IMG/VR virus record: IMGVR_UViG_3300020595_000028
Location: 1-64,000 of that record
From: a virus
Strand: one strand, 5' to 3'
Length of the DNA: 64,000 bases
This document shows, piece by piece, positions 1 to 64,000 of the stretch. The translations under genes and the position numbers were made by a program. The notes beneath the pieces are model-generated. The model worked only from the letters and a program-made list of their open reading frames with translations, searched no databases and was not told the DNA's origin. The stretch's first letter is position 1. Every line of letters starts with the position of its first letter.

Positions 1-109
1 CAAAGTCTTGGAATCGTTCAAATGATTTTCGAATACTAATATCTACGCTTCTACGCATATGACGGAAGGTCGTACGCATAACAAACGCTTTACTAAATGG
101 TTTGTCCAT
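1..109 (-). CDS. Probable tail assembly chaperone, 5' end only
   Basis: Open reading frame beginning MDKPFSKAFVMRTTFRHMRR and running off the left edge, so only 36 residues are visible. An AGGAAG ribosome site precedes the ATG. It follows the major tail protein gene, and the tape measure enters at the other end of the window. That is the usual slot for the lambda G/T-type tail assembly chaperone, which holds tape-measure protein during tail assembly and is often made in two forms by ribosomal frameshifting. The call rests on position only; the visible residues are not diagnostic. Confidence 0.5.
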   Translation of the reverse strand, partial: MDKPFSKAFVMRTTFRHMRRSVDISIRKSFERFQDF

Positions 110-129
110 GTATAATACTTCCTTGTGGC

Positions 130-153
130 GGAGACCACCCGAAGGTGGCCCCC
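130..153 (-). terminator. UUCG-loop hairpin after major tail protein gene
   Basis: On the minus strand this reads as a GC-rich stem closed by a TTCG tetraloop (GGCCACC-TTCG-GGTGGTC), between the major tail gene and the next gene. No T-tract follows on the minus strand. It is more likely a partial terminator, or a stabiliser of the abundant tail-protein mRNA, than a full stop. Confidence 0.5.
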
Positions 154-161
154 TAAATAGC

Positions 162-692
162 TTACAATGTTGCTGGGCCGAAGAAATCGGACTGAGCAGA
201 CAAAGTAACAGTTGCAGTAGTTGCATCTGTCAAAGCTGGGTTTACAAGGATAGCTTCAATCTTACCCAAGAAGTAAAACTCTGTGTTCTCTGGAGTAATT
301 GTTGCAGCTGCGCCTTCGTCTTCAGTAACTGCAGAAGCAGACATCATGAAGCGGAATACACAGTTAGTACCAATAAGGTCGTGAATAGCTGTCATGTCGC
401 CAGCAATGTAGTTTACTGTAACTTCCAAAGAAGGAGCGTCAGCTTGACCCTGAACCTGTGAAGAAGTCTTTTGACCGTAAACAGGAACGTTAACGATGTT
501 TGCAGGTGTACCTACAGATGGGAATTCACGTACAGAAGGCATACGAACGTGAGTCGCGTCAGCTGTACCCGGTGTTGAACCTACGAACAGTGCAGCAGCT
601 TCAGCAGCTGTGTCTGTGCTGGCAGGAATCGTGCCTGTGAAGATGTCTAGGTAGGTAAAGATACCTGCACCTAGTGATGAGATATGTGCCAT
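162..692 (-). CDS. Major tail tube protein (putative)
   Basis: A 176-residue protein starting MAHISSLGAGIFTYLDIF. It is rich in Thr, Ala and Val, with few charges and beta-strand-like patterning, as expected of siphophage tube subunits. It lies directly after three head-tail joining genes and before the chaperone-like gene, which is the standard place for the major tail protein. A stable hairpin follows the stop codon, as is common after highly expressed structural genes. No diagnostic motif was recognised, so the call rests on order and size. Confidence 0.65.
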   Translation of the reverse strand: MAHISSLGAGIFTYLDIFTGTIPASTDTAAEAAALFVGSTPGTADATHVRMPSVREFPSVGTPANIVNVPVYGQKTSSQVQGQADAPSLEVTVNYIAGDMTAIHDLIGTNCVFRFMMSASAVTEDEGAAATITPENTEFYFLGKIEAILVNPALTDATTATVTLSAQSDFFGPATL

Positions 693-694
693 TT

Positions 695-1099
695 TTATTC
701 TCCGTATTTGGTAAATGGAATTATATAGGATGCACTCGAAAGTGCCGTGTTTTGAGGGTCTAACCCCTCTACGTTTAGATAAGATGTTCCAAGCTTTGTA
801 CCGTTAGGTAGTGTCTTGTTGTCTAGGACGATGTCTAGGAAGTCGGCTATAGCCATAAGTCTTCCTTGACCTTCACCGCTCTTAACAAACAGTTTTACTG
901 CTACAATACCTGTAGTTGCTTTTTTGACTCCATACTCATAGTTACTACTACTCGAAGGTAAAATAGAAACCATTGCGTACTCACCGTTATCGCCCCCCTT
1001 GCAGCCTTGATAGTCTACAGGGTAGGTGGGGATGTTGTGTGAGGTCCAAGTAGCTGAAGAAAAAACACCTTCTATGTCTCTAAGTATTAAGTTATACAT
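695..1099 (-). CDS. Tail terminator / tail completion protein (putative)
   Basis: A 134-residue protein starting MYNLILRDIEGVF. This ATG overlaps the upstream stop as TAATG and has an AGGGGG ribosome site; an extension using an upstream TTG is less likely. Short alpha/beta proteins here (portal, capsid, adaptor, stopper, terminator, tube) normally form the ring that caps the tail tube and joins it to the head. No catalytic motif is seen. Function is inferred from order and length. Confidence 0.55.
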   Translation of the reverse strand: MYNLILRDIEGVFSSATWTSHNIPTYPVDYQGCKGGDNGEYAMVSILPSSSSNYEYGVKKATTGIVAVKLFVKSGEGQGRLMAIADFLDIVLDNKTLPNGTKLGTSYLNVEGLDPQNTALSSASYIIPFTKYGE

Positions 1100-1437
1100 T
1101 AGCAACCCCCTTTAGTCAATGATAGAGTTATAATAAAACCATCATCAGTAAAGGAAGAGATGTTGTATACATCAGCACCTATTGTCAAAGTATCATACCC
1201 CCCGACTTGCTGTCCAGACTTCATCAATGCTTGCGCAGAGGTTGGGTCGCCTGTTGGCTTTGTCTTGGATTCGAGTACTACTTTAACTGTAGAAGTTGTT
1301 GTTGTTGAAACGATTGAGCCAGAAGCAAAATCATAACCACTTGAGCTATTTTTAGATAGAGTTGCAGAGACTGCGAGGTCTCCGATAGCAACAAAGGCTT
1401 TGTCTACGGCAGCTTTTACTTTAGCTCTCATTGACAT
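1099..1437 (-). CDS. Head closure / head-tail connector protein (putative)
   Basis: A 112-residue protein starting MSMRAKVKAAVDKAFVAIGD, with a helical N-terminus followed by Ser/Thr/Val-rich beta segments. Its start overlaps the upstream stop as TGATG and its stop overlaps the next start as TAATG, so the connector genes are translationally coupled. Second of three small genes between capsid and tail tube, where the stopper normally sits. No family motif recognised. Confidence 0.5.
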   Translation of the reverse strand: MSMRAKVKAAVDKAFVAIGDLAVSATLSKNSSSGYDFASGSIVSTTTTSTVKVVLESKTKPTGDPTSAQALMKSGQQVGGYDTLTIGADVYNISSFTDDGFIITLSLTKGGC

Positions 1438-1943
1438 CAGTTAGCCCTCCACCAACCAGCACCTTGACCCATTGAACCCTTACGAATAAGAGGACGAATA
1501 GGCTTCAAGGCAGTAGAAGGTTTCATTGGAGTGCGTGTGGTGTCGCCGTTACTATCTGATAGACTAATTGAACCTACCGAAATGGACTCAAAAGTTTGAG
1601 ACTGTCCCATAAGAACGTCCTCATTGTCTATCAGATGTAAAGCTTGCTCGTATACAGCAGTTTTAACACGGCTAGGAATCTCGCTATCCGCTATAGTAAT
1701 CTGAAGACCAAGACGGTCATCATTATAAATAGCGTTCTTGCGAGGCCAAGCCAAAGCTTGAGAGGAACTAACAGCAGAACCAATCCAAGAATTATCATCA
1801 ATCAGCGCAGTGGCTGTGACAAGTGCTTGTTCTTTGATTTCGTCTTCAGCGTCAACCCAGTTGGCACTATCAATACGAGTCTCAAAGTATGTATCAGCGT
1901 CTGCTATCGAAACGTAGCTGTTTGTATTGAGTACAAGTGCCAT
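1437..1943 (-). CDS. Head-tail adaptor (DnaT-like family, putative)
   Basis: A 168-residue protein starting MALVLNTNSYVSIADADTYF. The opening YVSIADADTYF, the region ending in SQALAWPR, and the helical IPSRVKTAVYEQALHLID are typical of the phage head-tail adaptor group often labelled 'putative DnaT-like ssDNA-binding protein'. It lies directly after the major capsid gene. The probable role is the first connector ring under the portal; the DNA-binding label of the family is probably misleading here. Confidence 0.6.
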   Translation of the reverse strand: MALVLNTNSYVSIADADTYFETRIDSANWVDAEDEIKEQALVTATALIDDNSWIGSAVSSSQALAWPRKNAIYNDDRLGLQITIADSEIPSRVKTAVYEQALHLIDNEDVLMGQSQTFESISVGSISLSDSNGDTTRTPMKPSTALKPIRPLIRKGSMGQGAGWWRAN

Positions 1944-1964
1944 TAGTTCACTCTCCTATTTAAA

Positions 1965-3083
1965 TTAAGCGTGGAAGATAGGCAAGATGCCCAAGTTCAA
2001 GCTGTCCATTTTACGTGTATAAGAAGCAGCAGCGCCCATAGTTGCGTTAGTAGCGAATACGTTAGTCGCACCAGCCCAGTCGTAACCCATTGGGTGGTTG
2101 ATGAAGCCCCAACGGTACCATACGTTTGTTGAACCGCCACCGAGGTAGGACGCAGCAGCACGGTCTACTTCAACTGGAGTTGGCATGTTGATTGCAGTTG
2201 CAGCAACAGAACCTGGCTTAACAATGAAGGTACACTTAGAAGAAGCAGCGTTCAAGTCGCCAGCTGTGAAGCCAGAAACCATTTGGTTCGCACGAGTCAT
2301 AACCAAGCGGAATTTGCCACCGAAGATTGTTGAGAACTCAAGGTTGCCATCAGTAACCATAGTTTCGTCAACTAGGTTAGCAGCACGCATTTCAGCCATT
2401 ACTTCTGGTGAAGTGACCATGTACATGAAGTCAGGCTCATAGTCTTTGAATGTAGCGCCGATAGATTTGAACAAACGCTCACCACGGGCAGCGCCCATAG
2501 CAGAAGAGTCGAACAATTTACGTGCGTCAGATGCGCCAGTCGCAGCAGCACCGTGTAGGCCAGCAGCGTTGATGTCGCAGAAGAAGCCAGTTGCAGCAAC
2601 ATCAGCATCTGTATCATAATCGATGATACCACCGTTACCAGAACCTGCAAGGTCACCAAGAGCAACTTCGCTCAATGCTACACCTTTAAGAACTGCCAAC
2701 AAAGCGTCGTGCTCGTCTTGTGCACGCACTTCAGCGAAGTCACGAGCGATTTTAGCTAGACCGTCTTGCTTAGAGACAACTTCTTGCATGTTTACTTGCT
2801 CTGCACCGAATGTGCGAACAGTTTTAACGTAGTTAGCAACGTCTGTTGCGATGTCTGTGTATGTACCGTCTGTAGCAGTAGACAAAGAAGCAACGTTTAC
2901 GTTTGCTGACAATGGTTTGTACCAGCGGAACTGACCGACGAAAGATTCGCCAGATGCGTCGATGCGCTGGTCAGCAGCAACGATGCCTGTGCCGTTTAGT
3001 TTCTTAGCAGAAGTGTAAGCTTCGTCTGAGTAAGCAGAGATTGCAAGAGCAATATTCTGGAAGTCTGTGTTTGTAATAGCCAT
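1965..3083 (-). CDS. Major capsid protein
   Basis: A 372-residue protein starting MAITNTDFQNIALAISAY. It follows the scaffold-like gene and precedes the connector genes. It has an N-terminal helical arm, a long helix around KQDGLAKIARDFAEVRAQDE (residues about 105-125), and Gly/Ala-rich beta segments, consistent with an HK97-fold shell protein. The segment SPEVMAEMRAANLVDETMV is the 'try to delete the sample' style spine region seen in such capsids. A good ribosome site precedes the ATG. No protease gene is adjacent. Confidence 0.8.
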   Translation of the reverse strand: MAITNTDFQNIALAISAYSDEAYTSAKKLNGTGIVAADQRIDASGESFVGQFRWYKPLSANVNVASLSTATDGTYTDIATDVANYVKTVRTFGAEQVNMQEVVSKQDGLAKIARDFAEVRAQDEHDALLAVLKGVALSEVALGDLAGSGNGGIIDYDTDADVAATGFFCDINAAGLHGAAATGASDARKLFDSSAMGAARGERLFKSIGATFKDYEPDFMYMVTSPEVMAEMRAANLVDETMVTDGNLEFSTIFGGKFRLVMTRANQMVSGFTAGDLNAASSKCTFIVKPGSVAATAINMPTPVEVDRAAASYLGGGSTNVWYRWGFINHPMGYDWAGATNVFATNATMGAAASYTRKMDSLNLGILPIFHA

Positions 3084-3119
3084 TGTGTAATTCCTTTATA
3101 GCTTTATAGTAGTAATATA

Positions 3120-3791
3120 TTATAGGTTGAAGTTACCTAGTTTACCTTTTGCGGCAAGAGCTAGAATTTCTTGAGTTGACATTTCGCTGATAGACTTTGA
3201 AACATCGGTTGAAGGCGCTCCAGCTGGATTGCCTGTACCTGCACCAGTGTTAGACTTAACACGGAACAGGAATGAGTTATCTTCGGACTTAGCATAAGCT
3301 TCGACGTAGTCACGAATATTTGAACCTGTGGAATGCAACCATACACCCTCTTCGTTTTGAACCAACTGGTCAACAATCTCACGGCGAGCCATGTCGCGTG
3401 ATTTGTCGTTACGGAATTCCATGCCAGCGAGTGCATCATTCAATACACCGTCCCGCTTTAGCTGTGTTGTCTCTTTCGCAAAGACTTCTAGTTTAGCTTT
3501 AGCTTCGGCAAGCTCCATCTCCAGAGCCTCTTGCAATTTACCCTCTTCTTTCATGCGAGCGATAGTTGCTTCCTTTGCGGTAGCTTCCATCTCTGCTTTC
3601 ATCTTAAGAGCTTCGTCACGTTCTGAGGCCATACGGTCCATATTGGCTTTCATCTTAGCCAGTCGTTCTTCAACGATAGACTCGATGTCATCCTTTGGGG
3701 CTTCGGTTGTTTCTACTTCTTCAGCAGCAGTGTCCTCTACGGGCGCTTCTACTACTACTTCTTCGTTTACTACGTTATTTTCTTCACTCAT
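3120..3791 (-). CDS. Capsid scaffolding protein (putative)
   Basis: A 223-residue, strongly charged, largely helical protein. Residues 1-40 are very acidic (many Glu). Residues about 40-130 form a coiled-coil-like stretch of Met, Lys, Glu and Ala. The tail is Ser/Gly/Pro-rich and ends SISEMSTQEILALAAKGK. This composition and its position directly before the capsid gene fit a scaffold, which co-assembles with capsid protein and leaves before packaging. No protease motif is present, so it is not a fused protease-scaffold. Confidence 0.75.
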   Translation of the reverse strand: MSEENNVVNEEVVVEAPVEDTAAEEVETTEAPKDDIESIVEERLAKMKANMDRMASERDEALKMKAEMEATAKEATIARMKEEGKLQEALEMELAEAKAKLEVFAKETTQLKRDGVLNDALAGMEFRNDKSRDMARREIVDQLVQNEEGVWLHSTGSNIRDYVEAYAKSEDNSFLFRVKSNTGAGTGNPAGAPSTDVSKSISEMSTQEILALAAKGKLGNFNL

Positions 3792-3887
3792 GTTATTTCC
3801 TCTCTAGCACAGCTAGGGTTTTTATATGTAAATTTGTGTCACAGACACGGTGGGTTGTTGTTGTTTGTTCCATAGCTATTACAAATA

Positions 3888-6800
3888 TTATGGTCCAATA
3901 CCATACCAGTCGTTTCCGTCCCGGAATGATTCGAGCAGTTCTTTTGGAGTAATCTTGTTATCAGGGTCGATTAGACCATCTTGTCTTGCTCTTTGTAAGT
4001 ACTTATTATATGTCGCCCTTGACATACCAGACTTCCTCATAGCCTTGAGGGTCTGTTTAATCGTTCCTTGTTGTAGCGCATCTGCATAGATTTGCCGAAG
4101 GGCCGATTTAGCGTTAACCGCCTCACCAAGGTTTGTAAAGAAAGCATCATGGATTGTTCCAGTGTCTACTTTATTCTTTTTACCCCATTGGTGAAATCTT
4201 CTGACTAGCACAGCATCGTTACTGTGGTTGCCATTCACACCTAGTCCAATAGACGCATCTTGTATCGACTGTTGCGATAACAAACTACCATCCTTGCTGG
4301 GTGCTTCGTATATGTTGAAGACCTTCTCGCCCGTTACAGGGTCGGTGAAGTCTACTCTTGTCTGTTCTTTAACTCGATAACGCTGCATCATAGTTTTGCC
4401 ATCGAAAGTCACCCAAGGGATGTCTACCGAACCTGACTCTGCTACATAGTCTTTAGCAATGTCTTTCCAAAACCTAATGAACTTACCAGTCACAGGAACT
4501 TCGGCTTCAAGGTGACGCGACATAATCTTAGAAACTTTCTCAAATAACCGAGTACCTACAAGGTCTCCTGTCTCATCTGTCAGCTTCATTAAAAATGTAT
4601 GCATCTCCTCAGAGTTCTTTACACCGTCTCTAAACTCTGCTCTTGCAGTGTCATACAGTGATTCTGTAATAGTTCTACCTTCTTTAGAAGATAATACTAT
4701 GTTTCGTTTTATGTCTCGTAATTCATCAATACGAGTCCAATTCTTTCTGTCCATTTCGAAGCTAATCTTAGCATCAATCGCAGCTTTAAACTTATCAACC
4801 TCTTTAGTAGAGATAGCTACCTTGCCTTTCTTAGCCAGTGCTTTAGAGAACTGGTTGGCAACGTTAGCAGCCTTAGTAGCATCCCCCGCACCATAGAAAG
4901 CAACCATGTTCTGATTCTTAGCAGCCTTCATCAAGTCAGTCCAATCAAGGTCTAGGTCTTGAAGTTCAGGTATAGCCAGGAACTCAGGGTCGTTAACAGT
5001 ACGTTTAGCGATTTCATCGTATAGACGTTGTTTCTTAGATGTCTGTAAAACGTTAGACAACTCAGCTGACGCCCTATCACCAGTAGATAAAGAGATAATC
5101 TGCGCCCCAGAGGAACTAGCATCATTCTCAATCATCATCTTGGTTTTGTACTGTCGAAGCTTTCTAACTTCAGCAGTAGTATAGAGTGTCTTATCTAAAG
5201 GTACTTTACCTTCCATGTGTCGGTGTATACGAGTATACTCTAACGCAAGACGAGCAAGCTTGCCCACCTCAACATCCTCTGTAGCAGCTACAAGGGAGTT
5301 AGATAGGAACTCTTTGATACGTCTGTCTGGCTGAGTAGTACTCATCATCAGGTTGCCAATTTCTAGAAGGTTCTTTTCTTCAGCTTTAAAAGCATTGAGA
5401 CGACCTTTAACAGTCAGAGTGTCTAGGGGGCTACCAATCAAGGCACCAATCTGTGTCTGCAGTTCTTCTACAGCATCAGGGTTAATTGATACTGGTTTAG
5501 CTGTGTTTAAGAACGGACGGACTGCTTCACCCTTAGTAGGTGTAAGTAGTCCACGGTGATAAACACGACCACGGAAGTCAACAGAAACATCAACAGAGAA
5601 AGATTGATTACGTTGCCTATAGTACTTAGCTGTAGCTAAAACACCACGACCATCATTCCCACGAGACATGAATAGTTTCTTCATCTCGTTTACAGAGTCC
5701 CACTTAGCGGCTTCACCTCGTTTATCATTAAAGTATATAAGACGTTCTGTGAAGTCAAAGAACTCAGGGTCAACCTCATACTTAACAGAGTTAGCATGGT
5801 TCATCATCTGAGCCATACCTCTATCAATCTGATTAGGGTCGTAGTCGGCATAAACCTTTTCTGAGACTACAGGCATCTTAGTCTTACGACCACGAGCATC
5901 ATAGAACTCTTTAGAGCCAGCCCTAGCATAAACCTTATTACGATTATCTGCATAACCAAAGCGTCGAGCAATACGAGCCTTTTCCGCAGCAATCTGTAGC
6001 TGTTTCATAGGGCCGTTAATGATGCTGATTTGACGAGTAACATTAACACCACGCAGGGACTTATCACCGATAGGTCTGCCTGTGTTCAAGTCTTTAGGAG
6101 AAGAGGTTCCAATGTCACGAATGACTGTAGTTCTAATCATGCCCTGTTTCTCAAGGGAGTTGATTATTCTACTACCGTCTTTGTGGAACTCTTTGAGTCC
6201 CTTCGAGCGGAATGGGTTTAAATCACCTAGTTCTTCGTCGAACATCTGACCAATCTTAATAGCCAACATGTCATAATCAGCACCTTCAGCTGTAGCAATA
6301 GACTGCATAGCCTTGGAAGTAGCTTTAGTAACTTTGTCCTTGAGTGTTTCTTTTGCTGTCTTTCTTTTTCTAGCAAATAAAAACTCTCTATCAAGTAACT
6401 CTCGTTTAACGCCTCTATACTTGGCAATCTGTTCAGTAAACCAAGAGTCAGAAGGTGTCTTCTTTTCAAAAAGCTTTTCTAACTTACGCTTAGTCTTTAC
6501 ACCGGGGATTGCGGTAATGAGCTTTGCCTTTAGTTCTTTGGCAGAAGGATAGCGTTTAATAATAGGTTGCGTGTAAGCAGCAATAGGTGCCTTAACATTA
6601 AAATAGGCTTTGTTAGCCAGTTTAGCGCCGTAAGTCCCTTGCCAAGTCTCAATATAGCGGTTATCAGCAATCTGAGAATCAATAAGTTCAGAGATTGTGT
6701 AGCGCTTATTCAGAATAAATACTTCAGGGTCATTAGCTAACTTAGTAGTTAGGCCACCGAATAACTTACCTCTATCCGCAGAACGGTTAAACATAAGTGT

Positions 6801-8327
6801 ACCTAAGTCCTGAACAGAGTTCAAAGTAAACTTGCGGAATACAGAAGTAGGCTTGCCCCAAGGTTCACCAGAGTTATTAGAGCGTGTAAACGTTTGGCGT
6901 AACACATCAGTAACAACAGAACGCTGGTTGATAGAAACATCACGACCTAAGTCTTTAACAAATTTGTCGATGTACTTCTTTTGTTGACTTGTGAGTACAG
7001 TACTCTCAGCAACTTTAGCAAGACGCTCAGCTAGAATGTCAGGTTCTTGAATCTGAATATGACGGCCAGCACCACTAGTATAGTCAGCACCCTCTGCATT
7101 GAACACAGCACCTTCACGATTAGACTTAAATGAACGCCTACTGCCTTGCTTCTGAGACAAAGAGTTTCCTTTGAAGTCAGTCAAAGCAAGTGCCTGAGAG
7201 TTCTCAGCAGCATCGTTCTTAAAGTGCGCACGAAGGGCAGCAGTGTGAGCTTTAGAAGCCATTAACTCTTCAGGAGTAGAGAACCCTAGAGTAATGTTAC
7301 TTTCGTTATCAGCTGTAGGGCGTTTAACAGTTGTGTTAGCACGACGCATTAGACCACGAATAGACAAAGCTTTACCAGCAGGGGAAACAAACTCAGAGGC
7401 TTTTAGTTTTCCACGTTGGAAAAGAGAAGCTTGACGTTCACCACCTAGTTGTTTAATCTGTACATCTGTAGACTGACGACGTAGCCAGCTTGTGTAGTCT
7501 TTAATCTTTGAAGGTTGGCCTGTTAGTTCTGAAGGATTAATGTTCTTCAGGTTACGAGCTTTAATGTTCTTAGAGTTAACTTGTTCTAGTTCTTCTTTAC
7601 TCTTAACAACAGGCACCAAGGTAGAACGACAGTTCCAGTGTAAAGGGGGCTGATAACGCTTGTCATCAATCTTATACACTTGGCCGTTATGATGAGTACA
7701 GATTGGGCTTGTCTTACCATCTAGGATGGCAGTGAACATGTAGCCAGAAAGTACTTCAGCGTTAGCTTCCATAACTTGATTCATAGCATCTGTCTGTGTT
7801 GTAGTAATAGAGGTTCTAGTCAGTGTCCTAGCTTGGTGCTCAGTAATCTTAGTTGTCTTCAAAACATCTGCGATGATTTCATTCTGAGTTAAACCTTTAG
7901 CTAAACCGCCTTTAACTTTAGTCTGGATACGGACCAGTTCACCAGAGCCAATATTCTTCATATTGCCTTTTAGTGTGCGTGAGCCTTTAATCTGTGGTCC
8001 AGTTATTTCTGCCAATAGCTCTTTAGTCTTTGGCTTTTGTGTTCTATAGAACTTCTTAATTTCAGAATCAAGATTGTTCTTATGAAAGACCTTCTGTGAG
8101 TTGGAGAACTCTGACAAACTCTTAGAAGTATGAGCTTGGAGTTCTTTAGTGAAGCGTGTTACTTCGGGTTTCACATTGGCTCGTATATCCCCTTTCAGGA
8201 GGTCTTTTAAATTATTTCTATGCTGTTTAAGGATTGTACGGTTGCCCTTCTGGACACCATTTTCATATAGACGGACGTCGCCAGCATGGTCAACAATCCT
8301 GTCAAATATCTTTTCGTTAATAGACAT
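3888..8327 (-). CDS. MuF minor head protein fused to single-subunit RNA polymerase
   Basis: About 1,479 residues from the ATG giving MSINEKIFDRIVD, chosen because GGAGAG precedes it; an in-frame ATG lies 12 bases upstream. Residues about 140-245 look like a MuF/SPP1 gp7 minor-head domain: TLTRTSITTTQTDAMN, then LDGKTSPIC and PPLHWNCRSTLVPV with paired cysteines C210 and C233. The C-terminal third carries T7-type polymerase signatures: VDFRGRVYHRG (D917-R921), motif A NDASSSGAQ (D1069), motif B KNQNMVAFYG (K1137, Y1145), and motif C HSNDA...IHDAFF (H1393, D1394). The three metal/nucleotide residues are intact. The Arg four residues before the motif B Lys is replaced by Met-Lys. Residues 250-850 are largely unassigned. 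The gene lies directly after the portal, as MuF genes do. Inference: a virion-packaged polymerase injected to transcribe early genes, as in N4 but with a different head anchor. Confidence 0.88.
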   Translation of the reverse strand: MSINEKIFDRIVDHAGDVRLYENGVQKGNRTILKQHRNNLKDLLKGDIRANVKPEVTRFTKELQAHTSKSLSEFSNSQKVFHKNNLDSEIKKFYRTQKPKTKELLAEITGPQIKGSRTLKGNMKNIGSGELVRIQTKVKGGLAKGLTQNEIIADVLKTTKITEHQARTLTRTSITTTQTDAMNQVMEANAEVLSGYMFTAILDGKTSPICTHHNGQVYKIDDKRYQPPLHWNCRSTLVPVVKSKEELEQVNSKNIKARNLKNINPSELTGQPSKIKDYTSWLRRQSTDVQIKQLGGERQASLFQRGKLKASEFVSPAGKALSIRGLMRRANTTVKRPTADNESNITLGFSTPEELMASKAHTAALRAHFKNDAAENSQALALTDFKGNSLSQKQGSRRSFKSNREGAVFNAEGADYTSGAGRHIQIQEPDILAERLAKVAESTVLTSQQKKYIDKFVKDLGRDVSINQRSVVTDVLRQTFTRSNNSGEPWGKPTSVFRKFTLNSVQDLGTLMFNRSADRGKLFGGLTTKLANDPEVFILNKRYTISELIDSQIADNRYIETWQGTYGAKLANKAYFNVKAPIAAYTQPIIKRYPSAKELKAKLITAIPGVKTKRKLEKLFEKKTPSDSWFTEQIAKYRGVKRELLDREFLFARKRKTAKETLKDKVTKATSKAMQSIATAEGADYDMLAIKIGQMFDEELGDLNPFRSKGLKEFHKDGSRIINSLEKQGMIRTTVIRDIGTSSPKDLNTGRPIGDKSLRGVNVTRQISIINGPMKQLQIAAEKARIARRFGYADNRNKVYARAGSKEFYDARGRKTKMPVVSEKVYADYDPNQIDRGMAQMMNHANSVKYEVDPEFFDFTERLIYFNDKRGEAAKWDSVNEMKKLFMSRGNDGRGVLATAKYYRQRNQSFSVDVSVDFRGRVYHRGLLTPTKGEAVRPFLNTAKPVSINPDAVEELQTQIGALIGSPLDTLTVKGRLNAFKAEEKNLLEIGNLMMSTTQPDRRIKEFLSNSLVAATEDVEVGKLARLALEYTRIHRHMEGKVPLDKTLYTTAEVRKLRQYKTKMMIENDASSSGAQIISLSTGDRASAELSNVLQTSKKQRLYDEIAKRTVNDPEFLAIPELQDLDLDWTDLMKAAKNQNMVAFYGAGDATKAANVANQFSKALAKKGKVAISTKEVDKFKAAIDAKISFEMDRKNWTRIDELRDIKRNIVLSSKEGRTITESLYDTARAEFRDGVKNSEEMHTFLMKLTDETGDLVGTRLFEKVSKIMSRHLEAEVPVTGKFIRFWKDIAKDYVAESGSVDIPWVTFDGKTMMQRYRVKEQTRVDFTDPVTGEKVFNIYEAPSKDGSLLSQQSIQDASIGLGVNGNHSNDAVLVRRFHQWGKKNKVDTGTIHDAFFTNLGEAVNAKSALRQIYADALQQGTIKQTLKAMRKSGMSRATYNKYLQRARQDGLIDPDNKITPKELLESFRDGNDWYGIGP

Positions 8328-8366
8328 TAGTCTCTCCATTACTATACTTCGTGGATGTAGGTGGAA

Positions 8367-8391
8367 GGCACCCCCGCCGAAGCGGGAGTCC
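8367..8391 (-). terminator. GC hairpin between portal and MuF-RNAP genes
   Basis: A 10-bp GC stem with a TTCG loop on the minus strand. The T-rich side (TTTTATTT) follows only when read on the plus strand. In the transcribed direction it lacks a U-tract, so it may attenuate or process the portal message rather than terminate it. Confidence 0.45.
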
Positions 8392-8479
8392 TTTTATTTG
8401 GTGCTAATTAGAGAATTGAACTCTTCTTCTCTGTGGTATGACGCCTGTGATACCTTTGAGACCGCGAACCTGCGTTAGC

Positions 8480-10054
8480 TTATTCTTCGTCTAACTTAAG
8501 TTCATCTTCTTTTAGCTCTGGGTTAGCAACTAAAGGGTCAGTCTGAATCGCTTGGATAGCCTCTTCATCGTCGTAGTCAGCAGGTAGGAAGTCATTGTAC
8601 TTCGCAATGTTGACAAACGTATCACGAGAAATAATACCACCTTGGTACCATTCAGATACAAGACGCATAGCACCTTCGCCACCAACAGTAGCTGCAAAGT
8701 CAGCAGAGAGTTGGAATTCGATGTCGTTACCTGTGTAGTCCGTGTCATACTTCCAGTTTATCATAAAGGCTAGAATCTCTTGCATAGTACCAGAAATCTT
8801 AGCGTTCATTGTACCTAACTGAGCAGTCTGAGAAGCGTTACGAATCTCTAGAGCAACACCTGAAGCGGCTTGTTCTGGAGACAACATGCGGATACCCATC
8901 TTGGCCATCTCTTCGACGGTAGATTGAATAGCACGGTCCATATCCGCTAAAGCCCCCGTAGGTGTTTCTAGCACAGTAATGGATTCGTCTTTGCGAACAC
9001 GGAGCCAAGTACCAAGACCTGCGCCGACTAGTTCTTCAAACTCTTCGTCAGTCATGTCAGACTGCACCACTGGTGTATAGGTGGCCGCACCGTATAGTAG
9101 GTGGTTACGACGAGACACTTTGTTGTAGAGTGATACTTCTCTGTCAATCAATGGCATAAGCACTGGCTCAACAGGCTCAAGTTGCCCATTCAAAGGGAAC
9201 GCGGGAACGCGGTCCAGACGCTGACCAAACTTCATTGGGTATACTGTGTCATACAACTGGAAGCCACCATCAGCGGAGTCTTCGTACTCTTGTTGAATAA
9301 CACCGTTAAGTGCTTCTACTTCGTGAGAGCCATGAGACTTCTTGTAGTAGTCAAGAACCAAGAAACCCTGTTCATCAAGGTAGTGGTCACAAACAGTATC
9401 TACATAGTTAGGGTGCCAAGGATTATCATCGCTGTATTCTTCGCTGATATAACGAGTAGTCCAACGGCTAAGAGTCTTAACACGAGTAACTGGGTGAGTC
9501 TTAACCTGTACGTTAATAACATTCTCTGCTTTAATCAGAACAGGATAAGGAGAAATAGTCATACGCTCTTCAGGAGTCATATTCTCTAGTTCATCGTCTG
9601 ATACTGTTGGACGGTCAATGTAGACCCAAGCACGAGAAGTTTGTAGCTCTTCCCAGATAGCAGCATCCAAGAAGTTAAACAAAGAAGCACCATCAAGAGT
9701 AATATCCTTAGTAATCCAATCATAAGCATCTTCACTAAGTTCTTCAGGGAGAGTCAAGGTTGATGGTTTACGTAGCAAAGCACTAATCAGCACACGAGCA
9801 TACTGAGTTGTTAGACCCGGAAGCTCTGCTTCTGATTTATAAAAGTCATACTGTGGTTGTGACATACTAGGAGAGAAGGGTAGTAGCAAGTTAGAGTAAT
9901 CACGCTCGATATACTCATCATGTGCTTTAGCGTGGGCTTCACCCTGCAGTACTGCGCGAGCTTTCTTCCATAATGGTTTTAGTGACAAGTACGAAGCACT
10001 GGGGGTCTCTACACCACGCTTCTGTGTATTAGCAGCTGTTTTAACTAGCGACAT
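8480..10054 (-). CDS. Portal protein (DUF4055-like)
   Basis: A 524-residue protein starting MSLVKTAANTQKRGVE with a GAGG ribosome site. Segments such as the KKARAVLQGEAHAKAH region, PGLTTQYARVLISALLRKP, the IWEELQTSRAWVYIDRP region and MLSPEQAASGVALEIRNAS match the architecture of the DUF4055 portal group: N-terminal clip helices, a long central domain and an acidic C-terminus. It begins the head operon, with the MuF-RNAP, scaffold and capsid genes following. The 265-base leader upstream carries two promoter-like elements and a terminator, so portal expression seems specially controlled. Forms the dodecameric DNA entry ring. Confidence 0.85.
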   Translation of the reverse strand: MSLVKTAANTQKRGVETPSASYLSLKPLWKKARAVLQGEAHAKAHDEYIERDYSNLLLPFSPSMSQPQYDFYKSEAELPGLTTQYARVLISALLRKPSTLTLPEELSEDAYDWITKDITLDGASLFNFLDAAIWEELQTSRAWVYIDRPTVSDDELENMTPEERMTISPYPVLIKAENVINVQVKTHPVTRVKTLSRWTTRYISEEYSDDNPWHPNYVDTVCDHYLDEQGFLVLDYYKKSHGSHEVEALNGVIQQEYEDSADGGFQLYDTVYPMKFGQRLDRVPAFPLNGQLEPVEPVLMPLIDREVSLYNKVSRRNHLLYGAATYTPVVQSDMTDEEFEELVGAGLGTWLRVRKDESITVLETPTGALADMDRAIQSTVEEMAKMGIRMLSPEQAASGVALEIRNASQTAQLGTMNAKISGTMQEILAFMINWKYDTDYTGNDIEFQLSADFAATVGGEGAMRLVSEWYQGGIISRDTFVNIAKYNDFLPADYDDEEAIQAIQTDPLVANPELKEDELKLDEE

Positions 10055-10125
10055 ATTATTACCTCATTAAGTAGTTAATCAGGCATGATGCCTTTATGTT
10101 GTTGTTGTATAGTTATTATATTAAA

Positions 10126-10149
10126 AGATACCCAATAACAAAGGTATCC
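10126..10149 (-). promoter_or_regulatory. Leader hairpin upstream of portal gene
   Basis: On the minus strand GGATACC and GGGTATC form a stem with an A/T loop, followed by TTTT. A shorter palindrome (AGGCATGATGCCT, 10081-10093) lies closer to the start codon. Both are in the untranslated leader between the proximal promoter-like element and the portal ATG. They could attenuate transcription or protect the mRNA end. Confidence 0.4.
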
Positions 10150-10188
10150 TTAAATATAATTATAGTTATATTATAGGGGAGACTGGGG

Positions 10189-10207
10189 TCATTATTCCGC
10201 CCTATTT
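10189..10207 (-). promoter_or_regulatory. Family A promoter-like element (portal-proximal)
   Basis: Minus strand AAATAGGGCGGAATAATGA, followed by CCCC. It is one of five nearly identical 19-base copies in the window, all intergenic and all in the direction of transcription; this one lies about 135 bases before the portal ATG. The layout (A/T block, GC-rich block, AATAAT, then GA) resembles T7-like promoters with a specificity block, a melting region and a purine start. Probably read by one of the two phage RNA polymerases. Confidence 0.7.
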
Positions 10208-10230
10208 TTTCCGATAAAAAGAAGGTAAGC

Positions 10231-10250
10231 CTGCTAGGTAATCCCAGCAG
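10231..10250 (-). terminator. Intrinsic terminator after the lysis genes
   Basis: Minus strand CTGCTGGGATTACCTAGCAG forms a stem of about 7 bp with a four-base loop, followed shortly by TTCTTTTT. It sits between the two Family A elements, so it would stop transcription from the lysis/tail unit and from the distal element, leaving the proximal element to drive the portal unit. Confidence 0.6.
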
Positions 10251-10299
10251 ACTTTCTTGATTCGAGGACTGTCAGACTTGAGAGCCTGTCCCCTTATTA

Positions 10300-10318
10300 T
10301 CATTATTCCGCCCTATTT
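10300..10318 (-). promoter_or_regulatory. Family A promoter-like element (portal-distal)
   Basis: Minus strand AAATAGGGCGGAATAATGA, identical over all 19 bases to the copy about 110 bases downstream. It abuts the stop codon of the endolysin gene. Because a terminator lies between the two copies, this one may make only a short transcript or feed a regulated read-through. Confidence 0.65.
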
Positions 10319-10319
10319 A

Positions 10320-10865
10320 TTATTTTTTTGGAATCTCAAAGTGAGGTCCGTCAATAAATGGTTTTCGTCCTTGTTTTCTTCGAGTTGCCACATAATCATG
10401 GTTAGCCTCTTCAGCGTCCTTGTCATTTAACAAATGAGTCCAAGCTGCACCCCAACGGATGGTAACATCCAACTCACGGGCAGCCTCTGCGAAGGCTTGA
10501 GCGATAGTAATGTAGTGTTCTAAGTCCCAAGTTACCTCACCATCCACATAAGCAACTACGTCGATAGCCATACCGTCTTGGTGACGAGAATAACGTACCT
10601 GTGTCTTGCCTGTAGCTAGAAGTTGGTTCTGTTCATGCTGTGTACGTAGACCGCAAGTAATCCCGAAGTCAATCGAGCTATACGTGAGGGCTAAGCGTGC
10701 TACTGCTACAAGGCTCTCGTTTACATCGACAAGTTTAACCTCAGAGCGATTCCCAAACTTCCAGCCATAGGTTTCAACTGGAGTAATACCTTTTAGGTAG
10801 CTTGGGGCTGTATCGTCTTTACTGAACATAGAAGTCAGTTTATCTTGTAATTTTGTAAACTTCAT
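10320..10865 (-). CDS. Endolysin, M15 (VanY/L-alanyl-D-glutamate) peptidase
   Basis: A 181-residue protein starting MKFTKLQDKLTSMFSK. The zinc-site motifs of M15 peptidases are present: SRHQDGMAIDVV (H95, D102) and GPHFEIP (H175), with GLRTQHEQNQLL upstream. This fold includes the T5 endolysin, which cuts the peptide stem of peptidoglycan. There is no signal peptide or transmembrane segment, so release depends on a holin; the gene immediately upstream encodes a holin-like protein with one base between them. It ends the tail/lysis unit just before a promoter and terminator cluster. Confidence 0.9.
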   Translation of the reverse strand: MKFTKLQDKLTSMFSKDDTAPSYLKGITPVETYGWKFGNRSEVKLVDVNESLVAVARLALTYSSIDFGITCGLRTQHEQNQLLATGKTQVRYSRHQDGMAIDVVAYVDGEVTWDLEHYITIAQAFAEAARELDVTIRWGAAWTHLLNDKDAEEANHDYVATRRKQGRKPFIDGPHFEIPKK

Positions 10866-10866
10866 T

Positions 10867-11259
10867 TTATTGTTTCCACTTATCTACCATCTTCTCACCA
10901 GAGCGACCAACGATATAACCACCAACACCAATTTGTAGAAGGTTCCACAGTTCAGCAGGCAAGTCAATGGCGTAGTCAGAACCTACAAAAAGGTTCAGTA
11001 CAGGGAAGAACAAGTAGTTCATAGCTACGATTGCGATGATAACCATCATCAATAGAGGACGCCAAGTAGCAGTCAACCAGTGACCAGACTTAGCTTCTTC
11101 CAGAACAATCTTACCACGAAGTGATTCAAGACTGTCTGTATGTTCTAGTAGAGCTAGTTTAATCTCTTTCTCTACATCCATGCTCTTGTCACCGTCGGGG
11201 ATAAGGCGTTTAACCAAATCCCCAACGATGGGAGCAAGTACTGTTATTAGTGCGCCCAT
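10867..11259 (-). CDS. Holin, three-TM GTA-type (putative)
   Basis: A 130-residue protein starting MGALITVLAPIVGDLVKRLI. It has an amphipathic N-terminus, a charged helical middle (residues 25-60), then the conserved-looking WLTATWRPLLMMVIIAIVA, a second hydrophobic segment NYLFFPVLNLFV, and LLQIGVGGYIVGRSGEKM. The W-R-P before the first membrane helix and the G-G-Y-x-x-G-R-S end are typical of the '3TM holin' group found in phages and gene transfer agents. Directly upstream of the endolysin, so the two form the lysis pair. Confidence 0.8.
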   Translation of the reverse strand: MGALITVLAPIVGDLVKRLIPDGDKSMDVEKEIKLALLEHTDSLESLRGKIVLEEAKSGHWLTATWRPLLMMVIIAIVAMNYLFFPVLNLFVGSDYAIDLPAELWNLLQIGVGGYIVGRSGEKMVDKWKQ

Positions 11260-11281
11260 AATTTTCTCCTATGTTTATTAT

Positions 11282-11497
11282 TTATGATAAAGCCTCTAGT
11301 TTATCTCGGATAGCAAGCAAAAGCTCACCATCTTCTGGCCCAGAGTAAGCACTGTTGAGCACCAAGGCGTAGTCGCCTACATTCTGGAAAAGGCCTTCTG
11401 CGAGTTCTTCAAACACCTTAAATGAAACATTGGTAATGTTTGTCTCGTGGTTAGAACTCATATTTTTTACACGAATAGTCTTGTTGGTTAAATCCAT
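11282..11497 (-). CDS. Small hypothetical protein
   Basis: A 71-residue protein starting MDLTNKTIRVKNMSSNHET. Mixed alpha/beta, acidic C-terminal half ending LLLAIRDKLEALS. No family recognised. It lies between the tail accessory genes and the holin with short spacing and good ribosome sites on both sides, so it is probably part of the same late operon. Confidence 0.55.
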   Translation of the reverse strand: MDLTNKTIRVKNMSSNHETNITNVSFKVFEELAEGLFQNVGDYALVLNSAYSGPEDGELLLAIRDKLEALS

Positions 11498-11512
11498 TGA
11501 GTTTTCCTTTAG

Positions 11513-12088
11513 TTAGGCGTACCGCCAAACGTTCAAAGTCCAATCTACGTCTACGATTGGAGTTATTAGGTTAGTTGTATCAAAAAGGTTCATCCTAGCC
11601 CTCATGTTTCCTGATAAGGAGCCTCGCTCATTTCTAGTAGCAGTACTGTGACTACTAGATACTTGTTCCCACATGTTAGTGTTTAGCTTTAGAATGAGCT
11701 TGGTTTGCGTAATCCCTGCAGTTAAGAAGGTTACAGCAACATCAACAGGACCTGCAGCGGAGACGCCTATCTGAAGGGGGGTGGAGAGTGGCATCATGGC
11801 CCCGTTGTAAGAATCAACAAAGTTAGCATTCTGTACTTCTGTTAGAGAAGCTCTTAGTTGGATTACGTCTTTAGTAGTGTCGATAGTTGTACCTAAAGAA
11901 ATTCTAACTTCTTGGTCGAAGTAACTTGTCCAGACTTTCTGAGTTTGTCCGGTGGGTTGGTTTGGAACCCTAACGTTTGTACCACTTTGAGTGTAGCGCA
12001 GGTACATTAACCTGTCGTCGCCGTTGAACTTGGTAGTACCAACAGCATTTGTTATTTCAACTTGACTTGCAGTTACTTTGAGAGTCAT
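11513..12088 (-). CDS. Tail-associated protein, paralogue of the upstream gene
   Basis: A 191-residue beta-rich protein. Its opening (VEITNAVGTTKFNGDDRLMY) aligns with that of the upstream gene product (IRTRNNVGGVTFDSNDKYVK), so the two probably share an attachment domain. Its start overlaps the upstream stop as ATGA. It follows the tail tip gene and probably decorates or completes the tail tip. No enzyme motif seen. Confidence 0.6.
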   Translation of the reverse strand: MTLKVTASQVEITNAVGTTKFNGDDRLMYLRYTQSGTNVRVPNQPTGQTQKVWTSYFDQEVRISLGTTIDTTKDVIQLRASLTEVQNANFVDSYNGAMMPLSTPLQIGVSAAGPVDVAVTFLTAGITQTKLILKLNTNMWEQVSSSHSTATRNERGSLSGNMRARMNLFDTTNLITPIVDVDWTLNVWRYA

Positions 12089-12984
12089 GGTGTCACCGCC
12101 AAATCAACACCTACAGGGTCGCCGTATAGCACTAGGTGTGGGGTTGAACTTGACCAAGGGATAACTTCACTACCTACTCTTGATAGTATTCTACTACGGC
12201 GGTTAACTCCGTAATTTATTGAACCACCATTTTTTTGGTCATGCCAGCTGTAGCTTGTGCTTCGTATATCAGGGAAGTTTACTCGGAAAGTTTGCCCTGA
12301 ACCGACTACTTGCGCTAAATCAGAAGATTCTATGGTATACCCCGCATGACAACCCATGACATAGTTGAGACTGCTCGTAACCATATAAGTGTATGCTTCA
12401 AGGCCGAAGTACACACCAAGGGTATCGCTAGTCTCATCAGACTGCGCTGTAAAACTATGTCTACTCGAACCATTAGTAGAGGCCCACATAACTGTGTAGT
12501 CCTCAACATCGTTTTTATTCATGTCTCGTAGAGTATAACTATTCATTCCAATAGGGAATGTAAGTACCAACTCCCGCCCCGCAGCAGGGGCACGGTAAGG
12601 GTCGTTCACAACTGCTTTTGCAGGCACGTAGTTAAAGAAGTTAGCTCGTGTTAAAGCCCCGTTGGGAATCCCTAAACCTGCATTAGAGAAATTACGATAA
12701 ACATTGGTAGAAAGACCGTAAGAGCTAGGTGCCGAGACAAACTTCATGTTCCCCGAAGGGTCAAACCCCACTGCGTTTGCGACAGAGTGTGTTGATTGGT
12801 AGTTACCTGTGTTGTCGTTTCTTACAGGGACGTTGCGGCTTTGTCTTCGATAGCCAGCAAATTTGAAATTCCCTGACGATGTTGTTTTTACGTATTTGTC
12901 GTTGGAGTCAAAGGTGACCCCTCCAACGTTATTTCTTGTTCTAATCCTGTTAGACTCGATTTGAATTCTATCAACCAAGGACAT
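12085..12984 (-). CDS. Tail-associated protein with the shared N-terminal domain
   Basis: A 299-residue protein starting MSLVDRIQIESNRI. It is rich in Asn, Ser, Tyr and Gly, as in externally exposed tail proteins. The first 40 residues resemble the start of the next gene product. A central AAGRELVLTFPIGMNSYTLR is followed by a beta-rich C-terminal half. It overlaps both neighbours by a few bases. Likely a tip or fibre accessory; no function assigned. Confidence 0.6.
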   Translation of the reverse strand: MSLVDRIQIESNRIRTRNNVGGVTFDSNDKYVKTTSSGNFKFAGYRRQSRNVPVRNDNTGNYQSTHSVANAVGFDPSGNMKFVSAPSSYGLSTNVYRNFSNAGLGIPNGALTRANFFNYVPAKAVVNDPYRAPAAGRELVLTFPIGMNSYTLRDMNKNDVEDYTVMWASTNGSSRHSFTAQSDETSDTLGVYFGLEAYTYMVTSSLNYVMGCHAGYTIESSDLAQVVGSGQTFRVNFPDIRSTSYSWHDQKNGGSINYGVNRRSRILSRVGSEVIPWSSSTPHLVLYGDPVGVDLAVTP

Positions 12985-13468
12985 ACACCTTTACTGTAAT
13001 TGTTGTTGCGGGCATGTTTGTGGTAGATGCCATCCCTATTGATGTCAGCTGTATTGAACTGCCACTGTTGCTTGCATAAATTTGTCTATTCCAAGCAGTT
13101 CCACTCGCCACAACCACTGAGTCAGGGGAAACTTCAGAGTTATACTCTAACAGCAAAGACAAAGGGTTGGAGACCGAGGAAGTTCCAAGGGTTTCTGATT
13201 GAACCTTCGGAGTGGCAATAGCAATGTTGTAAGTATTACAGGAGCCACCATCGATGGTGTTTACATTCCTGGCATAAGCAGGGAAAGTTACAGTACCTGA
13301 TATCTCGTCTTGGATATCTAGATAGTTTAACGCTGAGTGGAATCTAATTTTATTTAAATCTGCGGTTGGGTCTGCGCAGAGGGTTTCTAACGCAGCACCT
13401 GTAACGGAACTATCAACAATCATAAGATTACCGGAGGAACCGCTCGTGTAGAGTGTTCTAGTTACCAT
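12971..13468 (-). CDS. Tail-associated beta-rich protein
   Basis: A 165-residue protein starting MVTRTLYTSGSSGNLMIVD. Rich in Ser, Thr and Val, ending TNMPATTITVKVYVLG. No enzyme motif. Overlaps the stop of the upstream gene and the start of the downstream gene, indicating translational coupling within a tail accessory set of four genes (11.5-14.0 kb). Structural role inferred from location. Confidence 0.55.
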   Translation of the reverse strand: MVTRTLYTSGSSGNLMIVDSSVTGAALETLCADPTADLNKIRFHSALNYLDIQDEISGTVTFPAYARNVNTIDGGSCNTYNIAIATPKVQSETLGTSSVSNPLSLLLEYNSEVSPDSVVVASGTAWNRQIYASNSGSSIQLTSIGMASTTNMPATTITVKVYVLG

Positions 13469-14000
13469 AGTTATAGTACCTCACATTGTTGTAATTATTT
13501 AAGTAGGTGGAGCTACGGCGAGTAGATAGCTCACCTCTGTGATGACAAAGAATGAAATCTAAACTCTCAAAGACGCAGATGTGGGTTGCCCCGTTGCTGT
13601 CTTCGTAGGTAGCGATTGAGTGTTGTTGAGGGTTGTCAATAGAGACAAATCCCCAGTCCACTAATTTAGAAACTTGGTAGCCATAGGTGTACCCCTCTAG
13701 GTATTCTCTGAAGGTAAGGGCGAGCAAGGTTTGCTCAAGAGTAGAGTTGTAGACACCGTCTAGATAGCGAGAGCAAAGCAAGACGCAATCATTGCGCCTC
13801 ACCTTGTAAGTCTTTCCGAGAAGGTTGTTCGGAGAGGGTATGATTTGAACTTTACGCTCAAAATTATTTAAGTAAATAACACCCTCTCCTAACACGTTTG
13901 AGAGCGTGTATTCACCATCCTCTTTTAGCAACAACTCTCCATTAAACACTGTAAACTTTGTGTTCAATGGGAGTGCGTTTAATTCTTGATAGCTATGCAC
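13458..14000 (-). CDS. Tail protein with NlpC/P60-like DC motif (putative)
   Basis: About 180 residues from a GTG start giving (V)HSYQELNALPL, chosen because AAGGGG lies six bases before it and it avoids a 53-base overlap with the tail tip gene; an ATG exists at 14061-14063. The segment VRRNDCVLLCSRYLDGVYN has the Asp-Cys arrangement seen at the nucleophile of tail-linked NlpC/P60 proteins, and a similar motif occurs in the gene at 17692. His residues follow near HICVFESLDFILCHHRGE. It could be a second peptidoglycan endopeptidase on the tail or an inactive structural copy. Confidence 0.55.
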   Translation of the reverse strand: MHSYQELNALPLNTKFTVFNGELLLKEDGEYTLSNVLGEGVIYLNNFERKVQIIPSPNNLLGKTYKVRRNDCVLLCSRYLDGVYNSTLEQTLLALTFREYLEGYTYGYQVSKLVDWGFVSIDNPQQHSIATYEDSNGATHICVFESLDFILCHHRGELSTRRSSTYLNNYNNVRYYNYGN

Positions 14001-14010
14001 TGTGTACCCC

Positions 14011-16527
14011 TTACGTACTAATTGTGATTGTTTTATTGTTAAGGTCGATAACGAAGTTGCCATCTGCGCTAGAAAGAGTTCCCGCAGTCATTGCACCAAT
14101 GTTACTTGAGATGGCAGACACAGTGGTCACTTCTATCTTGTCAGCGGTCACAGTTCCGTTCACCATAAGACCCCCATCAATAAACTCTGCTTGCTGAGTC
14201 CAACTGGTGTTGGCGTTATTACGAACATATCCTGTAGCATCATCTGTAGTGTTGTTGAGTACGATACGGTCCCCCGCTGCTACAGCTAGTCCTGTAGAGG
14301 TAACGAAGAACGCATTGACAGCAACGTCAGATAGGCCAGAGGTCGAAGCAGATGTTCCTGTTTCATAACGCCACCAACCAGCACCTCGTACCCCAGCTAC
14401 TCCATCAGCACCATCGTTACCGTCTGGACCAGTTGGACCTATAAAGGAAGCAAAGGTAATGCCAGAGGTGATAGGTAGTGTCGGGGTTTCCCCATCATAG
14501 GAGTAGTAGGCTACAAACGTGTTAGAGCCTAAAGTGTAGCTCTGAGTGTTTGTGGTTTCATCGATAGTGTCCGCATAAATAACAGCTACTTTACCAACAG
14601 TCTTTAGTTGGATAGCGTTGTCTTCAACTAGTAAACGGTTAGAAAGAGTTCCAACAGGAGATTTTGAACGGATAGAGAAGTCATAAGTACCTGTGACAAG
14701 GCCTACAATATCAAAAGTAGTTACACGGGTAGAACCAAGGGTTTGCCACGTAGCACCGTTATCATTTGAAATCTCAACAAGGTACTCTGTTGCAGAGACA
14801 TCATCTGCAGCGGTCCAAGTAAGTTTACCGGAGCCTGTACCAAAGTTATCTACCGTTGTTGAGTCAAAAGCGCCAGAAGTGGGTGCTTCTAAATTAAAGT
14901 CAAAAGTAGGCTGAACTGCATAAGCAATGTCATCTGCGACATTCCAAGCCAAGCTTGTGTGGTCAAAACGATAGACTGTCAGGTCTACAGTAAGGTCATT
15001 CTTGACAGCAATAGTCTCAACCCGATAGACGTCAGAATCAAGGCCAGCAACATCAGACTGCAGGTTAATAAAATCACCAGGCTCAAGGTTCAAACCCTTC
15101 TTAGACACTGTTAGCTTTACAGTAAAGATTGAGCGAGCCCTGCGCACGCTGTGTTCAGCCATTGCCAAAGCGTGATAAGGGTCTGTAATACCGTCTGAGT
15201 TGAAATCTGCTTGGAACGGCTGGTTGTTGTCTTCTGTCAGGTACTGGTTATGTACTGCACTATAAGAAGGTGGCCAAGTCATAGTGTCTTCTTTAAAGTC
15301 TTCATGTTCATTCAGAAAGTTGACAGTAGCTTGGTTTAAACGGCTTGAAGCATCAGGCCACGAAATCTCAATATTATCTCTTGTAATATCGTCATCGGTA
15401 AAATAATGACCAGAATCAACCAGAGCGTTTAGCGCAGTTTCATCTGAAGGATACTCTACAAGAAGCTTATACTTACCTTCTGAAGACCAAGTAAGCTCCG
15501 CTAGACCCATTGTGCTCATAATACGCTCAATGTTATCGCGAATCTTATCGCCAGTGTCTAGTGAGATGTTGCATTCATACAAAGGGAGAGGGCGGGTGGC
15601 TGTTAAATTGGTTTCAACCCAAACAGTTTTATTCCAATACCAGTACTGGTCTGAAGCCGTAGTGTACCAAAGCTCATTTTCATAAGTGTGCTTTTCCAAG
15701 TTAGTTGGACGAGACCCTAGGTCGGCAACAGTGTGAACTCTCTTTTGCCCGTTTACTTTCCCACTCACTGAGAGGTTTGTTGCAACGATTGTATCACAAA
15801 CGTTAGCAGCATCGTAGAAAGACTTAAGGTCAATGCCATCTGCTGAGAGACCACGTCCAAAGTCAGAGTTTGTTAGGTAATCAAGTAGGCAAAGAGCAGG
15901 GTTGTTTGAGTAAACAAAGTCGGTGCTCAGAGTATAAACTCCCGCAGTTTCCTTAACCCAACGAACCTTACGACCCTTTACAAGGAACTCCATTGAAGGG
16001 ACACCGTTGTAGTTGTAGTCTTCACGGTTTAGTTGGAAGGATGCCGCTGCGTGAGCAGCCCCTGTGAAGCGGTTAGTAGCTGCAAACCCGTTAGCTGTAG
16101 AGATGGCGTCTGCTGTTCCGCCTGAGACATGAGTGCGAATACGGTGTTTAAACTTTTCAACGCTAGAGTTGTAGTCGTTGTCGTTAACCTTTACCCACTG
16201 AACACCCTCAATACCTTCTGCGCACAGAGCGTACTCAACGTTTAAGTATTCATTCTTTGAGCCAGAACGGCTAGTGTTAGCAAACCCTTTAGCGAAAGAC
16301 TTATCAGAGTTATCAGAAGCGGAAACAAAGCTATTCTTAACCTTGTGTCCAGTTGCAACTCCACCTAGAACTGCTTTGCCGTAAACAACAGGTAGGCTAG
16401 AAGCCTCTCCTGAAACAGTTATATTGAAGCCTTTACGTTTGTCGGCTTCTCTCTTCATCTTGTTTTGTTGTGAAATTTGATATGCCGTAGAGGCAATAAA
16501 CATAAATACTTGGAATACAACACCCAT
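14011..16527 (-). CDS. Tail tip / host-specificity protein (lambda J-like)
   Basis: About 838 residues starting MGVVFQVFMFIASTAYQ; the ATG overlaps the upstream stop as TAATG. It contains SSLPVVYGKAVLGGVATG and NPALCLLDYLTNSDFGRGL, typical of J-like central tail-tip proteins. A fibronectin-III-like domain lies at about 545-632, then a short collagen-like GPTGPDGNDGADG stretch near 695-710. The C-terminus ends with VNGTVTADKIEV and GNFVIDLNNKTI, characteristic of J C-termini. With the next three upstream genes it makes a lambda/GTA-style tip module. Forms the distal cone and carries receptor-interaction elements. Confidence 0.85.
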   Translation of the reverse strand: MGVVFQVFMFIASTAYQISQQNKMKREADKRKGFNITVSGEASSLPVVYGKAVLGGVATGHKVKNSFVSASDNSDKSFAKGFANTSRSGSKNEYLNVEYALCAEGIEGVQWVKVNDNDYNSSVEKFKHRIRTHVSGGTADAISTANGFAATNRFTGAAHAAASFQLNREDYNYNGVPSMEFLVKGRKVRWVKETAGVYTLSTDFVYSNNPALCLLDYLTNSDFGRGLSADGIDLKSFYDAANVCDTIVATNLSVSGKVNGQKRVHTVADLGSRPTNLEKHTYENELWYTTASDQYWYWNKTVWVETNLTATRPLPLYECNISLDTGDKIRDNIERIMSTMGLAELTWSSEGKYKLLVEYPSDETALNALVDSGHYFTDDDITRDNIEISWPDASSRLNQATVNFLNEHEDFKEDTMTWPPSYSAVHNQYLTEDNNQPFQADFNSDGITDPYHALAMAEHSVRRARSIFTVKLTVSKKGLNLEPGDFINLQSDVAGLDSDVYRVETIAVKNDLTVDLTVYRFDHTSLAWNVADDIAYAVQPTFDFNLEAPTSGAFDSTTVDNFGTGSGKLTWTAADDVSATEYLVEISNDNGATWQTLGSTRVTTFDIVGLVTGTYDFSIRSKSPVGTLSNRLLVEDNAIQLKTVGKVAVIYADTIDETTNTQSYTLGSNTFVAYYSYDGETPTLPITSGITFASFIGPTGPDGNDGADGVAGVRGAGWWRYETGTSASTSGLSDVAVNAFFVTSTGLAVAAGDRIVLNNTTDDATGYVRNNANTSWTQQAEFIDGGLMVNGTVTADKIEVTTVSAISSNIGAMTAGTLSSADGNFVIDLNNKTITIST

Positions 16528-17087
16528 TAGATTTTGCCCCACTTTACTGAAACTGATTTGTCTTTAAATATTGCATCGAAGGAAGTATCCGATGAACTCC
16601 GTTGGTCCATGCCGTTTTTAGAAGTAATAAAGGAGCGAACCATGTCAAGGTCAGCCATAGGGGAGGTTCCTTCAATAACCGCTAGCTTCTGTTCGAAGTC
16701 ATTTGTTATCGTTGGTTTGTCCACAAAACCTTTGTAAACGGACAACACATCGTCAGTGCCTAACAGTGGGTCTCCGTTAGTATCTAAAAGAGAAACAAAA
16801 ACACTAATAGGTTTCCCAATAACGTTTGCTTTAAACTCAGCACCCATAGTGTCTAGCACCTCAGAAATAACCACTTTATAAGACTCTCGGTCTACTACAG
16901 ACGAGAACTTAGGTGGGTCAAACTCGTAAAGACCGCCATCGGCGAGATACGTGTTACCATCAAAGACCAAGTCTCTGTGGAAGGATGTAAAGTAGTAATC
17001 TTGAACAAACTCTAACTTGATTAAGAAAGCGAACTGGATAAAGTCGCTGTCAAGTACTGTTTGTGCTGCAGTTGAAAACTGTCTCAT
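16527..17087 (-). CDS. Tail tip component (DUF2163/lambda L-like, putative)
   Basis: A 186-residue protein starting MRQFSTAAQTVLDSDFIQFA. The opening, LVFDGNTYLADGGLYEFDPP, and the VYKGFVDKP segment resemble the hub proteins found in gene transfer agents and lambda-like tips. It is coupled to both neighbours by TAATG overlaps. Order here is distal tail protein, this protein, NlpC-like and J-like genes clustered together, which supports a baseplate hub role. Confidence 0.65.
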   Translation of the reverse strand: MRQFSTAAQTVLDSDFIQFAFLIKLEFVQDYYFTSFHRDLVFDGNTYLADGGLYEFDPPKFSSVVDRESYKVVISEVLDTMGAEFKANVIGKPISVFVSLLDTNGDPLLGTDDVLSVYKGFVDKPTITNDFEQKLAVIEGTSPMADLDMVRSFITSKNGMDQRSSSDTSFDAIFKDKSVSVKWGKI

Positions 17088-17689
17088 TATAATGCCTCTA
17101 TAACTGAGATGGTCCCTGCATTTGAGAGAACGCCATCTGAAAAAGTAATACCTGTTTGGTTGTTAATATCCCTGTAAAACGAAAATGTAGCAAGTTCTCT
17201 ACACCGAATAGTGTGGGAGTTATTTACATCCTTACGAAGTTTAGGGTAGAAACCTACCGTAGATGTGCCAGACAATATTACATCACTAGTTGTGATATAA
17301 ATCTTATCGTGGTTAGAGAACTTAAAGAAGGAACCCTTTGGAAGTAACCCAACGTTATTACCAGCGGCAATAAGCATTGTGGTAGCCCCTGCAGAAACGG
17401 GAGCTGCTAAAGAAAAGCTCGAACTACTAATCGTTGTCTTAGCGGCTACTTCAGGAAGCTGTGGCATAATCATTGTCTGTACAGTGTGATTATCAGCTGC
17501 GGAGCCAAGAAAGATATCCACTTGGGTTTCTGTAGTTCCTATTGTGTTGAAACTCAACTCCCAACGTTGTACATCTTGGTTTGCTCTTTGTTTCTTTAGA
17601 GACACTGTATCTACTTCGTAAACAGGCTCGTTTGAGATGATAGTGAAGGGTGCTAAGATTTGTGCACCGTTGAAATAATAGACTGACAT
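17087..17689 (-). CDS. Distal tail protein / tip component (putative)
   Basis: A 200-residue protein starting MSVYYFNGAQILAPFTIIS. It is beta-rich with the pattern VYEVDTVSLKKQRANQDVQRWE, a module common in tail-tip proteins that sit on the end of the tube. It follows a GGAGCTAACC ribosome site. It lies between the NlpC-like and hub-like genes. No motif beyond the overall resemblance. Confidence 0.55.
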   Translation of the reverse strand: MSVYYFNGAQILAPFTIISNEPVYEVDTVSLKKQRANQDVQRWELSFNTIGTTETQVDIFLGSAADNHTVQTMIMPQLPEVAAKTTISSSSFSLAAPVSAGATTMLIAAGNNVGLLPKGSFFKFSNHDKIYITTSDVILSGTSTVGFYPKLRKDVNNSHTIRCRELATFSFYRDINNQTGITFSDGVLSNAGTISVIEAL

Positions 17690-17691
17690 GG

Positions 17692-18132
17692 TTAGCTCCT
17701 AATAGGTCTGGCAAGCACCAACAAGTGCCGCTCTAAAAAGTTGGTCTGGCGTCTGCGCCTAGTACCTGTATTGTTTTCTTCTGTTGAGACCCAAAAATCT
17801 CCATCGTTTATCATAGCACCATCCTCAAAGGCTATATCGCCTAACAGGGGTCGCTTGTTTTTAATTAGTTGGTAGCCACAATACTCCATGTACTGTGGCA
17901 GTGTATAGCCTTGCTTCCACAAAGCCCGTACAAATTCTTCGGTAGTGTTCCAGTTAAAGTTAATATAGTCTCTAGCTTTAGACTCGCCTCTAAGTTCTAA
18001 GTCGTACTCAGCAAGCAAAGCGAAACAGTCATTAACATTTCTGGTATAATTCTCACAACGTTCAGTCATAGAGTCTATTGTCCAAGAAGCTCGTTGTAGT
18101 GCTTCCGACATCTCTTTCTCAGTATAATACAT
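17692..18132 (-). CDS. Tail assembly protein, NlpC/P60-like (lambda K-like)
   Basis: A 146-residue protein starting MYYTEKEMSEALQRASW. The segment NVNDCFALLAEYDLELRG holds an Asp-Cys pair with the spacing of phage NlpC/P60 endopeptidases, which cut peptidoglycan stem peptides during DNA entry. A clear catalytic His is not obvious; HLLVLARP near the end may be the degenerate counterpart. Position beside the hub and tip genes matches the lambda K slot. It may be an active tip peptidase or a structural relic. Confidence 0.6.
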   Translation of the reverse strand: MYYTEKEMSEALQRASWTIDSMTERCENYTRNVNDCFALLAEYDLELRGESKARDYINFNWNTTEEFVRALWKQGYTLPQYMEYCGYQLIKNKRPLLGDIAFEDGAMINDGDFWVSTEENNTGTRRRRQTNFLERHLLVLARPIRS

Positions 18133-18222
18133 TCTCTCTCCTATAGAGTGCCACAGAGAGCACGCCTAAGACCCCCTCGATGGTTCCTACCATCAAGAGA
18201 GCCTAAACGTCTTCTAAGTGCC

Positions 18223-18963
18223 TTACATGCGTTCTTCTATGAAGAGGCGTACTAGGTCAGCAACAATGTCGCTACGTACAATATCTTCAACACCAAACTG
18301 GATAACTGGTAGTTCAATACCTGCTTGGTTTACTTTACGTGCGAAGCGCACTAGGTCAGCCCCATCTTTCACATCGGATTGTGCAGGGTCTCCCATCAAT
18401 ACTAGTTTTGTATTCTCACCAATACGAGTTGTAATGGCTTTAATCTCGTCCATATTAAGGTTCTGGGCTTCATCAACAAGAACAAGAGCGTTCTCATAAG
18501 AGCGTCCACGAATAGTTTCAATAGGTTGGATTTCGATTTGGCCCTGAGTAAGCATGTATTCGTACTTACCTTTACCGAAGGCTTTAGTAAGCACTTCAAG
18601 CATTGGCATAAGCCAAGGTGTCATCTTTTCTTCGATAGTCCCTGGGAAGTGGCCCAAGGATTTACCAGTAGGAACGTTAGCTCGTGTTAATACAATCTTC
18701 TTGTATTTACCCTTCATAAAGAGTTGAGCAACGGTGCCAGCAGAGCAGTAAGTCTTTCCTGTACCAGCACAACCCATAGTTACCGTGATTGGACACTCTT
18801 TAATAGCGTTAATCAGGTCATCTTGCTTTTCATTCTTAGGCAAGAGATGGAAGTTGGTTGGTTGATGTGAGTAGTTCCCAGCTTTACGGGCGTTCTCTTC
18901 ACGCATATACTTTGGCATACGTGCATCTTTTTTAACGGAATAGCGAGACTGTTTCTTGGACAT
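18223..18963 (-). CDS. phoH: PhoH-like ATPase
   Basis: A 246-residue protein starting MSKKQSRYSVKKDARMPK. The P-loop MGCAGTGKTYCSAG (about 62-75), the VLTRANVPTGKSLGHFPG region, Walker B ALVLVDEAQNLN and the sensor KLVLMGDPAQSD match PhoH proteins. PhoH is an RNA helicase/ATPase-like family common in marine phages; its role in infection is unresolved. It is placed among tail and fibre genes rather than with replication genes, and has its own ribosome site. Confidence 0.92.
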   Translation of the reverse strand: MSKKQSRYSVKKDARMPKYMREENARKAGNYSHQPTNFHLLPKNEKQDDLINAIKECPITVTMGCAGTGKTYCSAGTVAQLFMKGKYKKIVLTRANVPTGKSLGHFPGTIEEKMTPWLMPMLEVLTKAFGKGKYEYMLTQGQIEIQPIETIRGRSYENALVLVDEAQNLNMDEIKAITTRIGENTKLVLMGDPAQSDVKDGADLVRFARKVNQAGIELPVIQFGVEDIVRSDIVADLVRLFIEERM

Positions 18964-19046
18964 GAAAGATTCCTTGTTAGTGTTAAATTATTGGGGTGAG
19001 CAGGGCCATTACAGCCCCGCTGTTTTTCTCTTGTTATTGTAAGGGC

Positions 19047-19406
19047 TTAGTGGGCCACAGTTAGGCCAGCAGGTTGTACCGCTGCCAGTTCCTCTGGGGT
19101 TGTAGCTGCATCAATAGCCGGGTCGGTAGGTGCATCACGCAGAGTTTGTTTGTCAGCAGTAATCTGTGTGGTGTCAGCACCAGTTTCGAGTGCCTTCATA
19201 AAGGCTGTATCCAGTGCAGCCAGAGGCTCTGCACGAGCTTGACGTATCTTGTCACGCCAGATGTCTCTTGCTGCTGCCATGTCCACAGAGATAACCCCTA
19301 CGTCTGTATCAGCTTCCCAAGCACCACGGAAGGTACGTTCGGCTGGTAGTGTGTAGTCTGCGGCGTCATATTCTGTTGCGCCAATCTTGATTAATGTTTG
19401 TGTCAT
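19047..19406 (-). CDS. Tail fibre assembly / tail assembly-like protein
   Basis: A 119-residue protein from the ATG of MTQTLIKIGATEYDAADY; it overlaps the upstream stop as ATGA. The C-terminal half (WRDKIRQARAEPLAALDTAF, then TPEELAAVQPAGL) is the pattern of small proteins encoded right after phage tail fibres, usually called tail assembly or fibre assembly proteins. Last gene of the fibre block before PhoH. Confidence 0.65.
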   Translation of the reverse strand: MTQTLIKIGATEYDAADYTLPAERTFRGAWEADTDVGVISVDMAAARDIWRDKIRQARAEPLAALDTAFMKALETGADTTQITADKQTLRDAPTDPAIDAATTPEELAAVQPAGLTVAH

Positions 19407-19795
19407 GCTGCTATCCTCCAAGCATTACGAAACGACCTGTCAGAGGGTACGTCTTCTGTTTTGACAATCTTGAACACCGGTCTGTTGTATTCCTTTGACC
19501 AGATGTGACGAGGGATGTCCTTCATTACGAGATACTCAATGGCCTCCTCCTCTGTGAGAGGGCCAATGCGAGGTGCTTTCCACTGTGCCGCGCTTTTATC
19601 GGGGTCATGCTTAAAGGTGTCGTGACGACCCTCTGCGATGGCTTGCTGCTCATCATCTTGCAATGCCCAGTAGACGGATATAGGTGGCAGTAGCCCCGCC
19701 TTGGCTTCTTCAAGCCAGTTGTCACTAGGGACAAGCACACAGGCAGGTTGCTCTGGTTGCTCTGGGTCTTCAAAGATTACACGATAATTGCTCAT
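19403..19795 (-). CDS. Hypothetical fibre-operon protein
   Basis: A 130-residue acidic protein from the ATG of MSNYRVIFEDPEQPEQPACV. The segment DEQQAIAEGRHDTFKHDPDK and the short IPRHIWSKEYNRP are visible, but no family is assigned. It starts one base before the stop codon of the large fibre gene and ends in an ATGA overlap with the next gene, so it belongs to the fibre operon and may be a fibre chaperone. Confidence 0.55.
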   Translation of the reverse strand: MSNYRVIFEDPEQPEQPACVLVPSDNWLEEAKAGLLPPISVYWALQDDEQQAIAEGRHDTFKHDPDKSAAQWKAPRIGPLTEEEAIEYLVMKDIPRHIWSKEYNRPVFKIVKTEDVPSDRSFRNAWRIAA

Positions 19796-19796
19796 G

Positions 19797-22700
19797 CTAC
19801 TGATTTCCAACAGTTGTTACAGTCTGGTAAGTCCTGTCAGTCAGCTCGCCGAGTATGTTATTTATACCAACTGCAACACTACTAGTTGCGAAAGAATATG
19901 CGTTCGCAAAGCTATCTGAACTCCCTACGGTATTAGCACTAGACCCCGACGCAGCAAAGCTTGCGTTTGAATAAAGGTTAGTGAAGTTTATACGAAAGTC
20001 TCCAGTGCCGAGGTCAGTAATACTGCTTACGTTTCCACTATCCCGAATAGATACAGTAGATTGGCCATTGAAGTTCACCCAAGCTCTTGGGAAGAAAACC
20101 TTTGTCCCCGAAGAAGTCCTGATATCTTCCACATCAATAATATCATTACCATTCATGTCCAAATTACCGCTGCTGTCGATACGCATGGCTTCTACGTTGC
20201 TAATGCGCCAGATATGGTCTGTAGCCCCATTGGCATCCTTGTCAATGAGGTAGTCGTTCGACACGTAGGCGCTTGTGGACGTGCGGGTTTGGATACGAAA
20301 GCTACCGTCATCAAGGCTAAACTGAGTTTGCTGATAAGCGGCGTCCGTATTCGTTTCGTCAAGGATAAGGGTCGGGTACGTAGCCGAGATTTGGAGGACA
20401 CCCGCTGGCGAATCTGTCCCAATCCCAACATTACCATTGCTGTCGATGCGCATGCGTTCTGCGCCGTTAGTGCGGAGCTTAACATTATCTTGACCCACAA
20501 CCTCAAGGCCGTCATCACCTCTGTTTAACTGTAAGTAGTTGCCATCGTCTGTTGCACTGTCGTGGTCTAGGTAAATACGAGGGTTGCCACCCGCCGAGCC
20601 AAAGTCAACTTTAAGGTTTCCTTCAACGTGCAGCTTTTCTTCAGGCGAATCTGTACCTATGCCGACCTGTCCGTTGCTGTCGATGCGCATACGTTCTGAG
20701 TTGTCAGTTCTAAACCGCATAGCGTCAGTGCTGTGGTCATAGGAAAGCTGACCAACGTCTTCATCGTCAGGGTCAGAGAAGTTGATATTCGAGAAGTTAT
20801 TCGCACCTGCAAGAATATCAATCTGCATAGACCCATCACGGGTGAATACAGCCTCAGTTGAAGCACTTGGTGACCAAGTAATCGCAGGGACAGAAAAGCC
20901 AGCAATAAGTTGCGGAGGTGTCCCAGAGGTCAGGTTGGTAAGGTTTGCGCTTCCAGCAACACTATCGCCGAGTATAGTTTGACCGTCTACTGTGAGAGTA
21001 GCTTCAGGCGAATCTGTACCAATCCCAACCTTACCGTTGCTGTCGATGCGCATGCGTTCAATCAAGCCTGAACCACCACTTCTTGTTTTTACAGAGAAAT
21101 AGCCACGGCGGTCAGCATCTGTAGCGTTTTCCTTATTGCCCTCAATACGAGCAAACGTGTTTTCGCTTGTACCTGTGTAATACGCCGCTAGGTCTAATGC
21201 GCCACCAACGTCTTGTGCTACTGTTGATGTGTCCAGAATGCGGGTTGACACCCCAGCTCCGTGAACGTCTAATTTACTTGTTGGCGTACTCGTACCAATC
21301 CCAACATTACCGCTGCTGTCGATAAGCATGGCTCCCTGCGTGCCGTTAGTCGAAAACACCATGTTGTTTGTGGAGTGTTCGTAGCGGATTTCACCTGTGT
21401 CAGAATCCTCAGTATCGCCAAACTCAATGAAGCCGATTCCGTCATTCGGGGTCAGCAACCGAAGTCGGGAGTCGTTATCCGCAGCAGCTTCAATGAGAAC
21501 AACAGGGGAGTTGTCGGAATAAATATGCAGTTCTTCGGCAGGAGAACTCGTCCCAATCCCCAAAGACTCAGCACTCGCATCCCAGAAGAACTTTGGCGTG
21601 GTGCCTGTGTCCTCGTAGAAGCTGATGTCGCCGTTGCCGTTGATAAGCATGGCTTCTGAGCCGTCTGTCTCAAAGGCGATGTTTGACTGTGCAGCAGCAG
21701 AGTTGTTGTCGTAGTCCGCTGAAAGGGTTAACCCCCTTTTTGCTTTGATATAAGAACTATCACCAGAGAAGTTCTCCAACTCAATGGCATCAGCAATCCC
21801 TGCTGCGTTATTTGAGACAGTCAGCCCATCGCTGGTGATAGTCCCAGTGACGTCTACACCTGTGCTGGTGGTGGCGAGTTTGATGCCGTTAGTTGCGTCT
21901 GGGTGATAAAGGTAAGTAGCACTGCCATCAACACCTCGAAAATAGTTAGTGTTGTCAACAGCTCTTAAACGCAGGTCTGAGCCTTCAATTACAAGAAGAC
22001 CCGTGTTAGCGCCAAGTATATAACTAGCTGTTCCAGAATCGTAAATCTGTAACCCAGTGCCGAAGATGGCTTTGTCGTTGTCACCGAAGGACAAATCACC
22101 AGTCATGGTATCGCCAGCTACTTCAACATAACGAGCATCACCAATAGTTTGAACTTCTGTTTCAAGAGAAGCAGTGGTGGCTAGGTTAGAGGCATTACCA
22201 ATAAAGATGTCACCGTCATCAAGGTTGGGGGTATCGTTGGCACGACCCGCGCCAGTAACCATGATAGAGCCGTTGGAAGCGTGTACTTTGATTACTTTAC
22301 CGATGTTCTGAATAAGGTTCCCAGAACCAGGAGGAGCAGTAGTGGTTAGACCCCCTGTAGCGCCAATGTAAAGTGTGTCACCCTCAGAGAAAGCTGAGGT
22401 ATCAAAACCTTTAACAAAACCAGTAAGAACAAGGCTGCCCTCTGCTTCATCTGCAAGTGTGCTTGTTAGAACCCCCACTGCTGGCATACTAGCTGCAGTA
22501 TCTGCACGGGCCGCTTGGACTTCCATAGCTTGTCCCGCTGTACCGCTTTGGTATACAGGGGTGCCAATAGCCAGAGTGCCTCCAGAAACATTCTTACAGG
22601 TTTCTGAGATAGAGGTTGCGTTTACAGCAGCAACAGGCCCAAGGTTTATAGTTTGGACTACACCTCCTGCTGCGTTAGAAACTTCAATAATCAAGTTATC

Positions 22701-22841
22701 ATTAGAATCGAAGTAAGCATCGGACACTGAGTTGCCGGAAGAGCCTTGGCCCCCTGTGCGAGACAGAGAGAGGTTAAGGTCTTGTACGACTGTGTTTATT
22801 AGAAATTCATTATTATTAACTGATACGGTGTACTGTGACAT
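19797..22841 (-). CDS. Tail fibre with repeated GIGTxSP modules
   Basis: A 1,014-residue protein starting MSQYTVSVNNNEFLINTVV. Residues about 400-900 contain at least six repeats of the type MRIDSNGNVGIGTDSPE, a fibre-shaft module common in fibres that often end in an S74 chaperone domain. Here the C-terminus instead has a compact domain beginning AWVNFNGQSTVSIRDSGNVS, without the S74 catalytic Ser/Lys pattern. An N-terminal region of about 250 residues probably attaches to the tail. The DNA repeats make this locus prone to recombination and domain exchange. Confidence 0.8.
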   Translation of the reverse strand: MSQYTVSVNNNEFLINTVVQDLNLSLSRTGGQGSSGNSVSDAYFDSNDNLIIEVSNAAGGVVQTINLGPVAAVNATSISETCKNVSGGTLAIGTPVYQSGTAGQAMEVQAARADTAASMPAVGVLTSTLADEAEGSLVLTGFVKGFDTSAFSEGDTLYIGATGGLTTTAPPGSGNLIQNIGKVIKVHASNGSIMVTGAGRANDTPNLDDGDIFIGNASNLATTASLETEVQTIGDARYVEVAGDTMTGDLSFGDNDKAIFGTGLQIYDSGTASYILGANTGLLVIEGSDLRLRAVDNTNYFRGVDGSATYLYHPDATNGIKLATTSTGVDVTGTITSDGLTVSNNAAGIADAIELENFSGDSSYIKAKRGLTLSADYDNNSAAAQSNIAFETDGSEAMLINGNGDISFYEDTGTTPKFFWDASAESLGIGTSSPAEELHIYSDNSPVVLIEAAADNDSRLRLLTPNDGIGFIEFGDTEDSDTGEIRYEHSTNNMVFSTNGTQGAMLIDSSGNVGIGTSTPTSKLDVHGAGVSTRILDTSTVAQDVGGALDLAAYYTGTSENTFARIEGNKENATDADRRGYFSVKTRSGGSGLIERMRIDSNGKVGIGTDSPEATLTVDGQTILGDSVAGSANLTNLTSGTPPQLIAGFSVPAITWSPSASTEAVFTRDGSMQIDILAGANNFSNINFSDPDDEDVGQLSYDHSTDAMRFRTDNSERMRIDSNGQVGIGTDSPEEKLHVEGNLKVDFGSAGGNPRIYLDHDSATDDGNYLQLNRGDDGLEVVGQDNVKLRTNGAERMRIDSNGNVGIGTDSPAGVLQISATYPTLILDETNTDAAYQQTQFSLDDGSFRIQTRTSTSAYVSNDYLIDKDANGATDHIWRISNVEAMRIDSSGNLDMNGNDIIDVEDIRTSSGTKVFFPRAWVNFNGQSTVSIRDSGNVSSITDLGTGDFRINFTNLYSNASFAASGSSANTVGSSDSFANAYSFATSSVAVGINNILGELTDRTYQTVTTVGNQ

Positions 22842-23284
22842 TATACCACCTCTGTTGGGCTATACCGGACTTCGACTAGGCCGCGAAGGGGTTTCCAAAT
22901 TAGCTGCTCGTTGCCTACACCGGGGTCTCTAATCTCTAGACCAATAAAACCATAAACAGGTTTATCAGGGATAGGTGTGGTGGCCCAAGAATCAATTAAG
23001 TCTTCCGGTATGACAATATCAAAAACGTTATCAGTTGAAACGGTATCAATAATATCTAAAGTTGTAATTGTTGGGTTTGTTGCTGCAGTTGCTGGCAACG
23101 CGCCAGTGTCTTGAACGTTATTTGCTTCAATAACTTTAGCTGTGATAGTGTAACCCGCAAGGTTAGTTACCCAGCCAATTGTAAGAGAAATCCGTGTTTG
23201 TTCTCCTTCAATAATAGAGACGAGAACGCTTCCATCATCGGTAATTAAGTCCTTGGACCTAGAAGTAATCTTTGAACGTGCCAT
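22841..23284 (-). CDS. Tail fibre / baseplate upper-protein-like (BppU-like, putative)
   Basis: A 147-residue protein starting MARSKITSRSKDLITDDGSV. The pattern VSIIEGEQTRISLTIGWVTN followed by YTITAKVIEANN resembles the N-terminal beta domain of BppU-type proteins, which hold receptor-binding proteins on the baseplate. TAATG-type coupling to the fibre gene downstream. A GC hairpin lies in the intergenic gap upstream. Confidence 0.5.
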   Translation of the reverse strand: MARSKITSRSKDLITDDGSVLVSIIEGEQTRISLTIGWVTNLAGYTITAKVIEANNVQDTGALPATAATNPTITTLDIIDTVSTDNVFDIVIPEDLIDSWATTPIPDKPVYGFIGLEIRDPGVGNEQLIWKPLRGLVEVRYSPTEVV

Positions 23285-23406
23285 AATAGTTCCTTTCTGC
23301 CGAACCTCAGTTGGGCTAGTAAGTTGGTTGTTAATTTGTGTTTATTAGTTATTGCCTAATACTTTCATTAATACATTCCCTAATATATTATTGGAAATAT
23401 TAGGTA

Positions 23407-23428
23407 CACGCCCCCCGAAGGGGACGCG
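23407..23428 (-). terminator. GC hairpin between fibre genes
   Basis: Minus strand CGCGTCCCC-TTCG-GGGGGCGTG, an 8-9 bp stem with a TTCG loop, lies just after the stop of the large 1,145-residue gene. The T-rich side is only on the plus strand. The remaining gap (23285-23443) is A/T-rich and shows no gene. Confidence 0.5.
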
Positions 23429-23443
23429 CAATTTTTATTTTAG

Positions 23444-26400
23444 TTAAGGTGTATCAGTAACCAAGTCACCAGTAACAAAGTTATAACCAGTCAAAGGCGC
23501 AGAGCCTTCGATATCAGCTATAGTTGTTACAGAGGACTCTATCTCATAGTAGTGTGCAGGGGCTACAGCCAATAGGCTTAAGTCCTGTGTAGCACCACTG
23601 TTATAGATAGTCGCAACGTTAGCAGTTTGGTTTGAATTCCAAATAGCCACTTGGTTAATTATACCATCGTAGTAATTGTTGTGTACGTTAGACGCTCTAC
23701 CAATACGATAGATGTTGTCGCTTGGGTTAGCACCACTTATAGCGCCATCGTAACCACTATTAGAAGCAACACCAATCTTAAACTTGTTAACACCATCAAC
23801 AAAGATATTAAACCTACCATAGTAAGCTCCAGATTGATTAGGGTCAACTCCAGTAGTTCCACCATCAAAAGTAATCATTACATGTTGCCAAGTATTGTTT
23901 ACAAAAGAGTTAGCGGCTACCAGTATGATGTTATCATAAACAGTACCGTAGTTTAGTACTAGGGTAGTTCCACCTGATTGCTTTAGAGTAATAGCTCCAC
24001 CATTGTAATCATCTCCTGCACCATAAACCATTAAGGTCTGAGTGCCTGTATTTGATGTATCTGGTTTAACCCACATAGAGATAGTCCAAGCGCTACCGTC
24101 ACCATTTGTTGCTCGTTCTAGAGCAGTCATGTTGACAGGGTTGCCTTGAAGCCAGTTGGTTGAACCATCTAAAGACAAAGACTTAGTGTTAGTGTAGGTT
24201 GGTACTGTTACGTTGATAGTCACAGTGAAGTTAGTAATACCACCGATAGCATTAGCAGCTTTACAGTTAATGACATAGGAGTCAGTTGAACCGTTATGTG
24301 CTGGTGCTGTACCAATGAACTGACCGTTTACTTGACCCAGTACTGCCCAAGCAGGAGCATCACTTTCGCCATACATGTTAACAATGTCAGAGTTAGCGTC
24401 TAGAGCAATCTGGAAGTTAAATGCCGTGTTCTCTTCAACAGTGAAAGACTGATTAGAAACATCTGGAGCAAACGTCAGGTTAGGCTGTGAGCCACCTGTA
24501 ATAGACTGCTTAGACAACACAGGAATAGAATAGTAAGCACGGTTGCCTTTAACACCAAAGAATAGGTGTAGAGGAGTAACGCCGTCGCCATCAGCTTTAC
24601 GTGTAGCAATCTTAACATTAGCGTCTTCATCATAGAGTGTGATTGTGTTGTCGGCTGTATAGCGTAAGCTAAACATACCCTGAATAACGCCAGCGCCTCC
24701 ATCTCTGTATTGGTTCAGACTTGCCGCATAGAAGTAATCAGGCGCGTTTGTATTTGCATCCCAATCAGAAACCCCAACATCAGTATCAAATAAGATAGCT
24801 TCGTTAGTTTGATATCTGAATGTGCCGTCTAACTGTTCTTCAGCTGTAGCAACACCTGTCGCGGCGGCTGTGTAGTCAGTACCAAAGAAATCACCTTGGC
24901 CTACTTCATCAAGCATAAACATAATCTTCTCACCGGGGAGAATAGAGATGTTAGACTTAAGCACTGTGTGGTCTAGGATGCCGTTGATAATACCTGCTTC
25001 AGTCCCAGCAAAATCGTGTACAATTTCCCAAAGGAAAGAAGTAGAGTCGATAATACCGTTAGGGAAGGTTGAGTTGTTGAATCCACCAAACTGTAGGTTG
25101 AACTCAGTGACACCCAAAGAGATAGTTGTCTTAGCTACGATAACTTCAGTACCACCAGACAAATCCATCAGAGTCAAATGACCATCATTGCCGAAGCGGA
25201 TAGACATAGGCGCATTGTTAGTAGCTGTATAGCCACTCGCGTGATAGGTTGTTACATCTGTGTTAGTAGAGCTTGTGAACTTACCAGTGCCGTTAGCATA
25301 GCTAAACACTGTGTTCCAGTTACCAGCGGTTGCTTGGTCTGTGTAAGAAGTCGCTACTTCAGCGCCATCCCAGATACCCAAACGAAGTTGATTACCTGTG
25401 TCCATGTTGAACTTGAACTCTTGTCCACGTTGCAGCTTCTGACCAAAGTAGTACGGACCTTGTAATCGCAACTCAGTACCACCAACTAGGGTAGTATTGA
25501 TAGCGTTTGAAGCGACAGGTTCGTTAGCGTTAGTACCGTAGGAAATGTACCACTGGTCATTAACCGCACTCATTGTAGAGCCGTTAATCATGTTAGTAGC
25601 ATCGATTGTTACTGTTGAACCATCGCTCATAGTAAGTACTAAGTCAGAACCAACAATAGCACCACTAGCAACAAAGCTGTTAGTGTCTACACCCAGAGTA
25701 CTAATATCTACTGTGTAGGAGGTAGCGTCAGCTAAACTAATAGTGAGGTTGTCCTCTGATAACAGAAAGCCAGTTACAGGATTACCCTGAGAAGCAAAGC
25801 TTAGAGTGTTAGTGAACAAGTTGTTAAGTTCTGTTACAGCAGTGTTCAATACAGAGTTTACTAAAGAACCGTTGATGCTTACAGCGGAGACTGGCAGGGA
25901 TTCAATAAGAATCTTAGCGCCATCTTTAACCATAATCTTAATCTCAGTACCATTAGCAATAGCTTGTATTGTGTTAATGTTATGAGGAATAAGCATCTGT
26001 GAACCTACCGCCAAGGACAGGTCTTTAAGCAAGATAGAAGAACCTGTAGAGTCAACACTAAAGTCCATAGCCTTATACTTAAGGTAAGGAGAGATTAGCT
26101 CTAGGTCTTTATCTTCAAACAAACGGTTGTGTACTGTTGCTTGGTAGCGTAGCAAACCAGTGTTAGGGTCTACAGTGTCACCTTGACGAACTTGGAAGAT
26201 GCCTAAGTCAGCGTCAGTAGCGTTGTCTACCTTGTGGATTTCAGCAAACAACGTAGTACCAGCACGAACATCAACAGGGTGGTCAAAGAACCACTCAATG
26301 ACGTCACCGGGGTAGATGTTAGCACCAGCAGAAGAACGAGCAGCAGCACGAGGAAGTTCCTGCATGTAAACCTGACGACCGTTAATTGTAATGCGGTACT

Positions 26401-26881
26401 CAAGACGTACTTCTGGACCAACAGCTTCAGCAGCAGTGGTAGTGATACCAAGGCCAGAGATGTTAATGCCAAAGTAGTTATTACCAGCATAACCAACAGA
26501 GGTCAGAGGGTCTGGTGCGCCACCGAGAGGCAGAGAGAACATGTCAGTATAGACACGCCCACTTGGAGGGATGAACCCTGTGCTGTCTCTGTTAGCTGTT
26601 ATAGACTGGTCTTTAAGTCCACCCCACATAGGGAAGAAGTTAATGTCACTTGATAGGTTGGTGAAGTAAATGTTCTCTGAACCAGAAGACATCTTGTGCT
26701 GTTCACCGAGGTACAGTGAGTTAAGTGTTGTTTCAATAGCTTTAGTAGAGGTAAGCCGACGAGTGTTTTCATCGTAGTTCCAGTGGGATAGGAATTCCTG
26801 TTGGTCTGTTGTTAGACCAGTACCAGTAATACCACCACCACCAGTGCTAGGAATCATATTTGAGAATACATTTTCTGACAT
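23444..26881 (-). CDS. Large tail fibre / spike with C-terminal LamG-like domain
   Basis: A 1,145-residue protein starting MSENVFSNMIPSTGGG. Residues about 800-890 resemble a cadherin/Ig-like repeat (QSFTVEENTAFNFQIALDAN). Residues about 897-1117 form a concanavalin/LamG-type carbohydrate-binding domain (AWTISMWVKPDTSNTG, WQHVMITFDGG, FNIFVDGV). Such proteins bind surface glycans. It is TAATG-coupled to the small gene upstream. Likely a side fibre with adhesion function; no depolymerase motif recognised. Confidence 0.75.
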   Translation of the reverse strand: MSENVFSNMIPSTGGGGITGTGLTTDQQEFLSHWNYDENTRRLTSTKAIETTLNSLYLGEQHKMSSGSENIYFTNLSSDINFFPMWGGLKDQSITANRDSTGFIPPSGRVYTDMFSLPLGGAPDPLTSVGYAGNNYFGINISGLGITTTAAEAVGPEVRLEYRITINGRQVYMQELPRAAARSSAGANIYPGDVIEWFFDHPVDVRAGTTLFAEIHKVDNATDADLGIFQVRQGDTVDPNTGLLRYQATVHNRLFEDKDLELISPYLKYKAMDFSVDSTGSSILLKDLSLAVGSQMLIPHNINTIQAIANGTEIKIMVKDGAKILIESLPVSAVSINGSLVNSVLNTAVTELNNLFTNTLSFASQGNPVTGFLLSEDNLTISLADATSYTVDISTLGVDTNSFVASGAIVGSDLVLTMSDGSTVTIDATNMINGSTMSAVNDQWYISYGTNANEPVASNAINTTLVGGTELRLQGPYYFGQKLQRGQEFKFNMDTGNQLRLGIWDGAEVATSYTDQATAGNWNTVFSYANGTGKFTSSTNTDVTTYHASGYTATNNAPMSIRFGNDGHLTLMDLSGGTEVIVAKTTISLGVTEFNLQFGGFNNSTFPNGIIDSTSFLWEIVHDFAGTEAGIINGILDHTVLKSNISILPGEKIMFMLDEVGQGDFFGTDYTAAATGVATAEEQLDGTFRYQTNEAILFDTDVGVSDWDANTNAPDYFYAASLNQYRDGGAGVIQGMFSLRYTADNTITLYDEDANVKIATRKADGDGVTPLHLFFGVKGNRAYYSIPVLSKQSITGGSQPNLTFAPDVSNQSFTVEENTAFNFQIALDANSDIVNMYGESDAPAWAVLGQVNGQFIGTAPAHNGSTDSYVINCKAANAIGGITNFTVTINVTVPTYTNTKSLSLDGSTNWLQGNPVNMTALERATNGDGSAWTISMWVKPDTSNTGTQTLMVYGAGDDYNGGAITLKQSGGTTLVLNYGTVYDNIILVAANSFVNNTWQHVMITFDGGTTGVDPNQSGAYYGRFNIFVDGVNKFKIGVASNSGYDGAISGANPSDNIYRIGRASNVHNNYYDGIINQVAIWNSNQTANVATIYNSGATQDLSLLAVAPAHYYEIESSVTTIADIEGSAPLTGYNFVTGDLVTDTP

Positions 26882-27171
26882 TAGCTATGCTCTGCGTAAA
26901 AGCACTCAGCTGAGTCACTAACAACAACCCGAAAGTAAGGGGCTATTACTATTTCTTCAATAGTGCTTGCTGTGTAGTTCTTAATAGTAGTCCAAGGGCC
27001 AGCACTTGTAAGCTTTGCTTGAAGGTCTACGGTGCCTGTTGTAATGTGAATTTGTACAACGCCCCGTCCGATTTTAGAGTCGTCGTTATAGTTGCCAAGT
27101 ACTTCCAAAGAAGTGTATCCGCCAGTGTAGACGTTGTCGCTAGTGGCAAACTTAGATGCGTAATTAGCCAT
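26881..27171 (-). CDS. Small hypothetical structural protein
   Basis: A 96-residue beta-rich protein starting MANYASKFATSDNVYTGG, with VQIHITTGTVDLQAKLTSAG in the middle. It lies between two adhesion proteins in the fibre operon and overlaps the next start. Small proteins of this type often cap or trimerise fibre attachments, but nothing specific is recognised. Confidence 0.55.
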   Translation of the reverse strand: MANYASKFATSDNVYTGGYTSLEVLGNYNDDSKIGRGVVQIHITTGTVDLQAKLTSAGPWTTIKNYTASTIEEIVIAPYFRVVVSDSAECFYAEHS

Positions 27172-27236
27172 AGTTAGTCCTTAATGTTTGTTAGGTACCA
27201 CAGCAAACCCCGTAGGGTTCACTGCGATAAGTTCTG

Positions 27237-27569
27237 TTACAACCAAAGCCTGCTTGGGCTATTTGGTGTAACTCCATAAAATTCGTCTATTGATTCAACA
27301 ATAGTACGTTTCGTGTCGTTAAGTAAACGAATGTTTAAGTGCCAACCTGTTGCGGCTACCATCTCAGGGTAGTCCATACCATTAGCATCTGTAAGAGTAA
27401 CGCCTGTGGCCTCATAGATAGTACCTATGACATCTATAGCGTAGTCAGCAGTGTTAGTTACTAACTCACCCTCTTCGTTGTAGAAGGCAGAGAGTACTGT
27501 AAGCATAGCAGCTTCGTTTGTTAGCTTAATGTAGAAGTCGTTCTTTGGTCCTAGTGCTTCGTCTATCAT
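27237..27569 (-). CDS. Hypothetical fibre-operon protein
   Basis: A 110-residue protein starting MIDEALGPKNDFYIKLTNEA, mixed alpha/beta, ending EFYGVTPNSPSRLWL. It overlaps the stop of the upstream LamG-like gene by four bases. No motif recognised; a fibre accessory role is suggested only by context. Confidence 0.5.
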   Translation of the reverse strand: MIDEALGPKNDFYIKLTNEAAMLTVLSAFYNEEGELVTNTADYAIDVIGTIYEATGVTLTDANGMDYPEMVAATGWHLNIRLLNDTKRTIVESIDEFYGVTPNSPSRLWL

Positions 27570-29224
27570 GTTGATGCCTCCGTAATACCAGCATCTGTGA
27601 TGTCTTCATCCCACATACGGAACTGTCCGATTGTACCCATGAAAAGTTGCCCAAGCTCTAAGTCAGTAGATGACAAGGTAGGGAGACTCGTAGGGGTTGT
27701 GTTGGATGTCAGGAGTGTACCCTCGTGAGCGCCGTTGATGAACGTAGAGCCGTGACGACCAGCAAGGTTGAAAGGTACGTTAGTGCCAGAGGAATAGGCG
27801 TTATTTGCGCCAACAACTGAATCAATGCCAGAGGATGTAGACCCTTGTAGGAACTGGGGTTGACCTGTTCTACTGCCTGACGTTGTAAACCTGTTATAGA
27901 TAATGTTGTTATTGTCTACTCTCCAACGCCACGGTAAAGCTGTGTTGGTACTACCACTATTAGCATACGTTATCTTGCCATCAATCTGGATAGACATGTT
28001 AGTGCTGTCATACGGCAGGTTAGCGGCAGGGACTGTTAGTGTCTCAGCAGCACGAGTTGCTGAAGCACCCGCTGTTGGGATGTAGCTTGATGGGGTTGCG
28101 CCAGCTTCGAGTTGTGCGTTTGTGACTGTACCTGAAACGGTTAATGTCAGAGTTCCCGCTGTTGGGGTAAACGTCAGATTAACTCGATTGTTCTCACCTG
28201 TACCTGTTCCAACCAGAGGCCCAGCAGTAGACACCCCAGATAAAGTAACTGTGCCTGTTCCTGTAAAGCTGATGGTATTAGCTACAGCAGCTACAGTAGC
28301 ACTTTGAGTAGATAGTGTGCCAGAGTTCAACAACAGGTTAGTCCGAGCTTCACTCTCGTGGAGGATGCCTTCGTTAACCCAAGCAGAACCATTGTAGATG
28401 TGATGACCACGACGAGGGGAATAGACAGGAGTAGTTGTCGTTGGAACGTAGCTGCTAGCAGTGTCAGGGCTGGTTACCATGCCACCGAGGCCGCTTCGGA
28501 AGGAGTGTGGATAGGCGACTAGAACCCCAGACGTACCATCCCCTGTAAAGGTCTGTGAGCCGAAGGTGTTAACTTGAGACGTTTCACCTACCGAGAAGAC
28601 TTCCTGTACCAGTGTTGAACTGGTTATTGAAAACCTGTACCAACCATTACCTAAACTTGTTACTGTCGGGGATACGGAGCCAGTATCTAAAGACACAGTC
28701 CCGTCTGACAGATTGATAATCGCATATTTGTTGTTTGTTGTAGCAACCGAGAAGAAGTTATAACCATCTGCTTTGAGGTCTATAGTTACTGTTGTGATTG
28801 TGCCATTAACAAGATTACTGTTAACTTGAGTTTTGTAGAACCTGTGAAGCCCACTAACAGTAGTCGGTGTTATCTTGAAGGCTGTTGGGTTGCCCTCAAA
28901 GTCATTCTGACCAGTCGTTACTGTCAGGGCATTATTAGTCCAATTAGCATTAGTTAAGTCACCACTATGGGTCAGAAGGTTATGCGGACGCCACTTTAGC
29001 AAGCCATCACTATCAACCATAGTTGCATTAGTGGAAGCTGTGTGAGTTATAGCAGAGGAGAAAGTAGTAGCTGCTCCACCTGTTTTGTATGTGTCTGTTT
29101 TAAAGTTAAAGACTAACTTCGGCTCGAAACCAAGAATAGCATCGGCGCTAGTGCTGCCTAATAAAATAGTGACTAGCTTATTGCGTTTTCTTCGTGTTAA
29201 GCCTAATCCTAAAGAATTAAACAT
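27566..29224 (-). CDS. Tail spike / adhesin with carbohydrate-binding-like modules
   Basis: A 552-residue protein starting MFNSLGLGLTRRKRNKLVTI. It contains GLLKWRPHNLLTHSGDLTNA and LHESEARTNLLLNS, segments typical of large phage receptor-binding proteins with CBM-like jelly-roll domains. The C-terminal 150 residues (GKITYANSGSTNTALPWRWR; LAGRHGSTFINGAHEG; ELGQLFMGTIGQFRMWDEDI) resemble a LamG-type domain. One of three large adhesins in this operon, suggesting a complex or switchable receptor apparatus. Confidence 0.7.
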   Translation of the reverse strand: MFNSLGLGLTRRKRNKLVTILLGSTSADAILGFEPKLVFNFKTDTYKTGGAATTFSSAITHTASTNATMVDSDGLLKWRPHNLLTHSGDLTNANWTNNALTVTTGQNDFEGNPTAFKITPTTVSGLHRFYKTQVNSNLVNGTITTVTIDLKADGYNFFSVATTNNKYAIINLSDGTVSLDTGSVSPTVTSLGNGWYRFSITSSTLVQEVFSVGETSQVNTFGSQTFTGDGTSGVLVAYPHSFRSGLGGMVTSPDTASSYVPTTTTPVYSPRRGHHIYNGSAWVNEGILHESEARTNLLLNSGTLSTQSATVAAVANTISFTGTGTVTLSGVSTAGPLVGTGTGENNRVNLTFTPTAGTLTLTVSGTVTNAQLEAGATPSSYIPTAGASATRAAETLTVPAANLPYDSTNMSIQIDGKITYANSGSTNTALPWRWRVDNNNIIYNRFTTSGSRTGQPQFLQGSTSSGIDSVVGANNAYSSGTNVPFNLAGRHGSTFINGAHEGTLLTSNTTPTSLPTLSSTDLELGQLFMGTIGQFRMWDEDITDAGITEAST

Positions 29225-29232
29225 GATATTCC

Positions 29233-29493
29233 TTACCCGTATGCTACGATGCCAGTGGCAGTTGTTCCAGTTGAATAGATTTTAGTAATCTGTGCAGGGA
29301 TTTCGTAGTAGTCAGGAACAGTCATTGTTACTGTATCTTCACCGATAGTGTCAAACTTAATAGTGCCACCAACAGTAACGTATACTGTCAAAGCACGGAA
29401 AGCCAACGGGTTAGCGTCAGAAGGGGTTACGTTCGCAACACGGCGAGCTGGAGTAGCCAAGCCCATGTTAAAGTGTTCGTTTAGTATTGCCAT
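29233..29493 (-). CDS. Small structural protein (fibre operon)
   Basis: An 86-residue beta-rich protein starting MAILNEHFNMGLATPARRVA. The segment ALTVYVTVGGTIKFDTIGED suggests a small beta-sandwich. It is first of the fibre block after the histone-like gene and has a good ribosome site. Similar short proteins attach fibres or decorate heads; the exact role is not determined. Confidence 0.55.
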   Translation of the reverse strand: MAILNEHFNMGLATPARRVANVTPSDANPLAFRALTVYVTVGGTIKFDTIGEDTVTMTVPDYYEIPAQITKIYSTGTTATGIVAYG

Positions 29494-29561
29494 TGTTATG
29501 GTCCTTTATGTTAGTTGTTATCAGGGATGGGTCTTATATAAAATATAGTAGTATTATAAAT

Positions 29562-29581
29562 GCCCCCCAAGGGAGGGGGAC
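29562..29581 (-). terminator. GC hairpin upstream of the fibre block
   Basis: Minus strand GTCCCCC-TCCCTT-GGGGGGC forms a strong stem between the H1-like gene and the fibre operon. It is followed by A/T-rich sequence with several short T runs. It may reduce read-through into the fibre genes. Confidence 0.45.
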
Positions 29582-29590
29582 ACCTTAATA

Positions 29591-30445
29591 TTACTTACGC
29601 TTGTTACGAGGGTCTTTAGAAACAGGCTTCTTCATGAACTTAGAAGCTTGACCACGTTCCAAAGGAGTTGCGCCAATCGCCTTCATAGTCTTATTAAGGC
29701 TATTAACGCTCTTAACTTTAGCAGCGTTCTTCTTCTTAACTTGGCTACGCAGTCTAGCTGTGTTGTTAGTGCGGCCCTTCATAGACTTAGATGCCTTAGC
29801 AACCGCACCTTTAGCAGACTTAACTCCAGCTTTAACTTTAGCTTTAACAATACGAGACTTACGCACTACTGCCTTCTTAGCCCGAAGAGCGTTTGTGCTA
29901 GGCTTAGCTGTAGCACGAGCCTTGGCAACACCTCTTTCGGCTTTTCTTTCAAGATTACCAACACTGCGACGAGCGTTACGTACAGACTTGCCAGTTTTAG
30001 ACTTAAGCGTGCTAGTGGCTCTGCTGACAGCCTTACCCGCTGCGGAATTACGAACTGAGCTTTTGGCTTTACTTTTACTCTTCATAGCAGAAGACTTAAC
30101 TTTAGCGACTGTACGCTTGGCTTTAACCACAGAGATACGAGCTTTAGACTTAGCCTTGTTGCTAGTAATACGAGCCTTCTTAGAGACTGTAGACTTAACG
30201 CTAGCAATCTTCTTCTTGGCCATTTGGCGCTTCTTCAGAGCAGAGGTTGTAGAACCTGTTGCTTTGTTGTAAGCCTTGTTAAGTTTAATCTTAGCCTTGC
30301 TGATAGCCATTCCGCCTTGACGCTTACGCTTCATAGCAGAAGCTTTAACAGCCTTCATTAGTGCTGCCTTACGGGCAGACGTCATTTTATAAGCGGAGCT
30401 ACCGAAAGACGTGGCCTTTGCTTTAGCGCGGTTGTATAGTGACAT
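29591..30445 (-). CDS. Histone H1-like, highly basic Lys/Ala-rich protein
   Basis: A 284-residue protein starting MSLYNRAKAKATSFGSSAYK. About 88 residues are Lys or Arg (31%) and only four are acidic. The rest is mainly Ala, Ser and Val, with repeated xKAKx, KSKSKAK and AVAKASKSMK patterns, as in eukaryotic H1 tails and bacterial HctB/AlgP-like proteins. There is no globular domain and almost no aromatic residue. The gene is in the terminase neighbourhood, suggesting a role in DNA condensation at packaging, in the virion, or in host chromosome silencing. Function is inferred from composition alone. The codons are not an obvious short tandem repeat. Confidence 0.75.
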   Translation of the reverse strand: MSLYNRAKAKATSFGSSAYKMTSARKAALMKAVKASAMKRKRQGGMAISKAKIKLNKAYNKATGSTTSALKKRQMAKKKIASVKSTVSKKARITSNKAKSKARISVVKAKRTVAKVKSSAMKSKSKAKSSVRNSAAGKAVSRATSTLKSKTGKSVRNARRSVGNLERKAERGVAKARATAKPSTNALRAKKAVVRKSRIVKAKVKAGVKSAKGAVAKASKSMKGRTNNTARLRSQVKKKNAAKVKSVNSLNKTMKAIGATPLERGQASKFMKKPVSKDPRNKRK

Positions 30446-30629
30446 GTTCTTTTTCTTTCTTATTGCAGGAGACTACAAACTCATATCTTGATTGTATAGA
30501 GTTCAAATAGTCAGTTGTTGTTTGTTGTAGTTGTTTACAAGCCTCTTCAGACTCAGTGGACATGGGATGCCAACCATCTTGGATAGTAGCTTCACCATTA
30601 ATAATGAACAAGATAACAAGATACCACAT
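30423..30629 (-). CDS. Small membrane-anchored or secreted protein
   Basis: A 68-residue protein starting MWYLVILFIINGEATIQDGW. The first 12 residues are hydrophobic (short anchor or signal), followed by a helical region with two cysteines (ACKQLQQ, VVSCNKK). It overlaps the terminase stop and the H1-like start. A spanin-like or superinfection role is possible but unproven. Confidence 0.5.
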   Translation of the reverse strand: MWYLVILFIINGEATIQDGWHPMSTESEEACKQLQQTTTDYLNSIQSRYEFVVSCNKKEKEHVTIQPR

Positions 30630-31960
30630 TAGAAGCCGAAGCCTCTAGTTGTTACCTTAGTACCACCTCGCACAGGGAATAAATACTCCACAGCATATCT
30701 TAGACCATCTGTCCAGTGTTCAACACCTTCTTTCTTACAGATAGTAGCTGTGTCAGGGTTACTCTCTACCCATGCGGTTCGTTCAATAGATTTAATAGTA
30801 TTCACACAACGTGGATGAACATACATATCGATGTCCCCATTAGCGTTCTTGAACTTCTTATTAATAGCAGCAACACTATCAATAATAGGAGGTGCCTTAC
30901 TATGCGCTCTTGTCTGTATACCTTCAGCTTGTAGAATGCTAAAGTCTGTACGTCCAACAGCAGCAGAGGACTTCCTAGCCTTCCCACTAGGGTCAGGGTA
31001 AGAGATAATGCGGTGTCCACGATACTTGTCTGCCAGCGTCCTAGCTAGAGTCTCTGTATCTGGGTGTCCCTGCATCTCGTCTAGTATGTGTATCTGATTG
31101 CCTCTTAGGGCAAATACACAGGATGCCATTATGCCAACGTTAAAGTCGATAGCAACATGAACATCTTCACCTGTCTCAAAAGTGGGTAGGTCTTTGTCGA
31201 TATGCTCTTTACGGTTAAACGTATAGAACACAGTATTACCAGAGTCTTCGAAGCTAGCCGTATACTCTCTGGCAAATTTCAATGGGTCCAGCGTTAGCTT
31301 AACCCGCTCAATCTCATCATCATCGAGATAAGGAGAGTCTTGATAAGTGTAGTGATAGCTCTTCCATTGGTTATCAGCATCCTGACGATTAAACATTTCA
31401 TAGAAATAGTTGTAACCCATAGGTGTACTAATAATAAGAGCCTTCCCCGGTTTGGCATTATACTTGTCAGCGTTCTTCTTAGACCAACGAGTAGCAATAC
31501 AAGGTTGAATAACTGATTCCCAAGATTCCTTGAGTGATGTACCAGCACCTTTCCAAGAGCATACCTCATCGGCTACTACGAAATACTGACCAGTACCACG
31601 CATACGTTCTGAAGCCTCATAAGACCAAATCTTTAGCTGTACATTGCCAGGAAACCAGAAGGTTCCAGCTACTCGTGATGACTTAATAGCGTGTTCTTCC
31701 ATACCTAACTGATAGGCTAGTAGGGGATAATAGATATCCACAGCTTGTGCGTAAGTAGGCGCGATGATTGCTACATTCTTGTTAGGTACGTCGTCATCTA
31801 ACTCCATTAGCTCTTGTACAGCAATAACAGCAGCACAGGCAGCTAGGTAAGACTTACCAAAACCACGAGAAGCATTAACTACAGCATACCGTGTATCATC
31901 TTCTAAAAATAGGTCATGTATAATGTCTGACTGACCCTCATGGAGAATAACCTCATCCAT
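30629..31960 (-). CDS. terL: Terminase large subunit
   Basis: A 443-residue protein starting MDEVILHEGQSDIIHDLF. The ATPase has a Walker A variant NASRGFGKSY (K36) and Walker B YFVVADEV (D131, E132). The nuclease half begins HVAIDFNVG (D272) and includes the IISYPDPSGKARK region typical of RNase H-fold terminases. Length is normal. It packages DNA through the portal. Gene order is small subunit, two small genes, large subunit. Confidence 0.93.
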   Translation of the reverse strand: MDEVILHEGQSDIIHDLFLEDDTRYAVVNASRGFGKSYLAACAAVIAVQELMELDDDVPNKNVAIIAPTYAQAVDIYYPLLAYQLGMEEHAIKSSRVAGTFWFPGNVQLKIWSYEASERMRGTGQYFVVADEVCSWKGAGTSLKESWESVIQPCIATRWSKKNADKYNAKPGKALIISTPMGYNYFYEMFNRQDADNQWKSYHYTYQDSPYLDDDEIERVKLTLDPLKFAREYTASFEDSGNTVFYTFNRKEHIDKDLPTFETGEDVHVAIDFNVGIMASCVFALRGNQIHILDEMQGHPDTETLARTLADKYRGHRIISYPDPSGKARKSSAAVGRTDFSILQAEGIQTRAHSKAPPIIDSVAAINKKFKNANGDIDMYVHPRCVNTIKSIERTAWVESNPDTATICKKEGVEHWTDGLRYAVEYLFPVRGGTKVTTRGFGF

Positions 31961-31972
31961 TGTTGTTCCTCT

Positions 31973-32239
31973 TTACCACTTAACCTTATTAGCCCAGTAA
32001 GCAGCACTCATCTTGCCTTTAGCAATATTAGTAGCATGTCTAGCTTTAAAGTTTTTATTACGTTTACTACCGTCAGCAGAGCCTTTAGCCCCTTGTTTAC
32101 CGAAACGGATAGTCTTGATTGTTGAGCCTACTTTAGCAACAACAACATGTGATTTAGTTTTATGTCCGGGAGTGGCCTTAGGTTTGTTATAACCACTAAC
32201 ACCAGCACGAGTTAGTCTAGAGTCTTTCTTAACAGCCAT
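31973..32239 (-). CDS. Conserved small basic phage protein near terminase
   Basis: An 88-residue basic protein from the ATG of MAVKKDSRLTRAGVSGYNKP; the longer frame upstream is rejected because this ATG has AGAGGACAAAGACT before it. The KDSRLTRAGVSGYNKPK start and the HATNIAKGKMSAAYWANKV end are a pattern I recognise from hypothetical proteins of many phages. Likely nucleic-acid binding. With the H1-like and small-terminase proteins it makes this neighbourhood unusually rich in basic proteins. Confidence 0.7.
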   Translation of the reverse strand: MAVKKDSRLTRAGVSGYNKPKATPGHKTKSHVVVAKVGSTIKTIRFGKQGAKGSADGSKRNKNFKARHATNIAKGKMSAAYWANKVKW

Positions 32240-32262
32240 TAGTCTTTGTCCTCTTTTTTTTT

Positions 32263-32520
32263 TCAATAGCTCAAGTAAACCCACCACCGAGGGTCTTTGA
32301 GTATCCCCGCCATCTCCTCCCCCCTTTCACCAACAAACTTTGTGGTTTCTGTAGGTCTCAATAAGAATCTGTCATCTTCCCAGACAGACTTACCAGAGTG
32401 CCACTGGGTGTTGTCCTCCGCTAGAAGACTTGCGTTTTCTCTGTCGTCACCCATACGAATACTGTCCCAATCAGGGTGTTGAGTTCCGTCTTTCTTTTCT
32501 ATGTAGATATTAACACCCAT
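32263..32520 (-). CDS. Hypothetical protein between terminase genes
   Basis: An 85-residue acidic protein starting MGVNIYIEKKDGTQHPDWDS, rich in Trp (HSGKSVWEDDRF; ILKDPRWWVYLSY). Short alpha/beta fold likely. It begins one base before the stop of the small terminase gene. No family assigned. Confidence 0.6.
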   Translation of the reverse strand: MGVNIYIEKKDGTQHPDWDSIRMGDDRENASLLAEDNTQWHSGKSVWEDDRFLLRPTETTKFVGERGEEMAGILKDPRWWVYLSY

Positions 32521-32910
32521 CTATAAGTTCCTCTCGTCAGGTTTATCCCCCTTACTCTTTGGCGGTTTCTTCGAAACCCCTGTAAGCTTAATAGCCATAG
32601 GCTTCTTAGTAGTGACTTCCTGCTCAATCTTCTCAGGAACTTTCTTATAGCCATACTGCATAAGGTTGTTAATGAGTGTTCCCTTAGTAGCGATTAACTG
32701 AGCATAAGCACCAGAGCCAATACGGACAGTACCGTCAGCAATAGCCTTGTCAATCTCTTGGTATTGTTTAACCATCTCTTCGATAGGGTCGAAACCAAGT
32801 TCCTCAAGTTTCTTTACAGAAGCCATAGAATTAATGTTCTTAGAGCCTTTAGGACGACCAGCGCCCTCGCGTTTACCGCCGACTTTATTCTTACGGTTAT
32901 CTACTCTCAT
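32521..32910 (-). CDS. Terminase small subunit (putative)
   Basis: A 129-residue protein starting MRVDNRKNKVGGKREGAGRP, with an AAAGGAGG ribosome site. The N-terminal GGKREGAGRPKGSKN stretch is an AT-hook-like segment common in phage small terminases and replication proteins. A helical core follows (MASVKKLEELGFDPIEEMVK; AYAQLIATKGTLINNLMQYG). It would recognise the packaging site and hand DNA to the large subunit, whose gene lies two small genes downstream. Confidence 0.75.
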   Translation of the reverse strand: MRVDNRKNKVGGKREGAGRPKGSKNINSMASVKKLEELGFDPIEEMVKQYQEIDKAIADGTVRIGSGAYAQLIATKGTLINNLMQYGYKKVPEKIEQEVTTKKPMAIKLTGVSKKPPKSKGDKPDERNL

Positions 32911-33048
32911 TTGGACCTCCTTTTGGTCTGTAGAAATATTTCGATTGAAGATACTTTTTCATAAGAAAAAATAGTTGTTAATTATAAATAAGTTAAAAAG
33001 CTTACCATCTAAACCCTTAAAGTTATTTAAGAAAAAAACAGCGAAGAT

Positions 33049-33291
33049 TTACTCCTCGCTATCTTTCTTAGTATTTGACTCTGTTAGAGTCTCTTTAGCA
33101 CGTCGTAGAATAGCGTTCTCAGCCATTAACACCTCAATCTGTCGCTGTAAAGAGCTTACAGTGTCGTCATAAGCCTTCTTGTTAAGAGCCATACTACGGA
33201 ACAGTCCCATGAGTCCTGCCGCCACTACAACTAAGAAGATTCCTAGAGAGGGCGGTAGGTATTTCATAAGGATAGAAGCTTCAGCTATCAT
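33049..33291 (-). CDS. Small membrane protein with coiled coil
   Basis: An 80-residue protein starting MIAEASILMKYLPPSLGIFL. One hydrophobic segment (SLGIFLVVVAAGLMGLF), then a charged helical coiled coil (residues about 37-70). This layout fits an i-spanin or holin-associated protein, but the classical partner lipoprotein is not seen. Overlaps the next membrane gene upstream by four bases. Lies far from the endolysin. Confidence 0.55.
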   Translation of the reverse strand: MIAEASILMKYLPPSLGIFLVVVAAGLMGLFRSMALNKKAYDDTVSSLQRQIEVLMAENAILRRAKETLTESNTKKDSEE

Positions 33292-33734
33292 TCCTCCCCC
33301 TCCTGTGGTGGTTCACCAAGAAGAAATCCGTAAACATAGAAGCTACATAAGCAGTAGGGTAAAGCAATAGCAGTGATTAGGTTCCATCCACCTAGCTCTT
33401 GAAAAGCAGAGATAGAGATGGTCACCCAAGCAGTAGTAGCCATTAAGTTAAAGACACGTCGTTGTACTGTTCCACTATAGTAGATTTGGCAAGCACCCAA
33501 GGTGAAAGCCATCCAAGCCCAGAGGAAGTTGTTGACAGCCAAAGTCTCAGCGTGAAACCCATAACCACCACCAACGAGCATAGTGAAAGAAATAAACCAG
33601 AAACCCATACCAGAAGCTTGTTCAAGACCTCTACCATAGTAAGTAATAGCAGTAGAGTCATTATTAGCTTCACGGTCCGCAGTTAAAGAGTGAACTCTAG
33701 CATCTACTGCGAGTCCGATTTTATTAAGGTCCAT
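33288..33734 (-). CDS. Multi-pass membrane protein
   Basis: A 148-residue protein starting MDLNKIGLAVDARVHSLTAD. After a soluble N-terminus (residues 1-42) there are about four hydrophobic segments (FWFISFTMLVGGGYGF; FLWAWMAFTLGACQIYY; LMATTAWVTISISAF; ITAIALPYCLCSFYVYGFLL). No enzyme motif. With its two neighbours it makes a three-gene membrane cluster in the first part of the late unit. It could form a holin-like pore or alter the host membrane. Confidence 0.6.
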   Translation of the reverse strand: MDLNKIGLAVDARVHSLTADREANNDSTAITYYGRGLEQASGMGFWFISFTMLVGGGYGFHAETLAVNNFLWAWMAFTLGACQIYYSGTVQRRVFNLMATTAWVTISISAFQELGGWNLITAIALPYCLCSFYVYGFLLGEPPQEGEE

Positions 33735-33973
33735 GAGAAAATTACCATAGTTAGAGTGTTAAAGAAGAACCATATATAGTTACTAAAGTCACGACCCCAG
33801 ACATTACCAGACAACCAAGAAGAGAACCATGTGGACTGAGCCACCATGTAAATACCAGTAGTAAGTATTACCAACATAGTTATAGGTTTCTTATCAGAGA
33901 GTTTAGAAGAGCCGAAGAGTAGCACACCAGTAGCAAGCATAAAGGGTATGATGTCGATGTAATGATGAAACAT
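33704..33973 (-). CDS. Small membrane protein
   Basis: An 89-residue protein starting MFHHYIDIIPFMLATGVLLF with three likely membrane helices (IIPFMLATGVLLFG; PITMLVILTTGIYMVAQS; FSNYIWFFFNTLTMVIFSW). It overlaps the next gene by 31 bases. First gene of the late unit after the terminator/promoter junction at 34.2-34.4 kb. Confidence 0.55.
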   Translation of the reverse strand: MFHHYIDIIPFMLATGVLLFGSSKLSDKKPITMLVILTTGIYMVAQSTWFSSWLSGNVWGRDFSNYIWFFFNTLTMVIFSWTLIKSDSQ

Positions 33974-34225
33974 GTGCGATATTCCTTAGTCATAAAGGAA
34001 ATCCTAGTCTTGTAGTCAGGTTCTTTAGGAGTTAGCCTGCCATATTTAAAGATATATTTAAGAACATTTAGAAAGAAAGGTATTCTTAAAACTATAAAGT
34101 TCTTATGATACTACAAACAAAAACAATATGTCTTTAATGTTATGTATGCTAAGAACTCTAGAAAAGAGTGAGAGATTTATCTCTTCCCCCTACCCCCATA
34201 GTCCCCCTTCCCCAAGGGGGGTCTA
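33974..34225. other. Late-unit leader without a gene
   Basis: A/T-rich stretch with no convincing open reading frame or tRNA. The 34180-34225 part is C-rich on the plus strand (several CCCCC runs and a CCCCAAGGGG palindrome) and would be a G-rich leader in the transcript just after the Family A element. No other signal recognised. Confidence 0.5.
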
Positions 34226-34244
34226 TCATTATTCCGCCCCATTT
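34226..34244 (-). promoter_or_regulatory. Family A promoter-like element (late unit)
   Basis: Minus strand AAATGGGGCGGAATAATGA, the third Family A copy. It sits about 20 bases beyond a terminator with an 11-base T run and about 250 bases before the first late membrane gene. The placement, directly after a stop signal and before a long same-strand operon, is what a late promoter should show. Confidence 0.75.
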
Positions 34245-34263
34245 ATTATCTCATATAATTATA

Positions 34264-34364
34264 GAAAAAAAAAAATATAGTACCTCCTCCCAACACCCCC
34301 TCAACCATCCCGTAAGTACTCGTGAGAGTACTCGCAGGACAGAAGAAGAGATGCTGGGAGGAGG
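34264..34364 (-). terminator. Strong intrinsic terminator with nested hairpin
   Basis: An outer 10-bp stem (CCTCCTCCCA at 34355-34364 with TGGGAGGAGG at 34283-34292 in minus-strand reading) encloses an inner perfect hairpin AGTACTC-TCAC-GAGTACT. An uninterrupted run of 11 T follows (A at 34265-34275 on the plus strand). It lies nine bases after the stop of the last gene of the middle unit. Confidence 0.8.
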
Positions 34365-34372
34365 CTATGGGG

Positions 34373-34801
34373 CTATTTCTTCCAGTGTGATAGACACACC
34401 AGTTCTACTTCTTCTGGGTTAGGTTTCTTAGAGACCTCTTCCCAGTATTCTTCAGCTACTACAACAACAGGGTAGTAACCTTCTTCTATAAACCCAACAT
34501 GATGAGTCTGTTCATAACGGTACATAGAGTAAGGAAGGCCACCAATAACTCTTGTTAGGTTAGCTGCCTTCTGTTCTATGGGGTCTGTTACTATGAACTC
34601 TTTAGTCATATCTTTCCAGAGATACGTGATAAGCTCACTAGTGAAGTCATCAACACCATAGATAGCGATTAGACTTAAGTCCCGATAGTCTTTCTTGAAC
34701 TGTTCTTTAGCAGTATCAGGGCGGGGCTTAAGCTTAATCTTATGGGGTTTCTTGTCGGTAGACCCTTTAGGGCGTCCCGGTTTCTTCTTCTCAGTATCCA
34801 T
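34373..34801 (-). CDS. Small protein with N-terminal AT-hook
   Basis: About 142 residues from the ATG of MDTEKKKPGRPKGSTDKKPH. The KKPGRPKGSTDKK segment is a canonical AT-hook core (GRP flanked by basic residues). The rest is alpha/beta and acidic (LIAIYGVDDFTSELITYLWK; GYYPVVVVAEEYWEEV). It resembles the AT-hook start of the small-terminase protein. Possible DNA-binding regulator of the adjacent middle/late switch; no family assigned. Last gene before the terminator. Confidence 0.6.
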   Translation of the reverse strand: MDTEKKKPGRPKGSTDKKPHKIKLKPRPDTAKEQFKKDYRDLSLIAIYGVDDFTSELITYLWKDMTKEFIVTDPIEQKAANLTRVIGGLPYSMYRYEQTHHVGFIEEGYYPVVVVAEEYWEEVSKKPNPEEVELVCLSHWKK

Positions 34802-35024
34802 ACATAAGCTCCTCATGTAGTTCAGAGTAACCACCTTTTAGTTCAAATATCTGAGGTACTGTCTTTAGCTCCATATCATCTACTAAGAAGTGTTTCCAGA
34901 CAGCATCAGTAATACTATCTCCAGAAGTAATATCTACATAGACGTACTTCTTACCTTGGGCCTCTAGTAGTTCTTTTGCTTTGTCACAATAAGGACAGTT
35001 CTGCCGACCAATAACAAGATACAT
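34791..35024 (-). CDS. Glutaredoxin
   Basis: A 77-residue protein starting MYLVIGRQNCPYCDKAKELL. The active site is CPYC (C10, C13), followed by YVYVDITSG and the cis-proline TVPQIF. This is a normal short glutaredoxin. It would use glutathione or a thioredoxin reductase to reduce the class II ribonucleotide reductase encoded about 4 kb upstream in the same unit. It overlaps the next gene by 11 bases. Confidence 0.92.
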   Translation of the reverse strand: MYLVIGRQNCPYCDKAKELLEAQGKKYVYVDITSGDSITDAVWKHFLVDDMELKTVPQIFELKGGYSELHEELMYGY

Positions 35025-35026
35025 GT

Positions 35027-35221
35027 TTAGCCCTCTTCGTCAGTTGCTTCTTCTTCTGCATCGTCAATAGCCAACATAAACCCTTCAGCGAAGAATTCGA
35101 AGAGCATGTCTTCAATGCTAGCGGAAGTGTCCATTTCGTACTCTTCGATAAAGTCTGTGAAGGCTTCTTCAATAACATCTTCTAGTGAAGTGTCTAGGTC
35201 TTTAGTGATTACATCAGTCAT
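35027..35221 (-). CDS. Small acidic helical protein
   Basis: About 64 residues from the ATG of MTDVITKDLDTSLEDVIEEA, preceded by GGAG. Very rich in Glu and Asp, ending AIDDAEEEATDEEG, with helical segments VIEEAFTDFIEEYE and ASIEDMLFEFFAEGF. It looks like a DNA-mimic-sized acidic protein, but no inhibitor family is recognised. Confidence 0.55.
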   Translation of the reverse strand: MTDVITKDLDTSLEDVIEEAFTDFIEEYEMDTSASIEDMLFEFFAEGFMLAIDDAEEEATDEEG

Positions 35222-35249
35222 AATATTCTCCAAATTAATTTATAGGTGG

Positions 35250-35432
35250 TTACTTAGTTTCTTGTCCACGGTTATCTTTATCTTCTTTAAGCCATACTAG
35301 GCGGTCGATGTCAGCACGATTAATACCGATATCATTTAGCTCATGGTCTGTTAGTTGGTTCAGTTGTTTAATAGCCTTGCGATGTTCCCGCCAAGTAGCT
35401 AGGAAGTTAACGTATCTCCAAAACATTGTCAT
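35250..35432 (-). CDS. DUF1127 (YjiS-like) protein
   Basis: A 60-residue protein starting MTMFWRYVNFLATWREHRKA. It matches the DUF1127 pattern: an amphipathic basic start, then LNQLTDHELNDIGINRADID (the L-x-D-H-E-L-x-D-I-G-I-x-R signature). These proteins are abundant in alphaproteobacteria and present in gammaproteobacteria. A few bind RNA or proteins and affect phosphate, stress or small-RNA control. A phage copy may retune host RNA metabolism. It is TAATG-coupled to the upstream gene. Confidence 0.85.
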   Translation of the reverse strand: MTMFWRYVNFLATWREHRKAIKQLNQLTDHELNDIGINRADIDRLVWLKEDKDNRGQETK

Positions 35433-35803
35433 TAGTCAATTACCCCATCTCTCTTAAGTTCTAAAAATTGCCTAGCTTGATAAGGGATAATCCCCTTTTC
35501 TTCAGACACTCTGTCAACCTCGTCCTCAAACTTTAACTGCGCTTCCTCCTCTGAATTTAGCTTACGGTACCCTGTGGCTGAGACAGAAGGGCTTCCCAAA
35601 TCGTCTTCGTAATCCTCGTAGTTAGATTCAAACCGTAAGCTGCAATTCTCTAAACCCCCCGCTTCAGCCTTTTTAATTAATGCAGTCCCTACGTCAAAAA
35701 CTTCTTGGGGTGTCATGGTTTCCCAATCCCGAAAGGTGTAAGACCCAGCCGATTTAACCTCTTTCCAAACCCTATAGTCTTTGTAATTTTTTTCATCAGT
35801 CAT
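35432..35803 (-). CDS. Hypothetical acidic protein
   Basis: About 123 residues from the ATG of MTDEKNYKDYRVWKEVKSAG, with AGAGGAG before it. Mixed fold, with FRDWETMTPQEVFDVGTALI and a C-terminal helix FEDEVDRVSEEKGIIPYQAR. Translationally coupled on both sides (ATGA at its start). Function unknown. Confidence 0.55.
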   Translation of the reverse strand: MTDEKNYKDYRVWKEVKSAGSYTFRDWETMTPQEVFDVGTALIKKAEAGGLENCSLRFESNYEDYEDDLGSPSVSATGYRKLNSEEEAQLKFEDEVDRVSEEKGIIPYQARQFLELKRDGVID

Positions 35804-36057
35804 TCTAGTTCTCCTCTGATTTCTGCCATAGCAGTACATAACATATCTAATAATTCTTCAGTGTCTTGATGGGTTGTTGCTGTTAGCAGCTTGCCATCCT
35901 TTACGAGTATGACAATAGCTTCACAATCGTTATCTTCAACAACATCTAGCACTTCATCTATAGTAGAATATAGAGGGTGTTCTTCTACTTTGTCTTGTGC
36001 TTCTATTTTAACACGGTTGGCTTCTTTAAAGTCAATAAGACTCACCACGTCTGACAT
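35800..36057 (-). CDS. Hypothetical protein, possible small enzyme-regulator fold
   Basis: About 85 residues from the ATG of MSDVVSLIDFKEANRVKIEA. The segment VEDNDCEAIVILVKDGKLLTATTH is a beta-hairpin-like core seen in small phage proteins of unknown role. It overlaps the gene upstream by 26 bases. No motif assigned. Confidence 0.55.
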   Translation of the reverse strand: MSDVVSLIDFKEANRVKIEAQDKVEEHPLYSTIDEVLDVVEDNDCEAIVILVKDGKLLTATTHQDTEELLDMLCTAMAEIRGELE

Positions 36058-36316
36058 TGTAGACTCCTCCATTCTGTTCTAGTTTATAATCTTCATACGG
36101 TGCTACAACACACCGATAGTGTTCAAGAGCTGCACCTTGCAATGCACCCATCATCCCTTCCATATCAGCATAACAAGGACGCTTATTACAAGCACACTCG
36201 TAGTAGTTCTGAATTAAGGTAGCAATCATGTATTGCAGTTCACCACCATCTTGAGGCGTGACATGACTAATCTGTTCATCTATTTGAACACGGTCTTGTG
36301 GGGTGATATAAGGCAT
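36032..36316 (-). CDS. Hypothetical protein with Cys pair
   Basis: A 94-residue protein starting MPYITPQDRVQIDEQISHVT. Helical, with YYECACNKRPCYADMEGMMG holding three cysteines and LEHYRCVVAPYEDYKLE. Resembles small unannotated proteins of T7-like phages. No catalytic role evident. Confidence 0.5.
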   Translation of the reverse strand: MPYITPQDRVQIDEQISHVTPQDGGELQYMIATLIQNYYECACNKRPCYADMEGMMGALQGAALEHYRCVVAPYEDYKLEQNGGVYNVRRGESY

Positions 36317-36430
36317 TTAAGCTCCTAGCCAGTTGATTATTTGTAGTGAAACATAGACACAACCCACAAAGGCTGCACCTCGAAGTGCTAGCCCCAAGGT
36401 AAATCCAAGTACTTTAGCTGCGGTAATCAT
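36317..36430 (-). CDS. Single-pass membrane micro-protein
   Basis: 37 residues starting MITAAKVLGFTLGLALRGAA, with one hydrophobic helix running to the C-terminus. Its stop abuts the next start exactly, and it lies directly after the ClpP-like gene in transcription order. Small size limits confidence, but the tight packing supports a real gene. Confidence 0.5.
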   Translation of the reverse strand: MITAAKVLGFTLGLALRGAAFVGCVYVSLQIINWLGA

Positions 36431-36433
36431 AAG

Positions 36434-37138
36434 TTATTTTCCTGTTTTAGTTTGCATTTGTACACGCTCTCGACGAACGAGTTCACGCATTTCATAGGGG
36501 TCTACTACTTCATCAATAATGTTGAAGTCAAAGGCTTCTGTGGCGTGTAGCCATACGTCAGTTGGGCCTAGTAGTTTGTCACGGATAAGAGCACGGGATA
36601 GACCTGTGCACTGTTCATAGTGGTTAACCATCCACTCAGAGGTTTGTTCGAAGGACTTCATACGACCATAAAGTTCGTGTTCCTTACCCCCTGCCCCTGC
36701 CGCGTACTGGTGCGACATGATTTGAGCGGAGGAAGAGGCCATACGGTGTTCACCAGACATCAGAGTAAGAATACCACACGAGGCTGCAAGGCCAGTAGCG
36801 AAAGTATCTACAGGGATGAGTGAGGAGAACATAGTGTCAATAAGAGTTAAGCAGCTATCAATACGACCCCCCGGAGAGTTAATCATTAGGGTGATACGTT
36901 CAGGGGCCAGCTCCTCTTCCATAGAGTTGTATTCCATAATGGCATGAACCAAGGGCATTACAGTCTCTTGCTTGAAGCTGTCTGACAACATGATGACACC
37001 TGCCTCACGCATGTAAGTGCCGGGTTGTGCCATTACTGGTGGTGTTTTAACTTCTTCTACTGTCTTAGCTGGAGCCTTTTTAACAGGCGCTTTCTTAGCT
37101 GGTGTTTTCTTAGGTGTCGCTGCGATAAAGTTAAACAT
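36434..37138 (-). CDS. ClpP-fold serine protease with basic N-terminal tail
   Basis: A 234-residue protein starting MFNFIAATPKKTPAKKAPVK. After a 35-residue Lys/Pro/Ala-rich tail, the ClpP fold is clear: LMINSPGGRIDSCLTLIDTM, the nucleophile motif GLAASCGIL (S120), AQIMSHQY (H143) and an acid in GPTDVW (D194), then NIIDEVVD. The catalytic triad is intact. It lies just downstream of an SbmA-like transporter and a secreted ClpP-fold protein, and 33 kb from the capsid gene, so a prohead protease role is unlikely. It would need an ATPase such as host ClpX/ClpA to degrade folded proteins. Confidence 0.88.
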   Translation of the reverse strand: MFNFIAATPKKTPAKKAPVKKAPAKTVEEVKTPPVMAQPGTYMREAGVIMLSDSFKQETVMPLVHAIMEYNSMEEELAPERITLMINSPGGRIDSCLTLIDTMFSSLIPVDTFATGLAASCGILTLMSGEHRMASSSAQIMSHQYAAGAGGKEHELYGRMKSFEQTSEWMVNHYEQCTGLSRALIRDKLLGPTDVWLHATEAFDFNIIDEVVDPYEMRELVRRERVQMQTKTGK

Positions 37139-37148
37139 AAATTATTCC

Positions 37149-38114
37149 TTACTTGATTTTTGCTTCAAACTCACGAAGACGTTTGTATACTGATAGTAGC
37201 TCAATAATAGTTGACCATGACTTGAAGAGATACATCATAGAGCCTTCTACACGCCCAAAGGCACGAAGGATTTGCTGCATAACACCAAGGCTAATAGCGC
37301 CAGAAACGATAGCTGGGGCAAGGACAACATAACCTACAAGAACATTAGCCTGTAGGCAGGATAAGCGTGCTACATTAAACCACATGTAACGGAAGTAGTT
37401 TTTGTAGTGAATCTGACGAACATCATCGAAGATTTCGTTCAGGGTCTTTGGACGAATAGTATCATCGTCTTCCGCTTTAACCAGTACTTTACGGTAAGCA
37501 GCTTCTTTGGCTTGGATATCATATTCGATATTAACCAGACGCAAGAGCTGACCTACAACTAGAAGTACTACAGTAATACCTGCAGACCAGATAATCGCAG
37601 AAGCTACTAGACCATACTGCCACTCTCCGAAGAAAGTAACGGTTAGGCCTTGTGATAGCCCCATGAGAATCGGGAAGAAGGCAATTAGAACCATGATAGA
37701 CTCTACAAAGCTAGTACCGAGACCTTCCATGATACGAGAGAACTTTACAGTATCTTCTTGTACACGTTGGGAAGCGCCCTCGATGTGACGAGCCTTGTGG
37801 AATAAATCGTGGTAACGCTCAGTCATAGAAGTTCTCCAACGGAACAACCAATGCTGAGTAAAGAAAGCTACTGCAAGAGCTACAGCGATGTAGACAGCAG
37901 CAATCTTAAAGAAAGTTAGTAACTCTGCATAGTAAGCAGTAAGAGTAATATCACCCTCACCTTTCAGAGCTTGTTGAATCATATCATAGAAACCTCCGAA
38001 CCATTCGTTAATCTGAACGTCCAGCTGTACTTGATACCATAGTGTTGCGATAATAACCGCAGCACCTGCCCAAGACCATAGTAACCATTTGCGAGTTGTA
38101 AAGAAAGAAAACAT
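37149..38114 (-). CDS. sbmA: SbmA/BacA-family peptide transporter
   Basis: A 321-residue protein starting MFSFFTTRKWLLWSWAGAAV. It aligns by eye with SbmA over nearly its whole length: YDMIQQALKG, HIEGASQRVQEDTVKF, EAAYRKVLVKAEDD, YFRYMWFNVARL and VYKRLREFE all have counterparts. It lacks about 80 N-terminal residues compared with E. coli SbmA. SbmA/BacA are inner-membrane, proton-driven importers of proline-rich peptides, microcins, bleomycin and, in rhizobia, plant NCR peptides. It is TAATG-coupled to a secreted ClpP-fold gene upstream and 10 bases from a ClpP gene downstream. A phage copy would change host peptide uptake. Confidence 0.9.
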   Translation of the reverse strand: MFSFFTTRKWLLWSWAGAAVIIATLWYQVQLDVQINEWFGGFYDMIQQALKGEGDITLTAYYAELLTFFKIAAVYIAVALAVAFFTQHWLFRWRTSMTERYHDLFHKARHIEGASQRVQEDTVKFSRIMEGLGTSFVESIMVLIAFFPILMGLSQGLTVTFFGEWQYGLVASAIIWSAGITVVLLVVGQLLRLVNIEYDIQAKEAAYRKVLVKAEDDDTIRPKTLNEIFDDVRQIHYKNYFRYMWFNVARLSCLQANVLVGYVVLAPAIVSGAISLGVMQQILRAFGRVEGSMMYLFKSWSTIIELLSVYKRLREFEAKIK

Positions 38115-38722
38115 TAGCGAGCACCTCCGTCAAAGATTTCGTACATATAGTCAGCACGACTCCAAGGTGTTTCTGTCTCATATAGTTTACGTAGTTGTGC
38201 AGTATCATTGATAACGATGAACTTACGTGGGGTAGTCTTCTGTAGTAGCGTAGTAGCGAAGTCTATTGTAACACCTACTTCTAGTAAGTACTTAGACATG
38301 TCGTTATAGGCTACACCGAAGTTTTGTGTTATTTGTAGCATAGTAGCCATAGTGGTTATTTTACTCAAGTAAGGAGCGTGGAACCAAAGTTCACCATCAA
38401 CAATGACCTTTTTACCAGCTAGTGCAGCAAAGGCACAGGCAGATATACATTTCTTATCGACTGGGATGATGACGTTAGACCCTTCAGCTTTAATCAGTTT
38501 ACCAATTCGCAAACCAGCATAGTAGTTTCCACCTTGGCCGTGCATTATTACATTAAGAACTTCATTATCTTTATTAACACGATAAACTTGGCTGGCTTGA
38601 TTCATAGTGGTTTGGCCAGTAATAGTCATAGTCTTAGTAGCGTCGTCCCAGAGCACAGCAGCGGAAGCGACAGTAGCAGAAGTAATAGTAAGTGCAATAG
38701 CAGTTATAATTGATTTAAACAT
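38114..38722 (-). CDS. Secreted ClpP/SppA-fold protein (periplasmic)
   Basis: A 202-residue protein starting MFKSIITAIALTITSATVAS, with a Sec signal peptide ending near ASA. The mature part has the ClpP-like glycine motif HGQGGNYYAGLRIGKLI, the nucleophile-like CISACAFAALAG (S94), and an ELWFHAPY His (H115), as in periplasmic COG3904-type proteins. The acid of a triad is not obvious. The signal peptide is nearly the same as that of the unrelated secreted protein at 59472. It is coupled to the SbmA-like gene, so it probably acts in the periplasm on or beside the transporter's peptide substrates. Confidence 0.75.
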   Translation of the reverse strand: MFKSIITAIALTITSATVASAAVLWDDATKTMTITGQTTMNQASQVYRVNKDNEVLNVIMHGQGGNYYAGLRIGKLIKAEGSNVIIPVDKKCISACAFAALAGKKVIVDGELWFHAPYLSKITTMATMLQITQNFGVAYNDMSKYLLEVGVTIDFATTLLQKTTPRKFIVINDTAQLRKLYETETPWSRADYMYEIFDGGAR

Positions 38723-38779
38723 TTGTTTTCCTTTCGGGGTTGGAGCAGTTTATACACTTACTCAGGTGTTATAGTTTAT

Positions 38780-39169
38780 TTATTTCTCGTTACCCAACAT
38801 GTAGTGTTTTTCCTCGTAGGTTTCAACGGAGTGACAGTTAGCACAAAGAATCCTGCATTTAGCCAGCTCTTCTTTTATCCTATTTTTACTCCACCAAGGC
38901 TTATAAGCGCCACTGTGCTTGTAGTCACCTATCTTGGGTTCTAAATGGGCCATGTGTAAAGCAGCGCGGTGAGAAGGGTGTCCAGCACATTCAAGATTAG
39001 AACAACCCTTAATAACTTTCCACCTGCCCACAAGAGCGGTCATCTTCTGACGATAAGCCCTTTGGTTAGTATTAGCACATTCCTTACACAAGGTATGCTT
39101 ATTGGTTTTAGACTTGTTTGAGAACAGGTCTGAGGACTTAACTTCATTACATTGTCTACAAGTTATCAT
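38780..39169 (-). CDS. HNH endonuclease (homing-type)
   Basis: A 129-residue protein starting MITCRQCNEVKSSDLFSNKS. It has an N-terminal zinc ribbon (C4, C7, C24, C27 pattern), a central zinc/HNH region with HMAHLEPK, and ILCANCHSVETYEEKHY. It is a free-standing HNH nuclease inserted between ribonucleotide reductase and the secreted ClpP-fold gene. Such genes spread by cutting intronless or unoccupied relatives. Confidence 0.85.
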   Translation of the reverse strand: MITCRQCNEVKSSDLFSNKSKTNKHTLCKECANTNQRAYRQKMTALVGRWKVIKGCSNLECAGHPSHRAALHMAHLEPKIGDYKHSGAYKPWWSKNRIKEELAKCRILCANCHSVETYEEKHYMLGNEK

Positions 39170-39184
39170 AATATTTTCCTTTAT

Positions 39185-41056
39185 TTACAAGATATCGCAG
39201 CCTCCTCCGCCGCAAGCTAAGGTCTGACTTCCTTCAGTAGTATCTTCCTTCTCGTAGTTAGATAGTAGTTCAAAGTCAACATCAGGCATTGCCAAGACTG
39301 CAGCTTCGAATACTTCCTTAGTACAAGGTTGATACGGCGCTTGTTGGTACGTATGTTCTGAGTATGGTAGAAAGCTAACTCCAGTAATGAAGTCAAAGTT
39401 CTTATAACACCAATCACCAACTTCTAGCCATTCATCCTCTTTAACATAAACAGTAACAGACACAGAGTGTTCAGCCCAGTGCTTCTTGTATAGCAACCAG
39501 TTTTCTAGTTGTTCAATAGCTGTTTGTTCACTAGCTAGGGTAGCGCCTTCAGGTGACTTGATAGGGAATGAGAACACAGTAGTCTTACTTGGGTTCATTG
39601 CATCAGGTTCACTAGGAACCCCTGCTTCTTTCATAAACGTTGTTAGTGGGTCGTTGTTGGCTTGTCGGACGGTTCTAATATAGTAGGGAGAGAAACGTCC
39701 ATGTATGCCAGAACTACTATCAACAAGTTGACTAACAGTACCACTAGGCTTAATGGTAGTGATAGCTGTAGCAGGGTTAATACCAAGTTTTTGAGCGTAT
39801 TCAACGTTTACTTTCTCCGAGTGAGCCTTCAAGCGTTCTAGCATATCAGGGTCTGGGTTGCGTAGGATTTTACAATCTTGAATACCTGTCAAGGACACAC
39901 CGAGTAGGCGCTCTTCTTCACAGTTCTTCTGCCATACTTTACGGACGTATTTGAAGTCAGTAAGTGAAGCTTGTAGTGTTCCAAGGATAGTTGCCATCTT
40001 GATTTTGCGGGCGAGGTCTTCTTCAGTATCATTAACACGAGCAACAACCTCTGAGAGGTTACATAGTTGTCCAGAACGTAGCGCAATTTCTGCACATGGG
40101 TTTAAGCCCACAATCTGTGAACCATCACGACGGGTGGGTGCCATGTCCTGTAAACCATAACGGGACACAATACCTCGCTCGCCAGAGCCAGACTTTACAA
40201 GAGACAACCACTCATCCATGAACACAGTCATAGGTGGTTTGTTCTCATAGACAGCTGAGTTGTTAGCCAGGGCGCGGTGTGCAGTGGTTTCCCACCAACG
40301 ACCAGACTTAGCATCACGTACTTCAGGGTCTCCTAAGTCAGACAGAGATATGAGAGCAGAGCGACGTACACCGCCAACTACTACAACCTCTGCAATCTTA
40401 CATACCAAGTCATGTACTTCAATAGGACGAAGTTTACGACCAGCAGCATTGCGGAACATTGCCTCAGTAAAGTCCATAAGTTCTTTAAGAGGCCCAGGTC
40501 CACTAGCACGACCCCCCATAGTCTTGAGTCGAGCGCCTTCAGGACGCACCTTAGAGTAATCCCAAGAATGGATGTTACCAAGGTATAGTTCTGCTACTTG
40601 CTTCCGAAGGGCCTTGGCCCAACCTTCAGCACTATCTTCTACCGCAATAACTCTATCAGACTTGTTGAAGGAGTCATTGATGATTGGTAGCTTATTTACT
40701 GACGCAGCTTCTGCAGAGAAACCAACACCTGTACCTGACATCAAGATATATAGAATCTCGTCAAACACTCGTATATGGTCTACTGCTGTGAAGCTACAAT
40801 TATAACCTCGAAACGGATTCTTGTTGAGAGCATCACCGGCGGCCCAGAGCGCCCTCATAGACGGCATTACTTCACGTTTCTTAATAGAATCAGTCAGCTC
40901 ATTAAACTCGACGTCAGTGATGATATTGTTGCTCACCCGCTCACGCCAAAAGTTAATAAGTCTCTCTACTGTCTCATCCCAGGATTCACGACGACCTTCA
41001 CCGCCTAGATATCGAGAGTAACGAGATTTGTGAATAAACTGTTCATAGTTGTTCAT
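39185..41056 (-). CDS. nrdJ: Ribonucleoside-triphosphate reductase, class II (B12-dependent)
   Basis: A 623-residue protein starting MNNYEQFIHKSRYSRYLGGE. It matches monomeric adenosylcobalamin-dependent RTPR: SMRALWAAGDAL, GYNCSF (C87), NPCAEIALRSGQLCNLSE (C321, E323, C332, with the same spacing as the known enzyme), and a C-terminal CGGGGCDIL pair (C615, C620). It is shorter than the 739-residue bacterial enzyme. It makes deoxynucleotides without oxygen or metal dimers but needs host cobalamin. No intein or intron is visible. Confidence 0.93.
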   Translation of the reverse strand: MNNYEQFIHKSRYSRYLGGEGRRESWDETVERLINFWRERVSNNIITDVEFNELTDSIKKREVMPSMRALWAAGDALNKNPFRGYNCSFTAVDHIRVFDEILYILMSGTGVGFSAEAASVNKLPIINDSFNKSDRVIAVEDSAEGWAKALRKQVAELYLGNIHSWDYSKVRPEGARLKTMGGRASGPGPLKELMDFTEAMFRNAAGRKLRPIEVHDLVCKIAEVVVVGGVRRSALISLSDLGDPEVRDAKSGRWWETTAHRALANNSAVYENKPPMTVFMDEWLSLVKSGSGERGIVSRYGLQDMAPTRRDGSQIVGLNPCAEIALRSGQLCNLSEVVARVNDTEEDLARKIKMATILGTLQASLTDFKYVRKVWQKNCEEERLLGVSLTGIQDCKILRNPDPDMLERLKAHSEKVNVEYAQKLGINPATAITTIKPSGTVSQLVDSSSGIHGRFSPYYIRTVRQANNDPLTTFMKEAGVPSEPDAMNPSKTTVFSFPIKSPEGATLASEQTAIEQLENWLLYKKHWAEHSVSVTVYVKEDEWLEVGDWCYKNFDFITGVSFLPYSEHTYQQAPYQPCTKEVFEAAVLAMPDVDFELLSNYEKEDTTEGSQTLACGGGGCDIL

Positions 41057-41066
41057 TTTTTATTCC

Positions 41067-41393
41067 TTAGTTATTTTTTAGTGATTCATATTGTGCTACA
41101 AGTGTAGCCTTGCTGTGACGACGGTCTAGCTCAACATCAAACTCTTCACGAGCAAGCGTTTCAATTTCACGCTTAGTCATGTCATCAAAGTCTACTTTAA
41201 CTTCTTCTTCTACGATTTCTTCACACCCACCGTTGTGGTAAATGTCCCAATACTCCCAGCAGAATGTCTTTTCATCGTCAGACAACTTACTGTCATTTAA
41301 ATAGATTTCTAGATGGTCTTTATTCTTAATAGCAAGTAGGATGAAATTATGAAAGTGTTCATAAGCTTTATTTAGTTCTGGTTTAATTTGCAT
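41067..41393 (-). CDS. Hypothetical protein
   Basis: A 108-residue protein starting MQIKPELNKAYEHFHNFILL. The first 60 residues are helical (SDDEKTFCWEYWDIYHNGGC), and the C-terminal helices (MTKREIETLAREEFDVELDR; VAQYESLKNN) resemble a SAP/LEM-like nucleic-acid-binding tail. Overlaps the Ala-rich gene upstream by 11 bases. Confidence 0.55.
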   Translation of the reverse strand: MQIKPELNKAYEHFHNFILLAIKNKDHLEIYLNDSKLSDDEKTFCWEYWDIYHNGGCEEIVEEEVKVDFDDMTKREIETLAREEFDVELDRRHSKATLVAQYESLKNN

Positions 41394-41538
41394 TAGTTTG
41401 TTCCTTTGTTTTCTTTAGTTCAGCTTTGTAAGCAACCCAAGCAGCATCACGAGCATCAGCAGTAGCCGCCCCAATAGCAAAGCAAGCAGCATCCAACTCA
41501 GCTTCAGCAGCAGCCTTCAGCTTTTCAAGTTTAGTCAT
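41383..41538 (-). CDS. Ala-rich helical micro-protein (family member 1)
   Basis: 51 residues starting MTKLEKLKAAAEAELDAACF and ending AYKAELKKTKEQTNAN. The conserved start MTKLEKLKAA and end AY-AELKK-K frame a variable Ala/Asp block. At least five more members occur in the window (47423, 47562, 48024, 58858, 59081). Predicted as one long amphipathic or Ala-rich helix. Role unknown; a good ribosome site precedes it. Confidence 0.7.
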   Translation of the reverse strand: MTKLEKLKAAAEAELDAACFAIGAATADARDAAWVAYKAELKKTKEQTNAN

Positions 41539-41549
41539 TAGAGTTCTCC

Positions 41550-41756
41550 TTAATGTAATTTACGTTTAGGTAAAACGTCTAGTGCTTCGTGGGCGTACCA
41601 GTATAGCACTTGATTTTCTTCAGGGTCTTCATTATAATCTTCTACTGTGCCTTCAACAAAAGCAGCGACGTTAGGTGAGAGTTGTGATAAATTACACTTA
41701 CCGTCCACTGCCATGTTGAGGATAATACTTATTAGGATTGCTTCTTGTTCTGTCAT
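41550..41756 (-). CDS. Hypothetical small acidic protein
   Basis: A 68-residue protein starting MTEQEAILISIILNMAVDGK, with VAAFVEGTVEDYNEDPEENQ and YAHEALDVLPKRKLH. Helical, acidic, no family assigned. It lies between the primase-helicase and the Ala-rich gene. Confidence 0.55.
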   Translation of the reverse strand: MTEQEAILISIILNMAVDGKCNLSQLSPNVAAFVEGTVEDYNEDPEENQVLYWYAHEALDVLPKRKLH

Positions 41757-41820
41757 CGTGTAGACTCCCTAGCGTAAAGTAAAGTATACAACACTCTTGT
41801 GTTAACATTATCTTAATCAT

Positions 41821-43482
41821 TTAAACCCTCATAAACTGGCCTGAACCTTGGCTTTGGGCTTCTTCATCGTAGTCCTGTCCCTTAGTTAAACGTCCTGTTT
41901 TAAAGTCATACAGGAGCGCCCCAGAGGGTCCAGTAAGACCAGTATAACGACATTTGAGGACTTTTGTTTTAATAGTGTTTCTTTCAAGGTCATCGCCGCT
42001 GCCTACATTTCGAGCAAAGGCAATGATGTCCATGCTTATTTGTTTAATTGAACCAGAGCCACGGATATCATCCATAGATGGTAGTTTACCTTCTTCAAAG
42101 GACTTGCCCTTGTTGTCTGTCTTTCTTAAGTGACTAATCAGACCAATCCATACATTATGCTTCTTTACTAATCGAAGCAAGTCATTCATAATTTTATCGA
42201 TTGCTTCATTTCCTGTAAGACCTTCTGCACCTTCAGATGCCAGAATTGTAATGTGGTCAACAAAGAGGTACTTAGCCCCACTAAGACACATATACTCAAG
42301 AAAGTCCATAATAGACCCGTCAGAGATAGAGCCTTGATGGTCGAGAACAAGGACTCTGTCTTCTCCGAATACTTTGTCATAACCTTCTTTAAGTTCATCT
42401 AGGGGTATTTCCTCCGCAGCGGGGTTTCGGTTTAAGGCCATGCCAGACATCTTACGAGCAGTCTCAGCGGGAGATTCCTCAAGGGATACGATGCCGATTT
42501 TATCTTCTGTGGCATCAAGCAAGTGAACGGCAATCTCGCGTAGTAGCGTAGACTTACCTGAACCTGTACCTGACGTCCATAGAGTGATTTCACCGAAGCG
42601 CATACCCTTAAGCTTGTCATTTAACCCTTGCATAGATTCGGGGTAAGGAACAGACTCAAGTTCGTTATAAGTTTCTAGTTGTGTCCACAAGTCTTCTTTA
42701 GTAAGAATACCTGCAGGGGTGTAGTCAGTAGCATCATAGACAGTCTTAAGAACCTTATCAGGGTCTTTGACCCAGAGGTCAGATGCATCTTTCTCTGAGG
42801 ACTTGGCAATCTTAACTTTATCATAACCGATGATACGAGCAGCTTCTTTAGTAGCTTCACGACCAGCGTCATCATTATCAAGCCATAGGATTACTTCATC
42901 AAAGTTTCTAATCCAGTCCCGCTCCTCAATCAAGTCTTTGATAGAGGAAGCAGAACGAAGTGATACAACAGGGTAGAAGGCTTTGTAGCGTTTATACCAT
43001 GCGGATTGTACCGCCATAGCATCTAACTCACCTTCAGTAATCACCAAGCGTTTACCGCCGTTGAATAGCTGTTGACCAAATAAACCACCCCGAACCTTAC
43101 CTGCAGAGGTAAAGTCCTTGGGAAGCTTTCTTATTTTATAACCAGCTAACTCATCCTCTTTAAAGTAAGGATAGTAGTGGCTGTCGATGTTCCCATCCAT
43201 ATCATAGGATACTCGAACACCGTAGTGTTGTGAGACCTGCTTAAAGATATTACGTTCTTTAAAGCCACGGCTAGGGAAGTCTTCTTGTATTTCACGTAGA
43301 CTAGGCCCGTACGATACTGGCTCGAAGTCTGTATTAGTGCTTACCACGGTGATTCCCTCCTTTGGTGCTGGTCTAGATTTACGACAACTGAAGCAGAAGG
43401 TTGAGCCGTCTTCGTACAACTGTTTCGGGTCCGAACCACCACAGTCGTCACACGGCAAGTTTTTCTGTATGATTCGACCCAT
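41821..43482 (-). CDS. Primase-helicase (T7 gp4-like)
   Basis: A 553-residue protein starting MGRIIQKNLPCDDCGGSDPK. An N-terminal zinc ribbon uses C11, C14, C30 and C33. The TOPRIM primase has VITEGELDA (E150) and LWLDNDDAGREA (about 199-210). The DnaB/RecA-like helicase has Walker A SGTGSGKST (K310), Walker B YLFVDH (about 405-410) and ISHLRK. Length matches T7-type bifunctional primase-helicases. It unwinds DNA and lays RNA primers for the phage polymerase. Confidence 0.95.
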   Translation of the reverse strand: MGRIIQKNLPCDDCGGSDPKQLYEDGSTFCFSCRKSRPAPKEGITVVSTNTDFEPVSYGPSLREIQEDFPSRGFKERNIFKQVSQHYGVRVSYDMDGNIDSHYYPYFKEDELAGYKIRKLPKDFTSAGKVRGGLFGQQLFNGGKRLVITEGELDAMAVQSAWYKRYKAFYPVVSLRSASSIKDLIEERDWIRNFDEVILWLDNDDAGREATKEAARIIGYDKVKIAKSSEKDASDLWVKDPDKVLKTVYDATDYTPAGILTKEDLWTQLETYNELESVPYPESMQGLNDKLKGMRFGEITLWTSGTGSGKSTLLREIAVHLLDATEDKIGIVSLEESPAETARKMSGMALNRNPAAEEIPLDELKEGYDKVFGEDRVLVLDHQGSISDGSIMDFLEYMCLSGAKYLFVDHITILASEGAEGLTGNEAIDKIMNDLLRLVKKHNVWIGLISHLRKTDNKGKSFEEGKLPSMDDIRGSGSIKQISMDIIAFARNVGSGDDLERNTIKTKVLKCRYTGLTGPSGALLYDFKTGRLTKGQDYDEEAQSQGSGQFMRV

Positions 43483-43485
43483 AGA

Positions 43486-43671
43486 TTATTCCCCTCCAGA
43501 TTCCCGTGCATAAACAATAGTAGCAGCGAACTCTGAGACTTCTTGTAAGATGAAGTATAGGATAAGTCCTGCAATAGCATTGAAGTCAAGAATCTCTAGG
43601 ATTCCAAACAAGGAAAGAACTAGTATAGCTAGACTCATAATATAGGTGCCTGTAGCAATCATTCTAAGCAT
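43486..43671 (-). CDS. Small membrane protein
   Basis: A 61-residue protein starting MLRMIATGTYIMSLAILVLS, with two hydrophobic segments (IMSLAILVLSLFGILEIL; AIAGLILYFILQEV). It is coupled to the GIY-YIG gene upstream by a one-base stop/start overlap. Function unknown. Confidence 0.55.
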   Translation of the reverse strand: MLRMIATGTYIMSLAILVLSLFGILEILDFNAIAGLILYFILQEVSEFAATIVYARESGGE

Positions 43672-44417
43672 TATATTTCCTCTTTACTGATGAATTTAGC
43701 TTTCCAGCCATAGATTGTTTTCTTTTCACCCCTTGCGACACGGGCAACTGAGTCGTGGGCGCAGCCAATGAACTTGGCAGCGTCCTTTGAGTTGTTGAAG
43801 ATGATTTCGCTATCACCTTTGTTAATCTGTATACGTTTAGCATTCCAACCCGCGTAGTCGTCTATGCCCCCTGGTACTAAGTTTTCTCTTAGCTTCGGGT
43901 TATTGGCAGGTTTACCGCGCTTAGCCTCGGCCATTAATGATTTGGTTCGCTCACTAAAGTCTCTAGTTTCTTTAGGAATCCAGCGAACCGCACCTACTTG
44001 GCCGTTGTAGAATTGACGTTCACCATCTGGTAGTTTAGCAGTCATGACATCACATTTAATCTGGAAGGCAATTTCAGCGTAATTAAGGCCACCTCGTGTG
44101 TTATAAAACTCCAAGATAACAAACTTAAATTTATCTTTGCCTAGACTTTTGATGTCATCGGTGAGGTGCTTTGAACTACCCATGTAGCTCTTCCAGTTAG
44201 TTGTTTTGCCGTAAGTCTTGCTAGACTTCTTCCCTAAGTGTACAGTCTGTTTTCGTCCAATATACAGTTTGCCTGTCTCTGTGTTCTCAACACAATAAAC
44301 AAAACCATGAGCCTTCAGGGGGTCTTGGTCTAGTAAGTAGGGCATAATCTCCCAATGCCCATACTCTTTGTTTGTGACGGAATTATCCATCATTTCAATC
44401 AGTAATTGCAGATTCAT
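43671..44417 (-). CDS. GIY-YIG homing endonuclease
   Basis: A 248-residue protein starting MNLQLLIEMMDNSVTNKEYG, this ATG having a strong GGAGGG site. The catalytic domain is GFVYCVENTETGKLYIGRKQ (about 32-52), with KFKFVILEFYNTRGG downstream. The C-terminal RIQINKGDSEIIFNNSKDAA and HDSVARVARG form a NUMOD/HTH-type DNA-binding part. It is inserted between exonuclease and primase-helicase genes, overlapping the former by 23 bases. Confidence 0.88.
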   Translation of the reverse strand: MNLQLLIEMMDNSVTNKEYGHWEIMPYLLDQDPLKAHGFVYCVENTETGKLYIGRKQTVHLGKKSSKTYGKTTNWKSYMGSSKHLTDDIKSLGKDKFKFVILEFYNTRGGLNYAEIAFQIKCDVMTAKLPDGERQFYNGQVGAVRWIPKETRDFSERTKSLMAEAKRGKPANNPKLRENLVPGGIDDYAGWNAKRIQINKGDSEIIFNNSKDAAKFIGCAHDSVARVARGEKKTIYGWKAKFISKEEI

Positions 44418-45117
44418 AGTCTTCCCTCCGAATCTTAAAATGGTCGTTAATATGACGCCAGATGTGAATTAGACGGCCATTGGCAATCATATATGAGTAA
44501 CCTTCATCACCATAAACATCGTGGTAAGCACGGCATACTGCATCGCGCATTTCTTTATGAGTATACGCACCTTCGAGAAGCTTCTTGGCCTTCACTGGAC
44601 CTACCTTTGGCAAGCCGGGGATTGCATCTACGGAATCGCCTTGGAGTACTTGTTGCCAGTAGAAGCGTTCGCCATACTCTTCACATATTTGATAAATCTT
44701 CTTTGTTCTAGGATTGTAGTGAGTTCCTGGAATACAATGTAAGTCTTTATCTACTGATACAACAGCACGATTAATACCCGCTGCATCACATTCTAAAGCC
44801 CATACTCGTACTAGGTCATCAGCTTCACAGTTATCAGACTCTACAGAGCCTTCTAGTTTACTAGCCCAAGACTTCAAGTCATTAAACCACTCAGGTCTAT
44901 TGTCTTTGGCTTTCTTCCGATTCCCTTTATAGTCAGGGAACAGGTCCAATCGAAAGTTGTCAGGACCACCAATGGCCATAACGTAGTCTGTAGTAAACAA
45001 GCCGTTAAGAACATCATCTACGAGTTCTTGGAACTTCTTCTTTCCTTCTTCTAGTGTTTCACTTTTCCATATAGCCATGTATACTAATACATCACCATCA
45101 ATGATAGCCATAGTCAT
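44395..45117 (-). CDS. 5'-3' exonuclease (FEN-like)
   Basis: A 240-residue protein starting MTMAIIDGDVLVYMAIWKSE. FEN-family features: the IIDGDVLVY metal residues, DNFRLDLFPDYKGNRKKAKD, CEADDLVRVWALECDAAG, the VVSVDKDLHCIPG stretch, and the DNA-binding helix-hairpin-helix DAIPGLPKVGPVKAKKLLE. It removes RNA primers and degrades host DNA, as in T7 gp6. It is first of the middle unit, about 30 bases after a Family A element. Confidence 0.92.
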   Translation of the reverse strand: MTMAIIDGDVLVYMAIWKSETLEEGKKKFQELVDDVLNGLFTTDYVMAIGGPDNFRLDLFPDYKGNRKKAKDNRPEWFNDLKSWASKLEGSVESDNCEADDLVRVWALECDAAGINRAVVSVDKDLHCIPGTHYNPRTKKIYQICEEYGERFYWQQVLQGDSVDAIPGLPKVGPVKAKKLLEGAYTHKEMRDAVCRAYHDVYGDEGYSYMIANGRLIHIWRHINDHFKIRREDYESAITD

Positions 45118-45149
45118 AGTTATTCTCCTTTAATCAGGGAAGACCTTGG

Positions 45150-45168
45150 TCATTATTCCGCCCCATTT
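45150..45168 (-). promoter_or_regulatory. Family A promoter-like element (exonuclease unit)
   Basis: Minus strand AAATGGGGCGGAATAATGA then CCAAGG. It lies between the mazG-like stop and the exonuclease start, only about 32 bases before the ATG. That gives a very short leader if transcription starts at the terminal GA. Confidence 0.75.
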
Positions 45169-45181
45169 TTAGTCCTTATTT

Positions 45182-45466
45182 TTAACGCTTTCCGTTAACT
45201 TTTCGGTCCTCTAATTTAGCCACACCGTGCTTCATAACCTCCTCCAGAGTGTATCCTCTAGTACGCGCTATCATCGTTAGATACCACAGGGTATCCGATA
45301 GCTCATCAATTATCTGTACGGTGCGCTTTTCGCCCTTACGCACCTCTGTGGTACGCTCAGACATTACCTCACCTACCTCTGAAGCGAAGCCTGTGAACAA
45401 GGTTTCTTGTGTAGTTCCTCGTTCATAGAATTGAGCAATTTGGTGAGTGTAGACTTTAGTCTGCAT
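45182..45466 (-). CDS. MazG-like nucleotide pyrophosphohydrolase
   Basis: A 94-residue protein starting MQTKVYTHQIAQFYERGTTQ. It has the MazG pattern TGFASEVGEVMSE (the E-x-x-E metal helix), then KRTVQIIDELSDTLWYLTMI (E-L-x-D) and a C-terminal helix. It hydrolyses noncanonical dNTPs or ppGpp-like nucleotides and is widespread in marine phages. Overlaps the next gene by 11 bases. Confidence 0.85.
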   Translation of the reverse strand: MQTKVYTHQIAQFYERGTTQETLFTGFASEVGEVMSERTTEVRKGEKRTVQIIDELSDTLWYLTMIARTRGYTLEEVMKHGVAKLEDRKVNGKR

Positions 45467-45677
45467 AGTAAGCCCCTTCAGGTGAGTTCATCGCCGCAAC
45501 GATATCTTTAAGTTGTTGGTTAGACATTTCAATTAAGTCGTAGACTTCCATGTCGTCGCTCCATTGGCGAAAGAACACAGACTCAGCATCGATGATAACC
45601 TCTACATCGTTACATTTACCCTCTTGGTCAAGGGTGGTGATAATAGTATCTTCCGGCATGTGTTCTACAGTAAACAT
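45456..45677 (-). CDS. Hypothetical small protein
   Basis: A 73-residue protein starting MFTVEHMPEDTIITTLDQEG, with a beta-rich core (VEVIIDAESVFFRQW) and helix MSNQQLKDIVAAMNSPEGA. Stop and start overlaps tie it to MazG and to the 47-residue gene upstream. Function unknown. Confidence 0.55.
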   Translation of the reverse strand: MFTVEHMPEDTIITTLDQEGKCNDVEVIIDAESVFFRQWSDDMEVYDLIEMSNQQLKDIVAAMNSPEGAYYAD

Positions 45678-45820
45678 TAAAAGGGTACCTCTCCGTTTTC
45701 ATCTCTTGGGTCATTGAAATACCCCTTTGCCATAGTAGGGTCTTTTGGTTTAGGTTCTTCTTTTTCTACCTTTTCCACTATACCCATCTCTCTTAAGAAT
45801 AGTTCTAGTTCACTTACCAT
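45677..45820 (-). CDS. Small acidic protein
   Basis: 47 residues starting MVSELELFLREMGIVEKVEK and ending FNDPRDENGEVPF. A short helical start, then Lys/Glu/Pro-rich linker. The stop overlaps the next start as TAATG and its start overlaps the upstream gene. Small size, but the coupling supports a real gene. Confidence 0.5.
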   Translation of the reverse strand: MVSELELFLREMGIVEKVEKEEPKPKDPTMAKGYFNDPRDENGEVPF

Positions 45821-46020
45821 TTACGAACCTTCCAGTAAGCCCAGCAGCGCATACAGTGGCCTTCACCACAGAAAGCATCTACAAATAGGCTTAAGTTTCG
45901 TTTACCGTTACGTTTAGCTTCGTGTTGACGGGCCGAGAAAGTCTGACCGATTGAGCCACCTAACAGAACGTTAAGTAGCATTGATAGTGCGATTCCAACT
46001 CTGTATAGATACTCAGTCAT
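45814..46020 (-). CDS. Single-pass membrane protein with Cys-rich end
   Basis: 68 residues from the ATG of MTEYLYRVGIALSMLLNVLL; the longer upstream frame overlaps the neighbouring gene and is rejected. One hydrophobic helix at the start, then a basic stretch and FCGEGHCMRCWAYWKVRKW with three cysteines and a His, which could bind zinc. Function unknown. Confidence 0.5.
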   Translation of the reverse strand: MTEYLYRVGIALSMLLNVLLGGSIGQTFSARQHEAKRNGKRNLSLFVDAFCGEGHCMRCWAYWKVRKW

Positions 46021-46022
46021 AA

Positions 46023-46382
46023 TTAATCTTCCTTTTGTGCGTCTGCTAGGGCTTGGTCGTAACCAGCCATGAATCCTTCTTCGTACTTGTCTTGGCACTT
46101 CTCAGAGTAACCTAACCCATAACCTTCTTCTTCACCGAAGATTTGGCCTTCGTCATAGGCGTCTTCAAAGGCATCGAACTGACCATCAGAGAAGCCGTCT
46201 TCGTAGTGCATTTCAGCCTCTGTAGTATAGTTAGAGGACGCCGCCTCAATACAATTAACTTCTGCTTTTTCAAGGATTAGTCGTAGTGCCCGTGTTAGTT
46301 GAATGTTTTCAAACTTAATCTCTGTGTAAAGCTTGTCGAATTCAAGTTCGATTGCGGTGCTGATTGAAATAGTTGCGCTCAT
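46023..46382 (-). CDS. Hypothetical acidic protein with Gly/Tyr/Asp repeats
   Basis: A 119-residue protein starting MSATISISTAIELEFDKLYT. The C-terminal half repeats a short pattern of acidic residues with Gly and aromatics (YEDGFSDGQFDAFEDAYDEG; YEEGFMAGYDQALADAQ). It may be a helical repeat of about 11 residues. ATGA overlap with the upstream gene. Function unknown. Confidence 0.5.
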   Translation of the reverse strand: MSATISISTAIELEFDKLYTEIKFENIQLTRALRLILEKAEVNCIEAASSNYTTEAEMHYEDGFSDGQFDAFEDAYDEGQIFGEEEGYGLGYSEKCQDKYEEGFMAGYDQALADAQKED

Positions 46383-46615
46383 AGTGTATCTCCAATGATG
46401 TCTAGGTAGTGGATAAGGTCTAGGTCTTCTACTTCTTTACCGTCTGCGTACTCACCTTCGAACTCCATGTCAACACCGAGAATATCGCCCCCAGTCATGT
46501 CATAGAGAACCATAGCAAGGTCTTCAGCGTCCTTTACAAGGAAGTCTACTTCGATGAAGGTAACGCCCTCATCACTTTCGAACCAACCTGATACTGTGAT
46601 ATCTTTATAATCCAT
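46379..46615 (-). CDS. Hypothetical acidic protein
   Basis: A 78-residue protein starting MDYKDITVSGWFESDEGVTF. Alpha/beta with many Asp/Glu residues (VDFLVKDAEDLAMVLYDMTG). Coupled to both neighbours by overlaps. No motif assigned. Confidence 0.5.
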   Translation of the reverse strand: MDYKDITVSGWFESDEGVTFIEVDFLVKDAEDLAMVLYDMTGGDILGVDMEFEGEYADGKEVEDLDLIHYLDIIGDTL

Positions 46616-47016
46616 TATAGTTCTCCTGTTGTTGTAAAGTATTGTTTAGTAGCTAGGACATAAGTCCAGTTCTTTAGAGTAGCGACTTCTGTTTTAGATA
46701 CACGAACCATAGGCCCAACAATGTAAGTAGCACCGTCGTAGTAGCGAAGTGTACAAGGTTGGCGGGTGTCTCCTGGGATTTCCAGAACAGAGTCTTGAGT
46801 ATTGACATAGCCAGAAGGCTCTACAATGTCATAGAAGTCTTTCTCATTAACGATATAAGACGTCTCTAGTTCACCGTTGTAAGCCCCAATGCATTGAAAC
46901 ATAGAACCCTGCATTTCGCCTAGGGCACGTTGAGTGTCCATCAAGCGTAAGAACTTAGCAGTAGTATGAACATCAGAGTTGTTGTCGATAGCGAAACAGA
47001 TTTTATTGAGTTGCAT
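46615..47016 (-). CDS. Hypothetical protein
   Basis: A 133-residue protein starting MQLNKICFAIDNNSDVHTTA. Beta-rich, with RYYDGATYIVGPMVRVSKTE. Overlaps the micro-gene upstream as TAATG. Nothing diagnostic visible. Confidence 0.5.
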   Translation of the reverse strand: MQLNKICFAIDNNSDVHTTAKFLRLMDTQRALGEMQGSMFQCIGAYNGELETSYIVNEKDFYDIVEPSGYVNTQDSVLEIPGDTRQPCTLRYYDGATYIVGPMVRVSKTEVATLKNWTYVLATKQYFTTTGEL

Positions 47017-47117
47017 TACTTATTTCCTTTTTCAAGTTCTTTAAGAAGTTTCGCCGCAATCATTGCTGACCGCGACGGCATTGGGCTTGCTGGTCCTCTA
47101 GTGGGTTTAGTTCCCAT
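47016..47117 (-). CDS. Short basic micro-protein
   Basis: 33 residues starting MGTKPTRGPASPMPSRSAMI and ending LLKELEKGNK. A Pro/Ser-rich start and a helical end. The stop overlaps the next start as TAATG and the ATG overlaps the upstream stop by 11 bases. Reported on coupling alone. Confidence 0.4.
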   Translation of the reverse strand: MGTKPTRGPASPMPSRSAMIAAKLLKELEKGNK

Positions 47118-47409
47118 CTTTTCTATCCTTCCATACTTTATGATAAATTGTGGCCAATCCACGTTTGTCAGGGTGTTTGCGGACCCATAACCCAGTATCG
47201 GGTAGGAACTCTTTTCGGAAGTAGTTATCTAACTTACGATAACCTGTTCCTTGCTCTAAGTTGACCTGCATACACAAGTCATCAAACTCTGCATCTGACA
47301 TAATGCTATCGTTCTCGTACTCATAAGCGTAGGCGGCAACGGACAAGCGTATCCGTAACCTCCGTTCTTTTGTTTCTGCTGGTCTGTATTTAACAAGGGT
47401 ACTGGCCAT
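47107..47409 (-). CDS. Hypothetical protein with ligase-Ia-like helix pair
   Basis: A 100-residue protein starting MASTLVKYRPAETKERRLRI. YAYEYENDSIMSDAEFDDLC resembles the YHY...ISDAEYD helix pair at the start of NAD-dependent DNA ligases, followed by LPDTGLWVRKHPDKRGLATI. It is too short to be a ligase and lacks the adenylation site. Perhaps a stand-alone nucleotide or DNA-binding remnant. Confidence 0.5.
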   Translation of the reverse strand: MASTLVKYRPAETKERRLRIRLSVAAYAYEYENDSIMSDAEFDDLCMQVNLEQGTGYRKLDNYFRKEFLPDTGLWVRKHPDKRGLATIYHKVWKDRKDGN

Positions 47410-47422
47410 CGTTAGAGTTCTC

Positions 47423-47569
47423 CTATTTTATCTTCTTCAGTTCAGCTTTGTAAGCAGTATAAGCGGCATCCCAAGCAGCATAAGCAGGATAACAAGCAGC
47501 ACCACGAGCATCACGAGCAGCCCAATAAGCATCCCACCAAGCAGCCTCTAGCTCTTCTAGCTTAGTCAT
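47423..47569 (-). CDS. Ala-rich helical micro-protein (family member 2)
   Basis: 48 residues starting MTKLEELEAAWWDAYWAARD and ending AYKAELKKIK. Same conserved start and end as the member at 41383, with a variable Ala/Asp/Trp/Tyr centre. It overlaps the next member upstream as ATGACTAA, so the two are translated as a tandem pair. Confidence 0.65.
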   Translation of the reverse strand: MTKLEELEAAWWDAYWAARDARGAACYPAYAAWDAAYTAYKAELKKIK

Positions 47570-47786
47570 TGGAGTTCTCCTCTTTTATCTTCTTTAGCTC
47601 GTCTTGGTAAGCAGCCCAAGCAGCATCAGCAGCAGCATCAAGGGCAGCGACAGCCTTCCAAGCAGCATCATCAGCAACATACTCATCATCAACAAATTCC
47701 GGCACAGCCAAAGCATCATAAACAGCAGCACGAGCAGCATCACGAGCAGCTTCAACAGCCGCCTTCAGTTTTTCAAGTTTAGTCAT
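47562..47786 (-). CDS. Ala-rich helical protein (family member 3)
   Basis: About 74 residues from the second ATG, MTKLEKLKAAVEAARDAARA, ending YQDELKKIKEENSND. It is one of the longest members; the centre has an acidic break (FVDDEYVADDAAW). Start overlaps the upstream HREDGPA-type gene. Confidence 0.65.
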   Translation of the reverse strand: MTKLEKLKAAVEAARDAARAAVYDALAVPEFVDDEYVADDAAWKAVAALDAAADAAWAAYQDELKKIKEENSND

Positions 47787-48031
47787 CATTCAACTACCTT
47801 TACCTTCTTACCTAAAGCCTCACTAATCTGAGCCATAGTCATTTCTACTGTAGGTGTCATACGCTCATTAAACTTTTCTTCTGATAAGCGTTGACCATTT
47901 AAGTAAAAAAACTTATCACCATTACTATACTCAACAGCTGGTCCATCTTCACGGTGGAGTTTATCACCCAAGCACCAAGTCTTGCCACCATCAGCATAAA
48001 CTATAACTTCGTATTTGATATAATCAGTCAT
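47786..48031 (-). CDS. HREDGPA-repeat protein, short form
   Basis: An 81-residue protein starting MTDYIKYEVIVYADGGKTWC. It has one full repeat (DKLHREDGPAVEYSNGDKFF) and a partial one, then PTVEMTMAQISEALGKKVK. The two larger relatives at 48729 and 49222 have three repeats and the same N- and C-terminal frames. It appears to be a contracted copy. Confidence 0.65.
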   Translation of the reverse strand: MTDYIKYEVIVYADGGKTWCLGDKLHREDGPAVEYSNGDKFFYLNGQRLSEEKFNERMTPTVEMTMAQISEALGKKVKVVE

Positions 48032-48098
48032 TTGTTTGTTCCTTTGTTTTCTTCAGTTCAGCTCTGTAAGCAGCCTTCAGTTTTTCAAGTTTATTCAT
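48024..48098 (-). CDS. Minimal Ala-rich family member (repeat block lost)
   Basis: 24 residues: MNKLEKLKAA followed directly by YRAELKKTKEQTND. Exactly the conserved head and tail of the Ala-rich family with no centre, as if the repeat had been deleted in frame. Overlaps both neighbours by eight bases. It may be a non-functional residue or a working minimal peptide. Confidence 0.5.
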   Translation of the reverse strand: MNKLEKLKAAYRAELKKTKEQTND

Positions 48099-48246
48099 CC
48101 TGTATCTCCTTATTGTGTTTACGAAGTCTCTTGTTGTAGGCACGTTTGATTTTCTTTAATTGGCCTGCTCTCCATATGTAAAACTTACGTGCTTTAGTGA
48201 GAGCGCGATATTGCTCCCCTCCTTTCAGGGGTACTCTCTTACTCAT
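48091..48246 (-). CDS. Small basic protein
   Basis: 51 residues starting MSKRVPLKGGEQYRALTKAR, then KFYIWRAGQLKKIKRAYNKR and a basic end. Lys/Arg-rich helix, probably nucleic-acid binding. A truncated relative lies at 48456. It overlaps the upstream gene as ATGA. Confidence 0.6.
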   Translation of the reverse strand: MSKRVPLKGGEQYRALTKARKFYIWRAGQLKKIKRAYNKRLRKHNKEIQDE

Positions 48247-48425
48247 TCATCCATTTCTTCAATGAAAAGGTTGCCAGAAGCATCACCTTCTTCAGACCAA
48301 TCCCATTCAGAAAGACCTTCTTCGTGAAGTCGCTTGGCTTCTTCTTCAGAGCCAGCCTCAACATAGTAGCATTTCTGAACTGAGATTGTTTTGTATACAG
48401 CGAATGTTTTGATTGTATCAGCCAT
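48243..48425 (-). CDS. Hypothetical small acidic protein
   Basis: A 60-residue protein starting MADTIKTFAVYKTISVQKCY, with the alpha/beta module YVEAGSEEEAKRLHEEGLSE found in small phage proteins. Its first codons are also duplicated after the HNH gene at 49.6 kb. Confidence 0.6.
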   Translation of the reverse strand: MADTIKTFAVYKTISVQKCYYVEAGSEEEAKRLHEEGLSEWDWSEEGDASGNLFIEEMDE

Positions 48426-48457
48426 GTGTAGTTCTCCAAATATTTAATTGCTGATTT
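48423..48457 (-). repeat. 35-base duplicate of an HNH gene end (copy 1)
   Basis: Perfect match to 49632-49666. The translation of this strand (LKSAIKYLENYT) is the last part of the HNH protein encoded at 49631. Here it has no upstream HNH body, so it is a remnant of homing-gene gain, loss or recombination. Confidence 0.75.
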
Positions 48458-48560
48458 AAGGTATTCTATGTTGTCTTCTGCCTTTCCACAAGTGAAACTT
48501 ACGTGCCTTAGTGAGAGCATCATGCTCATCACCACCCTTCATAGGGATACGCTTGGTCAT
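48456..48560 (-). pseudogene. Truncated copy of the small basic protein
   Basis: 34 residues starting MTKRIPMKGGDEHDALTKAR then KFHLWKG, after which it diverges from the full relative at 48091 and runs into the HNH-end remnant (35-base repeat). The first 26 residues are clearly homologous to the full gene; the rest is replaced. It overlaps the upstream gene by 32 bases. Confidence 0.55.
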
Positions 48561-48732
48561 CGTCTACCTCCCAGTATCTACAGTAAAAATGCTCTCCACA
48601 CGCATCAATCTCTTCCTGTGGATAACCTTCACTTACTAACCATTCCAGGGTGCTAGTAAGGTCGTCTGGCATAGGTTTAGGAAAACCATACTTCCAACCA
48701 CTAGGTGGGTCACACATTAATACTTTACTCAT
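48529..48732 (-). CDS. Hypothetical protein
   Basis: About 67 residues from the ATG of MSKVLMCDPPSGWKYGFPKP. Pro-rich start, acidic end (YPQEEIDACGEHFYCRYWEV). ATGA-type overlap with the upstream repeat gene. No family assigned. Confidence 0.55.
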   Translation of the reverse strand: MSKVLMCDPPSGWKYGFPKPMPDDLTSTLEWLVSEGYPQEEIDACGEHFYCRYWEVDDDQAYPYEGW

Positions 48733-49229
48733 CCTGTCCAACCTTCTACCTCATATAACGCATCTAACGCATCACGGAGAATAGCGTTGACCCCTTTAGT
48801 TAGAGCTATCTGAGTCATCTCAGGTGACATGTCAATCACAAGAGTGGCACTACCGTCATGACTGTTCTCACTAATCTCAGATACCTCGAACATAGGTTTA
48901 CTTGAGGCAGTCTTTACAGTGGGGAGTGTACGAACACGATGCTCTGTTTCCGTAAGTTCCTCACCTTTTAAGTACCAACACTTAGTGCCATCAGCATGCT
49001 CAATAGCAGGACCATCTTCACGATGAAGATTACCGTTTAAGTACCACCGCTTAGTACCATTAGCCCACTCAATAGCAGGGCCGTCTTCACGATGAAGCTT
49101 ATCGTTTAGGTACCAATACTTAGTACCATTAGCAAGCTCAATAGCAGGGCCGTCTTCACGATGAAGCTTATCGTTTAGGTACCAATACTTAGTACCATTA
49201 GCATTTACTTCTACTTCATACTTAATCAT
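48729..49229 (-). CDS. HREDGPA-repeat protein, long form 1
   Basis: A 166-residue protein starting MIKYEVEVNANGTKYWYLND. Residues about 12-80 are three 23-residue repeats (GTKYWYLNDKLHREDGPAIE type), followed by one degenerate unit, then a C-terminal domain ending ALDALYEVEGWTG that is absent from its paralogues. The DNA repeats are 69 bases long and two of them nearly identical, so slippage could change their number. Such beta-hairpin repeats occur in phages and in MORN/YwqK-like antitoxin families; function unproven. Confidence 0.7.
   Translation of the reverse strand: MIKYEVEVNANGTKYWYLNDKLHREDGPAIELANGTKYWYLNDKLHREDGPAIEWANGTKRWYLNGNLHREDGPAIEHADGTKCWYLKGEELTETEHRVRTLPTVKTASSKPMFEVSEISENSHDGSATLVIDMSPEMTQIALTKGVNAILRDALDALYEVEGWTG
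49082..49215 (-). repeat. 69-base direct repeats encoding HREDGPA units
   Basis: Two adjacent units, starting at 49082 and 49151, are nearly identical over 55 or more bases; a third, more diverged unit lies at lower coordinates. The period is 69 bases or 23 codons, in frame. This keeps the protein open on loss or gain of a unit. Confidence 0.75.
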
Positions 49230-49602
49230 TTTGTTTTACCTTTACGTTCTTACCTAAAGCCTCACAGATTTCTTCCATAGTCATCTCTACAGTAGGGTTA
49301 ATCTTAGCTTTATGTTCTTCTTCCGTAAGTCCCTCATCGTTTAAGTACCACCACTTACCACCATTAACATACTCAATAGCAGGACCATCTTCACGATGAA
49401 GCTTACCGTTTAGGTGCCACTCCTTATTACCATCAGCAAATTCAACAGCAGGACCGTCTTCACGGTGACGCTTATCGTTTAAGAACCAATACTTATCACC
49501 ATTAGCACTCTCAACAGCAGGACCATCCTCACGGTGACGCTTACCGTTAAGATACCAATGCTTAGTGCCATTAGCATACACTTTTACTTCATACTTAATC
49601 AT
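49222..49602 (-). CDS. HREDGPA-repeat protein, long form 2
   Basis: A 126-residue protein starting MIKYEVKVYANGTKHWYLNG. Three diverged repeats (KRHREDGPAVESANGDKYWF; KRHREDGPAVEFADGNKEWH; KLHREDGPAIEYVNGGKWWY) and a C-terminus ending TMEEICEALGKNVKVKQND, shared with the short form at 47786. It overlaps the next gene by eight bases. Confidence 0.7.
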   Translation of the reverse strand: MIKYEVKVYANGTKHWYLNGKRHREDGPAVESANGDKYWFLNDKRHREDGPAVEFADGNKEWHLNGKLHREDGPAIEYVNGGKWWYLNDEGLTEEEHKAKINPTVEMTMEEICEALGKNVKVKQND

Positions 49603-49630
49603 TTTGTTTCTCCAATTTTGATTGTGTCAG

Positions 49631-50098
49631 TCATGTGTAGTTCTCCAAATATTTAATTGCTGATTTGAGTACAGTTATATCTTCTTTTAGCTGGCCAATC
49701 CCTGTATTACAGTGGTAGCACAAGATGCCTCTCACCCTACCTGTCGTGTGACAGTGGTCAACCGCAGAGGAGTCTGCTGACCAACCTTTACCCCAACCCT
49801 TCAGTTCGTCCTTGCAGATTGCACACTTGTTGTTTTGTGCGTCTACAATAACTTGCCTCTCAGGTACCGTCATGTTGTACTTGTTCTTACAATTAATACA
49901 ACCTTCGCAGTAGCTGTAGTATCTGTAGTTCCCATTCTCCTTTCGTATAGTTGGGTTGCGTGGAGGATTTGTACAACCCTCCGAAACGCATTCTTTCAAT
50001 ACCCTTTCGGGGTTTAATACAGTTAAGTCTGTATGGGACCACTGTCTTGGGCTTTGCCCCTTTTTACATCCGCCTTTTTGGTTATCAGTGACATTCAT
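49631..50098 (-). CDS. HNH endonuclease (homing-type)
   Basis: About 155 residues from the ATG of MNVTDNQKGGCKKGQSPRQW, preceded by GGAG. The zinc and HNH parts are NKCAICKDELKG, AVDHCHTTGRVRG, ILCYHCNTGIGQLKED, ending LKSAIKYLENYT (T7/SPP1-like endonuclease VII fold). It overlaps the DNA polymerase stop by 14 bases, consistent with insertion at a conserved polymerase gene end. Confidence 0.88.
   Translation of the reverse strand: MNVTDNQKGGCKKGQSPRQWSHTDLTVLNPERVLKECVSEGCTNPPRNPTIRKENGNYRYYSYCEGCINCKNKYNMTVPERQVIVDAQNNKCAICKDELKGWGKGWSADSSAVDHCHTTGRVRGILCYHCNTGIGQLKEDITVLKSAIKYLENYT
49632..49666 (-). repeat. 35-base duplicate of an HNH gene end (copy 2)
   Basis: The intact copy, forming the 3' end of the HNH gene. 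The next bases downstream begin MTDTIKIGETK, matching the start of the acidic protein at 48243 (MADTIK). So the repeated block covers an HNH end plus a neighbouring gene start. Confidence 0.75.
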
Positions 50099-51959
50099 AG
50101 TAATCATCTCCAATTATACAATCGCCGCAAGTCATGATGTCTACACCCAAAGCTTTAGGTGCTTCTTCAAAACAGCGCATGATGATTTCTCTAGCTTGTT
50201 CTGCTTGGTCCTCACGAACTTCGTAAGTAACCTCGTCGTGGTAGAATAGTAGTATGCTTTGGTCAAGACCAGCCTTAGCTAGCTCTTCCTCAATCATGAT
50301 GATAGTATACTTCATAACAACAGCTTCAGCACCTTGAATGAGGTAGTTAAGTGCTTTGTGTTGTGACTCAGTGTAGATAGGTCTGTCATCTAGACCGGGA
50401 ATGAATCCTTGTTGGTCTACGATGTTCTTAACCTTATCAATCAACGAACCCAGAGCAGGGAACGCAGCAGTGAACTTCTTCTTTAGTTTGTTACCCTCTC
50501 TGTCACTGACACCAAGGATAGAACCAAGCTTCTTACCACCTGCACCATAGAGGTATGCAAAGATAAAGGGCTTAGCGTCGTTACGAGAACAACCGAGAAT
50601 GTCTGCGTTCTTCTGGTGAATATCACCTTCAAGAACTTCTCGTGTATAGTTGTCGTCTCCCATGAAGTGAGCTAGTAGTCTAAGCTGACAACCAGCAGAG
50701 TCAGCACTAACAAGTTTATATCCTGGACGAGCTATGAATAGCTTTCTAATTTCAGGGCCGAGTACCGCTTTACCAGAAGGTAAGTTAGCGATAATCTTGT
50801 GTGTCTGGCGGAAGGTGGGGGTTCCTATGGAGAACACATCACCGTGTAGTCTTGAGTTCTCATCGATATGGGGGAACCAGCCCTTCATAATAGAATAACG
50901 ACTACGTAGAGTATAGTACTCAGACAGAACTTCGCCTACCCTTCCGAGTGGTGCCAAGGAACTGTCGGACAACTTTGCTGAGACTTTGACGAACTGTCCA
51001 TCGATTTTCTTCCAGTTCCATTCGTCTGGTTTCCATCCAATAGTGTAAAGATACTCTTTGACAGTATTTGTGTTACCGACATCACCACCCACAAACTCAA
51101 TGCGGCAATAAGGACCATCAACTGGGAGTTCTCTTGGAGTATCGATGCCAAGGTTACTGTCAGCAGGGATGCCAAACCAACGCTTAGTGTGACTATCAAG
51201 TTTGCCTGTCTTCGTAAACTTCGGAGACTTTGACGGTATTTCCGTTGGTATTCCATCAGCTATTTCCTTTCTAGCCTTTACTACAGAACCATCAGGAGAC
51301 GACACCATCTGACCTAGTAGGCCATTAATGTAAATCTCGTGAGAGTTCATACGTTCTTCTAAGGTCTTCATCAGAGCCTCTGCTGCTTCTTTGTCGAAGA
51401 GCCAGCCGTTCTGACACTGCTTAACCATGATGCGGTCCATCTCCATCTCAGAGCGCAAAGCCCCTAGAATAGCTTTAGAACCGAAGTGTTTAATAGCTAC
51501 TTTGGTTTCCCGCAGTAGTTCTTTGTATACCTTTGTGCCAAGGAGAACATCTTGTTGCATGTACACAAACATGTCTTCGTTGTACTCTTCAAAGCCCCCT
51601 GTGTAGTCTCCCTTCTGGTCTCCGAAGAAGTTACCCCACTGTTTAAGTGAGTGGCCGAAGCCGAAGCGAGTGTAGCACAGAACCTGAGACATAACCTTAG
51701 TACACTGCACTGTAGCTTTAGGTTCCCAAGGCTTGTTGAAGTATATCTTAGATAGGATGTTAAGAGCAGGGATGTCGTAGCCAAAGGCGTTATGGGCTAC
51801 AATAACTTTTGCTTTATCTAACAGGTCAAGGAACTCTTGTAATTGGCCTGGTTTAAACCAATATTCCTCTCCTGTATCTGCGTCTTGAGCACCAGCACAG
51901 TGGAAGGTGGTTAGTCCAGGCAACAAGTTGTTACCTTCGATATCAAATACAAGTTTCAT
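50085..51959 (-). CDS. DNA polymerase, family A (T7 gp5-like)
   Basis: A 624-residue protein starting MKLVFDIEGNNLLPGLTTFH. 3'-5' exonuclease motifs: FDIEGN (D6, E8), AHNAFGYDIPAL, and a later Tyr-x-x-Gln-Asp at about 133-137. Polymerase motifs: VSADSAGCQLR (D420), RNDAKPFIFAYLYGAG (R459, K463, F467) and FYHDEVTYE (D575). The position equal to T7 Tyr526 is Phe (F467), as in E. coli Pol I. Length is about 80 residues below T7 gp5, mainly because of the shorter thumb/linker region. Confidence 0.95.
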   Translation of the reverse strand: MKLVFDIEGNNLLPGLTTFHCAGAQDADTGEEYWFKPGQLQEFLDLLDKAKVIVAHNAFGYDIPALNILSKIYFNKPWEPKATVQCTKVMSQVLCYTRFGFGHSLKQWGNFFGDQKGDYTGGFEEYNEDMFVYMQQDVLLGTKVYKELLRETKVAIKHFGSKAILGALRSEMEMDRIMVKQCQNGWLFDKEAAEALMKTLEERMNSHEIYINGLLGQMVSSPDGSVVKARKEIADGIPTEIPSKSPKFTKTGKLDSHTKRWFGIPADSNLGIDTPRELPVDGPYCRIEFVGGDVGNTNTVKEYLYTIGWKPDEWNWKKIDGQFVKVSAKLSDSSLAPLGRVGEVLSEYYTLRSRYSIMKGWFPHIDENSRLHGDVFSIGTPTFRQTHKIIANLPSGKAVLGPEIRKLFIARPGYKLVSADSAGCQLRLLAHFMGDDNYTREVLEGDIHQKNADILGCSRNDAKPFIFAYLYGAGGKKLGSILGVSDREGNKLKKKFTAAFPALGSLIDKVKNIVDQQGFIPGLDDRPIYTESQHKALNYLIQGAEAVVMKYTIIMIEEELAKAGLDQSILLFYHDEVTYEVREDQAEQAREIIMRCFEEAPKALGVDIMTCGDCIIGDDYYECH

Positions 51960-51989
51960 AAGATTTCCTAGCTTACTTGTGTTTCGGGT

Positions 51990-52154
51990 TTATTGGTCGT
52001 AGTATTCGTCTTGAACACGGTACTCTGCATCTCTAACCATGTCTAAGGCCATGTTAGCCTTGTGGACGGCTTGGTGTATAGAGATGTCGATGTTGCGCTC
52101 TCTGAGGCTCTCTGCGGCCTTACGGATGATACGTGAGTCAGGGGATACCTTCAT
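51990..52154 (-). CDS. Small helical protein
   Basis: 54 residues starting MKVSPDSRIIRKAAESLRER and ending YRVQDEYYDQ. Basic helical start, amphipathic centre (IHQAVHKANMALDMVRDAEY). It lies upstream of DNA polymerase with a normal ribosome site and overlaps the upstream gene by four bases. No known family. Confidence 0.55.
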   Translation of the reverse strand: MKVSPDSRIIRKAAESLRERNIDISIHQAVHKANMALDMVRDAEYRVQDEYYDQ

Positions 52155-52372
52155 ACGAAATTTCCTTCTACAAAGTCAGGGTAGTCTTTTATGTCTCGAT
52201 TTGCCCAAGCTAACTCGAACGCTTCGTCACAGTTAAACGCCTCGTGGTTGCCCCAGAGACGCTTAATGTAGGATTCGTACATCTTATCTACATCTTCTTG
52301 GGAGTACTCGAAAGGAATCAAGGAACCTTTAACAGCGTAGAATACTCTATTTGCTTCTTTCTCGTCAACCAT
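52151..52372 (-). CDS. Hypothetical protein
   Basis: A 73-residue protein starting MVDEKEANRVFYAVKGSLIP, helical, with YSQEDVDKMYESYIKRLWGN. AAAGGAGGATAAC precedes the ATG. No function assigned. Confidence 0.55.
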   Translation of the reverse strand: MVDEKEANRVFYAVKGSLIPFEYSQEDVDKMYESYIKRLWGNHEAFNCDEAFELAWANRDIKDYPDFVEGNFV

Positions 52373-52373
52373 G

Positions 52374-53045
52374 TTATCCTCCTTTGACAGTGTTAACTAA
52401 CCTCGTTGCATACCATTCAATTTTCTTAGCGTCTTGTTCCATCGCATCTTTCTTACCGACACGAAGGGTGTACTTAAGTATCTGACCTACAAGGTGTGCC
52501 TCTACGCCACTTAGGTGAGCAAGAGCCTTGTCACAAAGGTCCATATATTCGATACCGTTAGGGTAGGCAGAGTAGTCTTCTTTGGAGAAGAGCTTGTAGT
52601 GTTTAGGGTTGATGATGGCCTCTTGTAGTGCTGCCTCCATATCAGAGAAGTCACCGTGGAAGTCTGGCTTGTCGTCCGCTTCTTTGTAGCTTCTTGTCAT
52701 AAAGTCTCCGTGGCTTTCCTGTGGTTCTACAACTTCCATGCCATCTGCTTCTTGTGCAATACGTCCGAGAATACGGTTCTTAAACATTTCTTCTTCCTCA
52801 TCTGCTTCTTGCTGTTCGTTATATCGTAGGTTCATAAGATGTTCTGACCAACGCTGTATACCTTCAATATCGGTAATGTAGCGTAAAGCGCCAATATCGT
52901 TGTCTATTACTACAATTTCAACAAAGCCTAGTGACTTTCCATGATGAAACAAGTCGATAGCTTCTTGCCAGTTAGTAGTGTCGGAGGCGCATAGCCATTG
53001 GCTATAATCATCAAATACGGTGATTGTGTATTTGTAAGTTTCCAT
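52374..53045 (-). CDS. DUF3310 (SaV-like) protein
   Basis: A 223-residue protein starting METYKYTITVFDDYSQWLCA. Residues 1-70 form an alpha/beta domain; residues about 145-220 carry the DUF3310 pattern NPKHYKLF...IEYMDLCDKA...LVGQILKYTLRVGKKDAMEQ...KIEWYATRL. DUF3310 includes the C-terminal part of T7 gp1.7 nucleotide kinase. The N-terminal domain is unusual and may bind nucleotide or regulate it. It lies with the nucleotide-metabolism gene at 53420. Confidence 0.75.
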   Translation of the reverse strand: METYKYTITVFDDYSQWLCASDTTNWQEAIDLFHHGKSLGFVEIVVIDNDIGALRYITDIEGIQRWSEHLMNLRYNEQQEADEEEEMFKNRILGRIAQEADGMEVVEPQESHGDFMTRSYKEADDKPDFHGDFSDMEAALQEAIINPKHYKLFSKEDYSAYPNGIEYMDLCDKALAHLSGVEAHLVGQILKYTLRVGKKDAMEQDAKKIEWYATRLVNTVKGG

Positions 53046-53407
53046 TAGTAAGCTCCCATGATTGGTTTTTGATTTAGACCGAGACGCAATATAGCGTACT
53101 CAGCAGTATCTATAGGTTCTTCCGTATCCTTCACAACGAAAGAAGAATACTTATAAGGGTTGTAGGTTATTGCCCTTGGTACTGTAGTGGTGTCTACTGC
53201 TTCTACAACATAACCAACTACAAAGGCATGGACATTCTTAGTCTTGTCATTAATCACCTTCTCACGTCCTGCTTGTCGTACAACAAACTTTGGTGACTTT
53301 AGCACTACTGATTCGACATGACCTATGACTTTTCCATAGGTGTCTTTTTCACGGGATTGTAGTGAGAAGATGTTCTTGTGTAAGTTGAAGTAAGCTGCTA
53401 CTTTCAT
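53045..53407 (-). CDS. Hypothetical beta-rich protein
   Basis: A 120-residue protein starting MKVAAYFNLHKNIFSLQSRE. Beta-rich (FVVRQAGREKVINDKTKNVH; AFVVGYVVEAVDTTTVPRAI) and similar in layout to small conserved T7-like phage proteins near DNA polymerase. No motif assigned. Confidence 0.55.
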   Translation of the reverse strand: MKVAAYFNLHKNIFSLQSREKDTYGKVIGHVESVVLKSPKFVVRQAGREKVINDKTKNVHAFVVGYVVEAVDTTTVPRAITYNPYKYSSFVVKDTEEPIDTAEYAILRLGLNQKPIMGAY

Positions 53408-53419
53408 TAGTAATGCTCC

Positions 53420-53860
53420 TTATAGTGAATAGTCAATTGCAGCATCAATAGCTGCCTGCAAAGAGTCGTGCACTTCTGTTGCCATAGCCGTCATAAACGG
53501 ATTTAGCTTGTCATCGGGGTTTTTGAACATGATGATGATTTTGTTCTTCATATGTGAGAACATAACCTCCGCTGCTGTTCCTTGCGCCTTGGCGTTAGGG
53601 TGGTCACGCATGTCCGTCAACAACACCTCACAACGAGCAATGTCACGAAGGTCTTGTCGGAAGATGCGGTTAGCGATGTTGTCTGACAACCCTTTGTCAT
53701 CTAGGCATTGTTCGTGGAAGCTAATCCGACGTGTAGGGTCTAGTACTGGGACATCAGCAGCCGCGATTTGTTCGTGAGCAATGTCTCTCCAGCCTTTCAT
53801 CTCATTTGCAGAGAAGCCAGCCATCGGGCCTGCTAGATATACGCCTTTAAGTAGTTTCAT
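53420..53860 (-). CDS. Nucleoside 2-deoxyribosyltransferase-like protein
   Basis: A 146-residue protein starting MKLLKGVYLAGPMAGFSANE. The YLAGPM motif and the RQDLRDIARCEVLLTDM region match the N-deoxyribosyltransferase / DUF4406 fold, with DHPNAKAQGTAAEVMFSHMK holding the candidate catalytic Glu. It would exchange or hydrolyse bases of deoxynucleosides, helping salvage or modified-nucleotide control. Overlaps the HNH gene upstream as ATGA. Confidence 0.8.
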   Translation of the reverse strand: MKLLKGVYLAGPMAGFSANEMKGWRDIAHEQIAAADVPVLDPTRRISFHEQCLDDKGLSDNIANRIFRQDLRDIARCEVLLTDMRDHPNAKAQGTAAEVMFSHMKNKIIIMFKNPDDKLNPFMTAMATEVHDSLQAAIDAAIDYSL

Positions 53861-54234
53861 AGTAAGTACTCCTTTGCTCTCTTGAGCGTTTCGTAATTAT
53901 CATTAAAGTAACCAAGTCCCCTGTTACACTGGGCACAAATTACACCTCTAACCGCACCTGTGTGGTGACAGTGGTCAACCACAGCATCTCGTATGGTTCT
54001 GGTTTTATCCCCCTGCTCTACTCTACGCATCTCAGAGTTACAGATAACACAAGTCCAGCCAACAGATTCACCCATCGCGTCTCGCTCTGGTGTAGTAATG
54101 CCGTACTTGCTTTTTAGTTGGGAGCATACGTTACAGTCTTTGTAATGTATCTCGTGGCTGTTAGACCCTACTCTAGGCTCTGGTGTCTTATTCACGCAGC
54201 CAGCGTTATGGCATACATGATATTTACGTTTCAT
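53857..54234 (-). CDS. HNH endonuclease (homing-type)
   Basis: A 125-residue protein starting MKRKYHVCHNAGCVNKTPEP. Zinc and HNH parts: WTCVICNSEMRR, AVVDHCHHTGAVRGVICAQC, NRGLGYFNDNYETLKRAKEY. It is the same fold as the HNH at 49631, but only distantly similar. Inserted between the deoxyribosyltransferase-like gene and a small acidic gene. Confidence 0.87.
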   Translation of the reverse strand: MKRKYHVCHNAGCVNKTPEPRVGSNSHEIHYKDCNVCSQLKSKYGITTPERDAMGESVGWTCVICNSEMRRVEQGDKTRTIRDAVVDHCHHTGAVRGVICAQCNRGLGYFNDNYETLKRAKEYLL

Positions 54235-54389
54235 ATTGTCACCTTTTCTTCTGTTATAGTTACTTTGTAAACTTCAGCACAGTCATCGTCTAGTGCGTGG
54301 AGAGCGATGTCTCGACAGTCTTCGTAATTACCTTCGTATTGAGGTGTACCGTCGAAGTATACTTCATAGTAGATTTCACGTACTTCCAT
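54231..54389 (-). CDS. Small acidic protein
   Basis: 52 residues starting MEVREIYYEVYFDGTPQYEG and ending VTITEEKVTI; a short alpha/beta module similar in layout to the protein at 48243. ATGA overlap with the HNH gene downstream. No known function. Confidence 0.5.
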   Translation of the reverse strand: MEVREIYYEVYFDGTPQYEGNYEDCRDIALHALDDDCAEVYKVTITEEKVTI

Positions 54390-54391
54390 AG

Positions 54392-55102
54392 TTATTTTCC
54401 TTTCATACGATTGTATTGATTGTAGTTAGAACCTGAACCTGTTTTTGTGATATGGTGCTTATGGTATCCTTCGTCTAAACTTTCTTTGTAGTCTAAGAGT
54501 GTTTCCCACAATTTATTGCGCCTATCTATTATGTGTTTTTTTATTACTTTAGGCTCTATCTCCCTAAGGTGATGTTTGAAGTCTTCGATGAGCGTATTAG
54601 GGTCGTCTACATCTTCTTCATATTTAACTAAAAAAGTATCTTTTCCAGGGGGTTTGCCCTCTAACCGGACGGGGTATCCGTAGTTGGCTTGTTTAGATAG
54701 CTTTGTTACATTGTACTCTTTTTGAAACTCAGTTACTTTATACACATAAATAACTTCGATATGATTATAAACATAGTAACGCCTAGCGCAATGGAAATCC
54801 TTACCACAATAACCTGACAAGTTGTAGAGCGAGTTGCCCCATTCAGAACGACGCGCGGAGAGTAAGTCTCTTTCAAAAAACCTAACGCTGCGCATACACC
54901 CTCTAAAAACTATTTCTCTCTCAAGCAATCCAGAGTTGTAGTCTGCCCAGAACTCGTTGTTAGATGAGGACGCAATATAACCATCATCAATCTGGTAATT
55001 TACATGACTACCTATATATTGCCGACCTGTTTCTTTGTTTGTCCATATATAAACAAAGGCTTGTTTTATGTCGTTTAGCCAACGCTTATGTTCCTTATCC
55101 AT
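54392..55102 (-). CDS. GIY-YIG endonuclease-like protein
   Basis: About 236 residues from the ATG of MDKEHKRWLNDIKQAFVYIW, preceded by GGAG. The catalytic domain has FVYIWTNKETGRQYIGSHVN (about 16-35), with ASSSNNEFWADY and ERDLLSARRSEWGNSLYNLS. The C-terminal half is charged and ends HHITKTGSGSNYNQYN. The gene sits directly after a terminator and is probably a recent mobile insertion. Confidence 0.82.
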   Translation of the reverse strand: MDKEHKRWLNDIKQAFVYIWTNKETGRQYIGSHVNYQIDDGYIASSSNNEFWADYNSGLLEREIVFRGCMRSVRFFERDLLSARRSEWGNSLYNLSGYCGKDFHCARRYYVYNHIEVIYVYKVTEFQKEYNVTKLSKQANYGYPVRLEGKPPGKDTFLVKYEEDVDDPNTLIEDFKHHLREIEPKVIKKHIIDRRNKLWETLLDYKESLDEGYHKHHITKTGSGSNYNQYNRMKGK

Positions 55103-55115
55103 AATAGTCTCCAAT

Positions 55116-55148
55116 TTGATAAAAAAGGCCACCCCCGAAGGGATGACC
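55116..55148 (-). terminator. UUCG-loop terminator after ssb
   Basis: Minus strand GGTCATCCC-TTCG-GGGGTGGCC, then TTTTTT. It lies 21 bases after the SSB stop and is identical over 33 bases to the terminator after the tape measure at 63111-63143. So the phage uses the same terminator sequence at two unit ends. Confidence 0.85.
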
Positions 55149-55169
55149 GATTGATTCGATTCTTAGTCG

Positions 55170-55709
55170 TTAAAAGTCCAAGTCATCCTCAATGTCGCCA
55201 CCGAGCATGTCAGCATCAACGTCTTGGTTGTCTGCTACCTTGTTTACTTTAAACTCTACTGGAGCGAAGCCACCTTGCTTTGGGGCAGCTTTGTATTCAT
55301 TAAGTGTAGTAATCTGTACACCCATCAACATAGAAGCTACACCTTCTTTACCAGAGACATTGTAGTCATACTGGAATACAGAGAGGTTAGCAATAGAGCC
55401 GTTACCGATAGTAGAAGGGTCAACAGGTGACAAGTCACCAGCAACAACGTTTACAGGTGCCATATCGGAACCATCACGCTTCTTAGACTTCTTCTTTAGG
55501 TTAGTGCGGTAGAATACACCATCGTCGTTCTCATCTGGAGTAACGCGAAGGTTCTGTTCTTTCCAAGACTTAGCCACAGCCTTGTCTTTAGTACGAATCT
55601 GAACTTCCCATGTAGGGTTCTCTTTGTCGAAGCGAGAGTTAGGGTTTGCTGGGTCTAGTTTAGCAAAGAAAAGTTCAACGTTAGACAGGATGATTGTGTT
55701 GTTAGCCAT
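55170..55709 (-). CDS. Single-stranded DNA-binding protein (gp2.5-type)
   Basis: About 179 residues from the ATG of MANNTIILSNVELFFAKLDP; the longer frame runs through the Family A element and is rejected. OB-fold-like beta strands (NPTWEVQIRTKDK; GVFYRTNLKKKSKKRDG; GSIANLSVFQYDYN) and an acidic C-terminal tail DIEDDLDF with a terminal Phe, as in T7 gp2.5 and bacterial SSB. It protects single strands and recruits the polymerase and helicase. It has its own promoter-like element and terminator. Confidence 0.85.
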   Translation of the reverse strand: MANNTIILSNVELFFAKLDPANPNSRFDKENPTWEVQIRTKDKAVAKSWKEQNLRVTPDENDDGVFYRTNLKKKSKKRDGSDMAPVNVVAGDLSPVDPSTIGNGSIANLSVFQYDYNVSGKEGVASMLMGVQITTLNEYKAAPKQGGFAPVEFKVNKVADNQDVDADMLGGDIEDDLDF

Positions 55710-55771
55710 GATATTTCTTCCTTTTGGGATATATTTGAGATTTGTTTTGTGTGTGTTTGGACCAGTATTAG

Positions 55772-55790
55772 TCATTATTCCGCCCTATTT
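55772..55790 (-). promoter_or_regulatory. Family A promoter-like element (ssb)
   Basis: Minus strand AAATAGGGCGGAATAATGA then CTAATACTGG. It lies between the downstream end of the RNA polymerase region and the SSB start, about 62 bases before the ATG. It is the first Family A copy reached after the polymerase gene. Confidence 0.75.
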
Positions 55791-55801
55791 TGGGCCTTAT
55801 T

Positions 55802-56029
55802 TTAATCGACGAAAGTCCACTCGCCGTAGTCTTCCATGTGTAGTTCTGCGTAGAACTCATCGTCAGTCATAGGGTGAACCATGACCTTAATTACCTCTAC
55901 CATAGGTACACCTGCTTCATCGCCATATTCGATGCCGATAATCTTTACAGTGTCGATAGTATCACCAAAGGCTACATTGCGGTATGACTTAGGCAAAGGC
56001 GAAGTCGGATTGGATGATTTCTGAGACAT
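55802..56029 (-). CDS. Small protein overlapping the RNA polymerase end
   Basis: About 75 residues from the ATG of MSQKSSNPTSPLPKSYRNVA; overlaps the polymerase stop by 41 bases. Beta-rich centre (DTIDTVKIIGIEYGDEAGVP) and an acidic end (MEDYGEWTFVD). It has a good ribosome site. Possibly a polymerase accessory, inferred only from the overlap. Confidence 0.5.
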   Translation of the reverse strand: MSQKSSNPTSPLPKSYRNVAFGDTIDTVKIIGIEYGDEAGVPMVEVIKVMVHPMTDDEFYAELHMEDYGEWTFVD

Positions 56030-58232
56030 CAAGATTTCCTTTTTCTGGGATTAAGTGTGCGGATTGCATCTGTTCAAAGATGTGTTCCAAGGGGTTTTTG
56101 TCGTATAGCTCTACAAAGTGCCTACGCACATCATAGAACGCTTGTTCCATGTTACCAGCGTGACAACCGAAAGAGTCATGCACAACAGTAACAGGATAGT
56201 CTGTATCGTGGATAAACATAGACAAGTGTACTGCATCTAAGCTATGAACGATATTAGGTGGTGCTGACTGTGTTTGTTTGTCTTTATTAAGTGTAGCATT
56301 TTCCCACAGAGTAAACTCTAGCTCCATGCGTACACCATTGTGTTTTAGCTTAACAGTCTTATTAACACCCTTGCGATAGGCATGAACAAAAGGTAAACCC
56401 GTGATTATCTGGCGGAATGCGATAGGCTTGCCTGTAAAGACCTCGCCATCTTCGTCGTGCCACTCACGGTTATTCTCGTGTTCACCTAGAGCCTCAAACA
56501 TACGCAGCATCTTAGCTGGACCTTCAAGCTCTCTATAGCAAGTCTCGTAAATCATGTCGCCAAGATAGGCAGACCACGACTTGTGCTTATCTCGTAAGTA
56601 GGTTGAGATGTCGCGTGTATCATCGTGTACTTGTTCTACCATACCGTATTTAACGGCACCGTAGCCTAGTGTCATAACGGGGCGCTTAACAGTCTTGCGC
56701 CATGTCTTAGGGTTCTTAATGTTGTACCAGTAGAGTGGTGCAAACTTCTTTAGAGCGTCTCGTTTAGCATTACCGAAAGCACTACGCCTTTGGATGGCCT
56801 GAGAGAACAACTCTGAACGAGAATTAACAGAGTGTTTATTTACCGATTGTTCCAATGCTACGAAGTCATCATATAGTTCTTTAAATGCTTCGGCATTGCC
56901 CTCTTCTTCAAGAAGCTTTTCTGCATCAACGTTGACTTGCCCAATTACTTTGTCTGCAATAAACATGTATACATCACCTGGAAGGTCTTGTGGGACTAAG
57001 TTAACCAGTGGTGCTACAAGCTCATCTTTAGACATGGCGACTAGGTGTTGGACGCCGTTGTTAGAACCGTCAATGTAGATAGGTAGGCATGATGGGAAGT
57101 CTTCTGTGTTGTTACCTTCTCCAACCCAATCCTGTAGTAGTTTTAGTTCGTTGCAACATGCAAGGAAACAGAAAGGTTTGTCTGCATCCATCCAGTCGTC
57201 ATTAACAATAGGGTCATTGACATAACTTATAATCTTGTCAAAGTTATCTTGAACCCAAGTAGCACGGTCATCAAGCGAGACTTTGTCGTTGCCCCACATA
57301 TTAGCCGTGTGTACTGATAGCCAGTAGTAACCGTTGTCTCCTAGAGGTATGGGCGCGTCGAGCAGTAGAAGCCCTTTGGCGTTGTCTGAGGATTGTTCAT
57401 GTAGAAACGCAGTGTTAGGGTATATGCGACCACGAAAGTCAACATTATACAGATGATAGAAAGCATTATTCAAGTTCCTTTCTGCTAACTTTTCGATAGC
57501 TCTTGCTTCGATTTCTAGTGATGCACGTTTGGTAGGGTCTACTTCTTTCTTAAACTTAAAGGGTGTTTTCTTAGAAGTTAAGAAAGTACATTGTTTAAAT
57601 ACATCAAACACAAAGGGGTTAATGCTCCAACCTGTCTTGTTTAGTTTGTTCAAGGTTTCAATTAAGTACTCAGTACCCCCTTCTTTACAAGCAGCAATAG
57701 CATCTTCGTGGGGGGCTTTTTTAATAAGGGTGTATCCGCTCTCATGGTAGTATTTCCCAACAACCCAATCAGCAGGAGCTACGGGTGCAGGGAACATTTC
57801 GGTGCTGTCGTCCTCAATAGACTCCATCACGTTGTTTAAGGCTTCAGCATCTTCAACTCGAACATGGTAGGACGAGTGCTTGCTTAGTTTTCCGTTCTTC
57901 TTCTTCTTACGCTTCTTAACGATTGATACTATGTTGGTGTCGATGTAGGCTAAGAATATAAACCAACCGAGGTGGATTGCGTCTAATTCGTTAAACCTTA
58001 GTTTGTACTTTCTATTTATACTATTACCAACCGACGATAGAATGTTTGTTAATTCAGACATAACTTCGATTTTAGTAAGGATGTGTCCGTAGGTAAAACT
58101 TATCATCTCTTGGGGGTCTTTGTCGAACAAAGGCCAAGGGGTGTTACGCTTGTCAGGCTTCTCACCCTTTAAGTCCAGTAGATAACCTTGTCGTTCTTTA
58201 ATGTTATCACAGAGGGTTCCCATCGCGTTCAT
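55989..58232 (-). CDS. T7-like single-subunit RNA polymerase
   Basis: A 747-residue protein starting MNAMGTLCDNIKERQGYLLD. All T7-family signatures are present: VDFRGRIYPN (D265-R269), motif A IYIDGSNNGVQH (D388), motif B WRKTVKRPVMTLGYG (R512, K516, Y524 in the T7 spacing), motif C VVHDSFGCH (D686), and a C-terminal DFAFA end as in T7. It is shorter than T7 RNAP (883) at the N-terminus. It is in the early region and is the likely reader of the Family A elements. Independent of the MuF-linked polymerase. Confidence 0.96.
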   Translation of the reverse strand: MNAMGTLCDNIKERQGYLLDLKGEKPDKRNTPWPLFDKDPQEMISFTYGHILTKIEVMSELTNILSSVGNSINRKYKLRFNELDAIHLGWFIFLAYIDTNIVSIVKKRKKKKNGKLSKHSSYHVRVEDAEALNNVMESIEDDSTEMFPAPVAPADWVVGKYYHESGYTLIKKAPHEDAIAACKEGGTEYLIETLNKLNKTGWSINPFVFDVFKQCTFLTSKKTPFKFKKEVDPTKRASLEIEARAIEKLAERNLNNAFYHLYNVDFRGRIYPNTAFLHEQSSDNAKGLLLLDAPIPLGDNGYYWLSVHTANMWGNDKVSLDDRATWVQDNFDKIISYVNDPIVNDDWMDADKPFCFLACCNELKLLQDWVGEGNNTEDFPSCLPIYIDGSNNGVQHLVAMSKDELVAPLVNLVPQDLPGDVYMFIADKVIGQVNVDAEKLLEEEGNAEAFKELYDDFVALEQSVNKHSVNSRSELFSQAIQRRSAFGNAKRDALKKFAPLYWYNIKNPKTWRKTVKRPVMTLGYGAVKYGMVEQVHDDTRDISTYLRDKHKSWSAYLGDMIYETCYRELEGPAKMLRMFEALGEHENNREWHDEDGEVFTGKPIAFRQIITGLPFVHAYRKGVNKTVKLKHNGVRMELEFTLWENATLNKDKQTQSAPPNIVHSLDAVHLSMFIHDTDYPVTVVHDSFGCHAGNMEQAFYDVRRHFVELYDKNPLEHIFEQMQSAHLIPEKGNLDVSEIIQSDFAFA

Positions 58233-58307
58233 TAGCTATTCCTTCTAGGGGGGTGTGGACATGGTGCCAAAGAGACACTCCACAGGTTAAGGAGTCTATA
58301 ACTATAT

Positions 58308-58370
58308 TTAGTCTTCGAGTTTCCCTGAAATACCGAGGGCGCAAACGATTACAAAAAATACAGTCATCAT
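58308..58370 (-). CDS. Possible hydrophobic micro-peptide
   Basis: 20 residues starting MMTVFFVIVCALGISGKLED, after a double ATG and between a terminator-like hairpin and the RNA polymerase gene. No clear ribosome site. Could be a short leader peptide. Weak call. Confidence 0.25.
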   Translation of the reverse strand: MMTVFFVIVCALGISGKLED

Positions 58371-58409
58371 AATTTAGTTACTTTCAAAAAAAAATAAGGG
58401 AAGTAAAAT

Positions 58410-58437
58410 GCCCCACCACCCCGAAGGGCAGCAGGGC
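58410..58437 (-). terminator. UUCG-loop hairpin before RNA polymerase gene
   Basis: Minus strand GCCCTGCTGCCC-TTCG-GGGTGGTGGGGC gives a 12-bp stem with several G-T pairs, then ATTTTAC. A run of ten C (minus strand) lies between this hairpin and the stop of the HTH gene. The rest of the gap to the polymerase gene holds no other feature apart from the micro-peptide noted here. It could attenuate entry into the polymerase gene. Confidence 0.6.
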
Positions 58438-58451
58438 GATTGGGGGGGGGG

Positions 58452-58703
58452 TTAACCGTTCATTCGTGGGTTGTTTGTGTCTAATGTCTTAACCCAGTTG
58501 TTGATGCTTGCTTCACAGCAACCAACGCGTGCTGCAGCTTGTTTTACAGTAATCTCGCGGTCTACGACTTGACTTGCGGTAGTAACACGGGTGCGGTTAT
58601 CCCAAGCACGAGAGCCGTCTGTCTTTCGGTGTGGAAGACCCTGTGTTAGGATGTAGTTGGATTTTGTGAAAAAGCTATTGATGTTGTCGTTACGAGTAGC
58701 CAT
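58452..58703 (-). CDS. Small HTH DNA-binding protein (putative)
   Basis: An 83-residue protein starting MATRNDNINSFFTKSNYILT. The C-terminal VKQAAARVGCCEASINNWVK is a good helix-turn-helix, of the type that begins VxxAAxxVGxxxxxIxxW. Next gene in transcription order is RNA polymerase, so it may control that gene. Not enough sequence for a family name. Confidence 0.65.
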   Translation of the reverse strand: MATRNDNINSFFTKSNYILTQGLPHRKTDGSRAWDNRTRVTTASQVVDREITVKQAAARVGCCEASINNWVKTLDTNNPRMNG

Positions 58704-58736
58704 GTGGTATTCTCCGATATGAAAGATTGATTAGGT

Positions 58737-58865
58737 TTAGTCGTTTGTTACGTCTTGATAGGTATGACCCCATTTGGCGTCAATTGCTTTTACGAGTTCG
58801 CTAAAAGAAATAGAGTCCAAGAACTCTTTTGATTTACGATACTCTTTAAGTTGTTTCTTAGTCAT
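58737..58865 (-). CDS. Small hypothetical protein
   Basis: 42 residues starting MTKKQLKEYRKSKEFLDSIS and ending YQDVTND. The stop of the upstream Ala-rich gene overlaps its start as ATGACTAA, the same junction found between the other Ala-rich genes. Not clearly a family member itself. Confidence 0.5.
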   Translation of the reverse strand: MTKKQLKEYRKSKEFLDSISFSELVKAIDAKWGHTYQDVTND

Positions 58866-59088
58866 TTGTTTCTTCCTTTTGTGTTTCCTTTAGCTCGGCC
58901 TCGTAAGCATCCAAAGCAGCATCAAGAGCATCCTCAACAGCATCATAATAAGCATTCCAAGCATCACGAGCAGCAGTCTCAGCAGCATCAACAGCAGCAT
59001 CACAAACAACCCAAGCAGCATCTAAAGCAGCCTCATAAGCAGCACAAGCAGCATTACAAGCAGCCTTCAGTTCTTCTGGTTTAGTCAT
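58858..59088 (-). CDS. Ala-rich helical protein (family member 5)
   Basis: A 76-residue protein starting MTKPEELKAACNAACAAYEA and ending YEAELKETQKEETND. The longest member, with an almost continuous Ala/Asp/Glu helix (AAWVVCDAAVDAAETAARDA). Overlaps the next member by eight bases. Confidence 0.65.
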   Translation of the reverse strand: MTKPEELKAACNAACAAYEAALDAAWVVCDAAVDAAETAARDAWNAYYDAVEDALDAALDAYEAELKETQKEETND

Positions 59089-59248
59089 CTTCCTTATCCT
59101 TTGTCTTATTTAGCTCAGCTTCGTAAGCAGCCCAAGCAGCATCCCAAGCATCAGCGTAAGCATCATAAGCAACAGCATCATAAGCAACAGCATCATAAGC
59201 AGCCCAAGCATCAGCCTCAGCAGCCTTCAGCTCTTCTAGCCTAGTCAT
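59081..59248 (-). CDS. Ala-rich helical protein (family member 6)
   Basis: 55 residues from the ATG of MTRLEELKAAEADAWAAYDA, ending YEAELNKTKDKEDD. The centre contains internal AVAYDAVAYDAYADAW repeats encoded by near-identical short DNA units. The gene overlaps a membrane protein gene upstream. Confidence 0.65.
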   Translation of the reverse strand: MTRLEELKAAEADAWAAYDAVAYDAVAYDAYADAWDAAWAAYEAELNKTKDKEDD

Positions 59249-59426
59249 TTGTAGCTTCCTTTGCTTTTGGTGTACCCAGTAGAAGTAGCAAGATAATGCC
59301 ACCGATAGGGAAGATGATGATGCTTAGAATAGCCCAAGCCATTCCGTTACGGTTACGCTTTTCAGCCATAGTATGAATCAACCAACCTAGTAGACCCCAG
59401 ACGATTAGTACAATAAGAATTTCCAT
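59241..59426 (-). CDS. Two-helix membrane protein
   Basis: A 61-residue protein starting MEILIVLIVWGLLGWLIHTM, with a second hydrophobic segment WAILSIIIFPIGGIILLLLL. It resembles small phospholipase-D-nuclease-like N-terminal (PLDc_N) type membrane proteins. Role unknown. Confidence 0.6.
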   Translation of the reverse strand: MEILIVLIVWGLLGWLIHTMAEKRNRNGMAWAILSIIIFPIGGIILLLLLGTPKAKEATND

Positions 59427-59471
59427 GATAGTTCTCCGATATGTTTTGAATGAAGTGGAAGTTAGTTTAGT

Positions 59472-59786
59472 TTAAGCGCTAGTGCCGCCGAATACTTTAA
59501 GGCAGTTTTGTAGCATAACCATACCGAATTGGGTTGGTTTAATGTTTGGGTACTCATAAGCTAGTTGAACAGTCTGAATAGCAAAGTTCATAATAGCAGG
59601 TTGGTCAGCACTACTATCAACAACAATGTCGATTGCATTAGTACGAGACAATCCTTTGTCACGAGCATCTGCGATGTTGAAAGCCATTACTGATATTGTA
59701 GTGCAGAACGGGACTGGTGGTTGTGCAGCCTGTGCAGTGGTTACAGTTAGAGTAAGTGCGATAGCGGCGATGATTGATTTAAACAT
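59472..59786 (-). CDS. Secreted protein with signal peptide
   Basis: About 104 residues from the ATG of MFKSIIAAIALTLTVTTAQA, preceded by AAAGGACTAACT. A Sec signal peptide (cleavage after AQA) is followed by a helical region with two cysteines (PFCTTISV; LQNCLKVFGG). The signal is nearly the same as that of the periplasmic ClpP-fold protein at 38114. Probably periplasmic. Family not identified. Confidence 0.7.
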   Translation of the reverse strand: MFKSIIAAIALTLTVTTAQAAQPPVPFCTTISVMAFNIADARDKGLSRTNAIDIVVDSSADQPAIMNFAIQTVQLAYEYPNIKPTQFGMVMLQNCLKVFGGTSA

Positions 59787-59790
59787 AGTT

Positions 59791-59830
59791 AGTCCTTTCA
59801 AGACTTTGATTTCTTCGTTATAGAGGGTTA
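59791..59830 (-). promoter_or_regulatory. Family B element before secreted gene
   Basis: Minus strand contains CCCTCTATAACGAAGAA, then CAAAGTCTTGAAAGGACTAAC, shared with the element before 60536. One of three copies of this 17-base core in the window. Its upstream side is more diverged than the other two copies. Promoter and leader may be duplicated together with the secreted genes. Confidence 0.6.
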
Positions 59831-59843
59831 GTTCTTCTCAGTC

Positions 59844-60218
59844 TTACCAGTCATCACCTAGAGTGATTTGGTTGCTGTTTTTCGATTTGGTGTTTGCTAT
59901 TTGAGCACGAAGTAGTTCAAGCTCAAGTTGTTCTCTTTCAAGCTGAATTTCCTGACGCTTAATAGAGATGTCATACAGGCGGTTACAGTCTACTTTGCGT
60001 AGCTTCTTTTTACCTAATTGTATTTTATAGGTTGCCGACAAGGTTCCTTCATTTGTAGCAGTGTTAATGCTAGTTCCGAATTCCATTGTACGACCTGTGT
60101 CTTCGTTTTGTGAACAACCAGCACCGTTGCTAGTTTGGACATTGTAGCTATTTGCGGACGCCATTGATGATAAGGCGACTACAGACAATACTGATAATGC
60201 TAGGCTTACTTTCTTCAT
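59844..60218 (-). CDS. Secreted protein with C-terminal coiled coil
   Basis: About 124 residues from the ATG of MKKVSLALSVLSVVALSSMA (signal peptide). The mature part has a beta-rich half with two cysteines, then RQEIQLEREQLELELLRAQI, a clear coiled coil. It overlaps the preceding gene by 71 bases, so the C-terminus of one protein and the signal of the other share DNA. Possibly a periplasmic or cell-surface structure protein. Confidence 0.65.
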   Translation of the reverse strand: MKKVSLALSVLSVVALSSMASANSYNVQTSNGAGCSQNEDTGRTMEFGTSINTATNEGTLSATYKIQLGKKKLRKVDCNRLYDISIKRQEIQLEREQLELELLRAQIANTKSKNSNQITLGDDW

Positions 60219-60534
60219 AACCAACTCCTATTAGTTTTGAACATACAAGAAGCTTTCTTTGTCCTACAGACTTAAAGTCTATTGATACTTGCTTCTTGCT
60301 TTTGGGTTTCATTTTATAAGTTTCTTTAGAAGTCCTCCAACCATCAGCTGGAGAACCATCTTTGTTTAGCACATAGACTTCCATAGTTATTGGGAAGCCA
60401 TAATGGTTCTCTAGCTCGTAAGTCTTCGTATAGACCGGAGCAGGAGCATATTCAGTCTCAAACCCCGGCGACATAGAGTGCGCCGAGGAGAGAGCAGGTA
60501 ACAGCAGCAGTACCATAGCTACAATATACTTCAT
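60148..60534 (-). CDS. Secreted beta-sandwich protein, possibly chaperone-like
   Basis: A 128-residue protein starting MKYIVAMVLLLLPALSSAHS (signal peptide). The mature part is an Ig-like beta region (YELENHYGFPITMEVYVLNK; MKPKSKKQVSIDFKSV; RKLLVCSKLIGVGYEE; IVCSRLIING). The pattern is reminiscent of periplasmic pilus chaperones, but no confident match can be made. It lies between two other secreted-protein genes. Confidence 0.6.
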   Translation of the reverse strand: MKYIVAMVLLLLPALSSAHSMSPGFETEYAPAPVYTKTYELENHYGFPITMEVYVLNKDGSPADGWRTSKETYKMKPKSKKQVSIDFKSVGQRKLLVCSKLIGVGYEESKPSIISIVCSRLIINGVRK

Positions 60535-60535
60535 A

Positions 60536-61060
60536 TTACTGTAGGCAAGTTACTGTGTGATTGATTTTGTAATCCGTGTCGTCGGTGATGTTTAGTGTTT
60601 CATCTTCTGTCATAGTAGCTTTACCGCCAATTGAGAAGGTTACTTTAGTAACACCGTTGCCGTTTTTCTTTAGATTACCAGCTGTCAGGCTGTTTGAGTT
60701 CCGGTTAGTAGTAGCATCATTCTTGCCTTTAACACTGATAGTAGACTGTGGAAGATAGTTAACAACTACATCCGCTACATCTGTGTTGTTAGTAGTGCGT
60801 AGCTTGTTGTCAGACTCAACCTTTACATTGTTAGTATTACGAACCTTAAGAACAACAACCGCGTTAGAAGTTGTATTCCAAGTCATAGTAGCATCGTCAT
60901 AGGACATTGTGCCTGCTTGGTTCTTTTTAAACTGGCAGTCGCCAGAGCCGTGAACTACACCAGAGTCGCCACCCCAAGTGGCAGTTCCTGAACCGTTGTT
61001 AGCGAAAGAAGCAGTAGCAGTTACAGAAGCGATGATAGCGGAGATTACGAGAGTTTTCAT
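60536..61060 (-). CDS. Secreted pilin/fimbria-like beta protein (putative)
   Basis: About 174 residues from the ATG of MKTLVISAIIASVTATASFA (signal peptide). The mature part is rich in Asn, Thr and Gly with alternating beta strands (KVRNTNNVKVESDNKLRTTN; VSFSIGGKATM-type region) and a Cys pair. It resembles fimbrial or spore-coat-U-like proteins in composition only. Preceded by a Family B element. Together with the two genes after it, it could make a chaperone/surface-fibre module. Confidence 0.6.
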   Translation of the reverse strand: MKTLVISAIIASVTATASFANNGSGTATWGGDSGVVHGSGDCQFKKNQAGTMSYDDATMTWNTTSNAVVVLKVRNTNNVKVESDNKLRTTNNTDVADVVVNYLPQSTISVKGKNDATTNRNSNSLTAGNLKKNGNGVTKVTFSIGGKATMTEDETLNITDDTDYKINHTVTCLQ

Positions 61061-61063
61061 AGT

Positions 61064-61118
61064 TAGTCCTTTCAAGACTTTGTTTTCTTCGTTATAGAGG
61101 GTAGTATTTCCCCACTTA
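61064..61118 (-). promoter_or_regulatory. Family B element before the secreted cluster
   Basis: Minus strand AAGTGGGGAAATACTA then CCCTCTATAACGAAGAA, ending in the same CTTGAAAGGACTAAC leader as the copy at 59791. The upstream GTGGGG-AAA part is also found in the copy at 63053. Overlaps the end of the SleB-like gene. Confidence 0.6.
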
Positions 61119-61520
61119 TTTGTAGGGTGTTTCGTTTGTGTAGAATAGGTGATTACCTATCTTACCGTCGTACTCGTAGTGTTTAGTCCAGAAGGGTGAG
61201 ACCTCCACAGAGTGGTAGTGTGTGGCTGTTAAGCCCAGTTGATTAGTACTACCATCCAAGACGTCAGAGGCTAGCTCTTTGATGCCTCTCCAGGCCTGTC
61301 TGTCTAAGTATGACATACGAGTTGGGTCGTCATGGATGCCGTCGTGAGTCCAAGAGAATTGGTTCTTCTCCCAGACAACTTCACAAACAGTATCAGGGTA
61401 GCGTTTGTCTGCTACTCTGTTCAGTGTTACTTCAGCCACAGCGAGTTGACCATCAGTAGTTTCGTGACGTGCTTCAAAGAACACGTTAAGTGCCAAGCAC
61501 ATTGTTGCTGTCATAATCAT
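61116..61520 (-). CDS. SleB/CwlJ-type cell wall hydrolase
   Basis: A 134-residue protein starting MIMTATMCLALNVFFEARHE. It matches the Hydrolase_2 family: NVFFEARHETTDGQLAVAEV, LNRVADKRYPDTVCEVVWEK and NQFSWTHDG, with the catalytic Glu in FEARHE. These are peptidoglycan lytic transglycosylases, normally secreted; no true signal peptide is obvious here. Being in the early region and not beside the holin, it may open the wall during entry or modify it, or simply be a second lysis enzyme. Confidence 0.85.
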   Translation of the reverse strand: MIMTATMCLALNVFFEARHETTDGQLAVAEVTLNRVADKRYPDTVCEVVWEKNQFSWTHDGIHDDPTRMSYLDRQAWRGIKELASDVLDGSTNQLGLTATHYHSVEVSPFWTKHYEYDGKIGNHLFYTNETPYK

Positions 61521-61522
61521 TG

Positions 61523-61687
61523 TTATTCTCCATTCAAGGTTTTTGTAAGTTCTTCTAGATAAGTTTCAACTATCTCAGAGTAGCGGACATCAATGCCTTC
61601 TTCCCCTTCGTCATTTAATTCTGCCTCTTCTCTAGCCCAACTTAGTAGGGTCTGGAAGGTTAGTTGTAGTAGTTCACGTTCACTCAT
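61523..61687 (-). CDS. Small acidic helical protein
   Basis: 54 residues starting MSERELLQLTFQTLLSWARE and ending LEELTKTLNGE. Helical with an acidic bend (LNDEGEEGIDVRYSEIVETY). The stop is two bases before the SleB-like gene and the ATG is next to the upstream stop. No known family. Confidence 0.55.
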   Translation of the reverse strand: MSERELLQLTFQTLLSWAREEAELNDEGEEGIDVRYSEIVETYLEELTKTLNGE

Positions 61688-61939
61688 TTACAAGTCCTCC
61701 ACATAGTTTTCCCAATACTCTGTTTCCATCATAATCGTAGCTAGATTGATTACATCTGGGTCAGGCTGTATTTGGTCTGGGTCTAAGTCTTCATCCTTGT
61801 AATAGTAGAAGTCTTCGAACTTAGGCTCTTCATAGATTTCAAGACAAGTGCCTTGCTCGTCTTTATGCAATTCAGCTTCACCAGGAGATACTAGTTCAGC
61901 GTAGACTGCTCTTCCATTGATTTCTACTTCATATTCCAT
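61688..61939 (-). CDS. Hypothetical acidic protein
   Basis: An 83-residue protein starting MEYEVEINGRAVYAELVSPG. Beta-rich start then an acidic, Tyr/Phe-rich segment (EEPKFEDFYYYKDEDLDPDQ). The acidic composition fits a DNA mimic, but that is speculative. Overlaps the nuclease-like gene by one base. Confidence 0.5.
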   Translation of the reverse strand: MEYEVEINGRAVYAELVSPGEAELHKDEQGTCLEIYEEPKFEDFYYYKDEDLDPDQIQPDPDVINLATIMMETEYWENYVEDL

Positions 61940-62352
61940 TATTTGAGTACTCCATGTTTCTTTTCGATGTGTTCAACGACTTGTTTTACAGTAATGTCGT
62001 TCCGAAGAGGTTTAACAATAGCTTTACCTTCTGGGCCTTTCATTCTGATTTCTTTAACAAGAGCATCTTTCAAGATAATGTCTCCGTCGTCATTCTCCCA
62101 CGCTGTAATAGCATAGACAGGCTTTTGACACCACATAACCAAGCGGTCAAATAGTATCTGTTGGCCCTTAGTTATAGGTGAGCCTTTGCGTTTCACTTCT
62201 ATAAGAATTAGTGCTTTACCTTTTACATCGTAGCAAGCATCGATGTCGGTGAAGCCACCAACACCTGAGCAGCCTTGAAAGATAATAGCACGATTGAAGT
62301 ATTCACGATTGCGGATTACTTGTGTATCGGTAGATTTTGTTACGTATGTCAT
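61939..62352 (-). CDS. PD-(D/E)XK-like nuclease (putative)
   Basis: A 137-residue protein starting MTYVTKSTDTQVIRNREYFN. The segment GFTDIDACYDVKGKALILIEVKR has the D...E-x-K layout of PD-(D/E)XK enzymes, with KGQQILFDRLVMW after it (the Q and helix commonly found there). It is small, like T7-type or VRR-NUC enzymes. Could act on host DNA, resolve junctions, or serve anti-defence. Early location. Confidence 0.65.
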   Translation of the reverse strand: MTYVTKSTDTQVIRNREYFNRAIIFQGCSGVGGFTDIDACYDVKGKALILIEVKRKGSPITKGQQILFDRLVMWCQKPVYAITAWENDDGDIILKDALVKEIRMKGPEGKAIVKPLRNDITVKQVVEHIEKKHGVLK

Positions 62353-62356
62353 TCTA

Positions 62357-62620
62357 TTATCCTTTCTTTTTTTCTGTTTGAGTGCCTACAAGGTTTGAAA
62401 CTAGAGCAAGAGCATCATAGACAAAGAAGCCTACAACAGTTGCTGTAGCCATTCCGTTAGAGGGGTCGTGAACAAGCAGAGACATAGCGAGACAACCTGA
62501 GCCTAAAGTGGGGTAAGGTTTGGCTATCCAGTCTTGGTTAGTTATTGCGTGAAAGATGGCTGCGAGAAGTACTCTGTACATTACGCCTAAAAGTGCTAAG
62601 CCTATCATTGTGGTCTCCAT
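62357..62620 (-). CDS. Membrane protein, two or more helices
   Basis: An 87-residue protein starting METTMIGLALLGVMYRVLLA, with hydrophobic segments at about 6-22, 40-52 and 58-75 (MATATVVGFFVYDALALVSN). Holin-like size; no other motif. First membrane protein of the early region. Confidence 0.55.
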   Translation of the reverse strand: METTMIGLALLGVMYRVLLAAIFHAITNQDWIAKPYPTLGSGCLAMSLLVHDPSNGMATATVVGFFVYDALALVSNLVGTQTEKKKG

Positions 62621-62650
62621 TTCTGGTTAAGTTTGCAAAGCCCGTACAAT

Positions 62651-62944
62651 TCATACGGGGTGGACAGTAGCTACCTCAACGAAGCAGCTAGCGCGGTTTT
62701 CAAAGTAGTCACGAGGGAGTACCCACTCAGCAAAAGTGCCGTGGATAGCATCTCCCTCACATACACCACGGTATGCGTTGAAGTGAGCTGGAAGTTCATC
62801 CATCTCGATTTCTACAACAGCGCCTTTAGAGTATTTAGCAGCGTTGTCGAAAGAGTCAGTCCAGTGAGTTACGTCACGAGTCTGTGTGTCGAGAGCTAGT
62901 TCATTAGCTTCACGAATTGTAGTGCCTCTGTAGAATTTAAACAT
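62651..62944 (-). CDS. ADP-ribosyltransferase-like protein (tentative)
   Basis: A 97-residue protein starting MFKFYRGTTIREANELALDT. FYRGTT (R6) and HWTDSFDNAAKYSKGAVVEIE fit the first two parts of the R-S-E/H-Y-E ADP-ribosyltransferase pattern; a Glu in TFAEWVLP would fit the third. T4 uses such enzymes early to modify host RNA polymerase. The protein is short and the similarity weak, so the call is tentative. It is one of the first genes behind the early Family B element. Confidence 0.4.
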   Translation of the reverse strand: MFKFYRGTTIREANELALDTQTRDVTHWTDSFDNAAKYSKGAVVEIEMDELPAHFNAYRGVCEGDAIHGTFAEWVLPRDYFENRASCFVEVATVHPV

Positions 62945-62965
62945 TGTGTTCTCCTTTTGGTTTGA

Positions 62966-63034
62966 TTAGCTGATGTGTGCGTCGATTGTAGCGATTAGTA
63001 GTACTGTGATAAAGCCGATTCCAACATATAGCAT
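62966..63034 (-). CDS. Hydrophobic micro-peptide
   Basis: 22 residues starting MLYVGIGFITVLLIATIDAH, a single membrane helix with a good AAAGGAGACTACC ribosome site. It is the first reading frame after the early Family B element. Short, but the ribosome site and location support it. Confidence 0.5.
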   Translation of the reverse strand: MLYVGIGFITVLLIATIDAHIS

Positions 63035-63052
63035 GGTAGTCTCCTTTTGGGT

Positions 63053-63095
63053 TTCTTCGTTATAGAGGGCTGTTTTCCCCCACTTTTTTAGCCCA
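63053..63095 (-). promoter_or_regulatory. Family B element at the head of the early region
   Basis: Minus strand AAAGTGGGGGAAAACAG then CCCTCTATAACGAAGAA. It is the first copy in transcription order and lies just after the terminator that ends the tape-measure unit. It shares GTGGGG-AAA and the 17-base core with the copy at 61064. No clear sigma-70 -35 box lies 16-18 bases upstream of TATAAC. It may be read by the virion polymerase. Confidence 0.65.
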
Positions 63096-63110
63096 AAAAT
63101 AGTTCCGGTT

Positions 63111-63143
63111 TTGATAAAAAAGGCCACCCCCGAAGGGATGACC
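63111..63143 (-). terminator. UUCG-loop terminator after tape measure gene
   Basis: Minus strand GGTCATCCC-TTCG-GGGGTGGCC, then TTTTTT. It starts nine bases after the tape-measure stop and is a 33-base repeat of the terminator at 55116. It closes the late structural unit and separates it from the early region. Confidence 0.85.
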
Positions 63144-63151
63144 ATTTAGTT

Positions 63152-64000
63152 TTATCGTCTGTAGTTGTTCTCTTTGTTCTGAGCATTAACCCCACCAGCA
63201 ATTTGAGGCATCATCTTGACAATCTCAGCACGAGTTTGACGTGATACGTCACCTTGCACATTGATGTTGAATGACTGTGTAGATTGACCATTGCCGCCAT
63301 TTGCATGCATATTAGAAAGCTGGTTCTTAGATAGTACAACCTCTCCAGGCATCAGCATGGCAGGTACAGAGTCTTTCCCAGCTTGTGAGCCAGGAATATT
63401 GGGTACAGTACCGCCCTGAGAGAACCCAAGGAAAGCACCGAACGTGCCACCTGTAAGGGCGCTAAAGATGCCACCGCCTCCGCCAGAACCCAGTAGACCA
63501 CTAAGTAGGTTACCACCGCCAGCACCCGCTCCACCGGAGAAGATACCTTTGATTCCTTCAAACATTTTGCCAAAGAAGCCAGTAATGCTAGACATAATGC
63601 CACCTTGAGCGCCGTCTTGTTTTGCTATGGAGCTACTAACAGCTGAAGTTGTCTTTTCACCAATACTATCACCAAAAGCATTGCTTCCAGCGAATAGTTT
63701 AGTTAGCCAACCACCTTTACCTGTTAGACCTTCGAAAAGGCTATCAGTAAAGCCATCTACAAAGCTGTCAATGACCTTGCTTGTAAAGCTGTCTAAAAGA
63801 CCGTGAACGAAGCCCTTGAAGTCGCCTGTCTTAAGCAGGGTAGACAAAGATGCCTTGAAGTCGTTCTTGAAGGCTTCAGCATAGCTCTCTGCTAACTCAG
63901 CTCGTGCTTTATTTTTTGAAAGGTCTCCAACAACTGTTGCCTTGTCTTCATCAGAAGCATTAATGTCTTCTAGGACAGCAAGTTGAGATTCAGAGGCGTT
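63152..64000 (-). CDS. Tape measure protein, C-terminal part
   Basis: The frame is open from the right edge to a stop at 63152, giving 282 visible residues. It is hydrophobic and Gly-rich (GIFSGGAGAGGGNLLSGLLG), with the tape-measure end pattern FSQGGTVPNIPGSQAGKDSV followed by PAMLMPGEVVLSK, and FNINVQGDVSR near the end. The rest of the gene lies beyond the window, between this end and the chaperone-like gene at the left edge. It sets tail length and may form a pore during DNA entry. Confidence 0.85.
   Translation of the reverse strand, partial: NASESQLAVLEDINASDEDKATVVGDLSKNKARAELAESYAEAFKNDFKASLSTLLKTGDFKGFVHGLLDSFTSKVIDSFVDGFTDSLFEGLTGKGGWLTKLFAGSNAFGDSIGEKTTSAVSSSIAKQDGAQGGIMSSITGFFGKMFEGIKGIFSGGAGAGGGNLLSGLLGSGGGGGIFSALTGGTFGAFLGFSQGGTVPNIPGSQAGKDSVPAMLMPGEVVLSKNQLSNMHANGGNGQSTQSFNINVQGDVSRQTRAEIVKMMPQIAGGVNAQNKENNYRR

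Follow-up and report, generated by a model that had tools for sequence, protein, structure and literature searches.

With a virion RNA polymerase, a phage can begin infection independently of the host RNA polymerase; those known are giant proteins (N4), two-barrel enzymes fused to the tape measure (P23-45) or multisubunit enzymes. The 64,000-nucleotide stretch of viral DNA analysed here (the window) contains a gene, MuF-RNAP, in which a MuF-type phage head protein shares a reading frame with a single-subunit RNA polymerase (ssRNAP; Table 1). The locus raises the question of whether this frame is genuine and what a polymerase attached to a head protein might do.

Table 1. Coordinates of MuF-RNAP, its parts and the other features discussed in the text.
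Feature	Position	Strand	Basis or remark
Major capsid protein gene	1965..3083	(-)	phrog_247, E 6e-25
Gene between MuF-RNAP and major capsid gene	3120..3791	(-)	homologous to DSS3_VP1 25711-26457
MuF-RNAP fusion gene	3888..8339	(-)	1,483 aa from ATG 8339; 1,479 aa from M5 at 8327
RNAP catalytic core, residues 916-1483	3891..5594	(-)	Pfam, alignment, structure model
Motif C, TIHDAFF, H1397 D1398 = T7 H811 D812	4137..4157	(-)	alignment
Equivalent of T7 specificity hairpin, residues 1313-1362	4254..4403	(-)	well conserved across promoter types
Motif B, KNQNMVAFYG, K1141 = T7 K631, Y1149 = T7 Y639	4890..4919	(-)	alignment; intron site in relatives
Motif A, NDASSSG, D1073 = T7 D537	5106..5126	(-)	alignment
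DxxGR motif, DFRGR, residues 921-925 (T7 421-425)	5565..5579	(-)	alignment
RNAP N-terminal domain, residues ~547-915	5595..6701	(-)	model aligned with T7 RNAP
Mostly helical linker region, residues 341-546	6702..7319	(-)	no family match
N-terminal helices and MuF region, residues 1-340	7320..8339	(-)	Pfam MuF domain 138-241 at 7617-7928; C214, H234, C237
Portal protein gene, directly upstream of MuF-RNAP	8480..10054	(-)	phrog_145, E 6.8e-52
Phage promoter pair AATAGGGCGGAATAATGA ahead of portal-MuF operon	10189-10206 and 10300-10317	(-)	repeat count, conserved position
Further promoter copy AATGGGGCGGAATAATGA	34226..34243	(-)	repeat count
ClpP-like protease gene, far from head genes	36434-37138		unlinked to MuF-RNAP operon
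Further promoter copy ahead of 5'-3' exonuclease gene	45150..45167	(-)	repeat count
Further promoter copy just downstream of RNAP2	55772..55789	(-)	equivalents beside RNAP2 in relatives
RNAP2, free T7-like ssRNAP, 747 aa	55989..58232	(-)	PF00940 E 6.1e-79; phrog_414 E 3.2e-123
Tape measure gene, separate from RNAP	63152-67840

A head protein and a polymerase in one frame

The first-pass annotation had described a single frame of about 1,479 residues lying directly after the portal gene, and had named a frameshift or assembly error among the findings that would refute it. Frame and placement are both borne out: MuF-RNAP is one uninterrupted frame on the minus strand, immediately following the portal gene, and the start chosen earlier (3888-8327) corresponds to M5 (MSINEKIF), several relatives likewise beginning at MSIN. 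The frame is open, with the C-terminus at the identical position, in 42 of 42 related loci (43-94% identity), and these 42 independent open frames rule out an assembly join or frameshift artefact. MuF-RNAP is also under purifying selection, with dN/dS values of 0.02-0.16 in all four regions of the protein for every informative pair where the ratio was computable. The gene separating it from the major capsid gene has no Pfam match; its position and composition suggest a scaffold-like protein.

A Pfam search places Phage_Mu_F (PF04233) at residues 138-241 (E 1.2e-15, above the curated cut-off), close to the interval of about 140-245 proposed at first, and the cysteines then given as C210 and C233 are C214 and C237 in the 1,483-residue numbering. 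This half matches phrog_241 (E 9.8e-54) and combines the C-x-n-H-W/F-N-C pattern of MuF proteins with a position beside the portal gene. Within a conservation alignment of 43 rows, with identity down to about 43%, C214, H234 and C237 are conserved in 41 rows, which are all of the rows covering those positions. A structure model of the N-terminal part finds its matches among head-morphogenesis and minor capsid proteins of phages; compared with the PDB, it returned generic helical bundles only and no MuF match, a result that is uninformative either way.

Residues from about 547 to 1483 constitute a complete ssRNAP. The Pfam search also identifies RNA_pol at residues 1056-1443 (E 5.8e-7, above the curated cut-off). 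Aligned with T7 RNAP, Autographiviridae enzymes and RNAP2, the protein displays the T7-type set of DxxGR, motif A aspartate, motif B lysine and tyrosine, motif C histidine-aspartate and HSxD. The earlier statement that DxxGR and motifs A, B and C are intact extends to the relatives: DxxGR, D1073, K1141, Y1149, H1372, H1397 and D1398 are invariant in 43 of 43 rows. An AlphaFold2 model of residues 400-1483, built template-free (pTM 0.72), predicts a T7-type right-hand fold with an N-terminal domain, a specificity hairpin and the palm with both metal aspartates that the original reading called for. The model matches T7 RNAP in Foldseek (E 1.1e-18) and superimposes on T7 RNAP 1s76 with Z 25.8 over 534 residues at 3.6 A, whereas the N4 virion polymerase reaches only Z 15. 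The aligned part runs from fusion residue ~547 to the C-terminus, corresponding to T7 residues from about 35-39 to 882. Comparison of the family profile with single T7, N4 vRNAP and RNAP2 sequences by hhalign gave no match, whereas hmmsearch and structure did; a single-sequence PDB search with the phage protein also gave no match.

These assignments reduce the middle 600 residues, which had been left unassigned as a possible seat of further injected activities. Most of this region is the RNAP N-terminal domain (~547-915), and with only about 200 residues (341-546) still without assignment, nothing speaks in support of additional activities.

Two polymerases and their promoters

Two ssRNAPs are encoded per genome, in DSS3_VP1 as well as here, and both genes were matched on the same IMG/VR contigs. 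The window contains five copies of a phage promoter sequence (0.12 expected), including the pair before the portal-MuF operon, the place of which is kept between close relatives while its core sequence type is switched. The AATRGGGCGGAATAATGA promoter and the CCCGCAAA version are of different types.

The specificity loop of RNAP2 varies with the promoter type found next to RNAP2, and the loop of the fusion polymerase does not: between promoter types the RNAP2 loop is 42% identical (60% elsewhere in the protein) and within one type 83% (79% elsewhere), whereas the fusion-polymerase loop is 81% identical between types (75% elsewhere), in a comparison that is uncorrected for RNAP2 phylogeny and includes several loci from shared samples. 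Because only the RNAP2 loop follows promoter type, transcription of the late operon is probably the task of RNAP2 and not of the fusion enzyme, which would read something else. No promoter of the fusion enzyme could be identified with confidence. Sigma-70-like promoter sequences are no more frequent than expected by chance, a result that speaks neither for nor against use of the host RNAP. A hairpin with a T-run lies ahead of RNAP2 and again ~2.2 kb ahead of terL, both in the window and in DSS3_VP1; we considered these elements as virion-polymerase promoters but do not claim that role, as they could equally be strong terminators.

A candidate injected polymerase

We think it probable that MuF-RNAP is an injected virion RNA polymerase, packaged through its MuF domain, that starts the early genes, with RNAP2 taking over the late ones. 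The MuF part would become a component of the head, at the portal or close to it, so that a complete T7-type ssRNAP is packaged. During infection, the fusion protein would enter the cell with the DNA and start transcription of early genes, among them that of the free RNAP2. Acting at promoters of its own, RNAP2 would next transcribe the late genes, the portal-MuF-RNAP operon among them, and new virions would be loaded. The logic would be the same as in two precedents, N4 (PMC4496689) and P23-45 (PMC10770324), in the latter of which a structural protein carries the virion RNAP and a non-virion RNAP follows. The MuF domain and the position of the gene point to incorporation in the head; ejection into the cell, early-gene transcription and promoter reading by the fusion enzyme are suggested with less certainty. 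It counts against this reading that a protein of ~1,480 residues would have to cross a long tail, for which unfolding is probably needed.

Three other explanations deserve weighing. The polymerase half could be cleaved from MuF during head maturation and enter the cell free, leaving MuF in the particle. This possibility draws on the ~200-residue linker between the halves, which is among the less conserved parts of the protein, and on the ClpP-like protease encoded in the genome, though far from the head genes. We nevertheless regard cleavage as unlikely, given that no cleavage site was found, that the protease is unlinked to the MuF-RNAP operon and that dN/dS indicates purifying selection on the linker as well.

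Alternatively, the fusion polymerase could act late in the producing cell, at the prohead or the portal (perhaps by linking transcription with the assembly or the packaging of heads), and be packaged as a passenger only. The gene does lie in a head operon behind late-type promoters, and MuF proteins act in head assembly (PMC5512222). Such a role seems quite unlikely, however, as the late promoters already have a match in the free RNAP2 and as a function in assembly could do without the means of reading promoters, whereas the specificity hairpin is one of the better conserved parts.

The last explanation concerns activity. T7 RNAP has an arginine, R627, four residues before the motif B lysine; the fusion protein has M, A or V at this position (1137) in the 43 rows, and K1138, one residue further on, is present in 42 of them. 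On account of this replacement and the near-invariant K1138, the sequences make catalytic activity likely rather than certain. That the polymerase half is catalytically dead and serves as DNA-binding or head-filling mass is hardly credible: the absence of an R627 equivalent from Naomviridae-type proteins and the DxxAR that replaces DxxGR in EBPR siphovirus 1 would fit, but the invariance of the catalytic residues argues against it, as do group I introns that interrupt the motif B and motif C codons in relatives, since homing elements usually pick codons that cannot change.

Origin, spread and significance

The preferred reading of MuF-RNAP as an injected virion polymerase invites comparison with characterized systems. 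N4 gp50 (Schitoviridae) is similarly an ssRNAP within a large structural-type protein, accompanied by a second ssRNAP for later genes, but it has 3,500 aa, other flanking domains and no MuF, and it carries TxxGR (or SxxGR) and [FW]DG where the fusion has DxxGR and HD. In a phylogenetic tree, the MuF-RNAP and N4v clades are separate, each with 100/100 support, on long branches. Descent from the N4 virion polymerase is unsupported by motifs, fold score or tree, with long branches making the exact position unsure; a T7-type virion polymerase recruited independently of that of N4 is the best reading. N4 RNAPII is the neighbour of the fusion clade, with a very long branch.

P23-45 gp96 (PMC10770324) also belongs to a siphophage, joins a virion RNAP to a structural protein and is accompanied by a non-virion RNAP, and there, as here, some relatives lack the fused RNAP. 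A virion RNAP carried by a structural protein is thus already known from a siphophage. The P23-45 enzyme is nonetheless a tail-carried two-barrel RNAP related to cellular enzymes and fused to the tape measure, unlike the T7-type ssRNAP on a MuF head protein found here, where the tape measure gene is separate. As in polyvalent proteins (Iyer et al., 2017), a structural and an enzymatic domain share one chain in a late-gene context. In the passages of the polyvalent-protein survey that we consulted (PMC5512222), MuF domains are joined to enzymes thought to be delivered into the host, but RNAP modules are reported only as N4-like vRNAPs in N4-like phages and MuF-RNAP does not appear.

The fusion is a trait of a family of marine long-tailed phages. 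IMG/VR contains 526 candidate stretches encoding relatives, and, judged by its genes, the window phage belongs with the Naomviridae. Its core genes are collinear with those of DSS3_VP1: inside blocks, terminase, helicase, DNA polymerase, RNAP2 and structural genes keep their order. DSS3_VP1 and DSS3_PM1 have the same full-length protein at 45% identity, in the same gene order and with the same second RNAP, deposited as 'head morphogenesis' or 'minor head protein-like protein' rather than as a polymerase. EBPR siphovirus 1 encodes the same fusion (gp47/gp49), its polymerase part being ~34% identical. There a group I intron that includes an HNH gene interrupts the motif B codon, and the annotation gives a head protein and a hypothetical protein; unlike Naomviridae-type proteins, this one has R at the T7 R627 position. 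In line with the earlier remark that no siphophage with this head-anchored form was known to be described, we found no description of the architecture in the open papers examined, although Rihtman 2021 (DSS3_VP1) or Weinheimer 2025 may mention it. The form is nevertheless no isolated case, as these three phages carry it. Pelagibacter phages Kolga and Aegir have a related MuF N-terminus and a related RNAP2; the Kolga MuF protein (633 aa) lacks a polymerase and carries a zinc-protease-like motif, HEFAHH, in its C-terminal part. One scan of genome contigs, limited to two peptide patterns, revealed no prophage relatives.

DSS3_VP1 has dU-DNA (PMC12697855), and replacement of thymidine by deoxyuridine is reported for DSS3_PM1 as well. 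No homologues of the DSS3_VP1 dCTP deaminase or dTMP phosphatase were found in the window genome, which suggests that dU is not a requirement for the fusion. As dU is an inhibitor of human RNA polymerase II and of T7 RNAP (PMC6486633), a phage-encoded polymerase may, speculatively, help those members with dU-DNA; the window phage itself seems to lack the dU enzymes.

DSS3_VP1 and DSS3_PM1, together with their host, Ruegeria pomeroyi DSS-3, provide a cultured system in which packaging, rifampicin resistance and promoters are testable now, and the RNAP2 promoter types, with their loops, make up a naturally occurring set of pairs for orthogonal transcription. More tentatively, the fusion may mark a second, independent origin of virion polymerases from ssRNAPs, through capture of a T7-type enzyme by a MuF head protein in long-tailed phages. 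It would belong to a cascade of two polymerases, the late one changing specificity rapidly along with its promoters while recognition by the virion polymerase stays fixed, possibly on the conserved hairpin/T-run elements ahead of RNAP2. Fusion of a head protein to a compact T7-type enzyme would be a simple and widespread route to a virion polymerase, in proteins that databases label only as 'head morphogenesis'.

A MuF head domain joined to a T7-type RNA polymerase

The MuF-RNAP fusion is real. It is encoded by a single open frame of 1,483 residues, with the portal gene directly upstream and the major capsid gene two genes downstream. The joined MuF and RNA polymerase frame that the first-pass annotation had described at 3888-8327 (the same frame from start M5) is borne out. 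In Pfam, residues 138-241 match Phage_Mu_F and residues 1056-1443 match RNA_pol, both above curated cut-offs, and PHROGs assigns residues 5-367 to head morphogenesis (phrog_241, E 9.8e-54) and the C-terminal part to RNA polymerase (phrog_414, E 1.1e-24). The frame is uninterrupted in 42 loci on other IMG/VR contigs, with a shared C-terminus (YGIGP), and dN/dS is 0.02-0.16 in the MuF, middle, N-terminal RNAP and core parts for informative pairs (one pair was too close to inform and one was saturated).

The family profile, compared with PDB sequences, finds T7 RNAP and aligns the two at DxxGR, motif A, the PWVT-specificity region and motif C. A template-free AlphaFold2 model of residues 400-1483 (35 sequences; pLDDT 78, pTM 0.72) has T7 RNAP as its top Foldseek match (E 1.1e-18), and VIA-align gives Z 25.8 for both T7 RNAP (534 residues, 3.6 A) and yeast mitochondrial RNAP, 15.7 for N4 RNAPII and 15.1 for N4 mini-vRNAP. 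Because the T7 RNAP alignment starts near residue 547 and reaches the C-terminal end, the polymerase comprises ~935 residues including its N-terminal domain; the middle region previously left unassigned therefore shrinks to about 341-546, the remainder being mostly that domain. In BFVD, a model of residues 1-640 (pLDDT 78) matches head-morphogenesis and minor capsid proteins of phages.

Relatives carry one to four tRNA genes in the gap between the portal and fusion genes. ARAGORN and Rfam find no tRNA genes in the window, where a tRNA-like remnant ending TTAGCACCA was recognized by eye.

Catalytic residues and intron positions

D921, R923, G924, R925, D1073, K1141, Y1149, G1150, H1372, H1397 and D1398 are invariant in all 43 rows of the fusion alignment. 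The T7 R627 position is a real departure, being M, A or V, and a lysine stands one position later in 42 of the 43 rows. The EBPR siphovirus 1 polymerase keeps an R627-type arginine but has DxxAR. From these residues, the fusion polymerase may be read as a tuned but active enzyme.

Group I introns above the Rfam gathering score split the gene at the motif B codon in two relatives (L029 and L057) and at motif C in another (L051). The break in the EBPR siphovirus 1 gene also falls at this motif B codon; its group I match is weaker (E 1.2e-8), and it is accompanied by an HNH gene. Codons unable to change are frequent homing-intron sites, and the motif B and C positions thus fit an active polymerase, to which they would be an independent pointer. 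The fusion polymerase is probably active.

Coordinates of features (window positions unless a relative's locus is named)
Feature	Location	Remark
MuF-RNAP gene	3888-8339	minus strand
tRNA-like remnant	about 8399-8479	between portal and MuF-RNAP
Hairpin and T-run ahead of terL	about 34275-34400	
ClpP-like protease gene	36434-37138	adjoins SbmA/BacA-type gene
SbmA/BacA peptide transporter family gene	37149-38114	PF05992, E 2e-125, very strong match
Nucleoside deoxyribosyltransferase-like gene and adjoining DUF3310 gene	53420-53860 and 52374-53045	PF05014, E 9.2e-8 (deoxyribosyltransferase)
RNAP2 gene	55989-58232	
RNAP2 leader stem-loop	58230-58298; L118:4935-5003	
Tiny hydrophobic frame	58308-58370	
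Hairpin and T-run ahead of RNAP2	58386-58437	
Hairpin/T-run counterparts	L063 about 2190-2230 and 42409	
Group I intron with HNH endonuclease frame	L029:11428-11718	motif B codon of fusion gene
Group I intron with HNH endonuclease frame	L057:11494-11848	motif B codon of fusion gene
Group I intron with HNH endonuclease frame	L051:1695-1979	motif C codon of fusion gene
Group I intron with HNH endonuclease frame	L062:23185-23411	motif B or C codon of fusion gene
Kolga gp59	L109:20001-21902	MuF protein

A second polymerase and its probable promoters

RNA_pol matches exactly two proteins in the genome, the fusion and a free T7-like polymerase (RNAP2). The 18-base AATRGGGCGGAATAATGA occurs five times in the window, where chance predicts 0.12, and each copy points the same way as the genes. 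Two copies about 110 bases apart lie ahead of the portal-MuF operon. The position of this pair is kept in relatives, and its eight core bases, which define the promoter type, differ among close relatives (GGGCGGAA, CCCGCAAA, GGGWCCCC, CTCCCGAA and CTTGACCC). RNAP2-bearing contigs were typed from the copy just downstream of RNAP2. In comparisons that ignore phylogeny, the RNAP2 specificity loop is 83% identical within and 42% between types, the rest of the protein is 79% and 60% identical, and 61 of the 63 pairs of differing type show lower identity in the loop than outside it. The loop-equivalent stretch of the fusion polymerase is 81% identical between types, compared with 75% elsewhere. One relative (L003) encodes a fusion protein 94% identical to that of the window, with three loop changes, yet has a CCCGCAAA promoter; its RNAP2 lies outside the contig. 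Since the RNAP2 loop tracks promoter type while the fusion loop does not, the simplest reading of these sequences would be that the promoters are read by RNAP2 and not by the fusion polymerase. Among related marine phages (L117-L150), RNAP2 loop and promoter core switch together across at least five types.

A conserved RNA stem-loop covers the RNAP2 ribosome-binding site in the window, L118 and 13 further loci, and has no Rfam match. TCCTT pairs with AAGGA outside inner stems GTGGA/TCCAC and GTGC/GCAC, and 9 of 14 pairs are changed on both sides among 14 sequences; the element probably acts as a switch on RNAP2 translation. Before the RNAP2 leader, the window and many relatives have a very short hydrophobic frame, MMTVFFVIVCALGISGKLED in the window's case. 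The window and DSS3_VP1 each have strong hairpins with a trailing T-run at two places, before RNAP2 and about 2.2 kb before terL; at the latter, an RNAP2-type promoter comes next. These elements could be either terminators or virion-polymerase promoters.

Relatives and proposed role

Relatives of the fusion are encoded by 526 IMG/VR candidate stretches, the best 80 of which were read. The fusion matches proteins of DSS3_VP1 (type of Noahvirus arc, Naomviridae) and DSS3_PM1 at 45% over the full length, and gene order is common to all three genomes. Pelagibacter phage Kolga shares RNAP2 and a related MuF N-terminus but lacks the fused polymerase, and the fusion was therefore gained or lost within the wider group. 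Kolga gp59 has a HEFAHH zinc-protease-like motif in place of the polymerase. In a catalytic-core tree with weak deeper nodes, the fusion clade (100/100) stands apart from the N4 virion clade (100/100) and RNAP2 (99/97). In the set of open papers searched, we found no description of MuF fused to a single-subunit RNAP; the closest concept is the P23-45 virion polymerase system (PMC10770324).

On grades of confidence that were judged rather than computed, the polymerase fused to MuF is almost certainly catalytically intact, and the fusion is very likely packaged in the head. The best-supported explanation, which we consider reasonably probable, is that it would be injected and would transcribe early genes. 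In N4 and P23-45, a virion polymerase opens the programme and a second polymerase then takes over; the division of labor proposed here would have a like logic.
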